Shown one piece after another: positions 1 to 64,000 of a stretch of DNA of 64,000 nucleotides (position 1 is its first letter; every line of letters begins with the position of its first letter). A program made the translations under genes and the position numbers. This DNA comes from Holophagaceae bacterium (lineage in GTDB: Bacteria; Acidobacteriota; Holophagae; Holophagales; Holophagaceae). The notes below the pieces were generated by a model. That model worked only from the letters and a program-made list of their open reading frames with translations. It did not search any database and was not told where the DNA came from. The stretch lies in contig JALRCU010000041.1 in assembly GCA_023257195.1 (NCBI GenBank), positions 62,001 through 126,000 of the forward strand. The letters are read 5' to 3'.

Positions 1-108
1 AGCCGAATGGCCTTCTTCTTGAATAATGCCAAACCCCTCCCATTGGTATCGAGTTAAATGGAAGAGTTCAGTCAACCATTTAGCTAAGAAGGATGCGTGG
101 TGTTCCAT
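1..108 (-). CDS. atpB: F0F1 ATP synthase subunit a, N-terminal fragment
   Basis: Only the first 36 codons lie in the window; the gene runs off the left edge. The peptide opens MEHHASFLAKWLTELFHL, the soluble lead-in typical of bacterial subunit a before its first membrane helix. Subunit a forms the proton half-channels against the c-ring in the membrane. The ATG at 108 starts two bases after the atpI-like stop codon, and an AAAGG ribosome site lies in the end of that gene. The order atpZ-atpI-atpB is the usual beginning of an F0 operon, so the remaining F0 genes probably continue leftwards. The identification rests on the short N-terminus plus context. Confidence 0.75.
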   Translation of the reverse strand, partial: MEHHASFLAKWLTELFHLTRYQWEGFGIIQEEGHSA

Positions 109-110
109 TG

Positions 111-503
111 TTAGGCCTTTGGCGAACTTTTTGTCAACATCAAACGAAGGGCTTCGAAAAGGATACTAGCGGGAAAAAGACTTATCCCGAAAGCCAAAGG
201 AATACCTTCACTCGGGTAATAACTCATAATCTCACGCACGAACCAAATGATCAATATCAGTTTGCTACCAAAAAGACTTCCATAAACCCAACGCTGTCTA
301 AGATTTTCGCTGAGCATGCGATCTAAAAAGATCCGCTGGGTAGCCCAAAGCAATATGCTGAGGCTTCCCGATAAAGCAAAGACAGCGAGGCTCGAAAAAG
401 ATTGAGTAAAAAAGATCAAGAGGCCTAGGATCCAGAGACCGACTTGAATGCTACCTAGCCTTTGAAGGGTCTGCCACCCAGGCGTACGGGAGGAAAAAAG
501 CAT
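111..503 (-). CDS. atpI: ATP synthase subunit I-like membrane protein (AtpI family)
   Basis: A 130-residue integral membrane protein beginning MLFSSRTPGWQTLQ, with about four hydrophobic helices. AtpI-family proteins assist assembly of the F0 c-ring or ion uptake and are encoded ahead of atpB. A longer reading of the same frame exists, but its first ~70 residues lie inside the upstream atpZ gene in another frame. The ATG at 503 overlaps the atpZ stop as TGATG, so translational coupling is likely and I place the start there. The assignment comes from size, helix pattern and position; the sequence family is weakly conserved. Confidence 0.7.
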   Translation of the reverse strand: MLFSSRTPGWQTLQRLGSIQVGLWILGLLIFFTQSFSSLAVFALSGSLSILLWATQRIFLDRMLSENLRQRWVYGSLFGSKLILIIWFVREIMSYYPSEGIPLAFGISLFPASILFEALRLMLTKSSPKA

Positions 504-760
504 CACTTGTTTTGAGGAAATGAACTCTTGGCGTTCAGTCGCTTTGATGTCTTGAATAGTTCCCAAAAGGCGCTCGCAATGCCCCACCCTAAACCTATCC
601 ATTGCCCTAAGACCGGGCGCCCAAACCATCCCCCAATCCATTTTCCTAAAAAGAAACCCAAGGTAATGGCAATGGGAAAGACGAAGGCGATCGAGCTCAG
701 ATCGCTCCAAAGGGCGCGCTCGTGAGGACCTGAATTCTTTGGTTTTGGATCAACTTTCAT
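503..760 (-). CDS. atpZ: AtpZ/AtpQ-type F0 accessory protein
   Basis: An 85-residue protein with a polar N-terminus and two hydrophobic segments separated by a glycine-rich turn (GKWIGGWFGRP). This is the layout of the small AtpZ-type proteins (ATPase_gene1 family) found at the head of F-ATPase operons, proposed to help ion supply or F0 assembly. Its ATG overlaps the nuoN stop (ATGA) and its own stop overlaps the atpI start (TGATG). This ties complex I and ATP synthase genes into one apparent transcription unit. Confidence 0.7.
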   Translation of the reverse strand: MKVDPKPKNSGPHERALWSDLSSIAFVFPIAITLGFFLGKWIGGWFGRPVLGQWIGLGWGIASAFWELFKTSKRLNAKSSFPQNK

Positions 761-2241
761 AATTTAATTTTATCAACGATGTCGATCAGCCATCCGCTAG
801 CTGACACACCAAGCAAGACCATGAGTGCACAGACGCTCACCAACACGCCGGTCATGCGATCCATCTTAAGAGAATCTTTACCCGTCGACGATCTAAAGTA
901 CATTTGATTGATTACACCCAAATAGTAGTAAGCACTGACGGCACTCGTGAGTACCGCAATAACCGTGAGAACGACAAAACCTCGCTCAAGGGCCATTTTG
1001 AAAAGGATAAATTTACTAAAGAATCCGATAAGAGGAGGGATACCCGCTAAGCTGAGAAGAAAAAGCATCATGGCAAAAGCTAACCATGGATTACGTTGCG
1101 ATAAACCCCGAAAGTCGTCGATTCGTTCGCCTTCGCCCTTCCCTTGGAGAAAGGTAATGATGGCAAATGCACCAAAATTCATAAAGAGATAGGCAAAGAT
1201 GTAGAGCCAAAGAGATTGAACGCCTGAAAAGCTTCTGATTGAAAGATTTGGATCATTAGAAAGAATAGCGAGCATCATATAGCCTACATGTGCGATAGAG
1301 GAATACGCCAACATGCGCTTCATGGATTGCTGACGTAGAGCTGCCACGTTTCCAAGGATCATACTGGCAGCAGCCATATACTCCATGCCGAAGGTCCATA
1401 CATTAGGAATATTATGAAAAGCTACCCCAAAGACTTTAGCAAAAGCAAAAATTGCCGCCGCTTTGGGCGCACTCGCCATGAACGCGGTGATCGGAGTGGG
1501 CGCCCCATCGTACACATCCGGCGTCCACATGTGAAAGGGGACCACCGCAACCTTAAACGCCATGCCCACGAGAACCATTAAAACACCTAGGGTCACCATG
1601 GTTCCTCGGGCATCCATCGCGGCCACCAAGGCCGTGGAAAGTCCCTCGAAGTTCGTAGTCGTGCCCCCGGTAGCACCATAAAGCAAACTGATACCGTAGA
1701 TCATAATGCCGCTAGAAAAAGCACCGAGCAGAAAATATTTCACACCAGCCTCAATACCCCGTTCTTGATCACGAAAATAGCCTACTAATACGTAAATGGG
1801 GAGTGCCATCAACTCGATAGAAAAGTAAAGCGTCACTAAGTCGGTAGCACCGCATAGTAATAACATTCCTGATAAGGTGAAGAGCAATAGCGTATAAAAC
1901 TCCACGGTATGCTCATTCATGAGATCCAAGAGTTTCTTCGATAAGACTACGGTTGCCAACGTGGCAACAGTACAAATCAACTGAAAGGCTTGCGTCATTG
2001 TGTCGATACGGAACATGTTCGAGAATCCGGATCGATGAGGCGTAACAACAACAAGGTAAAGAGTAATGCCAAGAATGATTTGAGTAAAAAGAGACCAGCG
2101 ACGCTTTTGATCCCGAGGAATCAGAAGATCCCCAGGCCACAACATAAGACTTGCTATCCCGATTAAGAAAAAGGGGGCTTGAACAAGAGGCGCGTCTTGC
2201 CAAAGCGCGGTCCAGAGACTTTGGACAAAGCTAGGCATCAT
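757..2241 (-). CDS. nuoN: NADH-quinone oxidoreductase subunit N
   Basis: A 494-residue polytopic membrane protein, one of the three antiporter-like proton-pumping subunits (L, M, N) of complex I. The proton-antiporter core is visible: a membrane Glu/Lys pair region (LYFSIELMALPIYVLVGYF), the HMWTPDVYDGAPTPITAFM stretch, and a later KRMLAYSSIAHVGYMML segment typical of this family. Length is normal for NuoN. It begins with tandem ATG codons overlapping the nuoM stop (TAATG) and ends overlapping atpZ (ATGA). It is the last nuo gene of the operon. Confidence 0.96.
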   Translation of the reverse strand: MMPSFVQSLWTALWQDAPLVQAPFFLIGIASLMLWPGDLLIPRDQKRRWSLFTQIILGITLYLVVVTPHRSGFSNMFRIDTMTQAFQLICTVATLATVVLSKKLLDLMNEHTVEFYTLLLFTLSGMLLLCGATDLVTLYFSIELMALPIYVLVGYFRDQERGIEAGVKYFLLGAFSSGIMIYGISLLYGATGGTTTNFEGLSTALVAAMDARGTMVTLGVLMVLVGMAFKVAVVPFHMWTPDVYDGAPTPITAFMASAPKAAAIFAFAKVFGVAFHNIPNVWTFGMEYMAAASMILGNVAALRQQSMKRMLAYSSIAHVGYMMLAILSNDPNLSIRSFSGVQSLWLYIFAYLFMNFGAFAIITFLQGKGEGERIDDFRGLSQRNPWLAFAMMLFLLSLAGIPPLIGFFSKFILFKMALERGFVVLTVIAVLTSAVSAYYYLGVINQMYFRSSTGKDSLKMDRMTGVLVSVCALMVLLGVSASGWLIDIVDKIKL

Positions 2242-3869
2242 TACTTCTCCTCAGAAGTTTCAGTAAGGTTAGAGTTTTCATCTGTTCCGGGGGCAACCAT
2301 ACCTTGCATGCCCTCTCGCTTGGCTTTTTCTTGATCCGAACTGGCGGAGGGGGCCAAGTAATAATCTGGATTAACCTGTCGAACTAATTTAGCTACAGGA
2401 CGATCCATAATTTCCATTAACGGACGCGGGTAGAGACCAATCCAAACCGCCATGATCACCAAGGGGGCAAAGACCACCATTTCACGGGGAGTCAAATCGG
2501 TCATCTTTCGGTTGACATCCGAAATCGGGCCAAACATCACCCGTTGGAACATCCATAACATGTATGCAGCACCTAAGATAATTCCGGTGGTGGCCACTAC
2601 GGCTGCCCATGGGAAAGCCTGGAAAGATCCTTGCAGAATGATGAGCTCACCAATAAATCCATTGAGGAGGGGTAAGCCAATAGAACTCATCGTCATGATC
2701 ATAAAAATGGTGGAGTAAATAGGCATGGTTTCAGAAAGACCACCGAAATCAGCAATCATACGCGTATGACGACGATCATAAACAACGGCCACCGCAAGGA
2801 ACAAGCCGGGAGTACTAATACCGTGATTGATCATTTGGAACAATGCTCCCTTAAATCCATAGGGATTCAGAGCAAAGATACCGAGCATACACATACCCAA
2901 ATGACTGACCGAACTATAAGCCACTAATTTCTTCATGTCTTTCTGAATCATGGCCACGAGCGCACCATAAATGATCCCAATGAGGGACATCGCAATGAAC
3001 CAGGGCATGAGATCCTTGACCGCGGTAGGGAAAATGGGTAGCAAGAAGCGAACAAAACCGTAGGTTCCCATTTTCAGCAAAATACCGGCAAGAATAACCG
3101 ATCCTGCCGTCGGCGCTTGAACATGCGCATCGGGTAACCAAGTATGAAAGGGGAACATGGGAACTTTAATTGCAAACGCCACAAAGAACGCCAACGCAAG
3201 CAAGGTTTGATAAGTCTTAGTTTGCTGAGCAATAACTGGAGCCATTGCTTGAAAAGATTCTAGAGAAAAATCAAGCGTTCCATGCGTCTTCGCTTGCAAG
3301 AAGTAAATCGCCAGCACGGCTACCAGTAAAAGAACAGAGCCCGCAAGGGTGTATAAAAACAATTTAATCGCTGCGTAGAGTTTTTGAGGTCCTCCCCAAA
3401 TACCAATCAAAAAATACATCGGGACGAGCATGACTTCCCAAAAAACATAAAAAAGGAACATATCTTGCGTGATGAAAACACCAAGCATTGCGGTCTGGAG
3501 CACCAACAGCCAAATATAATACTCCTTCAAGCGTTCGGTGATCGCTTCCCAAGAACACAAAATAGCGATCGGCCCTATGAAGGTCGTGAGAAGCCATAAC
3601 AATAAACTGATTCCATCCATGCCCACGCTAAACCGAACTCCTAATGAAGGTATCCATGACCAACTTTGAGCCCATTGAACAGCATCGCTCGTTCGATCGT
3701 AGGCAAAGAAAAAAGGAATGCTTAAGACAAAGCTCAAAACCGTCCCGATCAAAGCCCCTTTCTTAATGATCCCGCTTCGATCTTTAGGCACAAAGAGTAA
3801 AACCAGAGCCGCGGCAAAGGGAATAAAGGTCGCAGTCAGCATGAGGAGCGTATTGGCGAAGGAACTCAT
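2241..3869 (-). CDS. nuoM: NADH-quinone oxidoreductase subunit M
   Basis: A 542-residue antiporter-like membrane subunit of complex I. Recognisable NuoM features include VFWEVMLVPMYFLIGIWGG, MFPFHTWLPDAHVQAPTAGS and KDMKKLVAYSSVSHLGMCML, which carry the conserved Glu, Lys and His residues of the proton path. About 14 hydrophobic helices are followed by a hydrophilic tail of roughly 45 residues rich in Ser, Glu and Lys after the last helix; this tail is longer than in most NuoM proteins. The gene sits 21 bases downstream of nuoL and overlaps nuoN by one base. Confidence 0.97.
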   Translation of the reverse strand: MSSFANTLLMLTATFIPFAAALVLLFVPKDRSGIIKKGALIGTVLSFVLSIPFFFAYDRTSDAVQWAQSWSWIPSLGVRFSVGMDGISLLLWLLTTFIGPIAILCSWEAITERLKEYYIWLLVLQTAMLGVFITQDMFLFYVFWEVMLVPMYFLIGIWGGPQKLYAAIKLFLYTLAGSVLLLVAVLAIYFLQAKTHGTLDFSLESFQAMAPVIAQQTKTYQTLLALAFFVAFAIKVPMFPFHTWLPDAHVQAPTAGSVILAGILLKMGTYGFVRFLLPIFPTAVKDLMPWFIAMSLIGIIYGALVAMIQKDMKKLVAYSSVSHLGMCMLGIFALNPYGFKGALFQMINHGISTPGLFLAVAVVYDRRHTRMIADFGGLSETMPIYSTIFMIMTMSSIGLPLLNGFIGELIILQGSFQAFPWAAVVATTGIILGAAYMLWMFQRVMFGPISDVNRKMTDLTPREMVVFAPLVIMAVWIGLYPRPLMEIMDRPVAKLVRQVNPDYYLAPSASSDQEKAKREGMQGMVAPGTDENSNLTETSEEK

Positions 3870-3890
3870 GAAATCTCCATACTTGAGGTG

Positions 3891-6104
3891 TTAACCAAGG
3901 AACTTAAATAACATTAGAAGAACGAAGCCCAAAAGTGTGACAAAGGCGTAGTTTTGAACTCGACCCGATTGGAAAGCCTTGAAGAGAGAGGCGAATTGTT
4001 GCAGCAGCCAAGCGACAAAATTGACGAGACCATCCACGATATAAGTGTCAAACCAGTAACTAGCCCGAGCAAATAAAAGGGTTGCGCGGGCAGCTCCATT
4101 GACCATACCGTCTACCACCCAGGTATCAAAAGACCATAACTGACCGGCGAGTCGTTTCGTAGGTGTGATCAGGAGCGCTTCATAAAACTCATCAATATAA
4201 AATCGAGCATGGACCCACTCAAAAAGATTGGGATAATTTTTAACGAAAGTCTTTGCGCGAGACCAAGAAGGATCGGCTGCATAAAACCAATAAGCTAAGG
4301 CCATAGCACCGGGAGCCCAAATAACGGTCGCCCAAATCATTAGTGCATATTCAACTTTAGAAACCACCTCGACGCCTTCCGTAGCGGCTCCAACCTGATA
4401 GAGGATGGGAGTAAGCCATTCGGAGAAATAGGCGTGTCCTAGAAAATGGAGTGCATGCGGCACATTAAGAAAACCACTCCCGACCGCGAGTAGAGCCAGA
4501 ATAAAAACCGGTACCCACATGTTCCAAGGCACCTCATGGGGAACATGAGTACCTACATGATGAGCATCATGGCCATGCGTATCTCCCGGGACAGTGAGAT
4601 GATACGGATCCTCCCCTCCCCCACGATAGTTTCCAAGGAAGGTCATACAGATCAAACGCATCATATAAAATGCTGTGAAAAAAGCTGCGACCATACCCAT
4701 CAGCCAAGCCGAGAGATAGAGAGTGGAACCCTCGTAGGTTCCACCTTCGTACCAGCCCTCGAAAACCTTCCAAAGGATTTCGTCTTTAGAGAAGAAGCCA
4801 CTGAAAGGGAAAATCCCGGCAATTGCAAACGTGGATAGGAGCATGGACCAAAACGTCCATGGCATGTACTTTCTAAGGCCGCCCATATTTCTCATATCCT
4901 GTTCGTGGTGACAAGCCATGATCACAGAGCCGGAACCTAAAAATAGACAAGCCTTAAAGAAAGCGTGGGTAAAGACATGGAACATCCCAGCTGTAAAAGC
5001 CCCCGCACCCATTCCCATGAACATAAATCCGAGTTGAGAAACGGTACTGTAAGCTAACACCTTCTTAATGTCATATTGAGCGAGACCCATGGAAGCGGCT
5101 AGGAGGGCGGTGAGGGCTCCGATAAATAAAATTAGATGAAGTGCAGCGGGCGCATTCACAAAGATAAAATTGAGTCGCGTAATCATATAGAGTCCCGAGG
5201 TAACCATCGTCGCCGCGTGAATCAAGGCGGAGACTGGGGTAGGACCTGCCATGGCATCAGGGAGCCAAACATATAAAGGGATTTGAGCAGACTTGCCCAT
5301 GGCCCCTACAAATAAACAACCCCCAATCAAGTTCATCCAGAAAGTGGGAGCGGCGGTATGGCCAAAGAGGGTGATGGAGGGCAACGCCATAAGGGATCTT
5401 GCCGAACCCATTAGCGTATCGTAATCCAAAGATCCAAAAATCATGAAGATTAAGAAAAAGCCCAACATAAAACCAAAGTCACCAATCCGGTTGGTTACAA
5501 AGGCCTTTTTGGCTGCATCGCCTGCATAGGTTTTATTGAAATAGAAACCAATCAGCAAATAAGAACAAAGTCCGACGCCTTCCCACCCCAAAAACATCAT
5601 GAGAATGTTGGAACCTAATACTAAGTTCAACATGCTGAATACAAAAAGATTGAGATAAGCCATAAATCGGTAATACCTAAAATCTTTTTGCTCTTCTTCC
5701 ATGTAGCCTGTACTAAAAAGATGAATGAGGAAGCCTGCTCCTGTAACTAAGAGAGCCATCGCTGCGCTTAAGACGTCGAACTTGTAGGCCCATTCTACGG
5801 TCGCGAACGTAAGGCGCTGACCTGCGATCTGAGCTGCTCCGACATCAAACCACGTCCAGAGGGATTGATGGAGGCTTCGCGAAGATTCAGGGAGTTGCAA
5901 GAGGTACAAGAAATAAAATACGGATAATAAAAAAGACCCTGCTACTGAACCGAGCGCAATACCGTTGACCCACTGATTATTTCGAAGACGGCGACCGGTA
6001 AGGCCATTAATCAGAAACCCAAAAAGCGGAAGAAAGGGGATCAGCCATAAATACGATACGGGTTGCGATGCTGAAATTAGTGGAATGAGAGTCGATTCGT
6101 TCAT
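3891..6104 (-). CDS. nuoL: NADH-quinone oxidoreductase subunit L
   Basis: A 737-residue proton-pumping subunit with the long C-terminal lateral helix that braces NuoM and NuoN. Conserved landmarks are FLGWEGVGLCSYLLIGFYF, YVWLPDAMAGPTPVSALIH and KKVLAYSTVSQLGFMF. A His-rich cytoplasmic or periplasmic loop (HGHDAHHVGTHVPHE) interrupts the C-terminal half. Near the end, two similar amphipathic motifs occur in tandem (FDTWVVDGMVNG and FDTYIVDGLVNF), which explains part of the extra length over the roughly 610 residues of the E. coli protein. The ATG at 6104 follows the nuoK stop closely. Confidence 0.97.
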   Translation of the reverse strand: MNESTLIPLISASQPVSYLWLIPFLPLFGFLINGLTGRRLRNNQWVNGIALGSVAGSFLLSVFYFLYLLQLPESSRSLHQSLWTWFDVGAAQIAGQRLTFATVEWAYKFDVLSAAMALLVTGAGFLIHLFSTGYMEEEQKDFRYYRFMAYLNLFVFSMLNLVLGSNILMMFLGWEGVGLCSYLLIGFYFNKTYAGDAAKKAFVTNRIGDFGFMLGFFLIFMIFGSLDYDTLMGSARSLMALPSITLFGHTAAPTFWMNLIGGCLFVGAMGKSAQIPLYVWLPDAMAGPTPVSALIHAATMVTSGLYMITRLNFIFVNAPAALHLILFIGALTALLAASMGLAQYDIKKVLAYSTVSQLGFMFMGMGAGAFTAGMFHVFTHAFFKACLFLGSGSVIMACHHEQDMRNMGGLRKYMPWTFWSMLLSTFAIAGIFPFSGFFSKDEILWKVFEGWYEGGTYEGSTLYLSAWLMGMVAAFFTAFYMMRLICMTFLGNYRGGGEDPYHLTVPGDTHGHDAHHVGTHVPHEVPWNMWVPVFILALLAVGSGFLNVPHALHFLGHAYFSEWLTPILYQVGAATEGVEVVSKVEYALMIWATVIWAPGAMALAYWFYAADPSWSRAKTFVKNYPNLFEWVHARFYIDEFYEALLITPTKRLAGQLWSFDTWVVDGMVNGAARATLLFARASYWFDTYIVDGLVNFVAWLLQQFASLFKAFQSGRVQNYAFVTLLGFVLLMLFKFLG

Positions 6105-6110
6105 AAAGGC

Positions 6111-6413
6111 TTATCCGTTCAATAAATTAATATCATCGGCTTGGACTGTATCTTTGCGTCGATACAACGCGACGGCTAAGGCGAGACCGACGGCGACCTC
6201 AGCCGCGGCAAAGCCCATGACCAAAAGGGCAAAAGCTTGGCCATCTACGGTGCCGCTTTGTCGGGCAAATGCAATGAGATTTAAATTCGCTGCGTTGAGC
6301 ATGAGTTCTATCGACATCAAAATAATTAAAAGATTACGTCGAATCAAAACGCCTGCGACTCCGATGAAGAACATCAAAGAAGAGATAAAAAGGACTAGAT
6401 TCAGGGAAATCAC
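6111..6413 (-). CDS. nuoK: NADH-quinone oxidoreductase subunit K
   Basis: A 100-residue, three-helix complex I subunit. The conserved segments IGVAGVLIRRNLLIILMSIE and MLNAANLNLIAF hold the two membrane glutamates of the proton route. The start is GTG at 6413, and it overlaps the nuoJ stop as GTGA. The length matches the family exactly. It lies between nuoJ and nuoL in the canonical order. Confidence 0.96.
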   Translation of the reverse strand: MISLNLVLFISSLMFFIGVAGVLIRRNLLIILMSIELMLNAANLNLIAFARQSGTVDGQAFALLVMGFAAAEVAVGLALAVALYRRKDTVQADDINLLNG

Positions 6414-6964
6414 GATACACGCTCCGACTTCGCAAGTACCAAGGCGCCCACAAGCGCCACCAAGAGAATAACGGAGAGGATTTCTAGGGGTAATAAAAAC
6501 CCTGCAAATAAGCCACGGCTAACCATTTGTGCATTTTGAGCACTGACTGAGAGACCCTCGGCTAGACCGGAAGAGAGCGATAGGGCCACTGGAGTTGCGG
6601 CATCAAAGAGATTGGACTTCATCGTATAGGCAAAGATACCTAGTGCAATTAATACAAGAGGGAAAGACCATTTGATTTGGGTGGTAAACAAACTCTTTTC
6701 TTTGTATTTAGTCAATTCGACTAACATCACCACAAATAAGAAAAGGACAACAATACCGCCCGCATAAACCAAGAGTTGGGCCATGCCTAAAAATTCTGCA
6801 CTTAGACATAAAAAGCAAGCGGCCACCATGATCATAGAAAATAGAAAACCGAGAACACTGTGAACCGCAGAGGTAGACAGAATCATTACCGCTGCACCCG
6901 CGCAGGCCAAAAGACCAAAGACGAGGAAAAGGTTGTGACCGATACTCGTAAAAAGGGCATTCAT
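6410..6964 (-). CDS. nuoJ: NADH-quinone oxidoreductase subunit J
   Basis: A 184-residue membrane subunit with five predicted helices. The NuoJ signature is visible as FLGMAQLLVYAGGIVVLFLFVVML, split here as FLGMAQLLVYAGG followed by IVVLFLFVVMLVEL; this contains the pi-bulge helix that couples quinone reduction to proton transfer. It starts at ATG 6964, ten bases after nuoI, and overlaps the GTG start of nuoK. Confidence 0.95.
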   Translation of the reverse strand: MNALFTSIGHNLFLVFGLLACAGAAVMILSTSAVHSVLGFLFSMIMVAACFLCLSAEFLGMAQLLVYAGGIVVLFLFVVMLVELTKYKEKSLFTTQIKWSFPLVLIALGIFAYTMKSNLFDAATPVALSLSSGLAEGLSVSAQNAQMVSRGLFAGFLLPLEILSVILLVALVGALVLAKSERVS

Positions 6965-6973
6965 GAGTGGATC

Positions 6974-7504
6974 CTACTGGGTGTAATCAGGGGCATCGGG
7001 AGAAGCCGATGAAGAAATAGAGTACTGACCGACGGGAGATACACGAAACATATCTTGGTACTCTCCGTGCATGCCAATTGAAAAATCCTCACGATTATAA
7101 GCTGCGAGTTCAAATTGATGATTCAGGATAATGGAATCAAAGCCACAACTTTCAACACAAAATTCACAGAAAATACAGCGTTCCATCTCAAAGTCATAAC
7201 GAGTAGGATAAGGAGTTTTACGTCCTTCTTTTTTGCCTTTATTAATCGTGATCACCTGTGTCGGACATATTTTTTCACAGGCCAAGCAACACACGCACTT
7301 AATTTCTCCCTGTTCATCCCGAAGCATTTGGAGTCGGCCCCGATAGCGAGGAGCAATCGAGATAGGGGTCTCGGGATACTCCACCGTAATATGAACGTGC
7401 TTCTTGGATCGATTCGCTTGTAAAAAATTTCGACCGAAATATTTTCCGGTTAATTTCATCCCTGAGGCGATGTCGATGGGTAGGAGTTTTTTCAAAATAG
7501 ACAT
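6974..7504 (-). CDS. nuoI: NADH-quinone oxidoreductase subunit I (two [4Fe-4S] clusters)
   Basis: A 176-residue peripheral subunit relaying electrons through clusters N6a and N6b. The first motif CVCCLACEKICP (Cys 70, 73, 76, 80) is a normal C-x2-C-x2-C-x3-C-P. The second, CIFCEFCVESCG (Cys 110, 113, 116, 120), keeps all four cysteines but has Gly where Pro is usual. An upstream in-frame TTG would add six residues and overlap nuoH. I chose ATG 7504 because AGGA precedes it at good spacing and it lies just after the nuoH stop. It lies between nuoH and nuoJ. Confidence 0.95.
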   Translation of the reverse strand: MSILKKLLPIDIASGMKLTGKYFGRNFLQANRSKKHVHITVEYPETPISIAPRYRGRLQMLRDEQGEIKCVCCLACEKICPTQVITINKGKKEGRKTPYPTRYDFEMERCIFCEFCVESCGFDSIILNHQFELAAYNREDFSIGMHGEYQDMFRVSPVGQYSISSSASPDAPDYTQ

Positions 7505-7511
7505 AGAAATC

Positions 7512-8690
7512 CTAAAAGGCAAATCGGATCGCAGCCGCGATGAGAAGATTGATAAGGGTGACGGGGATTAACCATTTCCAACCTACACTCATCAATTGAT
7601 CGTAGCGATAACGGGGGAGAGTGGCTCGAACCCAAAGAAAGACAAAGAGTAAAAAGAAAACTTTTCCAAAGAAGAATAGTAAACTTGGTTCGGCGAGAAA
7701 AGGAATGCCGTCGGGCACGAATCGCTGCAGGCCGAAGGGTAGTAAGTAGTGTCCGCCCAAAAAGAAACCGGCTGCGATGGCTGATACCGCCATCATATTG
7801 GCGTATTCCGCTAACATGAACCAAGCAAATTTCATGCCGGTATATTCCGTATGAAATCCCGACACTAGTTCCGTTTCTGCTTCAGCTAAATCAAACGGAA
7901 CACGATTGGTCTCAGCAAAACCACAGGTGAGATAGAAAAAGAAGCCAAAGAAGAGTGGGACCGCTGCAATTAATGGCATCTGAACCACATCACCGGCCGC
8001 CGTTACCGTAGGGACGCCTGCTAGGTAAACGGAGAGTTCTCTAAAATTTAAAGTACCCGAAAGAACAACGGCGGCTAATAACGAGAGGCTCAGAGGAATT
8101 TCATAACTAATAATTTGTGCCGCACTTCGAAGTCCACCTAGAAGGGGATATTTTGAATTAGAAGCCCAACCGCCTAAGACAATGCCGTAAACACCGATAG
8201 ATCCTACGGCCATAATGTAAAGCAACCCGACATTGATATCGGTTAAGAATCCCGTGAAAGGCAAGCCGCCTACAATTGGAAATTGATCCGGAAAGACAAA
8301 TAACGTTCCGGGATAAAAGCAAATGACTGCGAAGGTTGCAAAGGCCGGAATCATACAGACGACCGGCGCAATCACAAAAACAAAACGGTCGGCTCTATCC
8401 GGCACAATATCTTCCTTGAGCAGTAATTTCAGTCCGTCTGCAGCAAAGACTGGCAATCCACGAAAGAAAGATAAGATGGGAATTCGGCCCATTGCCCATG
8501 AGAGTTTATTGATGCCTGCGGCAAAACCTCGAATACCTCCGGCTTGGCGCGTCGCCCCCAATCGGACTTGGATATAGCCAATCACTTTACGTTCAGCAAA
8601 GGTCATCACGGGAACAATCAAAAGAATTATAGAAATGAGTACGGTAATTTGAATGACCGCCATTACCACTTGCTGCACAGGTGTCATCAT
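7512..8690 (-). CDS. nuoH: NADH-quinone oxidoreductase subunit H
   Basis: A 392-residue membrane subunit that forms the quinone-binding chamber at the membrane/hydrophilic-arm interface. Conserved features are the [13 protein letters not shown] segment after the first helix, [12 protein letters not shown], and the acidic quinone-channel loop [20 protein letters not shown] followed by [12 protein letters not shown]. At 392 residues it is somewhat longer than the usual 320-350, with the extra length in loops between helices. It begins with two ATG codons, and the first overlaps the nuoD stop (ATGA). Confidence 0.97.
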
Positions 8691-9787
8691 CGGTCCACCT
8701 CTCCGAGTACCACATCAAGCGTTCCGATGGCGGCGATGACATCAGCAAGCAAGCGACCTTCGGTCATTTGGGGTAAGGCTTGAAGATTGACAAAGGAGGG
8801 GCCGCGCACATGAAAACGATAAGGGTTTTGAGAGCCCTTCTCTCCGACTAAGTAATAACCTAATTCCCCTTTGGGGGCTTCGATCGGATGGTAGATTTCA
8901 TTGACCTCAGATTTTAAAACCTTAGGAATCTTTGCCATGACATTACCTTCTGGAAGTCCATCGATACATTGTTGAATGATCCGATGGCTTTGACGAAACT
9001 CTTCGAGGCGAACAAGATAACGAGCATAGGTATCCGCTTCAGTACGCGTCGGTACATCGAAATCCATTTCGGCGTAAGCGGCATAAGGGAAAGCTTTTCG
9101 AACATCATAGTTGACACCCGCAGCTCGAAGAACGGGGCCCGTAACACCGAAAGCGATACATTGATCAGCTTGAATGGGAGCAATCCCAATCGTTCTTTTT
9201 TTCCAGATTCGATTTTCAGTCAACAACGTCTCATATTCATCAATGCAGTTCAAGAATCGATCTTGAAAAGCTTGAACTTGCTTGATAAAGCCAGGGGGGA
9301 TGTCTTCGCGAAGGCCCCCGATGCGAAAGGCGGTAGTGGTAAGACGAGCACCACAGAAAGACTCGAAGCAATTAAGGATTTCTTCGCGCTCTCGAAACGC
9401 ATATAAAAATACGGTCATGGCACCAATATCAAGGGCATGCGTCCCGAGCCAAAGCAGATGAGAGCTGATGCGATTGAGTTCAGTCATCATGGTACGAATA
9501 TAGTGGGCTCGACGAGGGACTTGGATGCCAAACAATTTTTCGACGGACTCAGCCCATCCAAGGTTGTTACTTACCGAGGCGACATAATCCATACGATCGG
9601 TCCAAACTTGACCTTGAAAAAAGGTCTTATTCTCACAGATTTTTTCAACCCCACGATGGAGGTAGCCAATCACGGGAGTGCATTTCACAATTGTTTCACC
9701 GTCGAGACGAAGTTTGACGCGAAGCACCCCGTGTGTGGAAGGGTGCTGAGGTCCCAGATTAATTTCCAATTCCTCGTTTTTAAACAC
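8687..9787 (-). CDS. nuoD: NADH-quinone oxidoreductase subunit D (49 kDa type)
   Basis: A 366-residue hydrophilic subunit that shapes the quinone pocket together with NuoB. The N-terminus has the diagnostic [14 protein letters not shown] with the quinone-contact His, then [10 protein letters not shown] and DRMDYV; the C-terminus ends in DVVLGEVDR, a normal NuoD ending. The start is GTG at 9787, preceded by AGGAG at eight bases. NuoD is a separate gene, not fused to NuoC, although its neighbour NuoC has an unusual N-terminus. Confidence 0.96.
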
Positions 9788-9798
9788 CGATCAAACTC

Positions 9799-11349
9799 CT
9801 AGTTAGCTTCTGGTTTTTTTAGATTAATACTTAGGTTCCCGGCTTTTTCAAGGGACAAGCGCATCAAAACGCCCGATCGATCTTCTCGAAAATCAATTTC
9901 ACGTTGACCAAGACCCAGCGTTGGATATTCTTTTCGCAACGGGAATCCCTCCCAATCCTCAGGACAGAGAATTCTAGTTAAATCGGGATGATCCTTAAAG
10001 CGAATACCGAACATATCAAAGATTTCTCGTTCAAGCCAGTTCGCACCGGGATAAACTGCGACAGCACTTGTCACGTCGTAACCCTCGGGTACTAAAATAC
10101 GTAACCGTAATCGACGTTGTCTTGAAAGACTTGTCAAATGATAGACAATAGAGAATTTAAATGCATCGGCAGCGGGATAATGGGTTGCGGTTTCATCGGC
10201 GAGCATCTCAAATTTGAGAGCAGGGTCCTCTTTACATAAGGCTAAAGCTTCAAGAATGAAATCCGGATTGACTTGGCAAACTAATTCCCCGGACTGCTGA
10301 AAAATTTCTTCCACTTTCGAACCTAATTTCTGCTGCAGATAAATGAGTTCGGGGGCGTCCGCTAAAATCGGGGTGGGTGCTACGACATCGTTTTCATCTT
10401 TTTTGGCCGCAGGTCGAACGGGAGCCTTGGGGGCTTCTTTGCCTTCCGCGAGCGCCTTGGCTTTATTGGTTTCATAATCAGCCAATTGTTTTTGCCACTT
10501 GGCTTCATCCGCTATTTTTTGATTTTCTTGGTCGGCTAAATAAATCTTAAGGCTAGGCAGAGGAACGGTTTTGGGCATCACAACCGTTCGATTGGGTGCT
10601 GCTGCAATATTCCACACAAAAGACTGACTGGGTTCTGGACTGTGACCGTGCGCTGCATCTATTTTCTTTTCAATTTTAGGAGCATCGCCGAGAACACCGT
10701 ATTTGATTACGTCGACCGGACAACCCGCAGCAGCCGAGATAATTTTTTCAATGAGAGATTCTCCTAGCAGCTCTTTGATTTTGGATTTTTCAATACGATT
10801 TTCATTTTCTTTTCCATCTAGCCGAACCTCGGCTTTGATATGACAACTATCGGCAGTGACGTGAAAGACCTCGGGGCATTCGGCTTCACAAGCGTTGCAA
10901 ACAATACACCCTTCATCAATCCATACTTCTGTGATGCGTGGCTTAGTAGCTACGGAAGCATTGGTTTGAGGCAAGGGAGTGTCAATCGCAGTCGAAGTAG
11001 ATTCAGGTTCGGTGGGGGCTACTGTGGGAGCTACTGCGGGGGCTGCTACTTGTACGACGACATCGACCCTAGGGGCTTCAACCGGAACTTCGGAGACTAC
11101 TTGTTCGTACTGAATGACATTGACGGGACAAGCCACTGCAGCGGCAATAATACTACTTTCTAGTGAGGATTGAAGCGGGGTTTGTAAGGCAGATTTTGAA
11201 GAACGATTTTCATCCTCTTGTCCATCGACCCGTGCATCAGATTTGATGTGGCAACTATCGGCAGTGACATGAAAGACATCGGGGCATTCGGCTTCGCAGG
11301 CATTGCAAACAATGCAACCTTCTTCGATCCAAACCTTGGTGATAGACAT
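9799..11349 (-). CDS. nuoC: NuoC fused to two N-terminal [4Fe-4S] ferredoxin domains
   Basis: A 516-residue protein; ordinary NuoC is about 150-220. Residues 1-85 form ferredoxin domain 1 (Cys 12, 15, 18, 22 and 74; motif CIVCNACEAECP, then CPV). Residues 86-138 are an Ala/Pro/Val linker. Residues 139-217 are ferredoxin domain 2 (Cys 148, 151, 154, 158 and 210). A second linker with a Lys/Glu/Ala helical stretch covers about 218-330, and NuoC proper covers about 331-500, with NWLEREIFDMFGI, DHPDLTRIL and GFPLRKEYPTLG. Each ferredoxin also has a Cys in DSCHIK (33, 169), so a cluster of four Cys plus a spare pair is possible, as in Desulfovibrio gigas ferredoxin II. The gene sits where nuoC belongs, between nuoB and nuoD. 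A role as an added electron entry arm is inference. Confidence 0.93.
   Translation of the reverse strand: MSITKVWIEEGCIVCNACEAECPDVFHVTADSCHIKSDARVDGQEDENRSSKSALQTPLQSSLESSIIAAAVACPVNVIQYEQVVSEVPVEAPRVDVVVQVAAPAVAPTVAPTEPESTSTAIDTPLPQTNASVATKPRITEVWIDEGCIVCNACEAECPEVFHVTADSCHIKAEVRLDGKENENRIEKSKIKELLGESLIEKIISAAAGCPVDVIKYGVLGDAPKIEKKIDAAHGHSPEPSQSFVWNIAAAPNRTVVMPKTVPLPSLKIYLADQENQKIADEAKWQKQLADYETNKAKALAEGKEAPKAPVRPAAKKDENDVVAPTPILADAPELIYLQQKLGSKVEEIFQQSGELVCQVNPDFILEALALCKEDPALKFEMLADETATHYPAADAFKFSIVYHLTSLSRQRRLRLRILVPEGYDVTSAVAVYPGANWLEREIFDMFGIRFKDHPDLTRILCPEDWEGFPLRKEYPTLGLGQREIDFREDRSGVLMRLSLEKAGNLSINLKKPEAN
10795..11343 (-). repeat. Internal tandem duplication encoding the two ferredoxin domains of NuoC
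   Basis: The DNA at about 11203-11343 reappears at about 10795-10935, offset by 408 bases (136 codons, in frame). By eye most bases match over the central ~100 bases, including a run of identical sequence around the cysteine motif. The copies encode nearly the same 30-residue peptide (CIVCNACEAECP and VFHVTADSCHIK in both). Similarity fades in the intervening linker. This points to a domain duplication within the gene rather than two independent fusions. Confidence 0.85.
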
Positions 11350-11352
11350 CGA

Positions 11353-11868
11353 TTACCCTACAGACTCGAAGATTTCAGCGTAGCGATCAGACATGCTGGA
11401 CGTCATAATCTTGTCTTGTAACTTTAAGAAGCCGTAAATCAAACTTTCTGGACGGGGAGGACATCCCGGAATAAATACGTCAACCGGAATAATTTTATCG
11501 ACGCCCTGAATGGTGTGATAACTATCGAAAGGACCCCCCGCGGTGGCGCAAGAGCCCATCGCAATGACCCATTTGGGTTCAGGCATTTGGTCGTAAAGTT
11601 TCTTAATTACTGGAGCCATCTTGTAGGTGACCGTGCCCGCTACAATCATCAAGTCTGATTGACGAGGAGTGGCTCTAAAAATACCTGCACCGAATCGATC
11701 AAAATCAAAACGACTTGCTCCTGCAGCCATCATTTCGATCGCACAACAAGCAAGCCCGAAGGTCATGGGCCATACCGATGAAGCGCGGGCCCAATTGACG
11801 ACCTTTTCCACTTTGGTGGTGATCAAGATGTGTTCGAGAGATGAGGGCTGATTTAAAATCACGGACAT
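11353..11868 (-). CDS. nuoB: NADH-quinone oxidoreductase subunit B (N2 cluster)
   Basis: A 171-residue subunit carrying the terminal [4Fe-4S] cluster N2 that reduces quinone. The tandem cysteines Cys41-Cys42 ([11 protein letters not shown]), Cys107 (MGSCATAGG) and Cys136 (PGCPPRPE) give the complete ligand set. The TPRQSD segment is also typical. It lies three bases after nuoA's stop, and the ATG at 11868 is the only reasonable start. Confidence 0.97.
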
Positions 11869-11872
11869 GAAC

Positions 11873-12226
11873 TTACTCCCAATTCAGGGCGCCCTTAGAC
11901 CAAATATAGGCATACCCAATTAATAGCAAAAACAGAAAAAATCCCATTTCGACTAAACCAAAAATCCACAGCTCTTTTAATTGAAGAGCCCAAGGTAGAA
12001 GAAAAACTGTTTCAACATCAAAAATTAAAAATAAAACCGCAACGAGATAATATCTGACACTAAACTTTTCTCGCGCATCCGTGGTGGCCGTGATTCCACA
12101 TTCGTACGTGGAGTGTTTGGAGGTACTGTAGAAGCTGGGGCGAATGAAACGAGAAAGACTCCATACCAAAGCAGGTAGTGTTAGGGATATGGCAATAAGC
12201 AACAAAATAGGTGCATAGCCTTGCAT
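11873..12226 (-). CDS. nuoA: NADH-quinone oxidoreductase subunit A
   Basis: A 117-residue, three-helix membrane subunit and first gene of the nuo operon. The family signature [20 protein letters not shown] and the following [15 protein letters not shown] are both present. The ATG at 12226 is preceded by GGAG. The 129-bp region to the divergent pilB-like gene must hold the operon promoter; a TTGACC and a TATAAG exist there on the minus strand, but their spacing (23 bases) is too long to claim a promoter. Confidence 0.96.
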
Positions 12227-12355
12227 GGGATCTCCGCTCCCTTATATTGTGGGGTTTTGGTAGCGCTTGGGTCAATCATCTAAACGAGGGATAATAAGAT
12301 TTAGACCTCGCGGATCTAGTCATCTCTCTGCACATAAAAAAGAACGGTCATATCC

Positions 12356-13981
12356 ATGAATCCCTTCCCTGAAAAAAGTGCACCTAAGCCCTTATCAACC
12401 GACTCCCTTGAGGATTCGACGTTGAAATATATGGGTTTATACCCTGAATTAGACCTTGCGATTGAGGCAGTTGATTACGCTCTATTCAAGTCCATTTCCC
12501 TTGATTTGATGGTTAAGTATCAATTTGTGCCTGTGCGAGTCTTTGAGGAAAAATTGATCATCGCTATGGTTGATCCTCTCGATGTTCTAGTTCAAGATAT
12601 CCTGCGCTTTGAACTCGGTCGGCCCCTAAGTTTTGTCGGGGCTCCTGCGCAGCAAATACAGGACGTACTGAAGAAATCTGAGAGTGGACAAAAAATTCTT
12701 GACGAAGCGGGTGAAGCGCTCAAAGTTCAAGTCCTTCGCGAAGAAGATATCGACGAAGAGGTTCTTGATTTTGAAAAATTAACCGATAAGGATGAAGCTC
12801 CCATTGTTCGCCTTGTGGATACTACTATTTTCAATGCACTTCAAAGGCGAGCTAGCGACATTCATCTTGAAACTTCGGCCACTCATATCCTGATTAAATA
12901 TCGAATTGATGGAAGCCTTTATTCTGCCTCCGAGCGTATAGATCGGCGGTTTGCTCCATCGATTATTTCTCGTATCAAAGTCATGTCTGAACTAGACATC
13001 TCCGAGAAACGACAACCCCAAGATGGGCGCTTTAAACTTAGGGTGCGAGGACGAGCGATCGACTTTCGCGTATCGATCATGCCTACGATTCATGGCGAAG
13101 ATGCCGTCATTCGTATATTAGATAAAGAAAATTTAACCCAAGAATTTGCCGCCTTGAATTTAGATATTTTAGGATTTTCCCCTTTAGAGTTAGCCCGCTT
13201 ACGTCGATTTTCAAGGGAACCCTATGGTATGTTTTTGGTCACTGGCCCGACGGGTAGCGGTAAGACTACAACACTCTATGCGGTACTCAGTGAAATCAAA
13301 AATCCGGAAGACAAGATTATTACCATCGAAGATCCCGTGGAATACCAGTTGGAAGGGGTCACTCAAATTCCCGTCAATGAAAAAAAGGGGCTCACGTTTG
13401 CCCTAGGCTTGAGATCTATTCTTCGTCACGATCCTGACAAAATTCTGGTAGGAGAAATTCGAGATGCCGAAACAGCCCAAATAGCGATTCAGTCGGCACT
13501 GACGGGCCATCTAGTGTTCACAACGGTACACGCCAATAATGTGTTCGATGTCATTGGTCGATTTACCCATATGGGCGTCTCTACGTCTAATTTTGTATCC
13601 TCTCTCAACTGCATTCTGGCTCAACGTTTAGTGAAAATCCTCTGTCCTAAGTGCAAACGGGTCCATCAACCAACGCCGGAAGAATTAGGAAACAACGGGG
13701 TGTCCTCTGATTGGGCTATTGGGGGAACTTTTTTTGAGAAACAAGGTTGTGTGGAATGCGCCGGGACGGGTTTTAAAGGGCGACAAGCCATTGTTGAATT
13801 TTTAGGTCTAAACGATGAGATGCGGGAAAAACTATATCAGAATGCACCTTTGAGGGAATTAAAAGCTCTCGCTAAGCAACATGGTATGCAAACGCTTCGT
13901 GAAAGTGCTCTTGAAAAAGTCAAATTGGGGTTGACTAATTTTCATGAAATTAATAAAGTTACTTTCCGTGAAGGTCTTTGA
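12356..13981 (+). CDS. Type IV pilus / type II secretion assembly ATPase (PilB/GspE family)
   Basis: A 541-residue cytoplasmic hexameric ATPase powering pilin or pseudopilin polymerisation. An N-terminal MshEN-like domain (about 1-120) leads into the GspE core: Walker A GPTGSGKTTT, Asp box ITIEDPVEYQ, Walker B ILVGEIRDAETA and His box TGHLVFTTVHANN. Two CxxC pairs near residues 435-470 (CPKCKR and CVECAGTG) form the zinc module. No other pilus or secretion genes are adjacent, so I cannot decide between PilB and GspE. It is divergent from nuo, and its 3' end overlaps the convergent ABC exporter by 23 bases. Confidence 0.93.
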   Translation: MNPFPEKSAPKPLSTDSLEDSTLKYMGLYPELDLAIEAVDYALFKSISLDLMVKYQFVPVRVFEEKLIIAMVDPLDVLVQDILRFELGRPLSFVGAPAQQIQDVLKKSESGQKILDEAGEALKVQVLREEDIDEEVLDFEKLTDKDEAPIVRLVDTTIFNALQRRASDIHLETSATHILIKYRIDGSLYSASERIDRRFAPSIISRIKVMSELDISEKRQPQDGRFKLRVRGRAIDFRVSIMPTIHGEDAVIRILDKENLTQEFAALNLDILGFSPLELARLRRFSREPYGMFLVTGPTGSGKTTTLYAVLSEIKNPEDKIITIEDPVEYQLEGVTQIPVNEKKGLTFALGLRSILRHDPDKILVGEIRDAETAQIAIQSALTGHLVFTTVHANNVFDVIGRFTHMGVSTSNFVSSLNCILAQRLVKILCPKCKRVHQPTPEELGNNGVSSDWAIGGTFFEKQGCVECAGTGFKGRQAIVEFLGLNDEMREKLYQNAPLRELKALAKQHGMQTLRESALEKVKLGLTNFHEINKVTFREGL

Positions 13982-15731
13982 TCTCCGCTTTTTGGCTTAA
14001 CTCACGCTCTAGGCTTTGTAATTTCTTAAGACGGGCATACAGACCAGAAACTTGGGCTAATTCATTGGCTGTCCCTTGTTGAATAACTTGACCTTCTTCA
14101 AGCACCAAGACTTTTTCACACGCCTCAGCAACAAATACGCGATGAGAGGTCAGCACCAAGGTGGTTTTACCCAAGTAAGATTTTAGATTGGTTAAAATTT
14201 GACTCTCGGTTTCTGCATCAACTGCCGATAAGGCGTCGTCTAAAAGCAATAAGCGAGGCCGCCGAAGCAAGGCGCGAGCCAAAGCCGTCCGCTGGCGCTC
14301 TCCGCCGCTGAGAATGACTCCTCGTTCGCCAACCACCGTATCCAAACCGTTTGGAAGGCGTTTGATTAGATCATCAAGACAAACGACTTGGGTCACTTCT
14401 TGAATTTCATCCAGGGAAGCCTTTGGGTACCCCATGATGAGATTTTTACGTAATGACTCTGAGAATAAGAAAGCTTCTTGGGGAACCCAACCTAGATTTT
14501 CCCAATGCTTCCTCAGTGAAGATTCATCAAGAATTTTATTATCTAGAAAGACTTGTCCTTTCTGAGGAGGCCGGAGTCCAGCCAAAACCTGAAGCAGAAT
14601 GGTCTTGCCAGACCCTACTCCACCCACCACCGCCAACGAAGTTCCTGGAGCAAGCACAAAACTTAAGGGACCGACGCCCCGTGAGCTATCAAAGCGATAA
14701 ACCACATCTTTCACCTCAAGAGAGGCGGGCTCGGCAATCATCAAGGTCGTCACGGGGGGATCGAGGGGTCTTTCGATGGGAGCCATGACTTCGTCAATAC
14801 GTAATTGACCTGCGCGAGCCCGTTGAAAAAGATTTATCGCCCACCCAAGAGACATGACTGGCCACGCGAGAGTTACTAAATAACCAGAAAAGGCCGTTAA
14901 GTCACCCAACGATAGGGCTTGGCGGAGATAGAGCGTGCCGCCATAGCCAATCAAAGATAAAGTGGCCAGCGCACCAATGAACATTGCCACGGGACCATAC
15001 GCCCCATAAATCACGTTTTGTTTCATACTCAGATCTGCATGAGCACGACTGAGGTCGTCAAATTTATCAACTCGCATATTCTCGAGACCAAAAGCCTGAA
15101 CCACTCGCTCGCCGCTGATCGTTTCATGACTGAAGGTGCTTAGATTCGAGAATGCAACTTGAAGTTTTTGCTGTACTTGATGACTCATACGACCCAAAAA
15201 ATAAAAACCAAAAGCTAAAAGAGAAAAGGGGAGCATAACGGCTAGAGTTAATTTCCAACTTGTGGAAATCATTAAACTTAGCGTGACGGGTAAAACACTT
15301 GCCGTCTGGAGAAAACTCATAAGACCTGGGCCGGTCGCCATACGAACGGTACTCACATCTTCGCCAATACGGCTCATCAAATCGCCAATTTTTTGACGTT
15401 CATAGAAGACATAGGGGCGTGAGAGTAAAAAATCATAAAGTTCTTCGCGCTGTTCTTTTTCGATTTCCCGAGAAAGACCGATAAGATATTTACGCATTAC
15501 GTATCTAAAGACCCCCGCTAGTGCGGTAAACCCGAGCATCCAAATTAGAAAAATACGAGATTGATTCCACTCTTTCATTTCAAGACTATGAACCGCTTTA
15601 CCAGACCAATACGGTACGAAGCTCGCTGCAGTGCTGCAGGCAATCGTCGCTATCAGACCAAGAGTTAGAGTTCTTTTGTGGGGTATCAAAAGAGACAACC
15701 ACCATAGCCGTTTTGATGAATCTGTCAACAA
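13959..15731 (-). CDS. ABC exporter, fused permease and ATPase (MsbA/MdlB-like)
   Basis: A 590-residue half-transporter: six membrane helices in the first ~320 residues, then the nucleotide-binding domain with Walker A GGVGSGKTILL, signature LSGGERQRTALARALL, Walker B LLLLDDALSAVD and switch His in LTSHR. It would homodimerise to export a lipid, peptide or drug. The open frame extends to 15908, but that would overlap the divergent peroxiredoxin. The first good start is TTG 15731 (or 15728) with AGGAGGAGAG just upstream. The substrate cannot be told. Confidence 0.85.
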   Translation of the reverse strand: MLTDSSKRLWWLSLLIPHKRTLTLGLIATIACSTAASFVPYWSGKAVHSLEMKEWNQSRIFLIWMLGFTALAGVFRYVMRKYLIGLSREIEKEQREELYDFLLSRPYVFYERQKIGDLMSRIGEDVSTVRMATGPGLMSFLQTASVLPVTLSLMISTSWKLTLAVMLPFSLLAFGFYFLGRMSHQVQQKLQVAFSNLSTFSHETISGERVVQAFGLENMRVDKFDDLSRAHADLSMKQNVIYGAYGPVAMFIGALATLSLIGYGGTLYLRQALSLGDLTAFSGYLVTLAWPVMSLGWAINLFQRARAGQLRIDEVMAPIERPLDPPVTTLMIAEPASLEVKDVVYRFDSSRGVGPLSFVLAPGTSLAVVGGVGSGKTILLQVLAGLRPPQKGQVFLDNKILDESSLRKHWENLGWVPQEAFLFSESLRKNLIMGYPKASLDEIQEVTQVVCLDDLIKRLPNGLDTVVGERGVILSGGERQRTALARALLRRPRLLLLDDALSAVDAETESQILTNLKSYLGKTTLVLTSHRVFVAEACEKVLVLEEGQVIQQGTANELAQVSGLYARLKKLQSLERELSQKAEIKDLHGK

Positions 15732-15821
15732 AGGAACCTCTCCTCCTAGACTAGCAAGAACCAAGCTATTCGTCCCAATCTGAGGGTAAGATACATAAAA
15801 GTAATCAGTAGAAGAGGGCTT

Positions 15822-16286
15822 ATGAATTTGATTGGTAAAAAAATTCCGACTTTCAAATTGCAAGATGAGGACGGACGGATGATTGATCAAAGTCTCTTCC
15901 GAGGTCAATGGACGGTCTTATATGCCTATCCGAAAGATTCAACACCGGGATGTACGCAAGAGTCCTGTGATTTTCGTGATAATTGGTCCCGACTTAAACG
16001 AATGAAAGTTCAAGTCCTAGGAATCAGTCGCGATAGCCATGCAAGTCATCAAAAGTTTCGAGACAAATTCGAACTTCCCTTCCTACTGTTATCTGATCCA
16101 GAGGCAAAACTGCTTAAACCCCTGGGGGCTTTTGGTAAAAAAATGATGTACGGAAAAGAAGTACAAGGCATTATTCGGTCCACTTTCCTGGTCGATCCCA
16201 AAGGAGTCATTCGCTTTATCTGGCCCAAGGTCTCTGTGAAGGGTCACGTAGACGAGGTAATGGAGCAGCTTAAATCACTCATGTAG
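15822..16286 (+). CDS. bcp: Thioredoxin-dependent peroxiredoxin, PrxQ/Bcp type
   Basis: A 154-residue thiol peroxidase reducing hydrogen peroxide and alkyl hydroperoxides. The active site reads YPKDSTPGCTQESCDFRD: peroxidatic Cys in TPGCT and resolving Cys five residues later, which is the atypical 2-Cys PrxQ pattern. Length is standard. It is divergent from the ABC exporter and convergent with a small membrane-protein gene, with a three-base gap at its end. Confidence 0.95.
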   Translation: MNLIGKKIPTFKLQDEDGRMIDQSLFRGQWTVLYAYPKDSTPGCTQESCDFRDNWSRLKRMKVQVLGISRDSHASHQKFRDKFELPFLLLSDPEAKLLKPLGAFGKKMMYGKEVQGIIRSTFLVDPKGVIRFIWPKVSVKGHVDEVMEQLKSLM

Positions 16287-16289
16287 GAT

Positions 16290-16547
16290 CTAGTGTCGAT
16301 GGCCAGGCTCACCATGTTCAACATCGGCATGACGTTTAGTCCACCATCGGTCAATCACCCAATACCAAGCTCCGCTGATGAGAGGTCCGACGATCGCAGC
16401 TGTACCTGCTAATTCAATCCTCGCGCCCGTAATACGCGAGATCACAATGGTTTCAATAAAAATATGACCTGAGGTGAAAATAATAGCCCGGATAATTGAA
16501 GCAGAATTACTTAATTCGAATAGTGAAGAAAAATATTTTTTTATCAT
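16290..16547 (-). CDS. Small DUF2061-like membrane protein
   Basis: An 85-residue protein with two hydrophobic helices (about 18-37 and 43-65) and a charged, His-rich tail (RWWTKRHADVEHGEPGHRH). The pattern of a first helix starting IIRAIIFTSGHIFIETI and a second ending in YWVIDRWW resembles DUF2061 membrane proteins, whose function is unknown. It follows fabI by 21 bases on the same strand and may be cotranscribed with it. The family call is tentative. Confidence 0.6.
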   Translation of the reverse strand: MIKKYFSSLFELSNSASIIRAIIFTSGHIFIETIVISRITGARIELAGTAAIVGPLISGAWYWVIDRWWTKRHADVEHGEPGHRH

Positions 16548-16568
16548 GCTCTCTTTCTAGAAAGTTAT

Positions 16569-17333
16569 TTATAGAGCCATAATACTATAGCCGCCGTCGA
16601 CATAAAGCACTTGCCCCGTGATGCCACGGCCCATGTCGGATAGAAGAAAGACTCCGGCGTCTCCAACTTCTTCAAGTTCGGTATTTTTCCTAAGCGGAGC
16701 CTTGCTACGATGCAGATCTAATATTGAGGAAAAACCCCCGATACCGGCTGCGGCTAATGTCTTGATGGGTCCGGCAGAAATACAATTCACGCGAACATTA
16801 AACGGGCCTAAATCACTTGCGAGATAGCGCGTAGCGCTTTCGAGAGCGGCTTTGGCCACACCCATGACGTTATAGTTCGGCATCACTCGTTCGCTACCAA
16901 GGTAAGTGAGTGCCACAATGCTTCCACCTTGGGTCATGAGCGGCTTGGCTGCATGGGCTAGCACAGGAAGCGAATAAGTACTGATGTCAAGTGCGGTCCT
17001 AAAATCTTCTCGAGTTGTACTGACAAAATCCCCTTCGAGCGCTTGACGAGGAGCATACGCCACGGCATGTACTAAAAAATCTATCTGGCCCCAGGCTTCA
17101 CGAAGATAATTAAAACCTTTATGAACTTGTGCATCATCACTTACATCCATCTGAAACATGAGAGAACCAGGGAGATCATTGGTGAGTTCTTTTACATTTT
17201 CACCTAGTCGCTCACTTTGAAAACTGAAGGCGCACTGAGCTCCCTGTTCCACGCAACGTTGGGCGATAGCCCAAGCAATCGATCGCTTGTTAGCTACCCC
17301 TACAATGAGGCCTTTTTTTCCTTTCATCAGCAT
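16569..17333 (-). CDS. fabI: Enoyl-[acyl-carrier-protein] reductase, FabI type
   Basis: A 254-residue short-chain-dehydrogenase-fold enzyme for the last step of fatty-acid elongation, reducing enoyl-ACP with NAD(P)H. FabI features: nucleotide motif GLIVGVANKRSIAWAIA, HAVAYAPR, the active Tyr and Lys in YNVMGVAKAALES, and the NCISAGPIKTLAAAGI substrate loop. It ends VLYVDGGYSIMAL, as FabI proteins do. Two in-frame ATGs (17333 and 17327) are possible starts. Divergent from a TPR gene. Confidence 0.95.
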   Translation of the reverse strand: MLMKGKKGLIVGVANKRSIAWAIAQRCVEQGAQCAFSFQSERLGENVKELTNDLPGSLMFQMDVSDDAQVHKGFNYLREAWGQIDFLVHAVAYAPRQALEGDFVSTTREDFRTALDISTYSLPVLAHAAKPLMTQGGSIVALTYLGSERVMPNYNVMGVAKAALESATRYLASDLGPFNVRVNCISAGPIKTLAAAGIGGFSSILDLHRSKAPLRKNTELEEVGDAGVFLLSDMGRGITGQVLYVDGGYSIMAL

Positions 17334-17407
17334 AGAGAAACTCCGAGGAACAATGAAGAAGATAGGGGGGTAATGCGTCTTACATACTAGGATTAAGTAT
17401 ATTTACC

Positions 17408-18523
17408 ATGTTGATGAACCTAAAGCATTCAATGAAGCTCTTTATATCGCTCGCCCTGTGTCTACCACTCGGTGGGGCGGAGGATGTATCTGGGGACTTA
17501 AGGCGCCTGATTCAAGAGGGGCGCTTTATTGAGGCGGCAAATAGGTCAGATCGCCTACTGACAGTAAACCCTTCTCATCCCATAGCCCTCGCGACTAAGT
17601 CACAGGCTCTATCTGGATTTCTTGATTTTGATCAAGCCCTGATTTTTGCCAATAAGGCACTGCAACAAAACGATCAATTATCCGATGCTCATCTCGCCAA
17701 GGGAATTGCTCTGATGGGTTTAGCCATTGAGAATATCTCTTTAAAAAGTATGCTTCAAATCTCCCAGGCATTAGATGCCATAGAGGTGAGTACAAAACGC
17801 GATCCAACCTATGGGTATGCCTGGTTCACCTTAGGTTTAAGTCGGGGAAAATTACCACTGCTCTTGGGGGGTTCCAAACCTCTCAGTTTTCAATGCGCTC
17901 AAACTTTAAAAAAAATCGACCGAGCCTGGGGTCTTGCTTTAGAAGGAATTCTTCAAGCATCGTTCGGAACATGGAAAGAATCAGAATCTATTTTTCAAGA
18001 AGGATTGAGTCTAAAAAGTAATACATCTCTTCTGGTAACGGCTTATCTCGAAGCGCTCGGGGGCGATGAGGCCAAAAAGGCTCTGGGTGTAGAGGGCCAA
18101 AAAGAACGGTTATACGAGGTGGCTAAAACCTTGTTGACTAAACCCGATCTAAACACCCACGCCCTAGAAAGTCTTGGCGATGCTTTGCTCTCTAGTGATC
18201 GACCCGAAGAGGCTTGGCAATTGATGCAAGTCTCTATTCCGAAATTTCAGGAATCCTCATTACTAAAGTTACAATGTGCCAAGATTTCAGCGCGGACGGG
18301 CATCCATCTCCCTGAAGCATTAGAGTTGATTGAGGATGCTCTCCGGGGTCCGATCGAAGGAGGATCAGGAGGCCGCGAAGGAGCTTATGTTCGCCAAGGT
18401 CAAATTCTCGAACGCCTCGGAAAATGGATGGAGGCCAAAAAAAGTTTTCAACAAGCACTCGAAATCAATCCTCGTCATCGAGGTGCAAGAGAAAATTTAG
18501 AAAGACTTCGGAAAAAAGAATAG
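17408..18523 (+). CDS. Exported TPR-repeat protein of unknown function
   Basis: A 371-residue protein with an N-terminal signal peptide (MKLFISLALCLPLGGAED region after a short polar lead) followed by tetratricopeptide-like helical pairs, clearest at residues 30-110 and at the C-terminus (KWMEAKKSFQQALEINPRHR). Central repeats are degenerate. TPR arrays mediate protein-protein contacts; nothing shows the partner. It is likely periplasmic or envelope-associated. The stop codon abuts the dnaJ stop on the opposite strand with no spacer. Confidence 0.8.
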   Translation: MLMNLKHSMKLFISLALCLPLGGAEDVSGDLRRLIQEGRFIEAANRSDRLLTVNPSHPIALATKSQALSGFLDFDQALIFANKALQQNDQLSDAHLAKGIALMGLAIENISLKSMLQISQALDAIEVSTKRDPTYGYAWFTLGLSRGKLPLLLGGSKPLSFQCAQTLKKIDRAWGLALEGILQASFGTWKESESIFQEGLSLKSNTSLLVTAYLEALGGDEAKKALGVEGQKERLYEVAKTLLTKPDLNTHALESLGDALLSSDRPEEAWQLMQVSIPKFQESSLLKLQCAKISARTGIHLPEALELIEDALRGPIEGGSGGREGAYVRQGQILERLGKWMEAKKSFQQALEINPRHRGARENLERLRKKE

Positions 18524-19660
18524 CTATTTTTTCTTTTTTTTCTTAGAGCCAAAAACCTTGTCAAGAATAGAACCCGAAGACTCTGTGGGGGTATCAGAAA
18601 AGGCGTCTTTTAGTGCTTCGAGAGCCCCCCGTTGAGCCTCATTTAGCTGAGTCGGTACCCAAGCGCGTAAGTGAAGGTAAAGATCGCCCCGGCCAGATCG
18701 CTGGACGCGGGGTACCCCCGCATTGGCTAGACGAACTACCTTATCGGCAGGGGTTCCCGCTGTGACGGTTACTGTCTCTTCGCCGTAGAGGGTCTCCATT
18801 TTAATTTTTCCGCCGGTTACAAAAGTCATCCAAGGTACATCAACAATTTGATGAAGATCGTCACCGTCACGTTGATATCGGGGGTCCTTCTCTACTTCAA
18901 AAAGAATATAAAGGTCCCCCGCCGGTCCCCCAAGGGGACCCACTTCTCCTTGGCCATTCAATCGAAGTCGTGTTCCATTGTCAATTCCGGCGGGGATCTT
19001 AAAGCTCGTCTTGAAAGAACGTTGCGTACGCCCTTCTCCATTACAGGTCTTACAGGGATTGGGTATCCAAGATCCTTGCCCTCCGCATTTAGAGCATGTC
19101 ACCATCATTTGAAAAAAGCCTTGGCGGGTCACTTGCTGTCCTGATCCACGACATTGGGAACAAGTCTGAGGTCCAGTGCCTTTTTGGCATCCAGAGCCAA
19201 CGCAATTTTCACATCGTTGTAATTTTTTTAGTTCCACTTCCTCTTTGTCTTTTCCAAATACTGCGTCTTTGAATGTGACCTTGATTTTTATTTGGATATC
19301 CGAGCCTTGATTGGATGAGCCGCCGCCCCGCTGACCAAACAGATCTCCGAAGGCGCCTCCACCGAAGAAACTACCTAAAATATCTTCAAATCCTTGGAAC
19401 TGGCTGGGGTCAAATTGGAACGACTGGCCCGTTCCACCGGAACCCTGGTGTCCATACTGGTCATATCGCTGTCGTTTATCGCTATCCGATAAAAAGCTAT
19501 AGGCTTCCGCAGCTTCTTTGAACTTGTCTTCGGCCTCTTTATTATTGGGATTTCGGTCAGGGTGAAACTCAAGGGCTAATTTTCGATACGCTTTTTTTAT
19601 CTCGTCCAACGAGGCTGAACGGTCTACGCCTAATATTTCGTAATAATCTCTTTTCATCAT
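18524..19660 (-). CDS. dnaJ: Chaperone DnaJ (Hsp40)
   Basis: A 378-residue DnaK co-chaperone. The J domain has HPD in EFHPDRNP; a Gly/Phe-rich region follows; then four zinc-finger repeats, [24 protein letters not shown] and CKTCNGEG, bind two zinc ions; then the C-terminal substrate-binding domains. The protein ends with a run of six lysines. It is the last gene of rpmE-prfA-hrcA-grpE-dnaJ, ten bases after grpE. No dnaK is in the window. Confidence 0.97.
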
Positions 19661-19670
19661 CTACTCAAAG

Positions 19671-20225
19671 CTAAACAGAGGGTGTCGAAGAATCAGGGGG
19701 AGCCGGATCTAAATGTCGATTGACTACAACCCGAGCGGGGCGAAGCAATTGGCCCCGAAGCGTATAGCCTTTTTCAAAAACAGTGAAAATGCTATTGTCG
19801 GCTAGATCGGGCTGATGAACGATCGTGAGGGCTTCGGCATGACTCGCATCAAAGAGATCGCCCACCTGAATTTTCAGAGGCTCTAGTCCTAATCGCTTTA
19901 ATGAATCCGTCAATTGCTTATGAATTAAATTAATATCTTGCTGAAGAGCGGGGACTTCTTGATAATTTGTTGCTAAACAGCGATCGAGTGAATCCAGGCT
20001 CTGAAGAGCTTCTAAAAGAATCTTTTTTTCTGAGAGCTCAATAGATAACTGTATATCTTTCGTGACACGATTCTGATAATTTTTGAAATCTGCGGCTAAG
20101 CGTAAATATTGCTCTCGCAGTTCCTTTTCCGATGCGCGTAGCGCTTCGATTTCCGTGATTTCCGGAACTAGCTCGGGAGAAGGATTGGAGTAATCTTCAG
20201 AGGGCGATAGATTTTCGGGATGCAT
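19671..20225 (-). CDS. grpE: Nucleotide exchange factor GrpE
   Basis: A 184-residue protein with an acidic N-terminus, a long coiled coil (about 25-95) and a C-terminal beta domain. LRLAADFKNYQNRV and GYTLRGQLLRPARVVVN are the family signatures. It releases ADP from DnaK. It lies between hrcA (14 bases upstream) and dnaJ (10 bases downstream), consistent with one heat-shock transcript. Confidence 0.95.
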   Translation of the reverse strand: MHPENLSPSEDYSNPSPELVPEITEIEALRASEKELREQYLRLAADFKNYQNRVTKDIQLSIELSEKKILLEALQSLDSLDRCLATNYQEVPALQQDINLIHKQLTDSLKRLGLEPLKIQVGDLFDASHAEALTIVHQPDLADNSIFTVFEKGYTLRGQLLRPARVVVNRHLDPAPPDSSTPSV

Positions 20226-20239
20226 AGATGGAGTCGCTT

Positions 20240-21304
20240 TCAGGAATGAGAACGGTTACTAATTTCCTTGGCCCACCAAGATAAACCCCCTAAAACATGG
20301 GGGTAATCCATTCTCATCGGGGCAATGAGAGCCAAAGTCACATAACCCGATTTGTCTAATTGGACACGACGCACGGTAGTGGTAAGCCCCAAGTTACCGA
20401 GATAAGGATTCTCGCTTCCCAAGATCACTTGTGTGTCCTTGGAAGCTTTCTCGGCAAAAGCGTTCAGAAGGTGCGCTAAGCGACTTTGTTCTTCAAAATT
20501 TTCTACCAGGTGTTTTAAGCGATCGAGGTCTTCAAATTCGGGCAGATGGGTGAGTTGAGAAAGTCCTTGAATGACTACCGTCGATGGATTGGTATGACTT
20601 TGCTGGTCCCAATCCCTTGCAATCACTTGAAGTTGTGCGAGGAGGGCCTTAACTTCATGAACTCCCTCACCGATGCCTTCCATCATTTTTTTCTGCATCT
20701 CGGCCAAAGTAAGTCCTCGAAAATGCGTAGTCGCAAAGTTACCCATTTCAATAAGTTGATGAGGGGCGTAATGCCATTGATTTTCAATGACTCGGTGCTC
20801 AACGTCACCTTGGTTATCCACCCAAATGGCTACAATTTTATCGGTGCCCAAGGGAACGAATTCAAGCTTCACTAATGTGGATAAAACCATACGCGACGGT
20901 AATGCCACGCAAACGCCCCCCAGAACTTCCGAGAGGATTCGGCTCGCTCGTTGAGCCCACGGTTCAAGATCAATTTCCGGCATCTGAAGCAAGGCCTCTA
21001 AATCTTGTTTGGTGCTGAGGCTGGGGCGCTTGGCTACAAATTCATCAAGCCAACGATCAACATAATAACGATAGGCTTTTTCGGTTGGAATACGACCCGC
21101 TGAGGTATGTGGCTGCGTTAGCAGCGAATCATGTTCCAAGTCGGATAGAACGGTTCGAATCGTGGCACTTGAAAGTGGCTCAGTATGACGTTCGGCGATT
21201 AGTTTGGACCCTACGGGTTCTTTTTCTCGATAATAAGTCTCAATTAAGGTCCGGAGAATAGATTCTCGACGAGCCGATAAAGAGAGGGGGATTTCCTGTG
21301 ACAT
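20240..21304 (-). CDS. hrcA: Heat-inducible transcription repressor HrcA
   Basis: A 354-residue repressor. The N-terminal winged helix holds EPVGSKLIAERH and LSSATIRTVLSDLE, then GRIPTEKAYRYYVD; a GAF-like central domain and dimerisation insert follow. HrcA normally binds CIRCE inverted repeats ahead of chaperone genes. I looked at the short gap ahead of hrcA and the gaps ahead of grpE and dnaJ and saw no CIRCE (TTAGCACTC with its inverted copy), so its operator is probably elsewhere, for example ahead of groESL or dnaK. Confidence 0.94.
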   Translation of the reverse strand: MSQEIPLSLSARRESILRTLIETYYREKEPVGSKLIAERHTEPLSSATIRTVLSDLEHDSLLTQPHTSAGRIPTEKAYRYYVDRWLDEFVAKRPSLSTKQDLEALLQMPEIDLEPWAQRASRILSEVLGGVCVALPSRMVLSTLVKLEFVPLGTDKIVAIWVDNQGDVEHRVIENQWHYAPHQLIEMGNFATTHFRGLTLAEMQKKMMEGIGEGVHEVKALLAQLQVIARDWDQQSHTNPSTVVIQGLSQLTHLPEFEDLDRLKHLVENFEEQSRLAHLLNAFAEKASKDTQVILGSENPYLGNLGLTTTVRRVQLDKSGYVTLALIAPMRMDYPHVLGGLSWWAKEISNRSHS

Positions 21305-21332
21305 TTAGTGTTCCTCGATTTATTCTAGCATC

Positions 21333-22418
21333 TCAATTTCCAGTGAGTTCCGACGCTTGGAGGCGATCGGCTTCGTATTGAGCACGAAGCGGTTCTAAAA
21401 TAACGTCGAGATCGCCTTGCATAAATTTATCTAAACTGTGAATCGTCACATTGACACGATGATCACTTACGCGACTTTGGGGGAAATTATAGGTACGAAT
21501 TTTTTCGCTTCGATCCCCTGAACCTACTTGGGATTTACGAAGTGCGGCATTCGCTTGATTTTGATCATCCATGGCCTTTTGGAGGAGGCGGGATCGAAGA
21601 ACCGTCATAGCTTTAGCCATATTTTTGATTTGGCTCCGCTCGTCTTGACAACTCACAACGGTATTCGTAGGAATATGAGTCAAGCGGACAGCTGAATAGG
21701 TCGTATTAACCGACTGACCCCCCTTTCCTCCAGAGCAGAATGTGTCAATTCTGAGGTCTTTGTCTTCGATTTTTATATCCACGTCTTCGGCTTCGGGCAT
21801 CACCGCAACGGTCGCAGCGGAGGTATGAACTCGACCTTGTGTTTCAGTTTTGGGGACTCGTTGGACCCGATGTACACCGCTTTCAAAACGAAACATTGAA
21901 TAGGCCCCTTTACCTTCGATCTCCAGAACTACTTCTTTGAAGCCTCCTGCTTCAGCTTCACTAACATCAAGGGTTCGGGTCTTGAATCCTTTTTGCTCAG
22001 CGAAACGAAGATACATACGATAGAGCTCTGAGGCAAATAACGCTGCTTCTTCCCCACCTGTACCTGCTCGGATTTCGAGAATCACATTTTTATGATCATT
22101 GGGATCTTTGGGGATTAGCAATCGTTTCAGAAGCGCATCACCGGATTCGATTTCGATTTTGAGCGGGCCAATTTCTGCTTCCGCCATTTTTTTTAATTCG
22201 CTATCAGACGATTTGTCGGCAAGAATCTGTTCTGCCTCAGATAGTTGCTGTAGAAGATTTTTCTGAACCTCATACGCTTTGACGACCGGCTCAAGTTCGC
22301 TTCGCGCCTGTGAAAGTTCACGGAGCTTTCGGTGATCCGAAACGATCGTCATATCTTGTAATTGATTTTCAATGTCGATAAATCGTTGTTTTACGATTTC
22401 AAGTTGTTTTAGCATCAT
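21333..22418 (-). CDS. prfA: Peptide chain release factor 1
   Basis: A 361-residue class I release factor reading UAA and UAG. The PxT codon-recognition tripeptide is PKT (in HRVQRVPKTETQGR), and the catalytic GGQ lies in SGGKGGQSVNTTYSAVR. Length is typical. Tandem ATG codons start it. It is downstream of rpmE by 72 bases and 28 bases ahead of hrcA. No prmC methyltransferase gene follows. Confidence 0.97.
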   Translation of the reverse strand: MMLKQLEIVKQRFIDIENQLQDMTIVSDHRKLRELSQARSELEPVVKAYEVQKNLLQQLSEAEQILADKSSDSELKKMAEAEIGPLKIEIESGDALLKRLLIPKDPNDHKNVILEIRAGTGGEEAALFASELYRMYLRFAEQKGFKTRTLDVSEAEAGGFKEVVLEIEGKGAYSMFRFESGVHRVQRVPKTETQGRVHTSAATVAVMPEAEDVDIKIEDKDLRIDTFCSGGKGGQSVNTTYSAVRLTHIPTNTVVSCQDERSQIKNMAKAMTVLRSRLLQKAMDDQNQANAALRKSQVGSGDRSEKIRTYNFPQSRVSDHRVNVTIHSLDKFMQGDLDVILEPLRAQYEADRLQASELTGN

Positions 22419-22490
22419 AAGAAAATTCCATCCATTAAGTCGTCAAGAGATAGAACTCGTCCCCGAGTTCTTTATTCAACTTGAGCGTAC

Positions 22491-22862
22491 CTAAGCTTGG
22501 GTTTCTTTTTTGGCTTTAGTAACTTTGGAAGGGGCTTTGGTCTCACTTGTGATGGAAGCGCCTGCCTTACCGGAAGTTTTACGTTCGATAGTCTTTTTCT
22601 TTTTGGGTGTCGAAATCACTTTGGGTGCTTCCACGACTGCTTTGGGGGCTTTAGCAACAACGGGCTTTGGAGCATATTTACGATTAAATTTATCGACCCG
22701 ACCTTCGGTATCCATTAGTCGCTGTTTCCCTGTCCAGAAAGGATGACAAGCGGAACACACCTCTACGCGTAATTCATTCTTAACAGATCGCGTCATGAAT
22801 TCATTACCGCATTGGCAATGAACTTTAACGATGTGCATTTCTGGATGAATAGCTTCTTTCAT
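22491..22862 (-). CDS. rpmE: Ribosomal protein L31 with a long basic C-terminal tail
   Basis: Residues 1-67 are a zinc-binding L31 (Cys in HCQCGNE and [13 protein letters not shown], and the VDKFNRKY ending). About 55 further residues, rich in Lys, Ala, Thr and Val, follow; ordinary L31 stops near residue 70. The tail has low complexity like histone-H1 or ribosomal protein tails and is probably disordered and rRNA-binding. AGGAG precedes the ATG by seven bases. It heads the rpmE-prfA-hrcA-grpE-dnaJ series. Confidence 0.93.
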
Positions 22863-22934
22863 GGGGAGACTCCTGTATGGCCGACCGTAAACCCACGTGA
22901 ACGATGCTCACGGCTTGCCCATTGTGGACTCTCT

Positions 22935-22963
22935 AGAATACGTGGAAATCGCTGATTCATCAA
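22935..22963 (-). promoter_or_regulatory. Candidate sigma70-type promoter for rpmE-prfA
   Basis: On the minus strand TTGATG (22963-22958) and TATTCT (22940-22935) are separated by exactly 17 bases, each matching four of six consensus positions. The element is about 70 bases ahead of the rpmE ATG and after the stop of the FtsX permease gene. Prediction only. Confidence 0.35.
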
Positions 22964-22991
22964 GGATGAAAGACCAATGAGGCCTCTCCAA

Positions 22992-24221
22992 TTAGGCTTT
23001 CATGGCTTCTGTGAGGGGGATATTCGACGCTCGCCATGCTGGTAGCAGGCCCCCGAGTATGCCCATACCCACACTAAAAAAAAGTCCTTGGGCGAGAAGA
23101 CGAGGGGTAATAGTAAATGCAAAACTGATGTCGCTAAAGGTGTCAAAACTTGTCGTCCCTGTTTGAATTCCGTCCGCTAGAAAACTTAGCAAAGATCCCC
23201 CAAGTCCCCCGAGAACACAGAGCGCGATCGCTTCCCACTGAAAACTCGCTAAAATTTCCCGTCGCCGATAGCCCAAGGCTCGCAGCGTACCAATTTCTTT
23301 TGTTCGACTTGCTACGGAAGCATACATAGTATTCATCGCTGAAAACATGGCGCCGATCGAAAGAATAACGGTAATAAGATTTCCGATAATACGAATGGGG
23401 TCTCCGGCCTTGGTTAATTCTTTAAAATAGGAACGCTCAGGCACGGCTTCCAATTTGAGTCGCTTCTCTTCCTCCATCTGAAGCGTAAAGGGTCCCAGGT
23501 CATCTTCCGAGCGTAATCGAACTAAAACAGTTGAATACGTTTCTCGTTTAAACGCCTGCATTACGTCGTTCACATCGCTCCATATTTCAGAATCAAAAGA
23601 CGAACCAGCGGCATCATAAGTTCCAACAATATCCCATTGGCGACCACCCATTTTAAAACTACGACCCACGACTAACTCAGGAAATCTTAGTTGCATCTTT
23701 ACCGGAACCGTGACTTCAGAAAGCCCTGGCTGAAACCAGCGCCCCGAGACTAATTTAACCTGGGGACGCATGCTTCTACCCGTGACCTCCATGCCTCGTA
23801 CTGTGATATTGGAACCCACGCCGTCCGATTTATTGAAAAGCTTAATGACTATCACTTCAGCTGATGCAATGGGGTTCATATTGTCTTTCGCTACGAGTGG
23901 ATTAGATTTGATGATCCTGGCTTGGTCCCGGGTGATGGATGAATTGAGTTCAAAACGAGAACTAGGCCTCATGACTAGGGCTTGATTCGGTAAGCCTGAA
24001 GTTACAAACGCTTTAGAAATTCCCTGAGCTAACGATAAAACTACAATAAAAATAGCGACCACTAAAGAGATGGCAGATGCGGTGGTTAACGTCGACGATT
24101 TTCGCCCCCATAAAGATCGAAGATTATAGACAAAGGGAAGCGGAAATTTAATCGCAGCATAAATGAGCCAGGCGAGATAAGCAGCAAATAATACGAGAAT
24201 AAATCCCACAAAAAGAACCAT
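22992..24221 (-). CDS. ABC transporter permease, MacB/FtsX family
   Basis: A 409-residue permease with one N-terminal helix, a large extracytoplasmic MacB-type periplasmic core domain (about 60-270) and three C-terminal helices; SRTKEIGTLRALGYRRREI is the FtsX-family coupling segment. An in-frame GTG three bases upstream (24224, GTGATG) is an alternative start. It overlaps the preceding permease stop. With its partner permease, ATPase and membrane-fusion protein it should form a mechanotransmission-type exporter for a lipid, peptide or antibiotic; the substrate is not visible. Confidence 0.88.
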   Translation of the reverse strand: MVLFVGFILVLFAAYLAWLIYAAIKFPLPFVYNLRSLWGRKSSTLTTASAISLVVAIFIVVLSLAQGISKAFVTSGLPNQALVMRPSSRFELNSSITRDQARIIKSNPLVAKDNMNPIASAEVIVIKLFNKSDGVGSNITVRGMEVTGRSMRPQVKLVSGRWFQPGLSEVTVPVKMQLRFPELVVGRSFKMGGRQWDIVGTYDAAGSSFDSEIWSDVNDVMQAFKRETYSTVLVRLRSEDDLGPFTLQMEEEKRLKLEAVPERSYFKELTKAGDPIRIIGNLITVILSIGAMFSAMNTMYASVASRTKEIGTLRALGYRRREILASFQWEAIALCVLGGLGGSLLSFLADGIQTGTTSFDTFSDISFAFTITPRLLAQGLFFSVGMGILGGLLPAWRASNIPLTEAMKA

Positions 24222-25378
24222 CACAGTGCCCTGAGACCTTCCACGATAGATCTACGGGTAGCAGCAAGAGCCGGAATGATTGTTGAAATGAACCCAATAA
24301 TGAGGGCCATCCCCATGCATAACAAAATAGTCTCGTTGGCTAAGCGAAAATCCTGAAGGAAAATGAGGGCGCTTCCAAGAATTTCTCTTAAAATTTTGGC
24401 GACTAGACTTGCTAGGCCTATACCCAGGGCTCCGCCCAAGGTAACCAATAAGAGTCCTTCGGCCATCAGAAGGAAAAGAACACGTGCTCGACTAAAACCC
24501 ATAGCCCGGAGAACGGCAATCTCTGTGGTTCGCTCTTTAATAGCCATCGACATCGTTCCAACCGTCACAATGGTAATCGCAATCAGGACGGCGATGGTCA
24601 CACCGTGAATAATGGCTCCGATATTTCCTAACATTTTAACAAAAGTGAGATAGAAAGCATTTTCAGCCTCACTCATGGTTTCAACCGGTGAATTGGCAAA
24701 ATGGGTATCAATTCGATTGGCTACACGAGGAATGTCATCCGATGTTTTTGTCTTAATCCAGAAAGCTCCGGTCTTACCCTTCATGAATTGGACCCCTTCT
24801 TCAAGGAGTTTGTAGTGAAAATAAAGCGTATTCTCTTCGGAAGCCATGCGACCTTTGAAGATGCCGCGAATAGTGAGCTGGGGACTCATCGGAAAAATAG
24901 TTCCGGTTAAAGGAATGGTGTCTCCAACCTTCCACCCGTATTTATCAGCTAGAATTTGACCAACGATGCATCCCTTTCTGTCTCGTTGATACTCTTTGAT
25001 TTCAGCTTCAGTGAGTCCAGAAATACGGTCAGAGAACACTTGAAACATCGTGGTCTCATCATTGGCAAAATTAGCAAAGAAATTCTTGGGGTCTTGGTAA
25101 TAGCCCCCAAACCACTGGGAATTTGCAACGGCTAAGACTTCCGGTTGTTGGCGCAAATATTCTCCATAACTGATCGGTAGAAATTGAGTCAATCCACTTT
25201 TATGCCTGACCACAAATCGATTACCCTCTGTCGGCTTGTTGGAAACCGCATCTAACGTTGCCAATAGAGATTGAAGAATCGTAATAAGAAAAACCGAGAG
25301 GATGAGTGTACATAAAATCAGAAACGTTCGACGTTTTGAACGCATCAGGGACTTCCATACTAAATGAAGAAATTTCAT
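24221..25378 (-). CDS. ABC transporter permease, MacB/FtsX family (second subunit)
   Basis: A 385-residue paralogous permease with an N-terminal helix (RRTFLILCTLILSVFLITIL), a periplasmic domain, then three helices around KERTTEIAVLRAMGFSRARV. Having two different permeases suggests a heterodimer, unlike the MacB homodimer. Its ATG overlaps the ATPase stop (ATGA) and its stop overlaps the next permease start, so translation is probably coupled. Confidence 0.88.
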   Translation of the reverse strand: MKFLHLVWKSLMRSKRRTFLILCTLILSVFLITILQSLLATLDAVSNKPTEGNRFVVRHKSGLTQFLPISYGEYLRQQPEVLAVANSQWFGGYYQDPKNFFANFANDETTMFQVFSDRISGLTEAEIKEYQRDRKGCIVGQILADKYGWKVGDTIPLTGTIFPMSPQLTIRGIFKGRMASEENTLYFHYKLLEEGVQFMKGKTGAFWIKTKTSDDIPRVANRIDTHFANSPVETMSEAENAFYLTFVKMLGNIGAIIHGVTIAVLIAITIVTVGTMSMAIKERTTEIAVLRAMGFSRARVLFLLMAEGLLLVTLGGALGIGLASLVAKILREILGSALIFLQDFRLANETILLCMGMALIIGFISTIIPALAATRRSIVEGLRAL

Positions 25379-26079
25379 CGATTTACTTCCACGGTTTTAT
25401 CGAGGATACCTTTTTCAAGATGAACCTGATGCCGAGCACAATTAGCTGCTTTGGGATCATGAGTGACGATGAGAATAGTTTTACCGAATTCTTCATTGAG
25501 CCTTTGCATCATTTCCAAAATTTCATCGGCATTCTTTGCGTCAAGCGCACCGGTTGGCTCATCGGCAACGAGAACTTTGGGGTTTCCGACAATGGCGCGC
25601 GCAATAGCAACTCGCTGCTCTTGTCCTCCGCTTAGTTGCCTAGGATAATTTTCGCGTCGATCCATCAAATTTACCAATGAGAGAACTTCCTCAACTTTTT
25701 CCTTGCGCTGAGCTCGAGTTAACGAGGTTAAAAGTAACGGTAATTCAATATTTTCAAAGGCATTCAGGACGGGGATCAAATTATAATTCTGAAATATAAA
25801 ACCGATATTCTCGTTTCTCCAAGAGGCCAGTTCGTCGTCATTGAGTTGATTTAAATTGGATCCACATACCTCAAGCAAACCACCCGTGGGTCGATCAATA
25901 CCCGCAATGAGGTTGAGCAAGGTTGTTTTTCCTGAGCCGCTAGGCCCCATCAAGGCATAGAAGCCTCCCGCGGGAATATCCAGGTCCAGTCCTTGGAGCA
26001 CAGGAATTTCAAGGGTCTCTCGGAAATAACTTTTCGCCAGACTCTGAATGTGAATGATCGGCGCAGTTGGTTGGCTCAT
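25375..26079 (-). CDS. ABC transporter ATPase, LolD/MacB-like
   Basis: A 234-residue stand-alone ATPase: Walker [17 protein letters not shown]-loop [12 protein letters not shown], signature [15 protein letters not shown], Walker [13 protein letters not shown] and His switch in ILIVTHD. The signature has Gln-Glu-Gln where Gln-Gln-Gln is common. It lies between the membrane-fusion protein gene (2-base gap) and the first permease (ATGA overlap), which defines the transporter unit. Confidence 0.93.
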
Positions 26080-26081
26080 GG

Positions 26082-27191
26082 CTACAATCGCTTGGGGGTG
26101 ACTTTTTGCCCTGGCTTTAGATTATCGGGGGGAGCAATAATGAGTTGCGATGAGGGAATTAATCCTGAAATTTCGTAACCTAATGGATTTTCAGCATTGA
26201 GAACTAAGATTGATTTTTTTGTGGCACGACCATCCTCTACTACCCATGTAAAACTTTCGGACGTTTGAGGATCTCGGTAAACCTGCTCACGCCCCAACAC
26301 TAGAACATCTTCTTGGTAAGGAGCTCCTAAAAAAGTTACCTTGGCTCCCATGTCGGGAACCAAAAGTGGGTCCTTTTGATCTAAGGCTACGCGAACGATG
26401 ATGGTAGCTTTCTGACGATTGGAGCTTGGATAAATGGCTCGCAAATGGCCTTTTAAAATCGAACTATCTTTCTTCTTTTCTAGCGCATCTACTCGAACTT
26501 CAGTAGCCATTCCTGGAGTGAGCTTCCCAACTCCTGATTCACTTACTTCTACTTCAACTTCCAAGGTATCAAAGTCGGCCATCACTAAAATGGCGTTGAT
26601 GGCATTCGCTCCACCGGCACTTCCGGGAGCGACAGTTTCACCAACCTCGGAGAGTTTTTGCGTCACGATTCCTGTGAAAGGGGCTTTTAAAGTCATGCTT
26701 TCTAACAGGGCGTCCTGATAGGCTAGTTGGGCTTTCAGGGTATTCAGCTGACTTAAAAGTCGCTCGGTGTTTGCTGGACTCTCAAAACCTGACTTCTGCA
26801 GCGTAGCGCTTCGATCATAATCCTGTTGGGCTTGGTGAACCTGGGAAAAAATAGCATTTCGGGAGGCCTCAATATCGGGTGATTCTAATTTAGCTAGGAC
26901 CTGGCCCTTCGATACTAAACTGCCCTCTTGAACACCGAGATAAGCGACGCGACCTAAAACCTTGCTGGAGAGGGTTGCACGGGTCCTAGCTACGATATAA
27001 CCGGACGCGGTCACCAAGGGGGTTTGAGTCCCTTTTTTAAAAAGCGTCGGGGTATTCGTACTCACAGAAAGTGCGGCTCCTTCAGACAACATCCAAGCGA
27101 TGAGACCGACGAGCGATATTGACCCCAAGACGATCCATCCGAGAGGCAATCTTTTTTTAAAACGAGTTGGAGAACTTGGACTTGTGGGCAT
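26082..27191 (-). CDS. Periplasmic membrane-fusion (HlyD/MacA-like) protein
   Basis: A 369-residue adaptor with one N-terminal anchor helix (LGWIVLGSISLVGLIAWML), a biotinyl-lipoyl hairpin domain (LSSKVLGRVAYLGVQEGSLV and MTLKAPFTGIVTQKLSEVGE), a coiled-coil hairpin between them, and a beta-barrel. It would connect the permeases to an outer-membrane channel; no TolC gene is adjacent. It is the first gene of the four-gene exporter operon and follows an 84-base spacer. Confidence 0.9.
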   Translation of the reverse strand: MPTSPSSPTRFKKRLPLGWIVLGSISLVGLIAWMLSEGAALSVSTNTPTLFKKGTQTPLVTASGYIVARTRATLSSKVLGRVAYLGVQEGSLVSKGQVLAKLESPDIEASRNAIFSQVHQAQQDYDRSATLQKSGFESPANTERLLSQLNTLKAQLAYQDALLESMTLKAPFTGIVTQKLSEVGETVAPGSAGGANAINAILVMADFDTLEVEVEVSESGVGKLTPGMATEVRVDALEKKKDSSILKGHLRAIYPSSNRQKATIIVRVALDQKDPLLVPDMGAKVTFLGAPYQEDVLVLGREQVYRDPQTSESFTWVVEDGRATKKSILVLNAENPLGYEISGLIPSSQLIIAPPDNLKPGQKVTPKRL

Positions 27192-27275
27192 CTGAAGAAC
27201 CTGCTTTCTTATTTATTATGAGTTAAAAAGCACACTGAGAGAAACCGATCTCGTAATGTCTATAAAATATAATTT

Positions 27276-28310
27276 TTATGCAGGGCGCTGAAATCGGTAA
27301 TGAGACACGATCCACTCATTACCATCGCTGTATTTCCATAACTCCGCGCAAGACATAAAAAATATTCTCCATCGTGCTAACTGAAGTTCCGCTTCAGGAA
27401 GACTCATGGAAGTCGCAAATAAATTTTTTAAACTATCGAAGTTAGCATCGAGATTTTGAAGCCATGCCTCTGAAGTATAGGCATAGTGGAGGCCGCCAAC
27501 ACGCCAATGATCTTCGAGTTTGAGTGAATCTTGGAATCTCAGGAGATAGTGATCACTTGGCATCATTCCACCGGTAAAGAAATATTGGGCCATCCAATCC
27601 GTCTCATCCTTTACTTCGTAGGGATAGGTCAAGTCCCGATGGGTAAAGATATGTACAAATAATTTACCTTGCGGCTTAAGCCACTTGGAAATCTTAGCTA
27701 ACAGCGATCGATGATTTCGCATATGTTCAAACATTTCGACAGAAACGACGCGATCAAATGTTTCTTCGATCTCAAAGGCGTTCATGTCTTGAGTGATAAC
27801 CGTAAGATTGGAGAGACCTCTTTGAAGGGCTTGGCCTTCGATATAGAGACGCTGATCTTTTGAATTAGAGACTGCCGTAATTTGTGACTTTGGAAAATGT
27901 TCAGCCATCCATAGAGAAAGAGAGCCCCACCCACAACCCAACTCAAGAATCTTTTGTCCATTCGCTAAATCTGCGCGCTCGCAAGTTCGCTGTAGCATCG
28001 CTCGTTCCGCCGATTCTAGACTTTGCTGGGGACTATCAAACCAACAGCATGAATATTTGAGATGAGGCCCCAGCACTTTTTGGAAGAAGGCAGGGGGCAC
28101 CTCATAATGCTGATCATTTGCCTCTTGCGTATTGATGGCAATGGGTCCTTGAGACCAATCAACGAGGCGTGCTTGAAAGCGAGTATGAACAGCCTCCACT
28201 CCGCCGGCATACTCGTCTTTAAGACGAAGGCGGATCAGCCTCTTGATTTGAGAACGAATTAACCCATCGGGTATCCAACCTCGGCGAAGTAATTGATCGG
28301 TCAAGTTCAT
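27276..28310 (-). CDS. SAM-dependent methyltransferase, short cyclopropane-fatty-acid-synthase type
   Basis: A 344-residue Cfa-family methyltransferase lacking the usual N-terminal lipid domain. HYEVPPAFFQKVLGPHLKYSCCWF, the SAM motif ILELGCGWGSLSLWMAE and the SVEMFEHM motif identify the family. It is more like the coclaurine N-methyltransferase-like branch than classical Cfa. An upstream extension of the frame reaches 28529, but the ATG at 28310 overlaps the DUF1295 stop (ATGA) and begins a normal N-terminus. Last gene of the lipid operon; the substrate is probably a membrane acyl chain. Confidence 0.88.
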   Translation of the reverse strand: MNLTDQLLRRGWIPDGLIRSQIKRLIRLRLKDEYAGGVEAVHTRFQARLVDWSQGPIAINTQEANDQHYEVPPAFFQKVLGPHLKYSCCWFDSPQQSLESAERAMLQRTCERADLANGQKILELGCGWGSLSLWMAEHFPKSQITAVSNSKDQRLYIEGQALQRGLSNLTVITQDMNAFEIEETFDRVVSVEMFEHMRNHRSLLAKISKWLKPQGKLFVHIFTHRDLTYPYEVKDETDWMAQYFFTGGMMPSDHYLLRFQDSLKLEDHWRVGGLHYAYTSEAWLQNLDANFDSLKNLFATSMSLPEAELQLARWRIFFMSCAELWKYSDGNEWIVSHYRFQRPA

Positions 28311-29098
28311 GAAGAGATCCCTTTCTTTGGAAACCAAGGAATAAACATAGAAGTCTCTTCTTGGTAGCGTCGATAGTCCTCTGGTCGGCTTCGCAAACTT
28401 TGAGCTTCCGTCGCGGGAATTCCCGTCACGCGAAGAAGGAAATAAAGCATGAGAGCCGGGCAGATTAAAGACCAATAACCTCCGGGAGATGGAATGGCCA
28501 TCAGGGCAAAAGCCACCCAGATCAACCATTCAAAAAAATAATTGGGGTGCCTCGAGTAGCGCCACAGCCCTTGTCGGCAGGTTTGACCCTTGTGATCTAT
28601 ATTTGATTTAAAATGGGCCAATTGCCGATCCGCCACGGCCTCGCCTACCATCGAGACCACCCAAACGCTCAGGGCTAACCAGTGAGTCCACTGAAGATCT
28701 TCTCGGGAATCTTGGACCATCACAAGGAAAGGAATGGAAAGGATGACATCTAATAGTGCTTGAACCTGAAAGAAAAGAAAAAATTTGAGGGGTAAATTCG
28801 TTTTCCAGTTCCGCTTAATCTCACCGTATCGTCCATCTTCTTTTTCATTTTTTACACGATTAAAAAGGTACGTCCCGAGACGTGCGCTCCAGAGACCCCC
28901 CATGATTCCCGCCAAGAGTCGTGAAGTGAGGCTTCCGCTACCAAAGCAGGCATAAAAAACTACGATGAGCCCTAAGCCATATGCCCAGCCCACATCGACC
29001 CAAGCGGCATTGTCGGTTGCTCGATAATACAGCCAGAGTCCAAACTGCAAGCTGGAAACTATCAGGGTTCCATAAAGAATCAGTTCGAATGTGTTCAT
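28307..29098 (-). CDS. DUF1295 membrane protein (steroid 5-alpha-reductase-like)
   Basis: A 263-residue polytopic membrane protein. The C-terminal half has GLWRYSRHPNYFFEWLIWVA, the NADPH-binding hallmark shared with steroid 5-alpha reductases and isoprenylcysteine methyltransferases, and the protein ends near PEDYRRYQEETSMFIPWFPK, typical of DUF1295. It is likely a reductase acting on a lipid double bond; that is inference. The ATG at 29098 overlaps the DUF2062 stop. Longer readings of the frame only shadow that gene. Confidence 0.88.
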   Translation of the reverse strand: MNTFELILYGTLIVSSLQFGLWLYYRATDNAAWVDVGWAYGLGLIVVFYACFGSGSLTSRLLAGIMGGLWSARLGTYLFNRVKNEKEDGRYGEIKRNWKTNLPLKFFLFFQVQALLDVILSIPFLVMVQDSREDLQWTHWLALSVWVVSMVGEAVADRQLAHFKSNIDHKGQTCRQGLWRYSRHPNYFFEWLIWVAFALMAIPSPGGYWSLICPALMLYFLLRVTGIPATEAQSLRSRPEDYRRYQEETSMFIPWFPKKGISS

Positions 29099-29568
29099 GG
29101 CGTCGTTTCCATGGAGTGTTTGATGCGCTGAAAAAGAAAGCTGAGGATCAGGCCAAGAATAATGACCAAAGGGATGGCTACCAACACCCAAACAACTCCT
29201 GCGTGCCAAAAACTAGTCCAATACGTTTCGAGCGTAGTAAAAGGCGAGAATGATCCAGATTTAATTTCCTGAATGATTATAGGAACAACATGCGGTTGAT
29301 CAAATAATTTTTCACCGGCATAAATGAAGAAGAAAAGAAAGGGGACTTGTAGGGGAGATAAAGCCAGATGAGCAATCTGAATTGCAGGATGATTAAGCCG
29401 AAAAAGGAAGCCAGCCGCAATACAAACAAGGGTCGAAGTACCAACGAGAGGACTGGTACCAATAGCAAGACCGGCTGCCACACTCCATGCCAATTTACTT
29501 GGCGTGGTCCCCTGTTTTAAAAGATTCACAAGGGGATCTATGACCTTTTTTTTCAGCCACTTATTCAT
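29095..29568 (-). CDS. DUF2062 membrane protein
   Basis: A 157-residue protein with an amphipathic start, then LVNLLKQGTTPSKLAWSVAAGLAIGTSPLVGT, split here as LLKQGTTPSKLAWSVAAG plus LAIGTSPLVG, the hallmark of DUF2062, and three or four helices. Its function is unknown; family members often sit beside glycosyltransferase or lipid genes. It overlaps both neighbours by ATGA. Confidence 0.85.
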   Translation of the reverse strand: MNKWLKKKVIDPLVNLLKQGTTPSKLAWSVAAGLAIGTSPLVGTSTLVCIAAGFLFRLNHPAIQIAHLALSPLQVPFLFFFIYAGEKLFDQPHVVPIIIQEIKSGSFSPFTTLETYWTSFWHAGVVWVLVAIPLVIILGLILSFLFQRIKHSMETTP

Positions 29569-29888
29569 GAAGATTGCCGACGAAAAAGGTCTGGGAGGCT
29601 CTGGGCGTTATGAATCGCTATCAAAACATAAATCGCCATCGCAATATTGCCTAGAAGAAGAATTGCAACTAACCAACTTATGCTTGAAATGGACCAACCT
29701 TCGCGATAAAGAATCCAAAGCCAAAAGAAGACAAAAGCAAAATAGGTATCGTATAACGTTGCAACCCACCAGGGTTCGTCAGGAAAATACTTAATTACAT
29801 CAAAAATAGATTGCTGAAGCGAGGCCCAAGTCGTCACGATAAGCATCGCAATTAAAACTGCCCACGCCCATAATTTAAGATATTTCAT
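29565..29888 (-). CDS. DUF1475-like membrane protein
   Basis: A 107-residue protein with three hydrophobic helices and the stretch WWVATLYDTYFAFVFFWLWI, which fits DUF1475, a family repeatedly found beside Cfa/DUF1365 genes. A TTG four codons upstream is an alternative start. The ATG at 29888 overlaps the Cfa stop by ATGA. Its role is unknown; the context suggests a membrane component of lipid modification. Confidence 0.75.
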   Translation of the reverse strand: MKYLKLWAWAVLIAMLIVTTWASLQQSIFDVIKYFPDEPWWVATLYDTYFAFVFFWLWILYREGWSISSISWLVAILLLGNIAMAIYVLIAIHNAQSLPDLFRRQSS

Positions 29889-31105
29889 GATCGACTCCAA
29901 GGTTCATGATTCACCCCTATTGCTTCAGGATGACCTAGTAGTAATTGTGAATCACCAATATACCTCTCTGCAAATGCTCCTGAACAATAAGCTAAATACC
30001 AATCCCACATTCGGATAAACTCATCGCTGTACCCTAAGGCGCGCACCCTATCAATCTCAGTCCAGAATCTTTGACGCCAAGCATCTAAGGTTCGATGATA
30101 GTGAGCACCAATATCCTCGTGATGCAAGATCCGGAGCGAACCTGTTCGACCGAGTGATTTAAATATCTCAGATAAAGAGGCTAGTTCTGCACCAGGAAAG
30201 ATATATTGCTGAATCCAATCAGTACCTTTGATATAGGTTTCCCACTGAGTTTCATTCATGGTGATGGTCTGGATTAAAGCCAAGCCACCCGTTTCCAAAT
30301 GTCGACTAATACAACTAAAGTAATCATCGTAATGTTTGAGGCCTACGGCCTCAAACATTTCAATCGAGACAATCTTGCTGTAGATCCCTTTTAATAATCG
30401 ATAGTCTTCAAAGCGAATATCGATGAGATGGCTTACCCCTTCCCTTTCAAATAGCGACTGTGCGTATTTAAATTGTTGTTGACTAATCGTCGTAGTCGTA
30501 ACGCGACATCCAACATGTTTTGCGGCATAAAGGGCGAAGCCCCCCCAGCCTGTGCCAATTTCGAGGATATGATCGCGAGAATTCAAAGAGAGTTTTTCAG
30601 CAATACGAGAAAACTTTTGAATTTGCGCAACCTCGAGGGAGTCACTCGATGACCGATAATATGCACAACTGTAAGCTAGGGTGGGGTCGAGCCACAACTG
30701 ATAGAAATCATTGCCTAAGTCATAGTGATGAGCAATATTGGATCGAGAACCCTGCAGATGATTGTCTCTAGAGAGATGGCGCAATCGATTGATCTTTTTT
30801 CCTAACCAGGACAAGAGGCCCCGATCTTTTGTCAGAGGGGTCATACCGCGAACTACGAGGCGTACCAAAGCGACGGGATCCGGTGAAGACCAATAGCCTT
30901 TCATATAGGCAAGGCCAAATCCCACTTCACCCTGAAATAGGCCGAGCCGATAAGTTCGTGCATCATGGATGATAACTATGGCCTTTAGAGAACTTTGAGG
31001 ATCCCCTAAAAAATACGTTTGATCGGCTGTTCGAAGTTCAAGGAACCCGCTCTCAATTTTTGAGAGCAGTCGAACGGTGAAATAACGAAGGAGCCGATTA
31101 ATCAT
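29885..31105 (-). CDS. Cyclopropane-fatty-acyl-phospholipid synthase-type methyltransferase
   Basis: A 406-residue Cfa-family enzyme with the N-terminal lipid-binding domain (GFGLAYMKGYWSSPDPVALV) and the catalytic domain: NIAHHYDLGNDFYQLWLDP, SAM motif LEIGTGWGGFALYAAK, SIEMFEAVGLKHYDDYF and the late WDWYLAYCSGAFAERYIGD. It transfers a methyl or methylene group from SAM to unsaturated acyl chains of phospholipids. This is the fuller of two Cfa paralogues in this operon. The neighbouring amine oxidase and DUF1365 genes are typical partners of this subgroup. Confidence 0.92.
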   Translation of the reverse strand: MINRLLRYFTVRLLSKIESGFLELRTADQTYFLGDPQSSLKAIVIIHDARTYRLGLFQGEVGFGLAYMKGYWSSPDPVALVRLVVRGMTPLTKDRGLLSWLGKKINRLRHLSRDNHLQGSRSNIAHHYDLGNDFYQLWLDPTLAYSCAYYRSSSDSLEVAQIQKFSRIAEKLSLNSRDHILEIGTGWGGFALYAAKHVGCRVTTTTISQQQFKYAQSLFEREGVSHLIDIRFEDYRLLKGIYSKIVSIEMFEAVGLKHYDDYFSCISRHLETGGLALIQTITMNETQWETYIKGTDWIQQYIFPGAELASLSEIFKSLGRTGSLRILHHEDIGAHYHRTLDAWRQRFWTEIDRVRALGYSDEFIRMWDWYLAYCSGAFAERYIGDSQLLLGHPEAIGVNHEPWSRS

Positions 31106-31866
31106 TTTTGGGATTCCATTTTTTTAGGATGCGTTTGAACGGGAACTCCCTTGAGCCACAAGCGAAAAGCCTGCCAATGTATGCCTATTATCACCCTTAG
31201 TGTCATCAAGGGAAACGCTAATAACGTTTGTCGAATCTGTTGGGCGTCCCATGGGTGGTGGACTAAATTAAGATCGACATCAAAAAAGCAATGATCTTGT
31301 TGGAATTCCTGGATATGGATCCCGAGGCGTTGGGCTGGGTCGTCAAAGGACCAGAGATACCGACAGTCCATCGGAATGAAGGGGGAAACGTGAAAAACCT
31401 TGGGAACTTCAAAGGTTCGACGAGGACCCTCCTGACGCATAGGAAATTCGCTCATCCAATAAAGATGACGCTCACCCCATGGCGTATTGTTTACTTCGGC
31501 AAGGATGTCCTTTAGTTCTCCTGCATCATTATAGAAATAAAAATAAGAAACAGGATTAAAGCAATACCCGAAATACCGCAAATGGGTTAAGAGGAAGATT
31601 TTTCCAGATCCAAGATCTATCCCTCGAGATTGCGCTTCAAGTTTGAGTCTTTCACGAAGAGGTAAGTGGGGGCTTCCTAAGTGATCCCGGTCATCATAGC
31701 TAGCCCAATTGAAACGATTATGGCTGACCCAGGGCGAAGCCTGCATGAGTTCTGATAAACGATCGATATCCAAGAAGGCCATAAAAATGGGATAAGTAAA
31801 TTCATGAGACTTAGGAGTAAATCGTCGATGACGAAGAGATCCACGATAAAGGCCTGAGGCTACCAT
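31102..31866 (-). CDS. DUF1365 protein
   Basis: A 254-residue protein with LYRGSLRHRRFTPKSHEFTY at the N-terminus and FLLTHLRYFGYCFNPVSYFY in the centre, both diagnostic of DUF1365. The biochemical function is not established; the family almost always neighbours an FAD amine oxidase and a Cfa enzyme. It overlaps the amine oxidase end by seven bases and the Cfa start by ATGA. Confidence 0.92.
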   Translation of the reverse strand: MVASGLYRGSLRHRRFTPKSHEFTYPIFMAFLDIDRLSELMQASPWVSHNRFNWASYDDRDHLGSPHLPLRERLKLEAQSRGIDLGSGKIFLLTHLRYFGYCFNPVSYFYFYNDAGELKDILAEVNNTPWGERHLYWMSEFPMRQEGPRRTFEVPKVFHVSPFIPMDCRYLWSFDDPAQRLGIHIQEFQQDHCFFDVDLNLVHHPWDAQQIRQTLLAFPLMTLRVIIGIHWQAFRLWLKGVPVQTHPKKMESQK

Positions 31867-33122
31867 TTAGCCCCCAAGGCACGAGCGACACGAAGCCCTG
31901 AGACAAGACCATCCTCATGGAAACCGTAGTTCCAATATGCTCCTGCAAAATGCGTACGACGATCCACGCTACTAATTTCTGACCATCGATGCTGGGCCGC
32001 GATACTTCGCTCATTGTATTTTGGATGAACGTAATCCATACGTCGCTCAATGAGGGCTGGATCAATATGGCTTTCGGCATTCAGCGTCACGAAGAGATCT
32101 TCTCGGGTCGCTAGGGGCTGTAAACGATTCATGTGGTAGGTGAGTCTCGCTGGACCCCCCTCGGGATTGACCGGGTAGTTCCAAGAGGCCCAACTGCGTC
32201 GTTGGGGTGGCAATAAATTTCGATCTCGATGAAGAATAGTAGGGTTTTGACTCACCTCGAAAGCAGAAAGAATCTCGCGTTCTCGATCTGAAGGATCACT
32301 AAGTAAATTGAGCGCGTCGGGAGCAGGACAAGCCAATACTACATGATCAAAAGATTGAAGTGTTCCATCCGCAAAAAATAGATCGACTCGATCGACCTGC
32401 CGTTGGATACGGATTGGTGTTCGATTGAGAAAGATTTGATTCTTGAAGGGCTCGACCAAAGGGGCAATATAACGACTCGTTCCTCCCCGTATGGTTCGCC
32501 AGCCATATTGAGTAGTCATTCCAAGCATTCCATGATTTTGAAAAAAACGAAGCAGGGTCAATATGGGGAAATCTTTCATGTGCTGTCGAGACATGGACCA
32601 AACCGACGATGCCATCGGATAAATATAGTTTTCGGAAAACGTGTCATCGAGATCATGTTGGTTTAAAAAATCCTGAAGGGTGAGGGCTGCTTTCTGGGAA
32701 TCATTTTCATAAAGAAAATGATTCCCAACTTTATTGAATCGATGTATCTGGTATAAAAAACGATAAAAGCGAGGATTCCAAATATTTTTACGCTCAGTGA
32801 ATACTCCATTAAGGCCGCGAGAACACCAAGAAAGACCATCGGATACCCCGCGTCGATCCACAGCAAAACTCATATTCGAATCACATGTTTCGATATTTAA
32901 TTCCTCAAAGAGTCGAACCAAGTTTGGATAATTTGCTTTATTGTGAACGATAAATCCCGTATCGACTGCGACGCGGGTTTCTCCAATCGATAAATCATGC
33001 GTGTGGGTATGACCCCCAAGCCTGGTTTGTTTTTCAAAAAGGCTAATATCATAAGTCCGACACAAAAAACGAGCGGCACCTAAGCCTGAGATACCCGATC
33101 CAATAATCGCCACCCGCGCCAT
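31860..33122 (-). CDS. FAD-dependent amine-oxidase-fold protein
   Basis: A 420-residue flavoprotein. The dinucleotide motif AIIGSGISGLGAARFL, followed by LFEKQTRLGGHTHTH, binds FAD; the C-terminus carries HFAGAYWNYGFHEDG. It resembles the NAD/FAD-binding partner of DUF1365 and Cfa genes seen in many bacteria, including the singlet-oxygen regulon of Rhodobacter. It probably desaturates or isomerises a lipid chain. It lies 13 bases after the desaturase and heads the run of overlapping genes. Confidence 0.9.
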   Translation of the reverse strand: MARVAIIGSGISGLGAARFLCRTYDISLFEKQTRLGGHTHTHDLSIGETRVAVDTGFIVHNKANYPNLVRLFEELNIETCDSNMSFAVDRRGVSDGLSWCSRGLNGVFTERKNIWNPRFYRFLYQIHRFNKVGNHFLYENDSQKAALTLQDFLNQHDLDDTFSENYIYPMASSVWSMSRQHMKDFPILTLLRFFQNHGMLGMTTQYGWRTIRGGTSRYIAPLVEPFKNQIFLNRTPIRIQRQVDRVDLFFADGTLQSFDHVVLACPAPDALNLLSDPSDREREILSAFEVSQNPTILHRDRNLLPPQRRSWASWNYPVNPEGGPARLTYHMNRLQPLATREDLFVTLNAESHIDPALIERRMDYVHPKYNERSIAAQHRWSEISSVDRRTHFAGAYWNYGFHEDGLVSGLRVARALGAKW

Positions 33123-33135
33123 AAAGATCGCTATC

Positions 33136-34017
33136 TCAAGAGAAATCAGATGAGATGGGAGCGTCTTTATGAACCATCAGAAACTCGGAGGGCCAAGGAC
33201 GAATGTCTTTCACAATAGACAACCAACTGAACACTTTTAAGATATAAAAGGTAGGATCCCATTCCCACCAACGAATACCTTGGCGACAACCATTTTGGAA
33301 ATGGTGGTGATTGTTATGCCAACCTTCTCCCAGGGTCAAAAAAGCTAAAATGAAATTATTTCGACTTCCGTCGCCGGTTGAGAATCTCACCGAACCCCAA
33401 AGATGACATAGACTATTAATCGTAAACGTTCCATGAAAAAGAAGAACGGTTGGAAGGATGAAGAACCAAAGTAAGGTGACCCAAGGGCCGAGACCCGTTA
33501 AGTAACCGAGAGAAAAAGAGACCACCCCCAACAGTACGGGGCAGACCCAATGATAAGTGTTTAACCAACGAAGTTCAGGATACTTCTCAAAGTCGTGTAT
33601 ATTTTTGGAATCGTATGCGTCATGAGTATCTGAAAGAATCCAGCCCACGTGGGCGTACCAGAACCCTCGAGTAAGAGGGCTGTGAATATCCTGATCTTGA
33701 TCCGAGAATCGATGATGATTACGGTGATGACTGGCCCACCATAAAATACCTTTTTGGGCTGAGGTCTGCGCGATAAAAGCTAGCAAGAACTGATTAAATC
33801 GATTTAATTTATAAGTGCGATGTGAGAAATAACGATGGTAGCCTGCTGTAATTGCAAACATACGAATGACGTAACTAATAACGAGCCCTGCTAGAAGAGG
33901 CCAAGAAAAGGGGGTCCAAAAAACCCCTAGGCATACCAGATGAAGAATGAGAAAACTGACCGAAAGAGGGGTCCAACTGGGCTTTGAATCAGAAGCAGCT
34001 ACAGGTTGTGAATTCAT
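33136..34017 (-). CDS. Membrane fatty-acid (acyl-CoA delta-9 type) desaturase
   Basis: A 293-residue di-iron membrane desaturase. All three histidine clusters are present: HRYFSH, HRNHH and HNNHHH. Four membrane helices surround them. It inserts a double bond into long acyl chains using oxygen and an electron donor. As the first gene of the lipid operon it would supply the unsaturated chain acted on by the downstream methyltransferases. The ATG at 34017 is the natural start. Confidence 0.94.
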   Translation of the reverse strand: MNSQPVAASDSKPSWTPLSVSFLILHLVCLGVFWTPFSWPLLAGLVISYVIRMFAITAGYHRYFSHRTYKLNRFNQFLLAFIAQTSAQKGILWWASHHRNHHRFSDQDQDIHSPLTRGFWYAHVGWILSDTHDAYDSKNIHDFEKYPELRWLNTYHWVCPVLLGVVSFSLGYLTGLGPWVTLLWFFILPTVLLFHGTFTINSLCHLWGSVRFSTGDGSRNNFILAFLTLGEGWHNNHHHFQNGCRQGIRWWEWDPTFYILKVFSWLSIVKDIRPWPSEFLMVHKDAPISSDFS

Positions 34018-34131
34018 TCTCTAAGCATAACAAGTGGGCCCGGGTTCCTGAAGGTTCTTATGTAATGTTCGATGACCAATACATGATTTAGGAATCTCTC
34101 ATTTGGCTCTTCATACCCCCCTATCAATAAA

Positions 34132-34257
34132 TCATTGATTTTTCAATAAGCTCTTAAATATTTGTGCCCAGTAGAGCGCTGCAGCGATCAGGGAGAGCAA
34201 AAGAACGCTCAGCGCGATCACAATCATCTTTTTTTCATCTTGAGGGCTCATTGACAT
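34132..34257 (-). CDS. Small single-helix membrane protein (41 residues), unknown
   Basis: The 325-base gap between the desaturase and hisS (34018-34342) holds one plausible short gene: ATG 34257 to TGA 34132. The peptide has a charged lead (MSMSPQDEKK), one hydrophobic helix of about 20 residues (MIVIALSVLLLSLIAAALYW) and a basic tail (IFKSLLKNQ), an orderly positive-inside layout. A modest TGGA lies eight bases upstream. I recognise no family. It could be cotranscribed with the desaturase. I see nothing else in the gap besides presumed promoters. Confidence 0.5.
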   Translation of the reverse strand: MSMSPQDEKKMIVIALSVLLLSLIAAALYWAQIFKSLLKNQ

Positions 34258-34384
34258 AACGTTATTCCAGCCTCTAGGATACTAAATTTTTCGCTACCCA
34301 CTTAACGCTCAAGCCCCTTATTCATTCAATAATTTTAGGTTTATGCTTACACTATCAGTAACACGCTGCGGGCGGCTCTCCACT

Positions 34385-35632
34385 ATGACTCAATCTGTAA
34401 AAGGTATGCGAGATCTTTGGGGTACTGAATTAGCCTATTTTCAGTTTATCGAGAGAGCGTGCCACCAAATCATGGAGTCGCACGGTTACCAAGAAATTCG
34501 TACACCCATTGTTGAATCAACTGATCTTTTTTCTAGGGGTGTAGGCTCAACCACGGACATTGTGAATAAAGAAATGTATACCTTTCGAGATCGATCTGAC
34601 CGAAGTCTCACGCTTAGGCCTGAAAATACCGCCTCTGTAGTCAGGGCGATCATTCAAAATAAACTCCTCGAAAGCAATGACCCCTTACATCTTTTTTACA
34701 TCGGTCCGATGTTCCGATACGAGAGAATGCAAGCGGGTCGCTATCGACAGTTTTGGCAGATCGGAGCTGAATCCATCGGTATAGCCTCTCCTGAAAGCGA
34801 AGTTGAAAGCATCATAATGCTTTTTGACTTTCTTACATCACTAGGATTAGGCGATCTATCCCTCTCAATTAATTCAGTTGGTTTTCCCGAGGAGCGTGCT
34901 TCTTTTTATGTTGCGCTGAAAGCGTTTGTGAAGGATCGAGAACAGGCATTCTGCGAAGATTGTCGACGCCGCATCGAAGATAATCCTCTTCGCGTTCTCG
35001 ACTGCAAAGTTTCCTCCTGCCAAACGGCTCTAACAGGGCACCCTGAAATACTAAATTTTTTGAGCAATGAGTCGCAGTCGCATCATGAAAAATTTCAAAA
35101 GTGTCTTCAGTCCTCCCGCATCCCTTTTTTGTCTAACCCTAAAATGGTAAGAGGATTGGACTACTATACTCGGACTACTTTTGAAGTACTCTCTTCCGAT
35201 TTAGGAGCCCAATCGGCACTTCTGGGTGGAGGTCGTTATGATCGGCTCATTCAGGACCTAGGCGGTCCCCCAACGCCCGCATTCGGTTGGGCTATTGGCT
35301 TAGACCGACTCGTCTCTTTGGTCATGAAAAAGAATATTTCTTTACCATCGAAGCCCCGCATTCTTTTGATCCCCGTAGGTGAAACAATGATCAACGACGC
35401 CTTCGAATTAGCTCGATCGCTTTGGGCCGACGGTCATTCGGTTGAACTTGAAACGCGAGGAGTCCCTCTAAAAAAATCTCTCTCCTCCGCTAACCGTAAA
35501 GGTCACTCTCACGCATTCATCTTGGGCGAGAGTGAAAAAGCCAAGGGTATTATTACGGTTAAATTTTTAATGACTGGTAAACAAGAGGAATGGCTACTGA
35601 GTGAAATTTCGTCGCGCATTCTTCATATTTAA
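34385..35632 (+). CDS. hisS: Histidyl-tRNA synthetase
   Basis: A 415-residue class II synthetase charging tRNA-His. Motif 2 reads FYIGPMFRYERMQAGRYRQFWQ, split as FYIGPMFRYERMQ and AGRYRQFWQIG; the HisA motifs are VRGLDYYTRTTFEV and LLGGGRYDRL, and AFGWAIGLDRL is motif 3. The C-terminal anticodon domain follows. The frame opens at ATG 34343, but a start at 34385 (MTQSVKGMRDLWG) matches the usual family N-terminus; the longer start has AGG four bases upstream and remains possible. Confidence 0.95.
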   Translation: MTQSVKGMRDLWGTELAYFQFIERACHQIMESHGYQEIRTPIVESTDLFSRGVGSTTDIVNKEMYTFRDRSDRSLTLRPENTASVVRAIIQNKLLESNDPLHLFYIGPMFRYERMQAGRYRQFWQIGAESIGIASPESEVESIIMLFDFLTSLGLGDLSLSINSVGFPEERASFYVALKAFVKDREQAFCEDCRRRIEDNPLRVLDCKVSSCQTALTGHPEILNFLSNESQSHHEKFQKCLQSSRIPFLSNPKMVRGLDYYTRTTFEVLSSDLGAQSALLGGGRYDRLIQDLGGPPTPAFGWAIGLDRLVSLVMKKNISLPSKPRILLIPVGETMINDAFELARSLWADGHSVELETRGVPLKKSLSSANRKGHSHAFILGESEKAKGIITVKFLMTGKQEEWLLSEISSRILHI

Positions 35633-35654
35633 TCGATATTTTAGGAGTTACCCT

Positions 35655-38006
35655 ATGTGCCTACGACATCGAGTCGCCTTAAGTTTCATGCTCTGTTCCC
35701 TTTTTTTAGGGGCGCAACAAAAAATCACTTCGCCTCTAACCATAGATTGGATCATGCAGGGTCCTTCCCTTTATGGAAACACACCCCAAAATATTTTTTG
35801 GTCGCCGGATGGATCGAAACTTTATTTTTCTTGGAAACCAAGTAGTGCAGATATCGATGATCCTATGGAAATCTTTAGCGTAGACCGAAGCGGCAAAAAT
35901 GTTCGAAGACTGTCTAAAGAAGAACTTCGAGACCTTCCCCCCACGCGAGGATCTAAAAGTCCCGATGGTCGATGGATTGCATTCTCAGACAAAGGGGATA
36001 TTTATCTTCACAACATTAAAACCAAGACTAATGTAGCGTTGACTTCTACTACAGAGCCAGAGTCTTCCCCTGTTTTTGGAAATAAAGGTTCAGACGTCTA
36101 TTTCGTTCGTTCTAATAATTTATTCTCCGTCAATCTTGATACAGGCCAAATTTTACAACACACAGATATTCGAAGTACGGGGTCGGATACGCAATCTTTT
36201 TCTACCCCAGGTCGCGGAGGTCGGGGGTCATTAGGTGATCAGGCTGATCGGGGAACCGATAGCCAAGAGTGGGTCAAACAAGAAGAGCGGGTTCTCTTTG
36301 AGACCATCCGACGACGAACGGATCGGCGCATGAAAGATGATCAAACACGACGCGAGGAGCAAACAAGAAAGCCGTTTGTGCTTCCTCCAACTGCATCTGT
36401 TGCATCGATACGACCGACACCTGACGGTCGATATATCATACTTAATTTGAATTTTCCTGCAGCGAAAGCCATCAATACGATTGTCCCTTCCTATGTCACC
36501 GAAAAGGGCTATGTTGAAAATATTCCCTCGAGGTCGCTCGTAGGCGATCAACAATCAACTTCTCAATGGATTCGAATCGACTCTAAGACCGGTGAAGCAA
36601 AGCCCTTTCAAATGATGCTTGAGGAGGGCAAGGAATCTAAGCGATCTATTCGTTTATCTGAACTTAGTTGGAACGAAGAAGGAACTCGGGCTATTGCTTA
36701 TGCTCGTGCTACCGATAATAAAGACGAATGGATTCTTGCTATGGACTTAGATATGGCACAGGGCCGGATTCTCTATAGCCATCAGGATAAAGCTTGGATC
36801 GGAGGGCCCGGAGCCTTTGTTTTTGGATGGATTAATAATGAAGAGATCTATTTTGAATCCGAATCGAGTGGCTGGGCGCATCTTTACCGAATGTCTTATC
36901 GGGGAGGCAAGCCCGTGGCATTGACGAGTGGCTCCTGGGAAGTTCAATCAGTCACTCTCATGCCTAATAAAAAGGATTTCCTACTAGTCACCAATGAAAA
37001 ACATCACGGAGAAAAACAAGTTTACCTCTTATCCGTCAATGGGGGAGAACGACGTCCATTGACCAACACCACAGGATTTCATGAACCATATATTTCTCCC
37101 GATGGCAAAACAATGGCTGATCTTGCTTCATCCGCTAATCGCCCTCCAGAAATTTTTATTAAGCAATTAAACACTAATAAATTACCTATTCAGATAACAA
37201 AGTCGATCTCAAATGATTTTGAGAGTCGTCCGTGGATTATTCCACCGGTGCTTACCTTTACTGCCCGAGATGGAGCACAAGTACCCGCTCGACTCTACAA
37301 GCCAACTCAGTGGAAGGCAGGGGGTCCCGCGGTTCTCTTTATTCATGGGGCTGGCTATCTCCAAAATGCCCACAAAGGTTGGTCTACTTATCCGAGAGAA
37401 TACATGTTCCATCATTTTTTAATGGAACAGGGTTATTTGGTTCTCGATATCGACTACCGAGGGTCCTCCGGATATGGACGAGATTGGCGAACCGCGATTT
37501 CTACCTTCATGGGTGGTAAAGATTTGGATGACGCCGTCGACGCTGCTCGTTGGATGACTTCAGAATTCCAAGTAGACCCCAAGCGTATTGGAATATATGG
37601 AGGAAGCTACGGGGGCTTCATCACTTTGATGGCAATGTTTACGAAGCCTGACGTTTTTAATGCAGGAGCAGCGTTACGTCCGGTTACTGATTGGGCTCAC
37701 TACAATCATGGCTATACCTCTAATATTCTAGGTGAACCCCAAAAAGAAAGTGAAGCCTATCGACGTAGTTCACCCATCTATCATGCTCAAGGTCTTCAAG
37801 GTGCTCTTTTGATTTGTCATGGAGTTATCGATACCAACGTCCATTTCCAAGACAGCGTTCGTTTGGCTCAAAAACTGATCGAGCTCCGGAAAGAAAATTG
37901 GGAATTAGCACTCTATCCCGCTGAAGACCATGGTTTTCGAGAGGCTACAAGTTGGGCAGACGAATTCAAGCGTATCTTCAAGCTATTTGAAAATAATCTA
38001 AAATAA
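35655..38006 (+). CDS. Exported S9-family (prolyl oligopeptidase/DPP IV-like) peptidase
   Basis: A 783-residue serine peptidase. After a signal sequence (MCLRHRVALSFMLCSLFLGA) comes a beta-propeller of PD40/WD40-like blades (for example WSPDGSKLYF, SPDGRWIAF and TPDGRYIIL), then the alpha/beta-hydrolase domain from about 570. The nucleophile is in GIYGGSYGGF, the acid in GVIDTNVHFQD and the His in YPAEDHGF. An Arg- and Glu-rich helical insert lies at about 195-250. ATG 35655 is preceded by AGGAG; an upstream ATG would overlap hisS. It probably degrades peptides outside the cytoplasm. Confidence 0.93.
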   Translation: MCLRHRVALSFMLCSLFLGAQQKITSPLTIDWIMQGPSLYGNTPQNIFWSPDGSKLYFSWKPSSADIDDPMEIFSVDRSGKNVRRLSKEELRDLPPTRGSKSPDGRWIAFSDKGDIYLHNIKTKTNVALTSTTEPESSPVFGNKGSDVYFVRSNNLFSVNLDTGQILQHTDIRSTGSDTQSFSTPGRGGRGSLGDQADRGTDSQEWVKQEERVLFETIRRRTDRRMKDDQTRREEQTRKPFVLPPTASVASIRPTPDGRYIILNLNFPAAKAINTIVPSYVTEKGYVENIPSRSLVGDQQSTSQWIRIDSKTGEAKPFQMMLEEGKESKRSIRLSELSWNEEGTRAIAYARATDNKDEWILAMDLDMAQGRILYSHQDKAWIGGPGAFVFGWINNEEIYFESESSGWAHLYRMSYRGGKPVALTSGSWEVQSVTLMPNKKDFLLVTNEKHHGEKQVYLLSVNGGERRPLTNTTGFHEPYISPDGKTMADLASSANRPPEIFIKQLNTNKLPIQITKSISNDFESRPWIIPPVLTFTARDGAQVPARLYKPTQWKAGGPAVLFIHGAGYLQNAHKGWSTYPREYMFHHFLMEQGYLVLDIDYRGSSGYGRDWRTAISTFMGGKDLDDAVDAARWMTSEFQVDPKRIGIYGGSYGGFITLMAMFTKPDVFNAGAALRPVTDWAHYNHGYTSNILGEPQKESEAYRRSSPIYHAQGLQGALLICHGVIDTNVHFQDSVRLAQKLIELRKENWELALYPAEDHGFREATSWADEFKRIFKLFENNLK

Positions 38007-38041
38007 CCTCGCATTTCAACGTTCTAGTCTCTATACGGAGG

Positions 38042-38088
38042 GGTATCAGCATATAAGTAATGCACTTCTATGCTGATACCTTTATTCT
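38042..38088 (+). terminator. Intrinsic terminator-like hairpin after the S9 peptidase
   Basis: A perfect 12-base inverted repeat (GGTATCAGCATA at 38042-38053 against TATGCTGATACC at 38069-38080) is followed by TTTATTCTT. The loop contains a further AAGT/ACTT pairing, so the stem can extend to 16 pairs with one mismatch. It lies between the S9 peptidase stop and aspS and should separate their transcripts. Confidence 0.75.
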
Positions 38089-38107
38089 TGTAAATTAGAG
38101 GATTTGA

Positions 38108-40087
38108 ATGACCAAATCACCAAAACAGTCCATGCAACGAAGTCACCGGAACGGGGATTTATCTCGCGTTCATGTAGGTGAGACCGTGCATTTACTGGGA
38201 TGGGCTCGAAGAGTACGCAATCTTGGGTCCCTGATATTCATCGATTTGAGAGATCGCTGGGGACTCGTCCAGCTCACAGCAGATACAACAACTATTTCAC
38301 CTGAACTCTTGCATACTTTAAAATCTGTAAGAAGTGAATTTGTACTGTCGGTTCAAGGAACTGTTGAACTTAGAAAAAGTCCCAATCAAGAGATGCCAAC
38401 AGGAGATATTGAAGTTCGAATTCTCGACCTCAAAATCCTGAATTCATCTTTGACGCCTCCCATTCCCGTTGAAGACGGGGAAGAACCTGCAGGAGAAGAA
38501 CTACGCCTTCGATATCGCTACTTGGATTTGAGAAAAAACTCTCTTCAAAAGAATTTATGGCTTCGAAGTGAGATGACTCACCTTATTCGTGATCATTTTC
38601 GTCAAAATGATTTCATTGAAGTCGAAACTCCCATTTTGACAAAATCAACACCCGAAGGTGCGAGAGACTACCTTGTACCAAGTCGTGTTCATGCAGGAGA
38701 ATTTTTTGCACTCCCCCAGAGTCCCCAGCTCTTCAAGCAATTACTTCAGGTTTCAGGGTTCGAAAGATACTTTCAAATTTGTCGGTGCTTCAGAGACGAG
38801 GATCTAAGAGCCGATCGCCAACCTGAATTTACCCAAGTTGATGTCGAGATGAGTTTTATTAATCAAGATGATATTCAGGATTTGATATCAAGACTCATGG
38901 TTCGTCTTTCCAGTATGGTAGGACGGACGATACATACACCAATACCTCAAATAACCTATCGAGATGCAATGGAATTTTATGGATCGGATAAACCTGACTT
39001 AAGATTTGAAAATCGTATTTTTGATGTGACTCATTTCTTTGCCCATTCCGAATTTAAGCTTTTTAGAAATGCCGCTGAAAGCCAAGGGCAACGTCGAGTG
39101 AGAGCCCTGGGATTTTCCGGGCCAGTGGCGGGAAATCTATCCCGAAAACAACTGGATCGTCTTGAAGAACAGGCCAAACATCTAGGAGCGGGTGGCCTGC
39201 CTTATATCAAATGGGGTAAGGAAGGTCTATCGAGTTCATTAAAAAAGTTTATATCAGAAGAAGAGGCTGGGGAAATTGCTAAAGCACTGGGCTTTAGTGG
39301 AGAAGGCTTAATTCTTCTCGCAGTAGGAACAGATACCCAAACCTCTAGAGTGTTAGGTGAGCTGCGCAATCTTTGTGGACAACAGTTTGAGCTTATTGAT
39401 CCTTCGGTATTTGCCTTTGTATGGGTAACTGAGTTTCCGATGTTTGAATGGAACGAAGAATCACATCGCTGGGTTGCCGTTCATCATCCATTCACTAGCC
39501 CCCATCCTGACGATCTTGAACTACTTGAAGATCGACCCAGTGCCTGCCGGGCTTTGGCATACGATCTAGTTCTGAATGGCTTCGAGATTGGAGGTGGATC
39601 CATTCGTATTCACAGTTCTGAACTCCAATCTCGTATATTTAGGCTTTTAGGTATTTCAGCAGCCGAGGCTCAAGAAAAATTTGGATTTTTACTTGAAGCA
39701 CTTAGCTACGGAGCCCCTCCCATGGGAGGCATTGCTTTGGGATTAGATCGAATGGCCATGCTATTTGCTGGAGAAGCCAGTATCCGCGAAGTGATCGCGT
39801 TTCCTAAAACCGCTCAAGCCCGTTGCCTGATGACCTCTGCACCTAGTTTTGTAGATCTTCGTCAACTTACGGATCTAGGATTACTCAAAGAAAATAAACA
39901 AACCTATCGCGTAGGTGCTGTTTTTTTTGAATCAGAGGCCTCAAGTCCTGCCCTAAGGCGAGCCTTAGGTAAAAGAATTCAGGAAATGACTTCAACACAG
40001 ACGCAAGGTTTGATTTCCTTCGACTCAAAGGGTCAAGTCATTGATGCTCGTACCATCCAAGAGGGTCCCTTTTTCGAATTTGAGTAG
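38108..40087 (+). CDS. aspS: Aspartyl-tRNA synthetase with C-terminal extension
   Basis: A 659-residue bacterial-type AspRS: OB-fold anticodon domain, class II core with FRDEDLRADRQPEFTQVD (motif 2), GAD insertion, and GLDRMAMLFAGEASIREVIA (motif 3). The anticodon-domain segment RNLGSLIF has Leu where non-discriminating enzymes have His; with a separate asnS in this window it is probably aspartate-specific. After the usual end near APSFVDLRQLTDL about 65 extra residues follow, of unknown role. GAGG precedes the ATG by six bases. Convergent with a DegT gene across six bases. Confidence 0.95.
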   Translation: MTKSPKQSMQRSHRNGDLSRVHVGETVHLLGWARRVRNLGSLIFIDLRDRWGLVQLTADTTTISPELLHTLKSVRSEFVLSVQGTVELRKSPNQEMPTGDIEVRILDLKILNSSLTPPIPVEDGEEPAGEELRLRYRYLDLRKNSLQKNLWLRSEMTHLIRDHFRQNDFIEVETPILTKSTPEGARDYLVPSRVHAGEFFALPQSPQLFKQLLQVSGFERYFQICRCFRDEDLRADRQPEFTQVDVEMSFINQDDIQDLISRLMVRLSSMVGRTIHTPIPQITYRDAMEFYGSDKPDLRFENRIFDVTHFFAHSEFKLFRNAAESQGQRRVRALGFSGPVAGNLSRKQLDRLEEQAKHLGAGGLPYIKWGKEGLSSSLKKFISEEEAGEIAKALGFSGEGLILLAVGTDTQTSRVLGELRNLCGQQFELIDPSVFAFVWVTEFPMFEWNEESHRWVAVHHPFTSPHPDDLELLEDRPSACRALAYDLVLNGFEIGGGSIRIHSSELQSRIFRLLGISAAEAQEKFGFLLEALSYGAPPMGGIALGLDRMAMLFAGEASIREVIAFPKTAQARCLMTSAPSFVDLRQLTDLGLLKENKQTYRVGAVFFESEASSPALRRALGKRIQEMTSTQTQGLISFDSKGQVIDARTIQEGPFFEFE

Positions 40088-40093
40088 GCCCGC

Positions 40094-41290
40094 TTACTTT
40101 TTACTAGCAGCTATCAATATGTCTTTAATAATATTGACGATCAAATCCTGATCTTCTTCCGTGAGTCCCGGCCACAAAGGAAGGCTTAACAAGCGATCCC
40201 CACTCCATTCCGAATGAGGTAAGCCTTGGGGCGGAAGCGCATGGGGATGAGATTGATAGTAATTTTGATAAAACGTGTGAAGATGAGCGGGTCGATAGTG
40301 GATTCCTGAGCCAATATTCCGATCCTTAAGCGCTTGTACGAATTCGTCTCGACTGAGTCTAGCTTTTTCTGGCAGGATCCTAAAAACAAATAGATGAAAA
40401 CAGTGTCCAAAGGTCTCATCGCCTTCCCAGGGTAATCGGCATTCATCCACGTCCTGAAAAAGACGAAGGTAGCGCTTAAAAAGCTCTCCGCGTCGAAGAT
40501 TGAATTGATCTAGTCTGGGTAACTGATGAAGTCCAAGAGCGGCTTGAAGGTCCATAAAATTCGCTTTTCGGGCGGGCTCAACTACATCGATGTGAAGATT
40601 TCCCTCTTTACTTTGACGTTTCCATGCATCTTTTTCAATGCCGTGAAAGCGTAATCGGGTAATCCGATTGAGATAGTTTTCATTGTGAAACGCAATTGCG
40701 CCCCCTTCACCCGTGGTCATATTTTTATTTGGATGAAAACTGAAGATTGACATCACCGAACGGGGATCGCTTCCAATCTTTTTTCCTTTATACGACGCAC
40801 CCATAGCCTGAGCTGCGTCCTCAATCACCCATAACTGATGGCGTTCAGCAATGGCCCAAATCGAATCCATATCACAGGGAAGTCCCGTTAGATGAACTGG
40901 GATGATACCCTTTGTGCGGGGAGTGATTGCAGCTTCTATTTTTTCAGGATCGATATTAAGTGTGCGAGGGTCGATATCCACCAAAACCGGGATGCCTCCC
41001 CTTAGAATGATGGTAGAGAGCGTGCTTACCCAAGTCAAAGAGCTAGTAATTACTTCGTCTCCAGGTTGAAGGTCCATCACCTGAAGCGATACCTCTTGCG
41101 CTGTTGTAGCGCTATTCATCACTCGGACAAAAGGCACATTATTATAGATCGAGAGGTGCTCTTCGAATTTAGCAGTTTTAGGTCCAGTCGTCAGCCAGCC
41201 GCTATGGATAGAATCAATTAATTCGTTGATTTCTTCTTGACCGATGACGGGTCTCGAAAAAGGTAAAAAAGATTCTCTGCGCAAAGCCAT
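40094..41290 (-). CDS. PLP-dependent sugar aminotransferase, DegT/DnrJ/EryC1 (ArnB-like)
   Basis: A 398-residue fold-type I aminotransferase acting on nucleotide-linked keto sugars. The PLP lysine lies in FSFHPNKNMTTGEGGAI, with Asp-pyridine contact in VIEDAAQAMGASYKGK. The opening FSRPVIGQEEINELIDSI and the HYRPAHL segment near the end are close to ArnB/PseC proteins, which make amino sugars for lipid A or surface glycans. No other sugar-nucleotide genes are adjacent, so the substrate is unknown. Divergent from a histidine kinase. Confidence 0.9.
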   Translation of the reverse strand: MALRRESFLPFSRPVIGQEEINELIDSIHSGWLTTGPKTAKFEEHLSIYNNVPFVRVMNSATTAQEVSLQVMDLQPGDEVITSSLTWVSTLSTIILRGGIPVLVDIDPRTLNIDPEKIEAAITPRTKGIIPVHLTGLPCDMDSIWAIAERHQLWVIEDAAQAMGASYKGKKIGSDPRSVMSIFSFHPNKNMTTGEGGAIAFHNENYLNRITRLRFHGIEKDAWKRQSKEGNLHIDVVEPARKANFMDLQAALGLHQLPRLDQFNLRRGELFKRYLRLFQDVDECRLPWEGDETFGHCFHLFVFRILPEKARLSRDEFVQALKDRNIGSGIHYRPAHLHTFYQNYYQSHPHALPPQGLPHSEWSGDRLLSLPLWPGLTEEDQDLIVNIIKDILIAASKK

Positions 41291-41346
41291 TCTTTCTCCC
41301 AGAATGCCTAGTATTATCTCACTATATAGCTTGGTTGGGACACAGA

Positions 41347-42576
41347 ATGAGCACTGATCCAGATAAAGAGATAGATCAACAGCGATTCGTCTTTATTGTG
41401 GCCACTATCCTTTTGATTTCGCTTATAGGATGGTGGATCTCACTACAAATTTCACAGACACAAGATATTTTAAGTGCTCGTATTGAAAAACTAAAGTCGG
41501 TTCGAGCCGAAGCTTGGCTTTACGATAGTTCAAAAGTACTCAAATACTACGAAGATAGCGGAGCTCTCGGCAAAAAGGATGGCTCGGACATCGTTATTGT
41601 CTCAAAGTTACCTACTGAGCTCCAGAGCCGCAAAGAAAGAATCGCAGATATTGCTGCTAAATTTCCAGATGTTCAAATTGTGCCAAAGCCTGTGGCCGCA
41701 GATGATCCCCCTTTGCTGGACATGTTTGATGCCTATCTGACGTCGGATCAGAGTAAGTTAGAGAATCTAGAGCGTGAGCGTGTATCAGTGATTTGGAAAG
41801 CGGCTCTTCAGAGCGGTGCTATGGCTATTGGAATCCTGACGGGATTGATAATGATATATAACAAATTAAATGACGAACTCGATCTCAAGCTGCGTCAAAA
41901 GAATTTTCTCGATGCGGTAACTCATGAACTCAAAACTCCGATTGCTTCCATTCGTATTTGGACAGAGACTCTTTTTTCTAAGTCACTTAAGGAAGAGCAG
42001 CTAGCGAAGATATCCTTTCGAATGAACCAGGATCTTACTCGACTGTCCGATCTTGTTGGGAATCTTCTTGTAGTCGCCCGGGGTGAAGCAGGCGGACTAT
42101 CTTCTAATCCCCAACTTCTTAATTTAAGTGAAAGTCTCTCGAGAATCTTGTCGACGATGGATCAAAAGTTGGGTCCTGGCAATCTAGGACTCGCCCAAGA
42201 GATCCAGGAAGACATTTATGTGAAAGCCGATCCTGAGCAGATTGAAATCATCATCGAAAATCTCCTATCTAATGCTTTTAAATATGCGGATAGTCCAAGG
42301 ACAACCGAGGTGCAGCTTAAGGTTGATAAAAGCCGCGCCATCTTGACCATTTCTGATCAAGGGTATGGAATTCATTCTCAGAATCTCACCAAGATTTTTG
42401 ATAAATTTTATCGATCGGGCGAGGAGATGACGCGCCGAGTCCCTGGAACTGGTTTAGGGCTCTTCTTGGTAAAGCAAATGGTGGAACTCAATGGAGGAAG
42501 CGTTAAGGTCACTTCTAAAGGCCCTGATCAAGGATCTACTTTTACCATTTTCTTACCGTGTGCTGAAAAGCTCTAA
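41347..42576 (+). CDS. Membrane sensor histidine kinase, orphan
   Basis: A 409-residue kinase with two membrane helices (about 13-34 and 155-175) flanking a ~120-residue extracytoplasmic sensor of no recognised fold. HisKA has the phospho-His in DAVTHELKTPIASIRI; the ATPase domain has N-box ENLLSNAFKYA, G1 ISDQGYGIHS and G2 VPGTGLGLFLVKQM. No response regulator is adjacent. A TTG four codons upstream is an alternative start. It shares a four-base stop overlap with convergent rsmI. Confidence 0.92.
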   Translation: MSTDPDKEIDQQRFVFIVATILLISLIGWWISLQISQTQDILSARIEKLKSVRAEAWLYDSSKVLKYYEDSGALGKKDGSDIVIVSKLPTELQSRKERIADIAAKFPDVQIVPKPVAADDPPLLDMFDAYLTSDQSKLENLERERVSVIWKAALQSGAMAIGILTGLIMIYNKLNDELDLKLRQKNFLDAVTHELKTPIASIRIWTETLFSKSLKEEQLAKISFRMNQDLTRLSDLVGNLLVVARGEAGGLSSNPQLLNLSESLSRILSTMDQKLGPGNLGLAQEIQEDIYVKADPEQIEIIIENLLSNAFKYADSPRTTEVQLKVDKSRAILTISDQGYGIHSQNLTKIFDKFYRSGEEMTRRVPGTGLGLFLVKQMVELNGGSVKVTSKGPDQGSTFTIFLPCAEKL

Positions 42577-43427
42577 TAATTTTCAACAGCTCTTCGGTAG
42601 ATTTCAGAAGCCGTGACTCCAAAATGCCGGGCTAAAGGCTTGGCCGCTTCTCGTAAGGTCATGCCCCCACTTCGAGCAGCTTCTAAATAGCGAATAGCCC
42701 ACTCGGGTAAGGTGTCTCCTAGAATTGCGGCTTGTTTATCGTGAATTACATTTTTACTGTCGGCACCCGAAATCACTAAGACCATTTCTCCTCGATCTTC
42801 AGTGCCGAGAGCGGCTATGACCTCTTGCGGGGTACCTCGATACCAAGTTTCATGCATCTTCGTCAATTCACGGCCCAACGCAATTTCGCGGTCAGGCATA
42901 AGCCGATAGATTTCCTTAAGCGTTTCATGAATTCTATGGGGCGCCTCAAAGACCAACGTGGTCTCTTCTCGCCCAGCAATCAACCTCAAAGCCTCTTGTC
43001 GACTAGTATTCTTGTTGGGCAGATAGCCAAGAAATGAGAATTTGTGACAAGGTAATCCTGAAGCAACGACACCCAGTAATACGGCGCTTGCGCCTGGAAG
43101 TACCGTAATTTGAGATGATACTTCACGCGCTAATCTTAGAATCTCAAATCCCGGATCATTGATACCCGGCATGCCAGCATCTGAGCAATAAGCAACAATT
43201 AGGTCTTGTTTTAAATAAGTCTGAATCTCCTTATAGACACCTTCATCTGCATGATCATCGAAGCGTAGTAGTTTTTTAACGATCCCAAGATGATCGAGTA
43301 ACGCCCCGGTTCGCCGGGTATCCTCGCACGCCACGACATCAGCTGTATTAAGGAGTTCCATCGATCGAACAGTGATGTCACCCAAATTTCCGATGGGCGT
43401 AGGGATCAAAATAAGATGGCCAGTCAT
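42573..43427 (-). CDS. rsmI: 16S rRNA (cytidine-1402-2'-O)-methyltransferase
   Basis: A 284-residue SAM-dependent methyltransferase of the tetrapyrrole-methylase fold. LILIPTPIGNLGDIT at the N-terminus, ADVVACEDTRRTG and AYCSDAGMPGINDPGF are all RsmI hallmarks; the C-terminal helical domain follows. It modifies C1402 in the ribosomal P site. It sits downstream of typA by 18 bases on the same strand, so the two translation genes may be cotranscribed. Confidence 0.95.
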   Translation of the reverse strand: MTGHLILIPTPIGNLGDITVRSMELLNTADVVACEDTRRTGALLDHLGIVKKLLRFDDHADEGVYKEIQTYLKQDLIVAYCSDAGMPGINDPGFEILRLAREVSSQITVLPGASAVLLGVVASGLPCHKFSFLGYLPNKNTSRQEALRLIAGREETTLVFEAPHRIHETLKEIYRLMPDREIALGRELTKMHETWYRGTPQEVIAALGTEDRGEMVLVISGADSKNVIHDKQAAILGDTLPEWAIRYLEAARSGGMTLREAAKPLARHFGVTASEIYRRAVENY

Positions 43428-43445
43428 ATGATCCTATTTTAGAAG

Positions 43446-45278
43446 TTAATAACTCTCTGAAATCTTTTTTTCGACTTTCTTTCTTTCATTCGCATCTAAA
43501 ATCCGTTTTCGCATACGAATAAAATGAGGGGTGACTTCAACTAGTTCGTCATCAGCAATATATTCGAGGGCTTGCTCGAGGGTATGCTCTCGAGGAGGAG
43601 TAAGACGAGTCGCTTCGTCGGAACCTGAGGCACGCATATTAGAAAGCTTTTTACCTTTGGCGATATTGACGACAAGATCATTTTCTCGAGAATGCTCCCC
43701 GACAATCATGCCCTCATAACACTTTGTTTGTGGATGGATGAAAATGACTCCACGATCCTCGAGATTCATCAGGGCAAACCCTACGGCCTCGGCGGTCTCC
43801 ATTGCCACCAAAACTCCATTTTTACGCCCAGGCAATTCTCCCTTAAAGGGCCCATAATGACTGAAGAGTGCATTCATAATGCCTTCGCCGCGAGTATCCG
43901 TCATGAATTCTGTCCGATAGCCAATTAAGCCACGGCTCGGAATCTTAAAGTGAAGGCGAAGCCGACCCCCTTCATTTCCCATGTCTTGCATCTCGGCCTT
44001 ACGCTGGCCTAGTTTTTCCATCACAATACCCATATAAATATCAGGTACGTCCACCACAAGATCTTCGTAGGGCTCCTCTTTCTCGCCGGTTTCTGGATTC
44101 GTATGAATGATAACCTCAGGTCTTGAAACACAAAGTTCAAAATCTTCTCGGCGCATATTTTCAATTAAAACAGAGAGGTGTAATTCTCCTCGACCTGATA
44201 CTTTGAAGCAGTCCGGGCTTTCAGTGTCTTCCACTCGAAGGGCTACATTATGTTGAAGTTCTTTCATAAGGCGCTCTCGAATTCTTCGACTTTGAACATT
44301 TTTACCATCTTGACCCGAGAAGGGTCCATTATTCACCATGAACATCATTGAAATGGTGGGTTCATCAATTTGGACGTAAGGCAAGGCATCCGGTTGCTCC
44401 ACGCTCGAGATTGTTTCCCCCACTCTAATATCTTCAATCCCGGCAATAGCGACAATATCCCCGGCCTGGCCTTTGGCGAGCGGGACTCGAGTAAGGCCCT
44501 CGAAACCATAGAGCTGGGTAATTTTATGCATTTGAATATCGCCATTCTGTTTGATTAAAGAAACGTTTCGTCCGACTTCTATTTCCCCATTAACTACCCG
44601 TCCAATTCCAATTTGTCCCACGAAATCGTTGTAGTCCATAAGGGTGACTAACATTTGGAGATTCGCAGATGGCGATCCCTTGGGAGGAGGACATTGGGTC
44701 GCAATAGTCTTAAAAAGCGCATCCATATTGGTGCTAACCTCGTCCATACTCATCATGGCGTAGCCGTTTTTGGCCGAGGCAAAGACACAGGGGAAATCAA
44801 GTTGATCATCGTTCGCATCAAGTTCAATTAATAAATCTAAAACACGCTCTTGAGACCAAAGGGGCCGTGCTCCAGGGCGATCTACTTTATTGATGACGAC
44901 AATGGGACGAAGTCCCAGAGCAAGCGCCTTACGCGTGACAAATTTAGTCTGTGGCATCGGCCCATCAAAACTATCAATGACCAAAAGAACGCTATCGACC
45001 ATGCTCAGTACCCGTTCGACTTCTCCACCAAAGTCTGCGTGTCCCGGGGTATCAACGATATTAAAACGGTAATCTTGCCACTTGACACTCGTGGTTTTTG
45101 CAAGAATGGTGATTCCACGCTCACGCTCTTGATCATTTGAGTCCATCGCACGCTCTTGCATGCGTTGATTGTCACGGAATGTATGGGTTGCTTTGAACAT
45201 GGCATCCACGAGAGTGGTCTTACCATGATCAACGTGGGCGATAATAGCAATGTTTCGAATGCTCTCGATATAATTCAT
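43446..45278 (-). CDS. typA: Ribosome-associated GTPase TypA/BipA
   Basis: A 610-residue translational GTPase. G1 [15 protein letters not shown]3 [15 protein letters not shown] and G4 [10 protein letters not shown] are intact; EF-G-like domains and the TypA-specific C-terminal domain ([20 protein letters not shown]) follow. BipA assists 50S assembly and stress-time translation. The ATG at 45278 is followed leftwards by rsmI. A GC-rich hairpin lies in its leader. Confidence 0.97.
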
Positions 45279-45307
45279 GAAAACCTATTCTTTCAGGAGA
45301 TAAGGAT

Positions 45308-45325
45308 CCCCTCTCAAGGGAGGGG
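45308..45325 (-). promoter_or_regulatory. GC-rich hairpin in the typA leader
   Basis: CCCCTC (45308-45313) and GAGGGG (45320-45325) form a six-pair stem with a six-base loop, about 30 bases ahead of the typA start. On the typA strand no U-run follows, so it is not an intrinsic terminator. It might affect ribosome access or message stability, or be chance. Confidence 0.25.
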
Positions 45326-45501
45326 CAAAAGACGGGGATATCATCGATCCCAGGCTCAATTTTATGAGGCTAGAACCTGTAATTGTAGCAGTTATGTGGA
45401 CTTTTAGGAACTTTTAAACGATGGAAATCCATCTTCATTTTTAGAAATTAGGATTATCATTTCTGTAACTCATAGACACCACATTCTCCTGAAGGGTCCC
45501 C

Positions 45502-45786
45502 ATGATCAAACTTGATATCGCTAACACAATCATGAACGTCCACCCCTGTAGTCGTCATACGGCTATCCAGGTCGTGGACATTCTGACTGAACGAATGAAG
45601 CAGGCCCTTTTGGAGGGCCATCGAATTGAAATTCGGGGTTTTGGCGTTTTCGAACCTCGACCTAGAAAAAATGGTTTGGGCCGAAATATCAAAACTGGAT
45701 CGTCGGTAGATATTCCCAAAGGAAGATCTATTCGATTCAAACCAGGTAAGGATTTACGGGATATGGGTTCCGGCGAGACCTCTTAA
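45502..45786 (+). CDS. HU/IHF-family nucleoid protein
   Basis: A 94-residue DNA-bending protein. The arm region GRNIKTGSSVDIPKGRSIRFKPGKDL, split as GRNIKTGSSVDIPKG and RSIRFKPGKDL, and RIEIRGFGVFEPRPR identify the HU/IHF fold; it is slightly nearer IHF in wording (IRGFGVFEPR). GAAGGG precedes the ATG. Its stop overlaps the convergent agmatinase stop through TTAA. Confidence 0.92.
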   Translation: MIKLDIANTIMNVHPCSRHTAIQVVDILTERMKQALLEGHRIEIRGFGVFEPRPRKNGLGRNIKTGSSVDIPKGRSIRFKPGKDLRDMGSGETS

Positions 45787-46658
45787 CGTTTACGTCGGCT
45801 AGCTAGAATAATCATCTCGCGTAAGGTCTTAGCCATCGTAAGGGCGGAGACACCTGAAGGGTCATAATGAGGCGAGAGTTCTAGGCAATCCATCCCCACC
45901 AATCGACGTCCAGATAACTGCTTGAGTCCTCCGATAAGGACATCCCAAAGAATACCTCCGGGTTCCGGCGTTCCCGTCCCTGGATAAATGGAGGGGTCAA
46001 GGACATCAAGATCACAGGTAAGGTAGATCGGTCGGTCACCTAAGGAATCCAAGTGCTCTCTAATGGACTCTTTAGTGAAAGGGCGGAGTGTATCGTGCTG
46101 CTGAGTTAACTTCCATTCCTCGGCCGACCCTGATCGAATACCAAACTGCTTCAGGTTTGCGTAGCCAATCTTGTCGGCAACGCGTCCCAAAATGGTTGCA
46201 TGGGTCAATTCGTCTCCCCATAATTCAGATCTCAGATCTGCATGGGCATCAAAATGAACGACGGCAAGATTTGGATGACGTTCATAAGCCGACATAATTA
46301 AGGGGAAAGCCAATAAATGTTCGCCCCCAAATCCAATAGGAAAATGACCAGCCGCAACAACCTCGTGGACGGCGCTTTCAATAGAGTTTAGAACCCGTTC
46401 TTTTTGTCCAGGGGGAAGAAAGAGATCCCCATAGTCTGTATATTTAATGTCGAGTAAAGAAGCTTGCTGATAAAAAGAAAACTCTTCCATTCCTTGAGAA
46501 GACTCTCGAACGGCTGAACCTGCAAATCGAGACCCGGGCTTAAAAGAGCTTGTTCCATCCCAGCACAATCCAAAGAGGCCGATGTCGGCTTCGTGGGGAT
46601 CGGTGGACCCCATGAAATAAGGGGAAACCCACTCGTGCTGCATGAAAGATGACACCAT
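45783..46658 (-). CDS. speB: Agmatinase/ureohydrolase family enzyme
   Basis: A 291-residue binuclear manganese ureohydrolase. Metal ligands are visible in GFGGEHLLAFP, VVHFDAHADLRSE and LTCDLDVLDPSIYPGTGTPE, and the C-terminal MDCLELSPHYDPSGVSALTM completes the site. Such enzymes hydrolyse agmatine to putrescine and urea, though family members also act on guanidinobutyrate or related guanidines, so substrate is inferred. A second ATG lies five codons downstream (46643). Divergent from the DUF493 gene. Confidence 0.88.
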   Translation of the reverse strand: MVSSFMQHEWVSPYFMGSTDPHEADIGLFGLCWDGTSSFKPGSRFAGSAVRESSQGMEEFSFYQQASLLDIKYTDYGDLFLPPGQKERVLNSIESAVHEVVAAGHFPIGFGGEHLLAFPLIMSAYERHPNLAVVHFDAHADLRSELWGDELTHATILGRVADKIGYANLKQFGIRSGSAEEWKLTQQHDTLRPFTKESIREHLDSLGDRPIYLTCDLDVLDPSIYPGTGTPEPGGILWDVLIGGLKQLSGRRLVGMDCLELSPHYDPSGVSALTMAKTLREMIILASRRKR

Positions 46659-46757
46659 AAAAACTCCACTCTATTAAGCCTAACATCACCATGAAATTCA
46701 TAAAATTAAAGAAGTAAGTCAACATAGAAATATGACGTTCTAACGAGGATCAACAAA

Positions 46758-47006
46758 ATGATCGATGACCCTTTACTGATTCCCATTAAAGTCATGGGGC
46801 GCTCAGAAATCTTAAAGGCCGATATGATCGAAGGACTTATCTCAAAAATACTTGGCCCACAGGCTCATCACGCACACCGATATGCGGTGGCTTGCAAGGG
46901 TCAATATATCAGCCATACTTTTTGGGTTTCCTTAGGGAATGCCGAGCAAGAAAAACCTCTTCGAGAAGCCATTTCTAAACTCCCTGGTTACGAACTTCAA
47001 TTGTAA
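46758..47006 (+). CDS. DUF493 (YbeD-like) small protein
   Basis: An 82-residue ACT-like alpha/beta protein. IPIKVMGRSE near the start and CKGQYISHTFWVSL in the centre match DUF493 (UPF0250), whose E. coli member YbeD neighbours lipoate genes; the function is unsettled. GAGGA precedes the ATG at about ten bases. The stop abuts the asnS stop on the other strand with no spacer. Confidence 0.8.
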   Translation: MIDDPLLIPIKVMGRSEILKADMIEGLISKILGPQAHHAHRYAVACKGQYISHTFWVSLGNAEQEKPLREAISKLPGYELQL

Positions 47007-48302
47007 TTAGGGTCGTAAAGTTCCCATCATTCGAGGATAAGGGATCGTTTCGCGAACATGGGGTAATTTACAAATCCAGGCAACCACCCGCTCAATCCCC
47101 ATACCAAAACCGGCATGAGGTACTGATCCAAAACGTCTCAGATCGAGATACCACTCATAATCGGCTCGATTCAATCCATGATGAGCGATCTGTTCTAGCA
47201 GGTAAGCCTCACTCGAAGCACGCTCACCGCCCCCTATGATTTCTCCATAGCCTTCAGGCGCAAGAAGATCTGCTCCGAGGGCTAAGCGAGGATCATGAGG
47301 GTCTTGTTCCATATAAAATGCTTTGAACGTTTTGGGGAACCGGTGCACCCATAGCGGACGATCGTGCGCATTCATCAAAAGTGTCTCATCGTCATTACCG
47401 TAGTCTTGACCCCATTCAATATCACTTCCCAAAGTTTTTAATTGCTCAACACTTTCCGTATAGGACATTTGGCGAAACGATTCATTCATCGCAAGAAGGA
47501 GGGGCGCTGTGTCTCTCTCGATAATCTTTAATTCCTCAAGACGATCATTGAGAACTCTCTGGAGGATGAATTGAACGAGGCCCTGTCCTAATTTGAGAAC
47601 ATCGTCGAGATGAGCGAAGGCCATTTCGGGCTCAACCATCCAAAATTCGGTAAGATGACGACGTGTTTTACTTTTTTCAGCTCGAAAAGTTGGACCAAAA
47701 CAATAGACTTTACCAAAAGCAAAAATACCGGGCTCTTGGTACAGTTGACCGCTTTGACTTAAGAACGCCGTTCCTTCATGAAAATAATCTGTTTGGAAAA
47801 GCGTGCTGGTTCCTTCGCAGGCACTTGGTGACAAGATGGGTGAATCGAAAAGCGTGAAGCCCTCTTGGTCGAAAAAATCTCGGGTTGCCTTGATGATGGT
47901 GTGGCGAATTTTTAGAATCGCCCATTGACGCTTAGACCTCATCCAAAGATGGCGATTATTCATGAGAAATTCAGTGCCATGCTCTTTAGGAGTGATGGGG
48001 AAGTCGATACTCGACCCAATCAATTCGATGTCTTGAACTAATAATTCAGGCTCTCCACTTTTAGGATGAGCCTGGACTATGCCTGTTATGACTAAAGCGC
48101 TTTCTTGGGTAAGCGTGCCCGCTAATTCATAACTTTTTGACGAAGCATCATTCGCCGTTACCACACATTGAATAAAACCAGATCCATCTCGAAGCTCAAT
48201 GAAACGAGTTTTACTCGTACGGATATTTCTAACCCAACCCCGTAATGAAACCATCTCTCCAATATGGGATTTAAGATCTTTAACCATCAGAAAAGGTGTC
48301 AC
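47007..48302 (-). CDS. asnS: Asparaginyl-tRNA synthetase
   Basis: A 431-residue class II synthetase: OB-fold (MVSLRGWVRNIRTSKTRFIE), then the core with FGPTFRAEKSKTRRHLTEFW, split as FGPTFRAEKSKTRR and HLTEFWMVEPEMAF, and the C-terminal GFGMGIERVVAWI. These words separate AsnRS from AspRS. The start is GTG 48302 with GAGG six bases upstream; an internal ATG at 48287 lacks a ribosome site. Its presence implies direct Asn-tRNA charging. Confidence 0.95.
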   Translation of the reverse strand: MTPFLMVKDLKSHIGEMVSLRGWVRNIRTSKTRFIELRDGSGFIQCVVTANDASSKSYELAGTLTQESALVITGIVQAHPKSGEPELLVQDIELIGSSIDFPITPKEHGTEFLMNNRHLWMRSKRQWAILKIRHTIIKATRDFFDQEGFTLFDSPILSPSACEGTSTLFQTDYFHEGTAFLSQSGQLYQEPGIFAFGKVYCFGPTFRAEKSKTRRHLTEFWMVEPEMAFAHLDDVLKLGQGLVQFILQRVLNDRLEELKIIERDTAPLLLAMNESFRQMSYTESVEQLKTLGSDIEWGQDYGNDDETLLMNAHDRPLWVHRFPKTFKAFYMEQDPHDPRLALGADLLAPEGYGEIIGGGERASSEAYLLEQIAHHGLNRADYEWYLDLRRFGSVPHAGFGMGIERVVAWICKLPHVRETIPYPRMMGTLRP

Positions 48303-48503
48303 AATTTACCTCTTTCTTCATTGTCGCCAAGAACGAGACGATATCCAAGGAACAACGTGCTTGAAAGCCAATAAGCGCCGAGATTTGTTGATACAATTAA
48401 CGAAAGAAGGCCTAAGTAGGTATCCTCTCTCTGCCCCAGTCCCTTCGATTCCGATCTTTCTTGTTACATCCTTAGGATTACGCGTCTTCCCCCCTAGGAC
48501 CCT

Positions 48504-49445
48504 ATGAGCATGCCTCCCCCTCCCTTCCCTCACCACCATCTACTTGGGATTGAGTCGTTAACGAGCGAAGATATTTACCGTATTTTAGATCTGGCTAAAA
48601 GCCTTGGCGCTCCTAGTGAGCCTAAATTTTCCCATGTGCTTAAAGACCGACTCATTATCAATCTTTTCCTAGAGGGCAGCACTCGCACACGTACCAGCTT
48701 TGAAATTGCTGAACGACGACTTGGGGCTCATATTGTTAATTTCGATGTTGAATCAAGTTCTTCTAAAAAAGGCGAAACGCTCCTCGACACGGCTCTTAAT
48801 TTAGAAGCTACTGGGGCTGACATGATGGTGATTCGTCATTCTGCACCGGGGGTTCCTCATTTCTTGTCTCGTCACCTGGGTTGTCACCTCATCAATGCAG
48901 GAGATGGCTCTCATGAGCATCCTACGCAAGCTCTTCTGGATGCATACACCTTGCGTGAGCATTTTGGAAAAATTGAAGGCCTCCGAATTGCTATTGTTGG
49001 AGATATTCGCAACTCGAGAGTTGCTCGATCTAACGCATGGTTACTGACCAAACTAGGCGCTCACGTTTCACTGGTAGCCCCTCCAACCCTCCTTCCCAAA
49101 GAACTCCAAACCATTTGGCCTGAGGCTCAACTCACCTCGGATTTAGACCGTATTCTCCCTCATCAGGATGCGTTTATCATGCTGCGGATTCAAACGGAAC
49201 GAGGCACTAATACGCTCATTCCCACCCGTAAAGAATATGTGGAATTCTATCAAATGAATTCCGAGCGTTTTGCTCGGGCTCTTAAGACCGCCGTGATCAT
49301 GCATCCAGGTCCCGTTAATCATGGGGTTGAATTAACCTCAGAACTTTTTAACGATCCACGAAGTCTTATATTAAAACAAGTAGCATTTGGCGTTCCTATT
49401 CGTATGGCGGTGATTCAATTACTCTTCGCCTCGAGGACAAATTAA
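48504..49445 (+). CDS. pyrB: Aspartate carbamoyltransferase catalytic subunit
   Basis: A 313-residue enzyme making N-carbamoyl-aspartate in pyrimidine synthesis. Carbamoyl-phosphate site FLEGSTRTRTSFEIAERRLG, split as FLEGSTRTRTSFE and IAERRLG, HPTQALLDAYTL and HPGPVNHGVEL (usually NRG) are present. The ~200-base leader between asnS and pyrB shows no convincing PyrR or attenuator structure. There is no pyrC or pyrI neighbour; gpmI starts immediately after the stop codon. Confidence 0.95.
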   Translation: MSMPPPPFPHHHLLGIESLTSEDIYRILDLAKSLGAPSEPKFSHVLKDRLIINLFLEGSTRTRTSFEIAERRLGAHIVNFDVESSSSKKGETLLDTALNLEATGADMMVIRHSAPGVPHFLSRHLGCHLINAGDGSHEHPTQALLDAYTLREHFGKIEGLRIAIVGDIRNSRVARSNAWLLTKLGAHVSLVAPPTLLPKELQTIWPEAQLTSDLDRILPHQDAFIMLRIQTERGTNTLIPTRKEYVEFYQMNSERFARALKTAVIMHPGPVNHGVELTSELFNDPRSLILKQVAFGVPIRMAVIQLLFASRTN

Positions 49446-50984
49446 ATGAAAGCCTCACTTCGGGTCAAGGGCCCTGTCACACTTCTGATTCTGGACGGTT
49501 TTGGGGATAGTGAAGAACGTGTCCATAATGCGCCTCGACTGGCTGGCATGCCTTTTTTTAATCAGCTGAGATCAGACTACGCGAGTGGACAGTTACAAAC
49601 GTCCGGCGAATTCGTGGGCCTTCCTAGGGGGCAATTTGGAAACTCGGAGGTGGGCCACATGAACCTTGGAGCAGGTCGCATTGTTCAACAAGATCTCACC
49701 TTAATTAATGAAGATATTCAAAGAGGTTCCTTTCTAACTAAAAAATCCTTAATTAAGTTAGGGGAAACCCTTAAGCGCTCCGAGAAGCGACTTCATCTTA
49801 TTGGACTCCTGAGTGACGGAGGAGTTCACAGTCACGAAGATCATTTATTCACCTTGGCTCATTGGGCTCAAGCCATGGGAATCTCCACATCGGTTCATGC
49901 CTTTCTTGATGGACGAGACACTCTTCAAAAGAGTGCTGACACCTATCTTGACCGACTCCAGGGACACCTCGATAAGTTACCGTGTATCACACTAGCATCA
50001 ATATGCGGTCGCTATACGGCTATGGATCGAGACAAACGATGGGAGCGTACCGAAAGTATTTATCGTCTTCTTGTTGATGGCGAAGCATCTTTTCAGGCAG
50101 AAGAGGGTCGAGCCGCTCTGCAGCAAGGTTATAGTCGAGGCGAAACAGATGAGTTTATTGCACCAACAAGACTCAAGAATTTTCATCCCATCCAAGACGG
50201 TGATGGGGTCATATTTTTCAACTTTCGCGCAGATCGCATGCGTCAACTGGCTCATGCCTTAGTTACTCCAAATTTTCAGTCCTTCAATGTCCAATCTCGG
50301 CCCCACGTTCATGTGGTGACTCTGACTTCTTATGATGAAACGTTAAATCCTCATTTAGAAGTTCTTTATCCTAAGACACCCTTAGTAAATATTCTTGGAG
50401 AGATCGTTAGTAAAAAAGGCTGGAAGCAGTTTCGAACGGCTGAAAGTGAAAAATATGCTCATGTCACTTACTTTTTTAACGGCGGTGAGGAAAGTGTTTT
50501 CCCCGGTGAGGATCGCCATGTCGTGCCTTCGCCCAAAGTAGCTACCTATGACTTACAGCCCGCCATGAGTTGTCCGGAGGTTACCAAGGGACTTGTGGGC
50601 GCTATTCAATCGAAGAACTACCAACTTTTAGTATGTAATCTGGCCAATGGAGACATGGTAGGTCACACAGGAAATTTAAAGGCAGCTGAGTTCGCATGCA
50701 ATGTCTTGGACCAAAGTATTCGAGATATTGCTGAAGCCACATTACAATCGGACGGAGCGCTATTGGTCACTGCCGATCATGGTAACTGTGAGTCGATGAT
50801 CGACTCAGAAGGAAATCCACATACCGCACACACCATGAATCCTGTACCGATCGTCGTGATAGCAAAGTGCACCCAAGGACTATCTTTAAGAAGTGGAGGA
50901 TCTCTTCAGGATGTGGCCCCCACTCTTCTTACTCTCATGGGTATTCCTCAACCGACAGAGATGACCGGCCAATCGCTTCTCTAG
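49446..50984 (+). CDS. gpmI: Phosphoglycerate mutase, cofactor-independent
   Basis: A 512-residue alkaline-phosphatase-fold enzyme interconverting 2- and 3-phosphoglycerate through a phosphoserine. LLILDGFGDS gives metal ligands, GQFGNSEVGHMNLGAGR the active serine, HAFLDGRDT and TADHGNCESMID the rest of the site. Its ATG directly follows the pyrB stop, so the two genes are probably one transcript. Its stop abuts a small convergent gene. Confidence 0.96.
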   Translation: MKASLRVKGPVTLLILDGFGDSEERVHNAPRLAGMPFFNQLRSDYASGQLQTSGEFVGLPRGQFGNSEVGHMNLGAGRIVQQDLTLINEDIQRGSFLTKKSLIKLGETLKRSEKRLHLIGLLSDGGVHSHEDHLFTLAHWAQAMGISTSVHAFLDGRDTLQKSADTYLDRLQGHLDKLPCITLASICGRYTAMDRDKRWERTESIYRLLVDGEASFQAEEGRAALQQGYSRGETDEFIAPTRLKNFHPIQDGDGVIFFNFRADRMRQLAHALVTPNFQSFNVQSRPHVHVVTLTSYDETLNPHLEVLYPKTPLVNILGEIVSKKGWKQFRTAESEKYAHVTYFFNGGEESVFPGEDRHVVPSPKVATYDLQPAMSCPEVTKGLVGAIQSKNYQLLVCNLANGDMVGHTGNLKAAEFACNVLDQSIRDIAEATLQSDGALLVTADHGNCESMIDSEGNPHTAHTMNPVPIVVIAKCTQGLSLRSGGSLQDVAPTLLTLMGIPQPTEMTGQSLL

Positions 50985-51188
50985 CTATTTACCTCGATTA
51001 CTACTTCGGGTGAATCCTAAGTTTGAGGGCTTGTTAGTTGGCTTAGTCGACATCTTAACCTTCGAAGTATCTACGTTCTTTTCGGACGACTTCGTTGCTT
51101 CAGCTGACTTACTACTTCCCTCAACGGGTTTAGCATTGAGTACGGATTGAAGAAGGTTAGTAGGGAGATTAATTTTAAGTTTATTCAT
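50985..51188 (-). CDS. Low-complexity basic protein (67 residues), unknown
   Basis: A short protein with an ordered-looking start (MNKLKINLPTNLLQSVLN) and then Ser/Lys/Thr/Asn-rich sequence to the end. It starts ten bases after ubiE's stop on the same strand, and its stop abuts gpmI. AAGGAG occurs at the ubiE stop, but 13 bases from the ATG. No family is recognised; composition suggests an intrinsically disordered, nucleic-acid- or ribosome-binding peptide. It might not be a gene. Confidence 0.45.
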   Translation of the reverse strand: MNKLKINLPTNLLQSVLNAKPVEGSSKSAEATKSSEKNVDTSKVKMSTKPTNKPSNLGFTRSSNRGK

Positions 51189-51198
51189 AAGTAAGATC

Positions 51199-51894
51199 TT
51201 ACTCCTTAATCCCTGAATGAATAGCGACTATTCCTCCAGTCAAGTTGATCCATTCAATTGACTTAAATCCACTTAATCTTAATTCGCTTGCTAGTGAAGC
51301 CTGATTTGGAAAGGCACGGATGCTTTTGCGAAGATAGTCATAAGCACTGCGATCTTGAGCCACGAGAGAGCCGATGAAGGGGAGCACATAAAAACTATAC
51401 ACATCATAGAGTTTTCTGAAAACAGGATTAGGAGGGGTAGAAAACTCAAGAATTGTTAATTGACCTTGAGGCTTGAGTACCCTCAAGAACTCCTTGAAGG
51501 CTTGTGCTCTATTTTCAATATTTCGCACTCCATAGCAGACTGTCACACCATCAAACTGAGATGACCTAAATGGGAGTCGCTGAGCATCGGCATCTGCAAA
51601 CCCCCAAATCTTATCCTCAAGGTTTTTTTGATAGCTTTTAGAAGCCGATAATCGCAACATGCTATGAGTAAAATCGGTGCTTATGACCTCGGCACCCAAA
51701 CGAGCCAAAGCAATGGATGAATCACCCGTTCCTGCGGCAACATCAAGAAAAAGTTTTTGAGGAGCGGCTCCACTTTTCTGAGCCATTCGTCGCCACCAGT
51801 AAAAGTCCATTCCTAGAGACAAAGCATGATTGACGAAGTCATATCGTCGTGCAATTTTTGAAAACATTTTTTGTATCTGTTGGCCTTCAGGCAT
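51199..51894 (-). CDS. ubiE: Demethylmenaquinone/ubiquinone methyltransferase UbiE/MenG
   Basis: A 231-residue SAM-dependent C-methyltransferase of quinone synthesis. MFSKIARRYDFVNHALSLG, FLDVAAGTGDSS (SAM site), VCYGVRNIENRAQAF and LTILEFSTPP are family signatures. With complex I in the same window, the product is the respiratory quinone; whether menaquinone or ubiquinone cannot be told here. Menaquinone is the usual guess outside Proteobacteria. Confidence 0.93.
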   Translation of the reverse strand: MPEGQQIQKMFSKIARRYDFVNHALSLGMDFYWWRRMAQKSGAAPQKLFLDVAAGTGDSSIALARLGAEVISTDFTHSMLRLSASKSYQKNLEDKIWGFADADAQRLPFRSSQFDGVTVCYGVRNIENRAQAFKEFLRVLKPQGQLTILEFSTPPNPVFRKLYDVYSFYVLPFIGSLVAQDRSAYDYLRKSIRAFPNQASLASELRLSGFKSIEWINLTGGIVAIHSGIKE

Positions 51895-51962
51895 AAATCA
51901 AAATCCAATGAGAGTAAGAATCTTTAGTTTAAGGGCTCCGGCGTATCCCAAAAACAAATCGC

Positions 51963-52658
51963 TTATTCATCTTTTGGTTTTGGGCGATCTTCAAAGGGTG
52001 TGGTGCGCGTTGTTTTAAGCCCCAGGCTTTCAGCATTGGGAAAAGGCTTGAAGGCGGTTCCCGCAGGATTTAGTGGAGTTACTGTGTTGAGATATTTGAT
52101 TTCTGTCGTGAGATCGATCCAAGAAATCATCCAGTCCTTATCCGACGAAGACACGAGAATGCCTCGGCTCACAAACCTAATCCGGGGGTCTCGTATATTA
52201 GGTAATTTGAGATAAGCAATCTTTAACGTTACAGGATTTAAGCATGTTAAATAATTCTCTCCGTCATCTATCAGCCAAAGAAGATGATGAAAATCATCCC
52301 GTGGATCCTGAATAGTTGAAAAAACAGTCCGCTCTGGAATGGACTCGGGGAAACGAAGATTCGTAAGTTGTTCATACGGTAGGGGAGCCCCGTTTCCAAA
52401 CCAAGATCTCAGGCGTCGTCCGGGTAGAGATCCTCTCCAAATAATTTGATTTCTTTGGTCAACGATGACTAGGGTACCGTCTTCATAAATCTCAACTCTT
52501 CGGCTTCCCGCAATAGAAGGCGGGAGAAGGACATCCTCTTCAATATTAATTTTCATATTTTGAGGAACTGCTCGAGATGGAGCATTAACCCAAGGAAGAG
52601 ATTGGATATTTTGAGAGATTAAATTTAGGGCTACAAAGAGGATGGATGCCAACCGCAT
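51963..52658 (-). CDS. Exported protein of unknown function
   Basis: A 231-residue protein with a signal-peptide-like start (MRLASILFVALNLISQNIQS) and a beta-rich body reminiscent of one or two propeller blades (VEIYEDGTLVIVDQRNQIIW, LLWLIDDGENYLTCLNP). The C-terminus is Pro/Lys/Asp-rich. I recognise no family. It begins 28 bases before the tatD stop, so it is probably translated from the same message. Confidence 0.7.
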   Translation of the reverse strand: MRLASILFVALNLISQNIQSLPWVNAPSRAVPQNMKINIEEDVLLPPSIAGSRRVEIYEDGTLVIVDQRNQIIWRGSLPGRRLRSWFGNGAPLPYEQLTNLRFPESIPERTVFSTIQDPRDDFHHLLWLIDDGENYLTCLNPVTLKIAYLKLPNIRDPRIRFVSRGILVSSSDKDWMISWIDLTTEIKYLNTVTPLNPAGTAFKPFPNAESLGLKTTRTTPFEDRPKPKDE

Positions 52659-53413
52659 AGGGTCCCTAGATTCTGAGTTGTAATATCAGCTAATTGATTA
52701 AGAGAAAGCCCCCGAAGACCCGCAAGGGCTTCGGCTGTAAAGCGAACAAAGCCAGGTTCATTGGGCTTACCGCGATGGGGAGCGGGGGCAAGAAAAGGGG
52801 CGTCAGTTTCAACCAAAATACGATCTTGAGGAACCCATTGAGCTACTTCACGAATCATCTCGGCTTTTTTGAAAGTAAGAATACCAGAAAAACTAATATA
52901 GAAACCTAAGTCGATGGCTTGTTTGGCAAAGTGTAGATCCTCGGAGAAACAGTGGATAATTCCTTGAACTTCTTCTGCACCTTCTTCTTTAAGAATTTTT
53001 AGTGTATCGGTAGGTGCTTCTCGAGTGTGGATCATGAGGGGCTTATGAATTTTTTTTGCTAGCCTAATCTGAAGTCGAAAGACTTGTTCTTGCTGATCCC
53101 GAGGACTCAAGTTGTAGTGAAAATCGAGGCCTGTTTCTCCGACAAATCGAACTGAGGGGTTTCGTAGCATGGATTCTAGCTCCCTGTCGGTGTCGTGATT
53201 CCAGGTTTTTGCTTCATGGGGATGGATACCAAGGCTCGCTTGAATGTTGGGGGCTTTTTGAGTCAAGTCAAGAACCGCATGGGAGTCTTCAAGGCTTGTA
53301 CCTACGGCAATGAATCCCGTGACACCTTGGGCTTCCGCACGGGTCAGGGTCGGAGCGACTTCGGACTCTAGGAGATAGGTTCCCGTTAGATGGCAGTGTG
53401 CATCAATCAGCAT
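52631..53413 (-). CDS. tatD: TatD-family metal-dependent DNase/hydrolase
   Basis: A 260-residue TIM-barrel hydrolase. Metal ligands appear in order: IDAHCHL, VGETGLDFHY, MIHTREA, IIHCFSE and VETDAPFLAP. TatD proteins act as 3'-5' exonucleases or deoxyribonucleases, or D-aminoacyl hydrolases. The ATG at 53413 is divergent from the NtrX-like gene. Confidence 0.93.
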   Translation of the reverse strand: MLIDAHCHLTGTYLLESEVAPTLTRAEAQGVTGFIAVGTSLEDSHAVLDLTQKAPNIQASLGIHPHEAKTWNHDTDRELESMLRNPSVRFVGETGLDFHYNLSPRDQQEQVFRLQIRLAKKIHKPLMIHTREAPTDTLKILKEEGAEEVQGIIHCFSEDLHFAKQAIDLGFYISFSGILTFKKAEMIREVAQWVPQDRILVETDAPFLAPAPHRGKPNEPGFVRFTAEALAGLRGLSLNQLADITTQNLGTLCGWHPSSL

Positions 53414-53495
53414 AGAAAACTATTTTCCCATGTTTCAACCGCTTTTCATCAGGGTAATAATTACACTTTCCCTGTGAATGCGATAATCTTTCTCC

Positions 53496-54875
53496 ATGCA
53501 AGTCTCTAAGACTATCCTGCTTGTTGATGACGAACCTGGGATTAGAAAATCCCTCAGTACAGCGCTCAAGGATGAGGGCTATCAAGTCCTTCGCTCCGAT
53601 AATGGGGAAAAAGCTATTGATCTCATAGGGGGACCTGATGGCGAAGCCGTCGATCTTGTCTTATTAGATGTTTGGCTACCAGGACTTGATGGACTCAAAA
53701 CTCTGAAAGAACTCAAAAAGATTCAGCCTGAATTACCCATCATTATGATCAGTGGTCATGGAACTATTAATACAGCTCTTGAGTCTACCAAGTATGGAGC
53801 ATTTGATTTTCTAGAAAAACCTATCGATTTAGAGAGGCTTTTGCTTGTTGCCGGCAATGCTATTCGTCAATCTAAATTGGAGCGTGAAAATAAAAAACTA
53901 AAGTCTCTCATCGAGCAGGAGCGTTTTTTTGTTGCTGAAAGCCCTATCATGCGGGATCTTCTTTCTAGCCTTACTCTTATTTCGGCCTCCAATGGACGAG
54001 TTCTCATTACCGGAGAGAATGGAACAGGCAAAGAAGACATTGCCCGGCTAATTCACCAAAAAAGTGCTCGTGCGCATGGACCGTTTATTGAAGTTAATTG
54101 TGCTGCAATTTCCGATGATCTCATCGAGAGCGAATTATTTGGTCATGCAAGAGGAAGTTTCCCGGGTGCCCTGAAGGATGCTCGAGGACGCTTTAGAGAA
54201 GCGGATGGGGGAACCCTGTTCCTAGATGAAATCGGTGATATGTCCCTTCGAACCCAGGCTAAGGTATTAAGGGCCCTCCAGGAGGGTCGAATCGAACCTT
54301 TGGGATCAGAAACCTCGGTGACGGTGGATTGTCGGGTGATTGCCTCCACCAATAAAGATCTAGGAGAACTCATTAAGCAAGGCCAATTCAGAGAAGATCT
54401 TTATTTTCGGTTAGCCGTTGTGCCGCTCAGAGTACCTTCGCTCCGGGAACGCCCCGAAGATATATTGCCGCTATCAGAATTATTCATTAAGCAGATTGCT
54501 AAAAGTTCCGGAAAGAGTCCCAAGATGCTAACTCCGGAAGCACGTAGTATTTTGACCTCTCACGAATGGCCTGGCAATGTACGTGAACTCAAAAATCTGA
54601 TGGAACGGGCCATGATTTTATCTCGTACTCCAGAAATTCATAAACGCGATCTTCTCCCTTTGCCTTCTCGACAAATTCATAATGTTGATCCTTTCTCCTT
54701 TCCTGAATTTGCCACCCTTAAAGATGCACGGGATTGGTTTGAAAAAATTTACTTAGAGCGAGAGATTCAACTCCAAAAAGGTAATATGACTCGCGTTGCC
54801 GAAAAAGCCGGCGTGGATCGTTCTAACCTTTATAAGCGCCTCAAGATTTTGGGCATTGAGCATCGAGAGAACTAA
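53496..54875 (+). CDS. NtrX/NtrC-type response regulator with altered GAFTGA loop
   Basis: A 459-residue regulator: receiver domain (phospho-Asp in LVLLDVWLPGLDG), AAA+ domain with Walker A GENGTGKED and Walker B GGTLFLDEIGDM, arginine fingers, and a C-terminal HTH (GNMTRVAEKAGVDRSNLYKR). The sigma54-contact loop reads GSFPGA instead of GAFTGA; Thr to Pro at the contact residue is likely to impair sigma54 activation, so it may act differently. It resembles NtrX more than NtrC. It overlaps the MerR gene start (TAATG). The probable partner kinase is 3 kb away. Confidence 0.93.
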   Translation: MQVSKTILLVDDEPGIRKSLSTALKDEGYQVLRSDNGEKAIDLIGGPDGEAVDLVLLDVWLPGLDGLKTLKELKKIQPELPIIMISGHGTINTALESTKYGAFDFLEKPIDLERLLLVAGNAIRQSKLERENKKLKSLIEQERFFVAESPIMRDLLSSLTLISASNGRVLITGENGTGKEDIARLIHQKSARAHGPFIEVNCAAISDDLIESELFGHARGSFPGALKDARGRFREADGGTLFLDEIGDMSLRTQAKVLRALQEGRIEPLGSETSVTVDCRVIASTNKDLGELIKQGQFREDLYFRLAVVPLRVPSLRERPEDILPLSELFIKQIAKSSGKSPKMLTPEARSILTSHEWPGNVRELKNLMERAMILSRTPEIHKRDLLPLPSRQIHNVDPFSFPEFATLKDARDWFEKIYLEREIQLQKGNMTRVAEKAGVDRSNLYKRLKILGIEHREN

Positions 54876-55279
54876 TGCAACAGCTTTGGTTTAAGATTGG
54901 AGACGCGGCTCGGATCATTGGGGTCACCCCAAAAGATTTAAGATACTGGGAACTCAATATCGAATCCTTCAAATCCAGGAGAAGTCAAGGAAACTTACGC
55001 TACTACCATCGTGATGATCTTCCTATTTTTACAAAGATGAAACGCCTAATTGAATCTGGTCTATCAATTCGCGAGGCTGCACAAGAAGCTTCGAAGCCTA
55101 TCCATACTTTAGTTTTATCGCCGCAGGAAGAAACGGCACAATCTCAAGATTTATCCATCACGATTGATCTTGAGGTTGATTCGCTACCGTCGATCAATCG
55201 AAGCAATCAAATTGAAGAAGCAAAAGCGTCTCTTCGCGAAATGATTGATCAATTGAGTCGCCCGATTATCATTACTTGA
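54875..55279 (+). CDS. MerR-family transcription regulator
   Basis: A 134-residue protein with an N-terminal winged helix ([22 protein letters not shown] and [20 protein letters not shown], shown in parts) and a short acidic C-terminus that lacks an obvious ligand-binding or coiled-coil domain. It is shorter than ligand-sensing MerR proteins and similar to the MerR/HTH regulators often coupled to ihfA or pheT loci. It is translationally coupled to the NtrX-like gene. Its stop codon is part of the tRNA-Pro promoter candidate. Confidence 0.85.
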
Positions 55280-55304
55280 CGAATCTCGTGGACACCTTTA
55301 GAGT
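55276..55304 (+). promoter_or_regulatory. Candidate promoter of tRNA-Pro
   Basis: TTGACG (55276-55281) and TAGAGT (55299-55304) are separated by 17 bases, matching five and four of six consensus positions. Transcription would begin near 55311, just ahead of the tRNA at 55313. The -35 box includes the MerR stop codon. Confidence 0.5.
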
Positions 55305-55312
55305 TAGAATTT

Positions 55313-55389
<77 letters not shown>

Positions 55390-55431
55390 ATCTACAGATC
55401 ACCCCGCTGGATAGGATCGGGATGAATCACA

Positions 55432-56268
55432 TCAACCTAAGTGTGTCCTGAGTTCCCAAAGAAGAGGGAAATACCTCGGTTCTGTTCGGCTCTTAAGATA
55501 ATGAACTCCTGCATCTCGAAATGCCTGACCTGATTCGCCCGAAGGGAGGTCTCCTGCTTGAGGATGTTTAATTTTGGGAAGTTCTTGATGCCCAGTTCCA
55601 GGCTTGAATCCAATCATGCGCTCCGCCATCAAAAAGTGGCGGTGTCGCCAAACCCTGAAGGACTCATCATAGTCCATTAAAGACTCGCAAAAGAAATGAA
55701 GTGAATTCCATTTAGGTTCAGTGTAAATAATTTTTAAGGATGCTAATTGATCCGAATCTCCCCCTACTTCAAACCCTAGAGATTTCAAATATGTCATGAA
55801 TGCATCCCATATCGTCGGCTCACTGAGTGCTTGGGTAAGCGCCTTATGAGCTAAAGAGTCTGCCTCATACAGGCCAAGATATCGTTCGTGCTTTAAGCCG
55901 GACATGAACTCTAAACATCTAAATTGATAACTCTGAAGGCCTGAGGCTGGGTTGAGAAGATTTCTGAATTCTAAAAAAGAAGTGGGGCTCATCGTTTCCA
56001 TGACATGGATTTGTTGATTTAATACCCGGGTAATTTCAATACACCGCTTCATGGTCCAAATAGATTGGGGTAAATTGCCTTTGTTGAGAAAAGTAATCAT
56101 CGCTTGAATTTCATGGGTTAGAAGTTTAAACCACAATTCATAGGCCTGGTGAACCACAATAAATTGCATTTCATCGTGCGCACTTGGCTCAGCCAAAGGA
56201 ACCTGAATGTTCGTCAACTCAGGGATTTTTAGATAAGACTCGTAGGAGACAGGAACTTTAGCAGTCAT
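55432..56268 (-). CDS. kynA: Tryptophan 2,3-dioxygenase with a replaced substrate loop
   Basis: A 278-residue heme dioxygenase opening the indole ring of tryptophan to N-formylkynurenine. FIVVHQAYELWFK (active-site His), FLEFRNLLNPASGLQSYQFR and the heme-ligand region WRHRHFLMAERMIGFKPGTG are all present. The usual GTGGSSG substrate loop is replaced by GTG followed by a roughly 20-residue insert ending PSGESG. The frame extends into fur, but ATG 56268 has AAGGA at seven bases and is the better start. No other kynurenine genes are adjacent. Confidence 0.9.
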   Translation of the reverse strand: MTAKVPVSYESYLKIPELTNIQVPLAEPSAHDEMQFIVVHQAYELWFKLLTHEIQAMITFLNKGNLPQSIWTMKRCIEITRVLNQQIHVMETMSPTSFLEFRNLLNPASGLQSYQFRCLEFMSGLKHERYLGLYEADSLAHKALTQALSEPTIWDAFMTYLKSLGFEVGGDSDQLASLKIIYTEPKWNSLHFFCESLMDYDESFRVWRHRHFLMAERMIGFKPGTGHQELPKIKHPQAGDLPSGESGQAFRDAGVHYLKSRTEPRYFPLLWELRTHLG

Positions 56269-56293
56269 TACCACATCCTTTACAGTGAAGAAA

Positions 56294-56749
56294 TTATTGG
56301 CATTGGGGACATAGCCCAAAGAATTCTAAAGAGTGTCGAATCGATCGGTAACCTGTTTGAGCCTCTATATGGGACACGGGGGATGCTTCACAGTGGTCAA
56401 TGACATCAACTCTGCCGCATTGCGTACATATGACATGATGGTGGTGCTCGCCATCATTAAGATTGAGTTCATAGCGTAAAAGCCCATCCCCAAAATCAAT
56501 CTTTCTCAGAAGCCCTGCGGACTCAAAACTAGCTAGCGATCGATAAATCGTTACCTTATCTAAGCCTTTAGTTCGTTTTTGTATATCCTCTGAAGTGAGG
56601 GGGCCGGGATTCACTAGAAAGAAGCGTACGAGGGTTTCTCGATGAATGGTTTTTTTATAGCCTGCTGTCTTAAGTAAATTCATGGCTCTTAAAAAAAGAG
56701 AGTCCCGGGATTCAGGTGCTGTAGGGGAGTGAGGGTGCACTTTGGACAT
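56294..56749 (-). CDS. Fur-family metal- or peroxide-responsive repressor
   Basis: A 151-residue winged-helix regulator. DNA-binding part: LDKVTIYRSLASFESAGLL; regulatory metal region HHHHVICTQCGRVDVID; structural zinc from CTQC and the terminal CPQC. Sequence alone does not separate Fur, Zur and PerR. kynA follows after 25 bases, so the pair is likely one transcript. The divergent promoter region with surE is AT-rich. Confidence 0.92.
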   Translation of the reverse strand: MSKVHPHSPTAPESRDSLFLRAMNLLKTAGYKKTIHRETLVRFFLVNPGPLTSEDIQKRTKGLDKVTIYRSLASFESAGLLRKIDFGDGLLRYELNLNDGEHHHHVICTQCGRVDVIDHCEASPVSHIEAQTGYRSIRHSLEFFGLCPQCQ

Positions 56750-56838
56750 AGACTAAGAAACAAGATTAAAGTAAATGATCGAAGAAGGCAGATTATTAAT
56801 GAGAATATATTAAGATACCTTAACGGAACTGAGGAACA

Positions 56839-57585
56839 ATGAGCGAACGACTTATTTTAGTGACGAACGATGACGGAATTCAATCGGAGGGTATTGATCT
56901 ACTGGCTACCGTAGCCTCACGTTTTGGCCGAGTGGTAGTCATTGCACCTGACCGAAATCGATCAGCTATCTCTAGCGCCCTATCGCTCCATAGTCCCATC
57001 AGAATGAACGAGGTAGGTGTAGATCGATATTCAAGTGATGGTACGCCTGTAGACTGTGTAAATTTAGGTTTTTATCACAAGCTGGAGCGAAAACCAGACT
57101 GGGTGCTCAGCGGGGTCAACTATGGCTGGAACCTGGGTGAAGATGTTTTTTATTCGGGGACGGTGGCAGCTGCTATTGAAGGCTGTCTTTTGGGTGCTCG
57201 AGCTGCGGCTTTTTCTTTAACTACGAGGGGAAACCTGGAGAACACCAAGCCCTTCTTGGCGACTTTTTTAGAACAATGGGAAAAGATGCCTCTGCCGCCT
57301 CAAACTATTTGGAATGTCAATTTCCCCCAACAGGTGCCCCTGGGTGTTCGGTTAACGGGACAAGATAATCGGGCTTATCATGATGTTGTTGAGCAGAGAA
57401 AAGATCCTCGAGGAAAGCCCTACTATTGGATCGGGGGCGAGAGCGCGCCTACCTACTCCCGACAAGAAGGGTGTGACGCAGATGCCGTGTTAGATCAGTG
57501 GATCAGCGTAACGCCCCTCAAATTAGACTTGAGCCATCCTGAGGTGGTTACACGTCGTGATGAGTTCAAAAGAATTTTTGGATAA
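56839..57585 (+). CDS. surE: 5'/3'-nucleotidase SurE
   Basis: A 248-residue metal-dependent survival nucleotidase. LVTNDDGIQSEGI supplies the Asp-Asp metal ligands, RSAISSALSL the phosphate loop, and SGVNYGWNLGEDVFYSGTVA, with the family's Asn and Gly residues, the remaining site. Length is standard. Divergent from the Fur-family gene and convergent with the NtrY-like kinase three bases away. Confidence 0.95.
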   Translation: MSERLILVTNDDGIQSEGIDLLATVASRFGRVVVIAPDRNRSAISSALSLHSPIRMNEVGVDRYSSDGTPVDCVNLGFYHKLERKPDWVLSGVNYGWNLGEDVFYSGTVAAAIEGCLLGARAAAFSLTTRGNLENTKPFLATFLEQWEKMPLPPQTIWNVNFPQQVPLGVRLTGQDNRAYHDVVEQRKDPRGKPYYWIGGESAPTYSRQEGCDADAVLDQWISVTPLKLDLSHPEVVTRRDEFKRIFG

Positions 57586-57588
57586 ATC

Positions 57589-59673
57589 TTAAAGTGGAAA
57601 AGTTAGAATAAAGCGGCTGCCTAGGGGGAGGGCTTCATAACGAGTAGATCCACCGTGATCTTCTACAATTTTTTGAACAATGGCCAAGCCAAGACCAGTA
57701 CCTTTGCGCTTCATAGAAAAATAAGGTTCGAAAAGATGTTCTTGGTTTTCAGGTAAAACACCAGGCCCATTATCTTCGACCCTGAATGAAACTTCAGATC
57801 CTTTTCGCACCAGTGCGAGTCGAATAGTGGCGGGCTCCTTAGTTGGTGGGTACTCATGCAAGACCGATACGGCATTATCAATCAGATTAATAAGGGCTCG
57901 TTTGATCATATCTCGATCCCACTTTGCAAAAGTACAAGTAGGATCAGAAGTGACTTCCCATTGAATTTCAGGATGATTAGGTTCATAGAGAGTAGCCACC
58001 GTTTGGAGCAGTTCGATTGGATTACAAGCCTTAAATACGGGGGTAGGTAGTTGGGCAAATTTTGAAAAACTATCCACCAAATTTGAGAGACTTGTGACCT
58101 CTGACAAAATAGTTTGAGAACCTTCCTCTACGGAAGCAATATCTAAACGACCTTCTCTGCTTTTTCGGAGCATTAATTGAGCGGTGAGTTGGATGGGAGT
58201 CAGGGGATTTTTAATTTCGTGGGCCATACGGCGAGCTACTTCCTGCCAAGCGGCTCGCTTCTCGGCTTGCGCCAAAAGAGAGAGATCCTCGACAACTGCG
58301 AGGATTCCACCGTCTGATTGAACTTCTATGAAAGCTCGGAGAAGTCGACCCTCGGCTTCTCCGCCAATACGAAATTCTTCTTGGAGACGCCGACCCGAAT
58401 CCCTGACGGCATTTTTGAGTCGATCAAGCACATCAAGACCTGGTAAACGCTTGATGGATTCCCAGGGTTGAAGATCATGCCGGAAGATTTGTAATCCGAA
58501 AAGATGGCAGGCGGAGGCATTCATAATGGCAAGTTCTCCACTGGCCCGCCAGCTAATAACACCTACTGGCAGCGTGCTTAACAACTGATCAAGATAAAGT
58601 CGTTGCTGCTCGATATTTTCAGATTGTTCTCGTATTGATGTCTGACTTTTTTTCAGATCGCGCGTCATAGCATTAAAACTTTGAGCCAGAAACGTTAATT
58701 CGTCTTTTCCCGTAATGGCTAGCTCCACCTCTAGGTCGCCTGATCCTACTCGCTGGGCTGCTTTTGCTAAACTTTGAATAGGCTCGGATAAAGATTTGGC
58801 TAGGGCAAGCCCAAACCAAACAGCAATAAAAAGAGTCAAAAGAGTAAGAAAAGTGAAGGTTCGCTGAGGTAGAATTTCAATGGCTTCGCGACCTCTGGTG
58901 ACATCACTTTCTTCTCGATACCGCTGGCGTATCGTAAGCATTCGATTATAGGTATCAAGTGGAATCAGAACGCCAATAACCCAATATTCCCCTTTTTGCT
59001 CGATAGTCTGAAGGATCCACTCTCCCTCGGGAGCCAAAATTCTATTTTTGAACGCAGTCATTTTTGGCCAAGGTGGAGGCTTGAGACCTTTTTTGATATC
59101 TACCGTTCTTAATTGCCACCCTCGTCCATTTTTATTTGAAAGAGACCCTACTAAATCAATGTCAACCTCTGTGACTCTCGTGGAAGCAGGATTTTGGGTT
59201 CTTTTAAACACTCGGGCGGCATCGGTAAGACGAGACTGGTAGTTACTCTCCAATTCGTCTGCAATTTGCTTCCCACTTGAGAGAACATTTCTAACCTCGG
59301 GTTCAAACCATCGATCGACATTTTTAGAGATAAAGTTTTGCCCAACGACAAACAGAATAAGACTAGGGATAATACTTACCGCAAAAAGCGTGGTGACAAG
59401 TCTCGACCTCAATTTGGAACCTAAAATTCCCCGTCGTCTTTCGAAATAGAGCTTTGCAATGATACGAACCAACATGAAGAGCAGCGCTGCAATCGCAAAG
59501 ACATTGATAATACCTACGCCGACCAAAATCCATCTCGATGGTGCGTCAAGACTCCCACCAACTTGGACACTTAACGTTTTATAAATTCCAAAAATGACCC
59601 AAATGAGCGCTATGAGCGCGGCTCCAAGATAGAGACGATTCAATTCCGGCGCACGTTTTGATGGTTGATTCAA
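57589..59673 (-). CDS. NtrY-like membrane sensor histidine kinase
   Basis: A 694-residue kinase: three N-terminal helices (about 14-32, 48-75 and 96-112), an extracytoplasmic region, a fourth helix near 270-290, HAMP (SLSEPIQSLAKAAQRVGSGD), a PAS domain (about 350-460), HisKA with phospho-His in RMAHEIKNPLTPIQLTAQ, and ATPase boxes LINLIDNAVSV, VEDNGPGV and KGTGLGLAIVQKI. This is the NtrY layout. The start is TTG 59673 with GAGG seven bases upstream. Its likely partner is the NtrX-like regulator at 53496-54875. It lies 29 bases after rimI. Confidence 0.92.
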   Translation of the reverse strand: MNQPSKRAPELNRLYLGAALIALIWVIFGIYKTLSVQVGGSLDAPSRWILVGVGIINVFAIAALLFMLVRIIAKLYFERRRGILGSKLRSRLVTTLFAVSIIPSLILFVVGQNFISKNVDRWFEPEVRNVLSSGKQIADELESNYQSRLTDAARVFKRTQNPASTRVTEVDIDLVGSLSNKNGRGWQLRTVDIKKGLKPPPWPKMTAFKNRILAPEGEWILQTIEQKGEYWVIGVLIPLDTYNRMLTIRQRYREESDVTRGREAIEILPQRTFTFLTLLTLFIAVWFGLALAKSLSEPIQSLAKAAQRVGSGDLEVELAITGKDELTFLAQSFNAMTRDLKKSQTSIREQSENIEQQRLYLDQLLSTLPVGVISWRASGELAIMNASACHLFGLQIFRHDLQPWESIKRLPGLDVLDRLKNAVRDSGRRLQEEFRIGGEAEGRLLRAFIEVQSDGGILAVVEDLSLLAQAEKRAAWQEVARRMAHEIKNPLTPIQLTAQLMLRKSREGRLDIASVEEGSQTILSEVTSLSNLVDSFSKFAQLPTPVFKACNPIELLQTVATLYEPNHPEIQWEVTSDPTCTFAKWDRDMIKRALINLIDNAVSVLHEYPPTKEPATIRLALVRKGSEVSFRVEDNGPGVLPENQEHLFEPYFSMKRKGTGLGLAIVQKIVEDHGGSTRYEALPLGSRFILTFPL

Positions 59674-59702
59674 GTGAAGACCTCATAACAAGGCTATCTG
59701 AT

Positions 59703-60110
59703 CTAGAGCCTTTTTTCATAAAGTTGAGCGTTTTCACCATCGGAATAGTAGGAAATTCTTTGGCGATAAAAAGACCATCCGAGGTTTTGATAGAGTTCAC
59801 GGGCTGCCGTGTTGCTTTCTCGAACTTCAAGCAATAAATGGTCGACTCCTTGTTGTTTGAAATAGTAATCGCTGGCTAGAAGTAATCCTTTTGCCTTCCC
59901 TTTTCTTAAATGGGACGGGTGGGTCACAATACGCAAAAGCTCTGCCTCTTTAGCGACGAGATTGATACTCCATCGCGCATAAGCCCAGGGGGTCTCTATA
60001 AATACAATTTCATGAGGGGCTAATGGACCCCACGGAGAACCAAAGACCTCTAATTCAAGTTTATGTATCCAGGAAGGATAGGGGTCAGTGGAAATTAAAA
60101 GATTCATCAT
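59703..60110 (-). CDS. rimI: Ribosomal-protein-alanine N-acetyltransferase-like (RimI, GNAT)
   Basis: A 135-residue GNAT acetyltransferase. The acetyl-CoA loop appears as RKGKAKGLLLASDYY (with the preceding HPSHLR) and the motif-B region as LLLEVRESNTAARELYQNLGW, split as LLLEVRESNTA and ARELYQNLGW. It follows tsaB by seven bases, the usual tsaB-rimI pairing, which supports the RimI call over an unspecified GNAT. Tandem ATG codons start it. Confidence 0.85.
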   Translation of the reverse strand: MMNLLISTDPYPSWIHKLELEVFGSPWGPLAPHEIVFIETPWAYARWSINLVAKEAELLRIVTHPSHLRKGKAKGLLLASDYYFKQQGVDHLLLEVRESNTAARELYQNLGWSFYRQRISYYSDGENAQLYEKRL

Positions 60111-60117
60111 TCGCGTT

Positions 60118-60789
60118 CTAGGAGGATACGGGGTGATCTCGAGATGACCTTAGATGAATTTCTGCATCAGTATCTCGGATATAAAACGGTACAAGGGGCT
60201 TTTGAGGAGGGGCTTTGATTTTTAATCGGCCAAGGGCGACTAGCCCTCGAAGCATGGCATTTTCTTCATCCGCAATAGAAATAGGGGGGTGAGTATGATT
60301 GATCTTCTCGAGGATGGCTCGGGGAGCCCACCAAGGGTTGTGGCCCACCGCTTCTTTGAAGCGGGGAATGGACTTTAATGAAGCTGGCGCCAATGGAGCT
60401 TCATGATTCCAGGGCTGAACGAACAGGTCTCCTCGCTGGCCCTCAAGGGCAATCCAGCAGGTGGAGAGGCGTTGATCCAAGTGGAGAGCCGCCCGTCTAA
60501 ATTCAAAGGAAGTAAATCCCCATGTAGGAAGGCCGCCAATCGCCAAACCCTCAGCGGTTGCTACCCCTACCCGCAAACTGGTAAATCCTCCGGGGCCCAC
60601 TCCGCAGACTACTCCCTGAATTTGAGTTGGAAGTAAATTATGATTGGCCAATAGGGTATCAATAGATTTCATCAACAGAACGCTATGGCGCTTACCCTGT
60701 TCTGAGGGAATAGCTAACGAGAAAGCCTCTGAGTCATTAAAAACGGATAGATAAATAATGTCGGTGGCAGAATCTAGGGCAAGAATCAT
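60118..60789 (-). CDS. tsaB: tRNA threonylcarbamoyladenosine synthesis protein TsaB
   Basis: A 223-residue ASKHA-fold protein that dimerises with TsaD for t6A tRNA modification. ILALDSATDIIYLSV at the start and VCGVGPGGFTSLRVGVATAEG, split as VCGVGPGGFTSLR and VGVATAEGLA, are diagnostic. An in-frame GTG at 60798 would add three residues; the ATG at 60789 fits the common N-terminus and has AGGTGAGG upstream. Adjacent to rimI. Confidence 0.93.
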   Translation of the reverse strand: MILALDSATDIIYLSVFNDSEAFSLAIPSEQGKRHSVLLMKSIDTLLANHNLLPTQIQGVVCGVGPGGFTSLRVGVATAEGLAIGGLPTWGFTSFEFRRAALHLDQRLSTCWIALEGQRGDLFVQPWNHEAPLAPASLKSIPRFKEAVGHNPWWAPRAILEKINHTHPPISIADEENAMLRGLVALGRLKIKAPPQKPLVPFYIRDTDAEIHLRSSRDHPVSS

Positions 60790-60827
60790 GATCCTCACCT
60801 AACCTTTAGCTATGATATCAAATACGT

Positions 60828-61049
60828 TTAAGCTGTTTTTTTAGCGCGACCTAATCCTCGAGGAGCTTTAGTAACTTTTCCTGCTTGGATGCAAGCCGTA
60901 CAAGCTGAGATGCGCTTAGGGGCACCTTTGACAAAAGCTCGAACCGTTTGAAGATTGGGATTCCAACGCCGTTTAGTCACATTATTAGAGTGCGAAACAT
61001 TGTTACCAAATTGAGGTTTTTTACCACAGATTGAGCATTGACGAGACAT
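60828..61049 (-). CDS. rpmB: Ribosomal protein L28
   Basis: A 73-residue large-subunit protein. [19 protein letters not shown] and [14 protein letters not shown] are the L28 signatures; Cys pairs CSIC and CTAC can bind zinc. It precedes tsaB on the same strand by 38 bases. Confidence 0.95.
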
Positions 61050-61361
61050 AAGGAACCCTCGATTTTGAAGCGTTTTTTGTGATTAATTAGTTTATCAGCG
61101 AACGCTAAAAGCCGCAAAGTGTGATTTCCAAGGCGAGGCAGCCCTTTGGCGATTAGGGGTTTCTTCGGGATCGAAGAGGGCTGGACTTTCTGAAACTATA
61201 TATATATTTTTTTAAAAGATGTATTTATCCAATAAATTAAAGGGGTTCAGCCTGTTTGAATACCCCTTAAATAGAGGGGGTTGGCCGATTGACCTATTGA
61301 CAGACCCCTATGGGGATACCTCATTATCCGCTATTCACCCTAATGTGGAGACGAACCCCTC
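61050..61361 (+). promoter_or_regulatory. Leader/promoter region between rpmB and topA with CCCCT/AGGGG motifs
   Basis: A 312-base divergent spacer without a gene. It holds an AT run (TATATATAT then T-rich, about 61197-61213), an inverted repeat AAGGGGT (61240-61246) with ACCCCTT (61262-61268), an AGGGGG, and a CCCC-TAT-GGGG hairpin near 61305-61315. TTGACC (61289) and TTGACA (61297) resemble -35 boxes for topA, but no well-spaced -10 is evident. The iterated CCCCT/AGGGG could be regulator sites. Confidence 0.35.
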
Positions 61362-63917
61362 GTGAAACTTGTTATTGTTGAGAGCCCAACTAAATCTAAA
61401 ACTATCGGAAAGTACCTTGGAAAAGATTTCAAAGTACTAGCTTCAGCAGGTCACATTCGTGATCTTCCCACACAAGAGACCATTACTTTATCGGAGGGTA
61501 AACGGGAAACCATCGATGTCGATAATGACTTCGATGAGTATTATGAGATTCCTGACCGTCAGAAAAAAAATGTTGCAGAACTTCGAAAATTTTCTAAAGC
61601 TGCAGACGAAATCTATCTAGCTACCGATCCAGATCGAGAAGGTGAAGCCATTGCTTGGCATTTAATGGAAGTCATTAAGCCTCCTAAAAATTTACCTGTT
61701 CACCGAGTCTTATTCAATGAGATAACTCCGAATGGAATCAAAATTGCAATGGAGCATCCTCGAAATGTCGATCAAAACCTTGTCGATGCACAACGAGCAC
61801 GCCGCGTTCTTGATCGACTTGTAGGCTACAAGGTCTCTAAAGTCCTTTGGGACAAGGTTCGCCGAGGCCTTAGCGCAGGTCGGGTTCAAAGTATTGCGTT
61901 ACGACTTATCGTAGACAGAGAAAGGGAAATAGAAGCTTTCAAGCCTATTGAATATTGGACTTTTAAAGGGGAATTCAAGCCCCTACGAAAGGTTAAACCT
62001 GCGACTTTTTGGATGCGTCTTAAAAAGATAGATGATCAGATGCTTCAATTTGGAAATACAGAACAAAAGCTGAGAATCGGCAGTGAGAAAGAGGCTCGAA
62101 TTCTTCATGAAGCACTCAAAAAAGCAAGCTACGTTATTTCAGATCTAAATACCAAAGAGAAGAATCGAAATCCTGCAGCACCTTTTACCACCGCTGCGCT
62201 CCAGCGGGAAGCTTCTAGTAAATTAGGTTTTGGGGCAACGCGAACGATGCAAACAGCTCAACGTCTTTACGAAGGTGTTGACTTGGGTTCAGGAGAACCA
62301 ATTGGTCTCATCACTTATATGCGAACAGATTCTCCCCGAATGGCTCCCGAGGCCATTGAAGGGGCTCGTGATTTTATCAAAAAGAAATATGGTGCAGATT
62401 TTCTTCCTAAGGCACCGCGGATTTATAAAGGGAAATCGGACGCCCAAGATGCTCACGAATCAATCCGTCCCACGGATTTCAATCGGACTCCTGAATCCAT
62501 ACGGGGACATCTTGATCCCTCACAATTTAGACTTTACGCCCTAATATGGCGACGAGCGGTAGCCTCACAGATGGAAGCCTCTCGTTTTGATCTCACTACG
62601 GTCACAGCTTCAAGTACCCTCGCTAACAAGCAAGTGGTTGTCTTTGAAGCGAAGGGGGAAATTGAACGATTCGCTGGATGGCTCAGTGTTTATCGAGCCG
62701 ATGAGGAGGAGTCCTTGGCAGAAAGCATCAAGGATGCCACCAAACTTCAAGGAGAAGAGGAAGAGGAGGAATCCATTGGTCTGCCCGACCTTCAGCCTGA
62801 TGAAACTTTAGAGTTGATCAATACCGATGTAAGTCAGCAGTTTACAAAACCTCCCGCACGCTACAACGATGCTTCACTCATAGAAAAATTAGAAAAAGAG
62901 GGTATCGGTCGACCTAGTACCTACGCTGCAATCATAGAGACGGTTCAAAAGAGGGAATACGTAGTCAAAATTGAGAAATCATTCAAACCTACTCAGATCG
63001 GAATGGTCGTAAGCGATCTTCTAGTCGAGGGATTTGAGGAACTCATGGAAATGGGCTATACGCGACACTTAGAAGAAGACTTAGATTTGATTGAAGAAGG
63101 AAAGAAGACCTACGCCGCTACCCTTCATGAGTTTTATAAACCTTTTATCAAATTAGTGAATTCAGCTGGAAAGAAAATGCAGGATCTAAAAGCGGGGGTT
63201 CCAACGGGTGAGTCTTGTCCCAAATGCGGGGAAGAAGCAAAAGGGAAACTTATCAAGCGCATAGGGCGTAACGGTCTATTTTTAGGATGCACTCGATACC
63301 AAAAACCTAAAAAGACTAAAAAGAAGAAGGCTGAAGAAGTGTTGGATCTTGCAACGTGCGACTACACGCGAGATCTAGAGGACGTAGATCCTAATATTGA
63401 TCCACCCGAATGTCCTCTTTGCGGCGAGACGCCCATGGTACTAAAGCGAGGTCAATATGGACCTTTTTGGGCCTGCCCTCATGGTCCCAAAGATTGCAAG
63501 GGGATTGTCAAAGCGGATCCGAAGGGTATTCCGGCTCCTCCCGACGAACGGACCGAAGAGAAATGTCCCAACTGCGATAAATATTTCGTAAAACGATGGG
63601 GGCGCTATGGACTCTTTACTTGTTGCGAAAATTATCCAACGTGCAAAACAGTCAAACGCGAAATTCTTGAAGGATTTCAGTGCCCAAGATGTCAGTCAGA
63701 TATTTCTCCAAGAAAAAGTCGATTTGGCAAAATTTTTTATGGATGTACAGGGTATCCCAAATGTGACTTTATCACTTGGGATAAGCCTCGACCGATTGCA
63801 TGCCCCCAATGTGCTAATGCTTACATGGGAGAAAAGATTAGAAAGCCCCGCGGCAAAGATCCCATTACCGTCTTGCTTTGTCCTGAGTGCAAGCACGAAG
63901 AACCCCTGCCGTCTTAA
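61362..63917 (+). CDS. topA: DNA topoisomerase I
   Basis: An 851-residue type IA topoisomerase relaxing negative supercoils. The TOPRIM domain begins LVIVESPTKSKTIGKYLG with DPDREGEAIAWHL; the active Tyr is in GLITYMRTDSPRM; RPSTYAAIIETVQ closes the core. Four C-terminal zinc-ribbon-like modules (for example CPKCGEEAKGKL, CPLCGETPMVLK, CPNCDKYFVKRWG and CPQCANAYMGE) follow from residue ~620, more Cys-rich than E. coli's tail. The start is GTG 61362. It shares TTAA with the convergent gene at the right edge. Confidence 0.97.
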   Translation: MKLVIVESPTKSKTIGKYLGKDFKVLASAGHIRDLPTQETITLSEGKRETIDVDNDFDEYYEIPDRQKKNVAELRKFSKAADEIYLATDPDREGEAIAWHLMEVIKPPKNLPVHRVLFNEITPNGIKIAMEHPRNVDQNLVDAQRARRVLDRLVGYKVSKVLWDKVRRGLSAGRVQSIALRLIVDREREIEAFKPIEYWTFKGEFKPLRKVKPATFWMRLKKIDDQMLQFGNTEQKLRIGSEKEARILHEALKKASYVISDLNTKEKNRNPAAPFTTAALQREASSKLGFGATRTMQTAQRLYEGVDLGSGEPIGLITYMRTDSPRMAPEAIEGARDFIKKKYGADFLPKAPRIYKGKSDAQDAHESIRPTDFNRTPESIRGHLDPSQFRLYALIWRRAVASQMEASRFDLTTVTASSTLANKQVVVFEAKGEIERFAGWLSVYRADEEESLAESIKDATKLQGEEEEEESIGLPDLQPDETLELINTDVSQQFTKPPARYNDASLIEKLEKEGIGRPSTYAAIIETVQKREYVVKIEKSFKPTQIGMVVSDLLVEGFEELMEMGYTRHLEEDLDLIEEGKKTYAATLHEFYKPFIKLVNSAGKKMQDLKAGVPTGESCPKCGEEAKGKLIKRIGRNGLFLGCTRYQKPKKTKKKKAEEVLDLATCDYTRDLEDVDPNIDPPECPLCGETPMVLKRGQYGPFWACPHGPKDCKGIVKADPKGIPAPPDERTEEKCPNCDKYFVKRWGRYGLFTCCENYPTCKTVKREILEGFQCPRCQSDISPRKSRFGKIFYGCTGYPKCDFITWDKPRPIACPQCANAYMGEKIRKPRGKDPITVLLCPECKHEEPLPS

Positions 63918-64000
63918 GTTAATAAAAAAGCCAGTTCTTGTAGAATCATATTTGCCGAAGGATTTCGATCAACATGACGGAGTGCCTCAAGTGCCTTGTC
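63914..64000 (-). CDS. C-terminal end of a DNA polymerase III delta-prime-like subunit (partial)
   Basis: Twenty-eight codons and a TAA stop read leftwards from the window edge. The peptide KALEALRHVDRNPSANMILQ then ELAFLLT resembles the C-terminal helix of HolB/HolA clamp-loader subunits, where a run like RNxNPxLxLExLxxxL is common. Too short to be certain. Its stop shares TTAA with topA. Confidence 0.45.
   Translation of the reverse strand, partial: DKALEALRHVDRNPSANMILQELAFLLT

Follow-up and report, generated by a model that had tools for sequence, protein, structure and literature searches.

A NuoC subunit with two fused ferredoxin modules as the probable electron entry of a NuoEFG-less complex I in Holophagaceae

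The 11-subunit form of complex I is widespread, and the accessible text of PMC11238625 describes its electron donor as an open question, a common donor protein having been sought and none found. Cyanobacterial NDH-1, which also lacks NuoEFG, receives electrons from ferredoxin at cluster N6a of NdhI, where lysines 86, 89 and 91 of NdhI contact the ferredoxin (PMC7021789). The fusions treated in a genomic survey of complex I include C-D and B-C-D and, in its accessible part, none with a ferredoxin (PMC12361115). The 11-subunit complex is thus already known; the new part of the locus presented here is a NuoC with fused ferredoxins, of which no earlier report was found in the literature outside subscription journals.

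The window (the whole stretch of 64,000 nucleotides that was analysed) contains an operon on the minus strand, from 12226 down to 757, with the order nuoABCDHIJKLMN and the fused nuoC as its third gene. ATP synthase genes are located beyond nuoN. No nuoE, nuoF or nuoG was present among the operon genes, which were read from the window, nor was any gene seen there for NdhS, NdhV or NdhO, the subunits at the ferredoxin site of photosynthetic NDH-1. The features of the operon are the following:

11873 to 12226, minus strand: nuoA (Oxidored_q4, E=1e-34)
11353 to 11868, minus strand: nuoB (NuoB subfamily, E=3.7e-76; N2 ligand motifs CC, SCAT and PGCP read in the sequence)
11101 to 11349, minus strand: ferredoxin module A, NuoC residues 1-83 (C12, C15, C18 and C74 predicted [4Fe-4S] ligands; C22 and C33 extra)
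10939 to 11100, minus strand: linker 1, residues 84-137, Ala/Pro/Val-rich (gapped between congeners; pLDDT <50)
10687 to 10938, minus strand: ferredoxin module B, residues 138-221 (C148, C151, C154 and C210 predicted ligands; C158 and C169 extra; Fer4_13 match)
10606 to 10686, minus strand: linker 2, residues 222-248 (from congener comparison and the full-length model)
10345 to 10605, minus strand: conserved N-terminal extension of NuoC, residues 249-335 (found too in unfused Holophagaceae NuoC; helix predicted at 267-301)
9799 to 10344, minus strand: NuoC core, residues 336-516, Complex1_30kDa, plus the stop codon (Pfam and PDB matches)
8687 to 9787, minus strand: nuoD (NuoD equivalog, E=9.5e-149, over the cut-off)
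7512 to 8690, minus strand: nuoH (NADHdh match, G000:C10:69536-70651)
6974 to 7522, minus strand: nuoI (NuoI subfamily, E=5e-30; two C-x2-C-x2-C-x3-C motifs, N6a and N6b)
7217 to 7240, minus strand: basic loop KGKKEGRK of NuoI between both cluster motifs, proposed ferredoxin dock (alignment to NdhI)
6410 to 6964, minus strand: nuoJ (operon position and conservation)
6111 to 6413, minus strand: nuoK (operon position and conservation)
3891 to 6104, minus strand: nuoL (operon position and conservation)
2241 to 3869, minus strand: nuoM (operon position and conservation)
757 to 2241, minus strand: nuoN, final gene of the EFG-less operon (operon position and conservation)

The first-pass annotation had placed a 516-residue ORF with a complete NuoC domain in the nuoC position, and this was borne out. 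The ORF (9799..11349, minus strand, a strand that the annotation had left unstated) started with ATG and was free of internal stops and frameshifts; many stops were present on the plus strand across the same interval. Complex1_30kDa (PF00329) was matched by Pfam with E=4.7e-38 over profile positions 2-120 of 124, and the core matched NuoC/NDUFS3 chains of the PDB with E values down to 8e-28. Directly 5' of the ATG lie an AGGG and the nuoB stop codon, which overlap one another, a spacing that appears as in a tightly packed operon. No in-frame internal start for an arm-less NuoC was found through codon 345 behind a 4-base substring of AGGAGG, a weak test, since the same scan missed the annotated start (AGGG is no such substring).

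All the cysteine positions given for the two modules (12/15/18/22/33/74 and 148/151/154/158/169/210) proved correct, and the description of ferredoxin modules joined to NuoC by flexible Ala/Pro linkers agreed with the Fer4_13 matches and the lax linker described below. Module B matched Fer4_13 in Pfam with E=7e-10, and module A, searched alone, with E=1.7e-5, over the gathering score. The AlphaFold model of the full-length protein, built with 10 sequences, was poor (pLDDT 52.9), and the position of the arm is not readable from it.

One important question was whether a frameshift or a mis-assembly had welded a ferredoxin gene to nuoC, as the first-pass annotation had itself considered. One relative (G030/L049) carries a stop inside nuoC, as would be expected if such errors occurred at this locus. 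However, the same two-module ORF was found between nuoB and nuoD in orthologues from other assemblies, with intact operons and identities of 88%, 81% and ~60%; the nearest, from LBMAG_Acidobacteria_hypo.bin1, was 88% identical over 516 residues. In addition, the free ferredoxin gene resides elsewhere, in a conserved housekeeping locus away from nuo, with a thiL-like gene on one side and a YqeY-like gene on the other. In a comparison of the window with congener L047, module A had a dN/dS of 0.032 and module B one of 0.045, against 0.026 in the NuoC core and 0.151 in the inter-module linker; these ratios are rough because they come from simple Nei-Gojobori counts and dS was near saturation in other pairs. 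Over three pairs, protein identity was 86-93% in the modules (90-93% in module B), 87-94% in the core and 32-57% in linker 1. Purifying selection acts on the two modules with much the same strength as on the NuoC core, and it is 3-6 times more relaxed in the linker. The orthologues and the selection acting over both modules rule out an artefact, whose probability we consider negligible.

An uninterrupted, in-frame ferredoxin-NuoC with two modules or one was present in 11 of the 77 Holophagaceae genomes (G000, G001, G002, G007, G011, G016, G019, G020, G023, G025 and G033; that of G020 begins at a contig end), belonging to 4 of the 11 genera. Further fused loci were one with an internal stop (G030) and at least two cut at contig ends (G012 and G028). 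In the former (L049, G030:C83:21330-23051) a single TAG precedes the last 71 residues of the fused nuoC, either as a pseudogene or through a sequencing error. All complete fused loci share the same operon, with EFG absent. The same EFG-less operon with an unfused NuoC was found in G005 (g4) and G010 (g9), and no fused module was detected in the g4 genomes examined; g4, the best-sampled genus, appears to be Geothrix, judging from many named Geothrix free-ferredoxin records. Among the matches listed from 396 Acidobacteriota genomes of 210 genera, no fusion was found outside Holophagaceae, and a motif-pattern scan for ferredoxins of the module type in ~85,000 species returned fused loci only in Acidobacteriota records fitting Holophagaceae.

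The double-ferredoxin NuoC pointed out in the first-pass annotation recurs in other genomes, and several of the homologues have one module or none. Fused NuoC as a whole does not map to one clade: the NuoC tree requires three or more gains or losses, and a single clade of fused NuoC was rejected (AU p=0.01). In the module tree, which is built from short sequences and is weak in places, the B modules from three genera clustered together (91/86) and the fused modules were largely separate from the free ones; the single module of L053 lies on a long branch and its place is unsure. We read this history as one old tandem fusion with later losses, several gains being the alternative. Outside Holophagaceae, L159 (G054) and L164 (G141), from other Acidobacteriota families, are EFG-less nuo clusters whose NuoC has a long Ala/Pro/Lys-rich N-terminal extension and no ferredoxin. 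Such Ala/Pro-rich, ferredoxin-free N-termini suggest that the tether may be older than its ferredoxin cargo.

Every one of the 21 fused and 69 free modules has cysteines C12, C15, C18 and C74. Because the patterns used to pick the module sequences already include C12-C18, the constancy of C74 and of the second copies says more than that of the rest. The profile of the module family aligned these four cysteines with those of the single-cluster ferredoxins of Bacillus thermoproteolyticus, Thermotoga maritima and Pyrococcus furiosus. AlphaFold (AF2) modelled module A on 32 sequences with a pLDDT of 95.9, and the best Foldseek matches of the module model were 2z8q, 1iqz and 1vjw (probability 1.00, TM-score on the target 0.6-0.8, E ~1e-3 to 2e-2). 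Since profile and fold both match single-cluster ferredoxins, one cluster per module is expected, not two, and each module would bind one [4Fe-4S] cluster. The CxxCxxC...CP ligands and the fold are common to the modules and to the known single-cluster [4Fe-4S] ferredoxins (Fer4_13; 1iqz, 1vjw, 2z8q); unlike those, the modules form a subfamily of ~80 residues with an insertion, and they occur in tandem and fused to NuoC.

The extra cysteines 22 and 33, to which the first-pass annotation had drawn attention, were considered as ligands of a further cluster and rejected. C22 is dispensable (Ser in 4 of the 21 fused modules and Thr in 5 of the 69 free ones; C33 was Ser once), the matching position is Ala in the ferredoxin of Bacillus thermoproteolyticus, and the profile is that of a single-cluster protein.

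The host genome (G000) is 1.2 Mb in size and 97% complete. Its single NuoF comes from a different contig, where a second set (nuoABCDEF) includes an ordinary NuoC of 162 aa; its one NuoG is encoded apart from that set, and a second nuoHIJKLMN is located elsewhere on the contig of the window. Together these point to an NADH-type complex I with scattered genes, separate from the EFG-less complex. The three parts lie on C46, C54 and C10 (L004, L161 and L155, respectively), the lone nuoG having a purH-like gene as its neighbour. A 2-oxoacid:acceptor oxidoreductase alpha/beta pair (KorAB-type), by family able to reduce ferredoxin, is also encoded in the genome. Elsewhere in the window, at 27276-34017 (minus strand), there are two cyclopropane-fatty-acid-synthase-like methyltransferases, an amine-oxidase-like FAD protein, a DUF1365-like protein and an acyl-CoA-desaturase-like protein, all named from sequence.

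Since the operon lacks nuoEFG and the sole NuoF belongs to another set, the fusion is assigned to an 11-subunit complex I without the N-module. The operon encodes A, B, C, D and H-N, no E, F or G, and the ligands of N6a, N6b and N2, so that by its sequence the fused NuoC would be a subunit of that complex; a 14-subunit NADH:quinone oxidoreductase, with NuoE, F and G encoded with the rest, is not what the fused-nuoC operon encodes. The cluster motifs of NuoI in the window are CVCCLACEKIC and CIFCEFCVESC. With both four-Cys motifs in NuoI and the N2 motifs in NuoB, the electron path from N6a to quinone appears to be present. The second motif of this NuoI (6974-7522, minus strand) closes with CG (CIFCEFCVESCGFD), the usual ending being CP. 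For the same reasons that assign the fusion to this complex, the ferredoxin arm is probably its only or main electron entry.

The arrangement bears on whether the modules could be docking adaptors that bring in a partner protein, either KorAB or the NuoEFG encoded by the second set, and not electron carriers. The fused modules are acidic, with charges of -4 to -11, the linkers are long, and most g1, g10 and g11 genomes have one NuoF, which could in principle serve both complexes. Against this, NuoEF is encoded beside its own NuoABCD and not with the fused set, and the four cluster ligands are invariant, a constraint that docking alone does not need. A purely adaptor role is hence considered unlikely.

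The reading that we favour, with a probability of about 0.68, is that the tethered two-ferredoxin arm acts as a built-in donor to the NuoEFG-less complex I, electrons passing through N6a/N6b and N2 to quinone. Each module, with its one predicted [4Fe-4S] cluster on a disordered tether at the N-terminus of NuoC, would take electrons from low-potential donors, either directly from the KorAB-type 2-oxoacid:ferredoxin oxidoreductase or via the free ferredoxin paralogue (84 aa, 67% identical to module A). A loaded module would then dock at the basic loop of NuoI, and the electrons would go along N6a-N6b-N2 to quinone, the membrane arm meanwhile pumping ions. Tethering would provide a high local concentration of donor, standing in for the missing NADH module. 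The reducer of the modules, transfer from A to B as against separate docking, and the direction of flow are points that we infer. Electron input through the arm, as suggested in the first-pass annotation, thus stands as the leading function, but not as an extra input to an NADH complex I, given that the operon lacks NuoE/F/G and NuoF belongs to the other set, a context that the annotation had overlooked.

Residues 25-148 of the window NuoI aligned to residues 17-135 of the cyanobacterial NdhI chain, and NdhI 86-91 falls within NuoI 94-104 (NKGKKEGRKTP), a placement taken from the alignment range that assumes that the chain index equals the residue number. This stretch was conserved in the type-1 NuoI of fused and of most unfused relatives, and the NADH-type NuoI of the same genome has AEEFSDLN in place of the basic loop. 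Unfused relatives share the basic loop, and some basic residues also occur at that position in the NuoI of E. coli, so it is only suggestive of docking. An extended chain spans ~3.6 Å per residue, and linker 2, with 27 residues, would have a contour of ~97 Å, an estimate and not a model, by which reach is unlikely to be limiting.

Two observations temper the favoured reading. The free ferredoxin persists beside the fused modules, which counts against a tethered donor, and the arm is dispensable, given that Geothrix and other relatives get by with an EFG-less operon that has no fused modules. The variation in module number (0, 1 or 2) while the rest of the operon is unchanged could be expected if the arm were an electron buffer or a redox/oxygen sensor that modulates the complex and not an entry route, but a complex without N-module needs an entry donor, and its closest known relative, NDH-1, takes ferredoxin electrons at N6a (PMC7021789); we regard this role as very improbable. 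The electron store proposed in the first-pass annotation is likewise the weaker idea, as a store leaves the single-module and zero-module versions unexplained.

The same anatomy serves both directions of electron flow. KorAB is reversible in principle, which would allow a mainly reverse mode in which quinol and the proton motive force reduce the tethered ferredoxins, and these in turn soluble ferredoxin or reductive 2-oxoacid enzymes; for Nitrospina, reverse electron transport through a modified complex I has been put forward as the way in which ferredoxin is reduced (PMC3578206). No sequence feature favours this direction, though, and we think it doubtful, if somewhat less so than the adaptor role. 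Net flow from ferredoxin to quinone, as in the built-in donor reading, is judged more likely.

The fusion of ferredoxin with a core subunit suggests which donor the 11-subunit complex I may use and on which side that donor would dock. With ferredoxin and NuoC on a single polypeptide, the ferredoxin idea becomes testable there, and the operon occurs with 0, 1 or 2 modules in sister lineages, cultured Geothrix included, which makes a natural series for comparison. The tethered ferredoxins probably feed the pump with electrons directly, pointing to ferredoxin as the missing fuel of such pumps. A broader claim, that in part of Holophagaceae the fusion made a self-contained ferredoxin:quinone oxidoreductase out of a complex I without N-module and is Rosetta-stone evidence for ferredoxin as the physiological donor of related 11-subunit complexes, with NuoC as the anchor, seems to us evenly balanced.

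Among the described systems, Desulfitobacterium hafniense DCB-2 has an operon of identical gene content and order, nuoEFG being absent there too, and the donors proposed in the accessible text are ferredoxin, PFOR and hydrogenase (PMC11238625); no fusion is described in that text, whereas here two ferredoxin modules are covalently joined to NuoC. The Campylobacter-type complex I, as cited in PMC11238625 and PMC12361115, is likewise fed by a non-NADH one-electron carrier, but this is a soluble flavodoxin, and the complex is not known to have a fused carrier. Nitrospina NUO-2, a variant of complex I for which ferredoxin has been proposed as a partner, also carries additional ferredoxin-like clusters, but these reside in NuoF2 and NuoG2, two subunits that the operon described here lacks (PMC3578206). 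In NqrF of Na+-NQR a flexibly tethered ferredoxin-like domain shuttles electrons within a respiratory ion pump, as proposed here, but the pump is unrelated, the domain is [2Fe-2S] and it is NADH-driven through FAD (PMC10643135). The photosynthetic NDH-1 and chloroplast NDH share with the present complex the absence of NuoEFG, and basic residues of NdhI touch ferredoxin; NDH-1 binds a soluble [2Fe-2S] ferredoxin transiently via NdhV/NdhO and NdhI/NdhH, whereas in the present complex the predicted [4Fe-4S]-type ferredoxins are tethered to the homologue of NdhJ, NuoC (PMC7021789).

Follow-up and report, generated by a model that had tools for sequence, protein, structure and literature searches.

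The furan fatty acid pathway in other bacteria

The closest described system is the furan fatty acid pathway of Rhodobacter sphaeroides and Rhodopseudomonas palustris, as given in the available text of its original report (PMC7380195). In this species pair, UfaM converts cis-vaccenate to 11-methyl-12-trans-18:1, UfaD yields a 10,12-diene, UfaO introduces oxygen from O2 to form a monomethyl furan, and FufM adds a second methyl group. The DUF1365 domain was assigned to UfaO in the same work (Lemke 2020, PMC7380195). Accessions are printed in PMC10940516 for UfaM (Q3J4I7), UfaD (Q3IYV7) and UfaO (Q3IYV8) of R. sphaeroides and for FufM (Q6NBA4). The UfaM of Halomonas made an 11-methyl intermediate when expressed in Escherichia coli, according to the available text of PMC12089945.

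The window analyzed here is a stretch of 64,000 nucleotides from a Holophagaceae genome (contig JALRCU010000041.1), and it contains a lipid operon of eight intact genes on the minus strand (27276-34017). All four of the known pathway enzyme families were matched within this single operon by profile searches and by sequence searches of the structure database; the names UfaM, UfaD, UfaO and FufM used here are based on profile matches and on the order of the genes. The operon encodes a UfaO-type DUF1365 protein, a UfaD-type FAD oxidoreductase adjoining it, a UfaM-type methyltransferase that is distinct from ordinary Cfa proteins, and a second methyltransferase of the FufM type. Judged from its sequence, the operon very probably builds dimethyl furan fatty acids on phospholipid chains, and the resulting furan lipid is probably a membrane antioxidant. 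The first-pass annotation had listed this gene content and anticipated a defined multi-step lipid product, methyl-branched, cyclopropane or furan, but missed the identity with the known Ufa/FufM set. A defined product is supported, and the evidence picks furan, with methyl-branched chains as intermediates.

Organization of the operon

Each of the eight genes begins with ATG, ends in a stop codon and has no internal stop, in agreement with the initial gene list. The stearoyl-CoA-desaturase-like gene at the head (33136-34017, minus strand, PF00487) is separated by a 13-base gap from the UfaD homologue, an FAD amine-oxidase-like dehydrogenase (31860-33122, minus strand, PF01593, E 2.5e-23) with a GSGISG nucleotide motif. 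The remaining junctions are overlaps of 7, 4, 4, 4, 4 and 4 bases, in that order, just as had been read from the sequence at first (four to seven bases from the amine oxidase onward). The third gene encodes the UfaO homologue, a DUF1365 protein and candidate furan-forming oxygenase (31102-31866, minus strand, PF07103, E 1.2e-79), and the fourth the UfaM homologue, a full-length Cfa-type methyltransferase (29885-31105, minus strand, PF02353). They are followed on the same strand by genes for a small membrane-type DUF1475 protein (29565-29888, its start at 29888), a membrane-type DUF2062 protein (29095-29568, PF09835, E 6.7e-14) and a DUF1295 membrane protein (28307-29098). The last gene, starting at 28310, encodes the FufM homologue, a short Cfa-like methyltransferase (27276-28310, minus strand, PF02353).

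One flank of the operon holds a MacA/MacB-type export operon, an L31-like gene and a release-factor-like gene, and the other a divergent hisS-like gene (the L31, release-factor and hisS names were read from translations). The flank genes do not travel with the cluster. When nine flank proteins were compared with 121 loci, five matched only one locus (L105), which comes from a relative in the same family and has the same flanks; two matched none, an ABC ATPase matched seven loci and a peptidase two. The host genome is very small, at 1.2 Mb, and is represented by a 56-contig assembly that is 97% complete.

Proposed route and substrate supply

In the proposed route, the desaturase would first introduce a cis double bond into a saturated chain, and UfaM, with SAM, would methylate at this double bond and shift the bond. 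Dehydrogenation by UfaD would then give a methylated conjugated diene, from which UfaO would close a monomethyl furan with oxygen from O2, leaving FufM to put the second methyl on the ring. The last four of these steps have been demonstrated for the Rhodobacter and Rhodopseudomonas enzymes and are carried over to the operon proteins by analogy. The sequence of desaturation, oxidation, methylation and reduction implied by the first-pass annotation is probably not the right one, going by the published pathway, in which desaturation is followed by UfaM methylation, UfaD dehydrogenation, UfaO oxygenation and FufM methylation. Oxygen-dependent chemistry is plausible in this host because a COX1 terminal-oxidase gene is present in its genome.

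The histidine boxes of the desaturase (HRYFSH, HRNHH and HNNHH) are visible in its translation, and its best match in the Protein Data Bank (PDB) is acyl-CoA desaturase 1 (4ymk, E 1e-24). It is encoded by the only PF00487 gene found in the host genome, where no PF03405 gene was found and where the sole FabA/FabZ-family gene is FabZ-like and lies beside an lpxA-like gene (names again read from translations). Given these three observations, most unsaturated chains probably come from the operon desaturase, which would also supply the pathway with its monounsaturated substrate. Two weak PF03060 matches in the host genome may represent an alternative route to unsaturated chains. Were the desaturase to act at delta-9, 16:1 chains would end as 7D5 and 18:1 chains as 7D7, in place of the familiar 9D5.

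The UfaD homologue is linked to ufaO and ufaM in other loci as well. The UfaO homologue is a predicted beta-barrel (pLDDT 95.6). Its matches to spirocyclase, nitrobindin and fatty-acid-binding-like barrels reach Z scores of at most 7.5, within the stated background of the tool, and no fold family is claimed for it.

The two Cfa-type methyltransferases

A tree was built from 49 sequences: 25 UfaM, 15 FufM and nine Cfa proteins unlinked to ufa genes. The UfaM sequences form one clade (support 100/99), apart from the nine unlinked Cfas, and the FufM sequences form another (support 100/100); the operon does encode two different Cfa-type methyltransferases, as first proposed.

The nearest solved structure to the long protein is Cfa. 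Alternatively, this may be a cyclopropane operon, with ordinary cyclopropane chains as the product of the full-length Cfa and with the remaining genes altering or controlling the process, as in plant synthases with a fused FAD oxidase. The long protein does belong to the CMAS family, and cyclopropane acids are made by the cotton enzymes GhCPS1 and GhCPS2, in which an oxidase domain is fused on and E. coli His266 is replaced by Gln or Ile (PMC3132707). Cyclic acids were also detected in E. coli expressing the Halomonas ufaM, in the available text of PMC12089945. However, the ufa-linked Cfas group apart from the unlinked ones, and the operon also encodes a DUF1365 protein and a FufM-type enzyme. 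To our knowledge, neither of these has a known role in cyclopropane synthesis. Of the E. coli bicarbonate-site residues (C139, E239, H266, I268 and Y317), the UfaM homologue keeps the Cys, Glu and Ile, has Gln in place of His266, as do 81 of 81 ufa-linked sequences, and has Arg in place of Tyr317, which also speaks against a cyclopropane synthase. The bicarbonate site of E. coli-type cyclopropane synthases is not preserved in full in this protein, a difference that is not decisive. The change from His266 to Gln was considered as proof of UfaM identity and set aside, since GhCPS1 has Gln at this position and still makes cyclopropane fatty acids (PMC3132707), and two of the nine unlinked Cfas have Gln as well. 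On balance, a cyclopropane operon is very unlikely, and dimethyl furan synthesis is the preferred reading.

The short protein falls in a branch resembling coclaurine N-methyltransferase. Its best PDB match is that enzyme (6gkv, E 8e-76), with the E. coli-type Cfa at 4e-30. By annotation, the same short branch includes Arabidopsis LIME1, which is 37.9% identical to a tested FufM (PMC10940516), and its Chlamydomonas counterpart.

Conserved membrane partners

The DUF1295, DUF1475 and DUF2062 proteins are conserved membrane partners of the pathway. The DUF1475 protein has a weak Pfam match (24.3 bits against a cut-off of 22.3), and its relatives occur in similar loci (26 aligned sequences).

The DUF1295 protein, identified by a profile match, gave an AlphaFold2 model of high confidence (pLDDT 96.6), which resembles delta-14 sterol reductase (4quv, Z 15.8, rmsd 4.0 over 235) and steroid 5-alpha-reductases (7c83, Z 15.2, rmsd 3.9 over 209; 7bw1, Z 14.3, rmsd 3.9 over 202). 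The model also matches the methyltransferase ICMT (5v7p, Z 12.3, rmsd 3.6 over 165), and a Foldseek search with it returned no match under E 0.001. The sterol/steroid reductase fold of the model fits a reductase role, fold alone being no proof of function, and the most likely identity of DUF1295 is that of an NAD(P)H-dependent reductase acting on a pathway lipid. In R. sphaeroides, as in a wheat germ system, FufM needed no partner, according to the available text of PMC7380195, so DUF1295 is not simply a requirement of the second methylation, unless the hosts used contribute one of their own. A deletion of RPA0923, the gene beside fufM, appears in the strain table of the same source, and the available text gives no phenotype for it. 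A role for DUF1295 solely as a helper of FufM is weakened by one genome (G001) in which DUF1295 accompanies ufaD-ufaO-ufaM, overlapping ufaD by four bases, and which has no fufM.

A more speculative model is that the operon both makes and repairs furan phospholipids, with DUF1295 reducing the oxidized furan. Furan fatty acids are oxidized to dioxoenes, according to the available text of a review (PMC12595405). Furan scavengers would be converted to these ene-diones, DUF1295, whose fold is shared with enzymes that reduce conjugated C=C bonds, would reduce the dioxoene to a saturated 1,4-diketone, and the diketone would reclose to the furan by a Paal-Knorr reaction, giving a recyclable antioxidant. 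The G001 arrangement fits this model, since DUF1295 sits with ufaD-ufaO-ufaM there even without fufM. Enzymatic ene-dione reduction by DUF1295 is hypothesized here, and repair of this kind is considered unlikely.

Co-occurrence and gene order across genomes

Among 199 genomes sampled from the same phylum as the window, fufM was found in 18, ufaO (DUF1365) in 24 and both in 17. A sequence was counted as fufM at 49% identity or more, below which the next match drops from 355 to 115 bits, and a split fufM fragment in one genome (G090) was left out of the count. The presence of ufaO in 17 of the 18 fufM genomes corresponds to a Fisher p of 3.6e-18, with genomes treated as independent though some are related. 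This association bears on the possibility that the pathway ends at a monomethyl furan or at methylated dienes and that the short Cfa-like enzyme acts on some other substrate, such as an amine. Among solved structures, those closest to the short enzyme are indeed N-methyltransferases, and in one genome (G132) fufM occurs with no match to ufaO. Against this stand the near-constant company of ufaO and the tested FufM, which methylates a furan and to which LIME1, a member of the same short branch, is 37.9% identical. A truncated pathway is highly improbable in light of these data, and a dimethyl furan product is still favored.

DUF1295, counted at a threshold of 150 bits, was present in all 18 fufM genomes (p 1.7e-13, against 46 of 199 overall and with relatedness ignored) and in 22 of the 24 DUF1365 genomes. 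It is not exclusive to the pathway: 24 of the 46 genomes in which it scored at least 150 bits lack ufaO. In 14 of the 18 fufM genomes it shares a strand with fufM at a distance of no more than 1 kb; in three others (G151, G134 and G015) it is found elsewhere, and in G132 both genes are at contig ends.

Beyond this phylum, a fufM scan of named genomes yielded 486 loci, of which 80 were kept. In 63 of these 80, DUF1295 is encoded on the fufM strand no more than 400 bp away, and the count rises to 68 when up to 1500 bp is allowed; in 12 loci, some of them at contig ends, no DUF1295 was found. All four of ufaD, ufaO, ufaM and fufM occur within the fetched stretch in 52/80 loci. The order desaturase-ufaD-ufaO-ufaM-DUF1295-fufM, with or without DUF1475 and DUF2062 after ufaM, is seen in 25/80, and all eight genes follow the order of the window in four (L139, L157, L206 and L209), all from Verrucomicrobiota by title. 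DUF1475 occurs in 22 of the 80 and DUF2062 in 15. The operon is not a chance assembly, since the same genes recur in the same order in other phyla. Pairing of fufM with DUF1295 is seen again in Bacteroidota, Verrucomicrobiota, Acidobacteriota, Planctomycetota and Pseudomonadota, and given this spread across five phyla, dimethyl furan lipids may be more widespread than the original paper implied.

Regulation

The intergenic region between the desaturase and the hisS-like gene (34018-34342) is the probable site of the operon start signals. By eye, no match to an RpoE/ChrR-type consensus was seen in this region, and a TAAGA stretch before the desaturase shows no upstream box matching that consensus. 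The first-pass annotation had connected related clusters to singlet-oxygen responses and had noted the lack of a neighboring sigma factor or anti-sigma gene here, and both points are borne out. An ECF sigma factor and ChrR adjoin the cluster on three of five annotated plasmids (those of Mesorhizobium, Shinella and Pseudoalteromonas), and no such adjoining pair was seen within the stretch shown for the Acinetobacter and Cupriavidus plasmids. In the host genome, itself 97% complete, ChrR (TIGR02451) had no matches, while a Caulobacter control was matched, and control of the operon by ChrR was rejected on these grounds. None of the three sigma70 region 2 genes in the host genome is inside the window; the closest sigma-like gene lies some 65 kb off on this contig, and the third (C10:161172) has no ChrR beside it. 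In Chlamydomonas, singlet oxygen induces genes for DUF1365, DUF1295 and two Cfa-type proteins in a SAK1-dependent manner, and one of these two Cfa-type genes is also annotated as coclaurine N-methyltransferase (available text of PMC4067076). This co-induction makes the role of DUF1295 testable in a model alga too.

Comparison with known systems

The operon shares all four enzyme families, one gene each, with the Rhodobacter/Rhodopseudomonas pathway, but the genes are differently arranged. By gene number, the ufaM gene of R. sphaeroides (RSP2144) is separate from its ufaD-ufaO pair (RSP1091-1090), and in R. palustris the separate gene is fufM (RPA0924), with the remaining three together elsewhere (RPA2569-2571) (available text of PMC7380195), whereas all are in one operon here. 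The present operon also adds the desaturase, DUF1295, DUF1475 and DUF2062, and the search of its genome found no ChrR. In Halomonas sp. YLGW01, ufaD, ufaO and ufaM are consecutive, as they are here; unlike for the present operon, the available text makes no mention of fufM or of the partners (PMC12089945). The plasmids of Mesorhizobium, Shinella and Pseudoalteromonas also carry the ufa genes together, but with the adjoining sigma factor and ChrR, the latter not found here; the first two also share the DUF1295-fufM pair. The Acinetobacter plasmid pYUSHP14-1 has the same six-gene order as the window, desaturase-ufaD-ufaO-ufaM-DUF1295-fufM, without DUF1475 and DUF2062 between, and lies near a photolyase and a two-component system.

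Work on other bacteria has already established the core chemistry of the pathway. As far as the open-licence literature was searched, neither the one-operon layout nor the partners DUF1295, DUF1475 and DUF2062 have been described, and these partners add three conserved candidates to the furan pathway. Set beside the dispersed genes of Rhodobacter and Rhodopseudomonas, the operon appears to hold a complete route from a saturated chain to a dimethyl furan in one unit, and could be used as it stands for making furan lipids in a laboratory host.

Conservation of the cluster in a reduced genome

Within the family, the cluster probably goes back a long way rather than having been acquired recently, because a same-family relative (locus L105, genome G198) shares not only the genes themselves but also the flanks with window positions 22491-35632, including the L31-like, MacA/MacB-type and hisS-like genes. 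At 1.195 Mb and 97% completeness, the host genome is strongly reduced compared with the other members of the family in the sample, whose genomes span 3.0-4.5 Mb, and the 6.7 kb operon has nonetheless been retained.

Neighboring genes and gene fusions

Several other families occur close to the cluster, among them a DUF2878 family (19 of 121 loci), an ECF sigma family (12/121), a lipocalin family (10/121) and a SnoaL-like family (8/121). Elsewhere on the host contig, at position 161172 of C10 in G000 (L214), a small ECF-like sigma gene is followed by a gene whose product has one hydrophobic stretch and may be the anti-sigma factor of that sigma. Upstream of the desaturase gene, between it and hisS, reading the sequence by eye reveals a small ORF on the minus strand (34132-34257; 41 codons), which also encodes one hydrophobic stretch. 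At four loci in the phylum (L090, L091, L122 and L124, from genomes G016, G030, G043 and G068), UfaO and UfaM are joined in a single open frame.

Plasmid-borne and ChrR-linked relatives

Relatives of the cluster are also found on plasmids. The 188 kb Acinetobacter plasmid pYUSHP14-1 (L127) carries the entire six-gene core, from desaturase to fufM, with a photolyase gene nearby, and fufM has matches in seven Acinetobacter plasmid records. A Mesorhizobium terrae plasmid (L125) carries a locus encoding the anti-sigma factor ChrR along with Cfa, DUF1365, DUF1295, DUF2177, fasciclin and heme-binding genes. In Chlamydomonas, the singlet-oxygen genes that depend on SAK1 include the same kinds of genes as this ChrR locus (PMC4067076).
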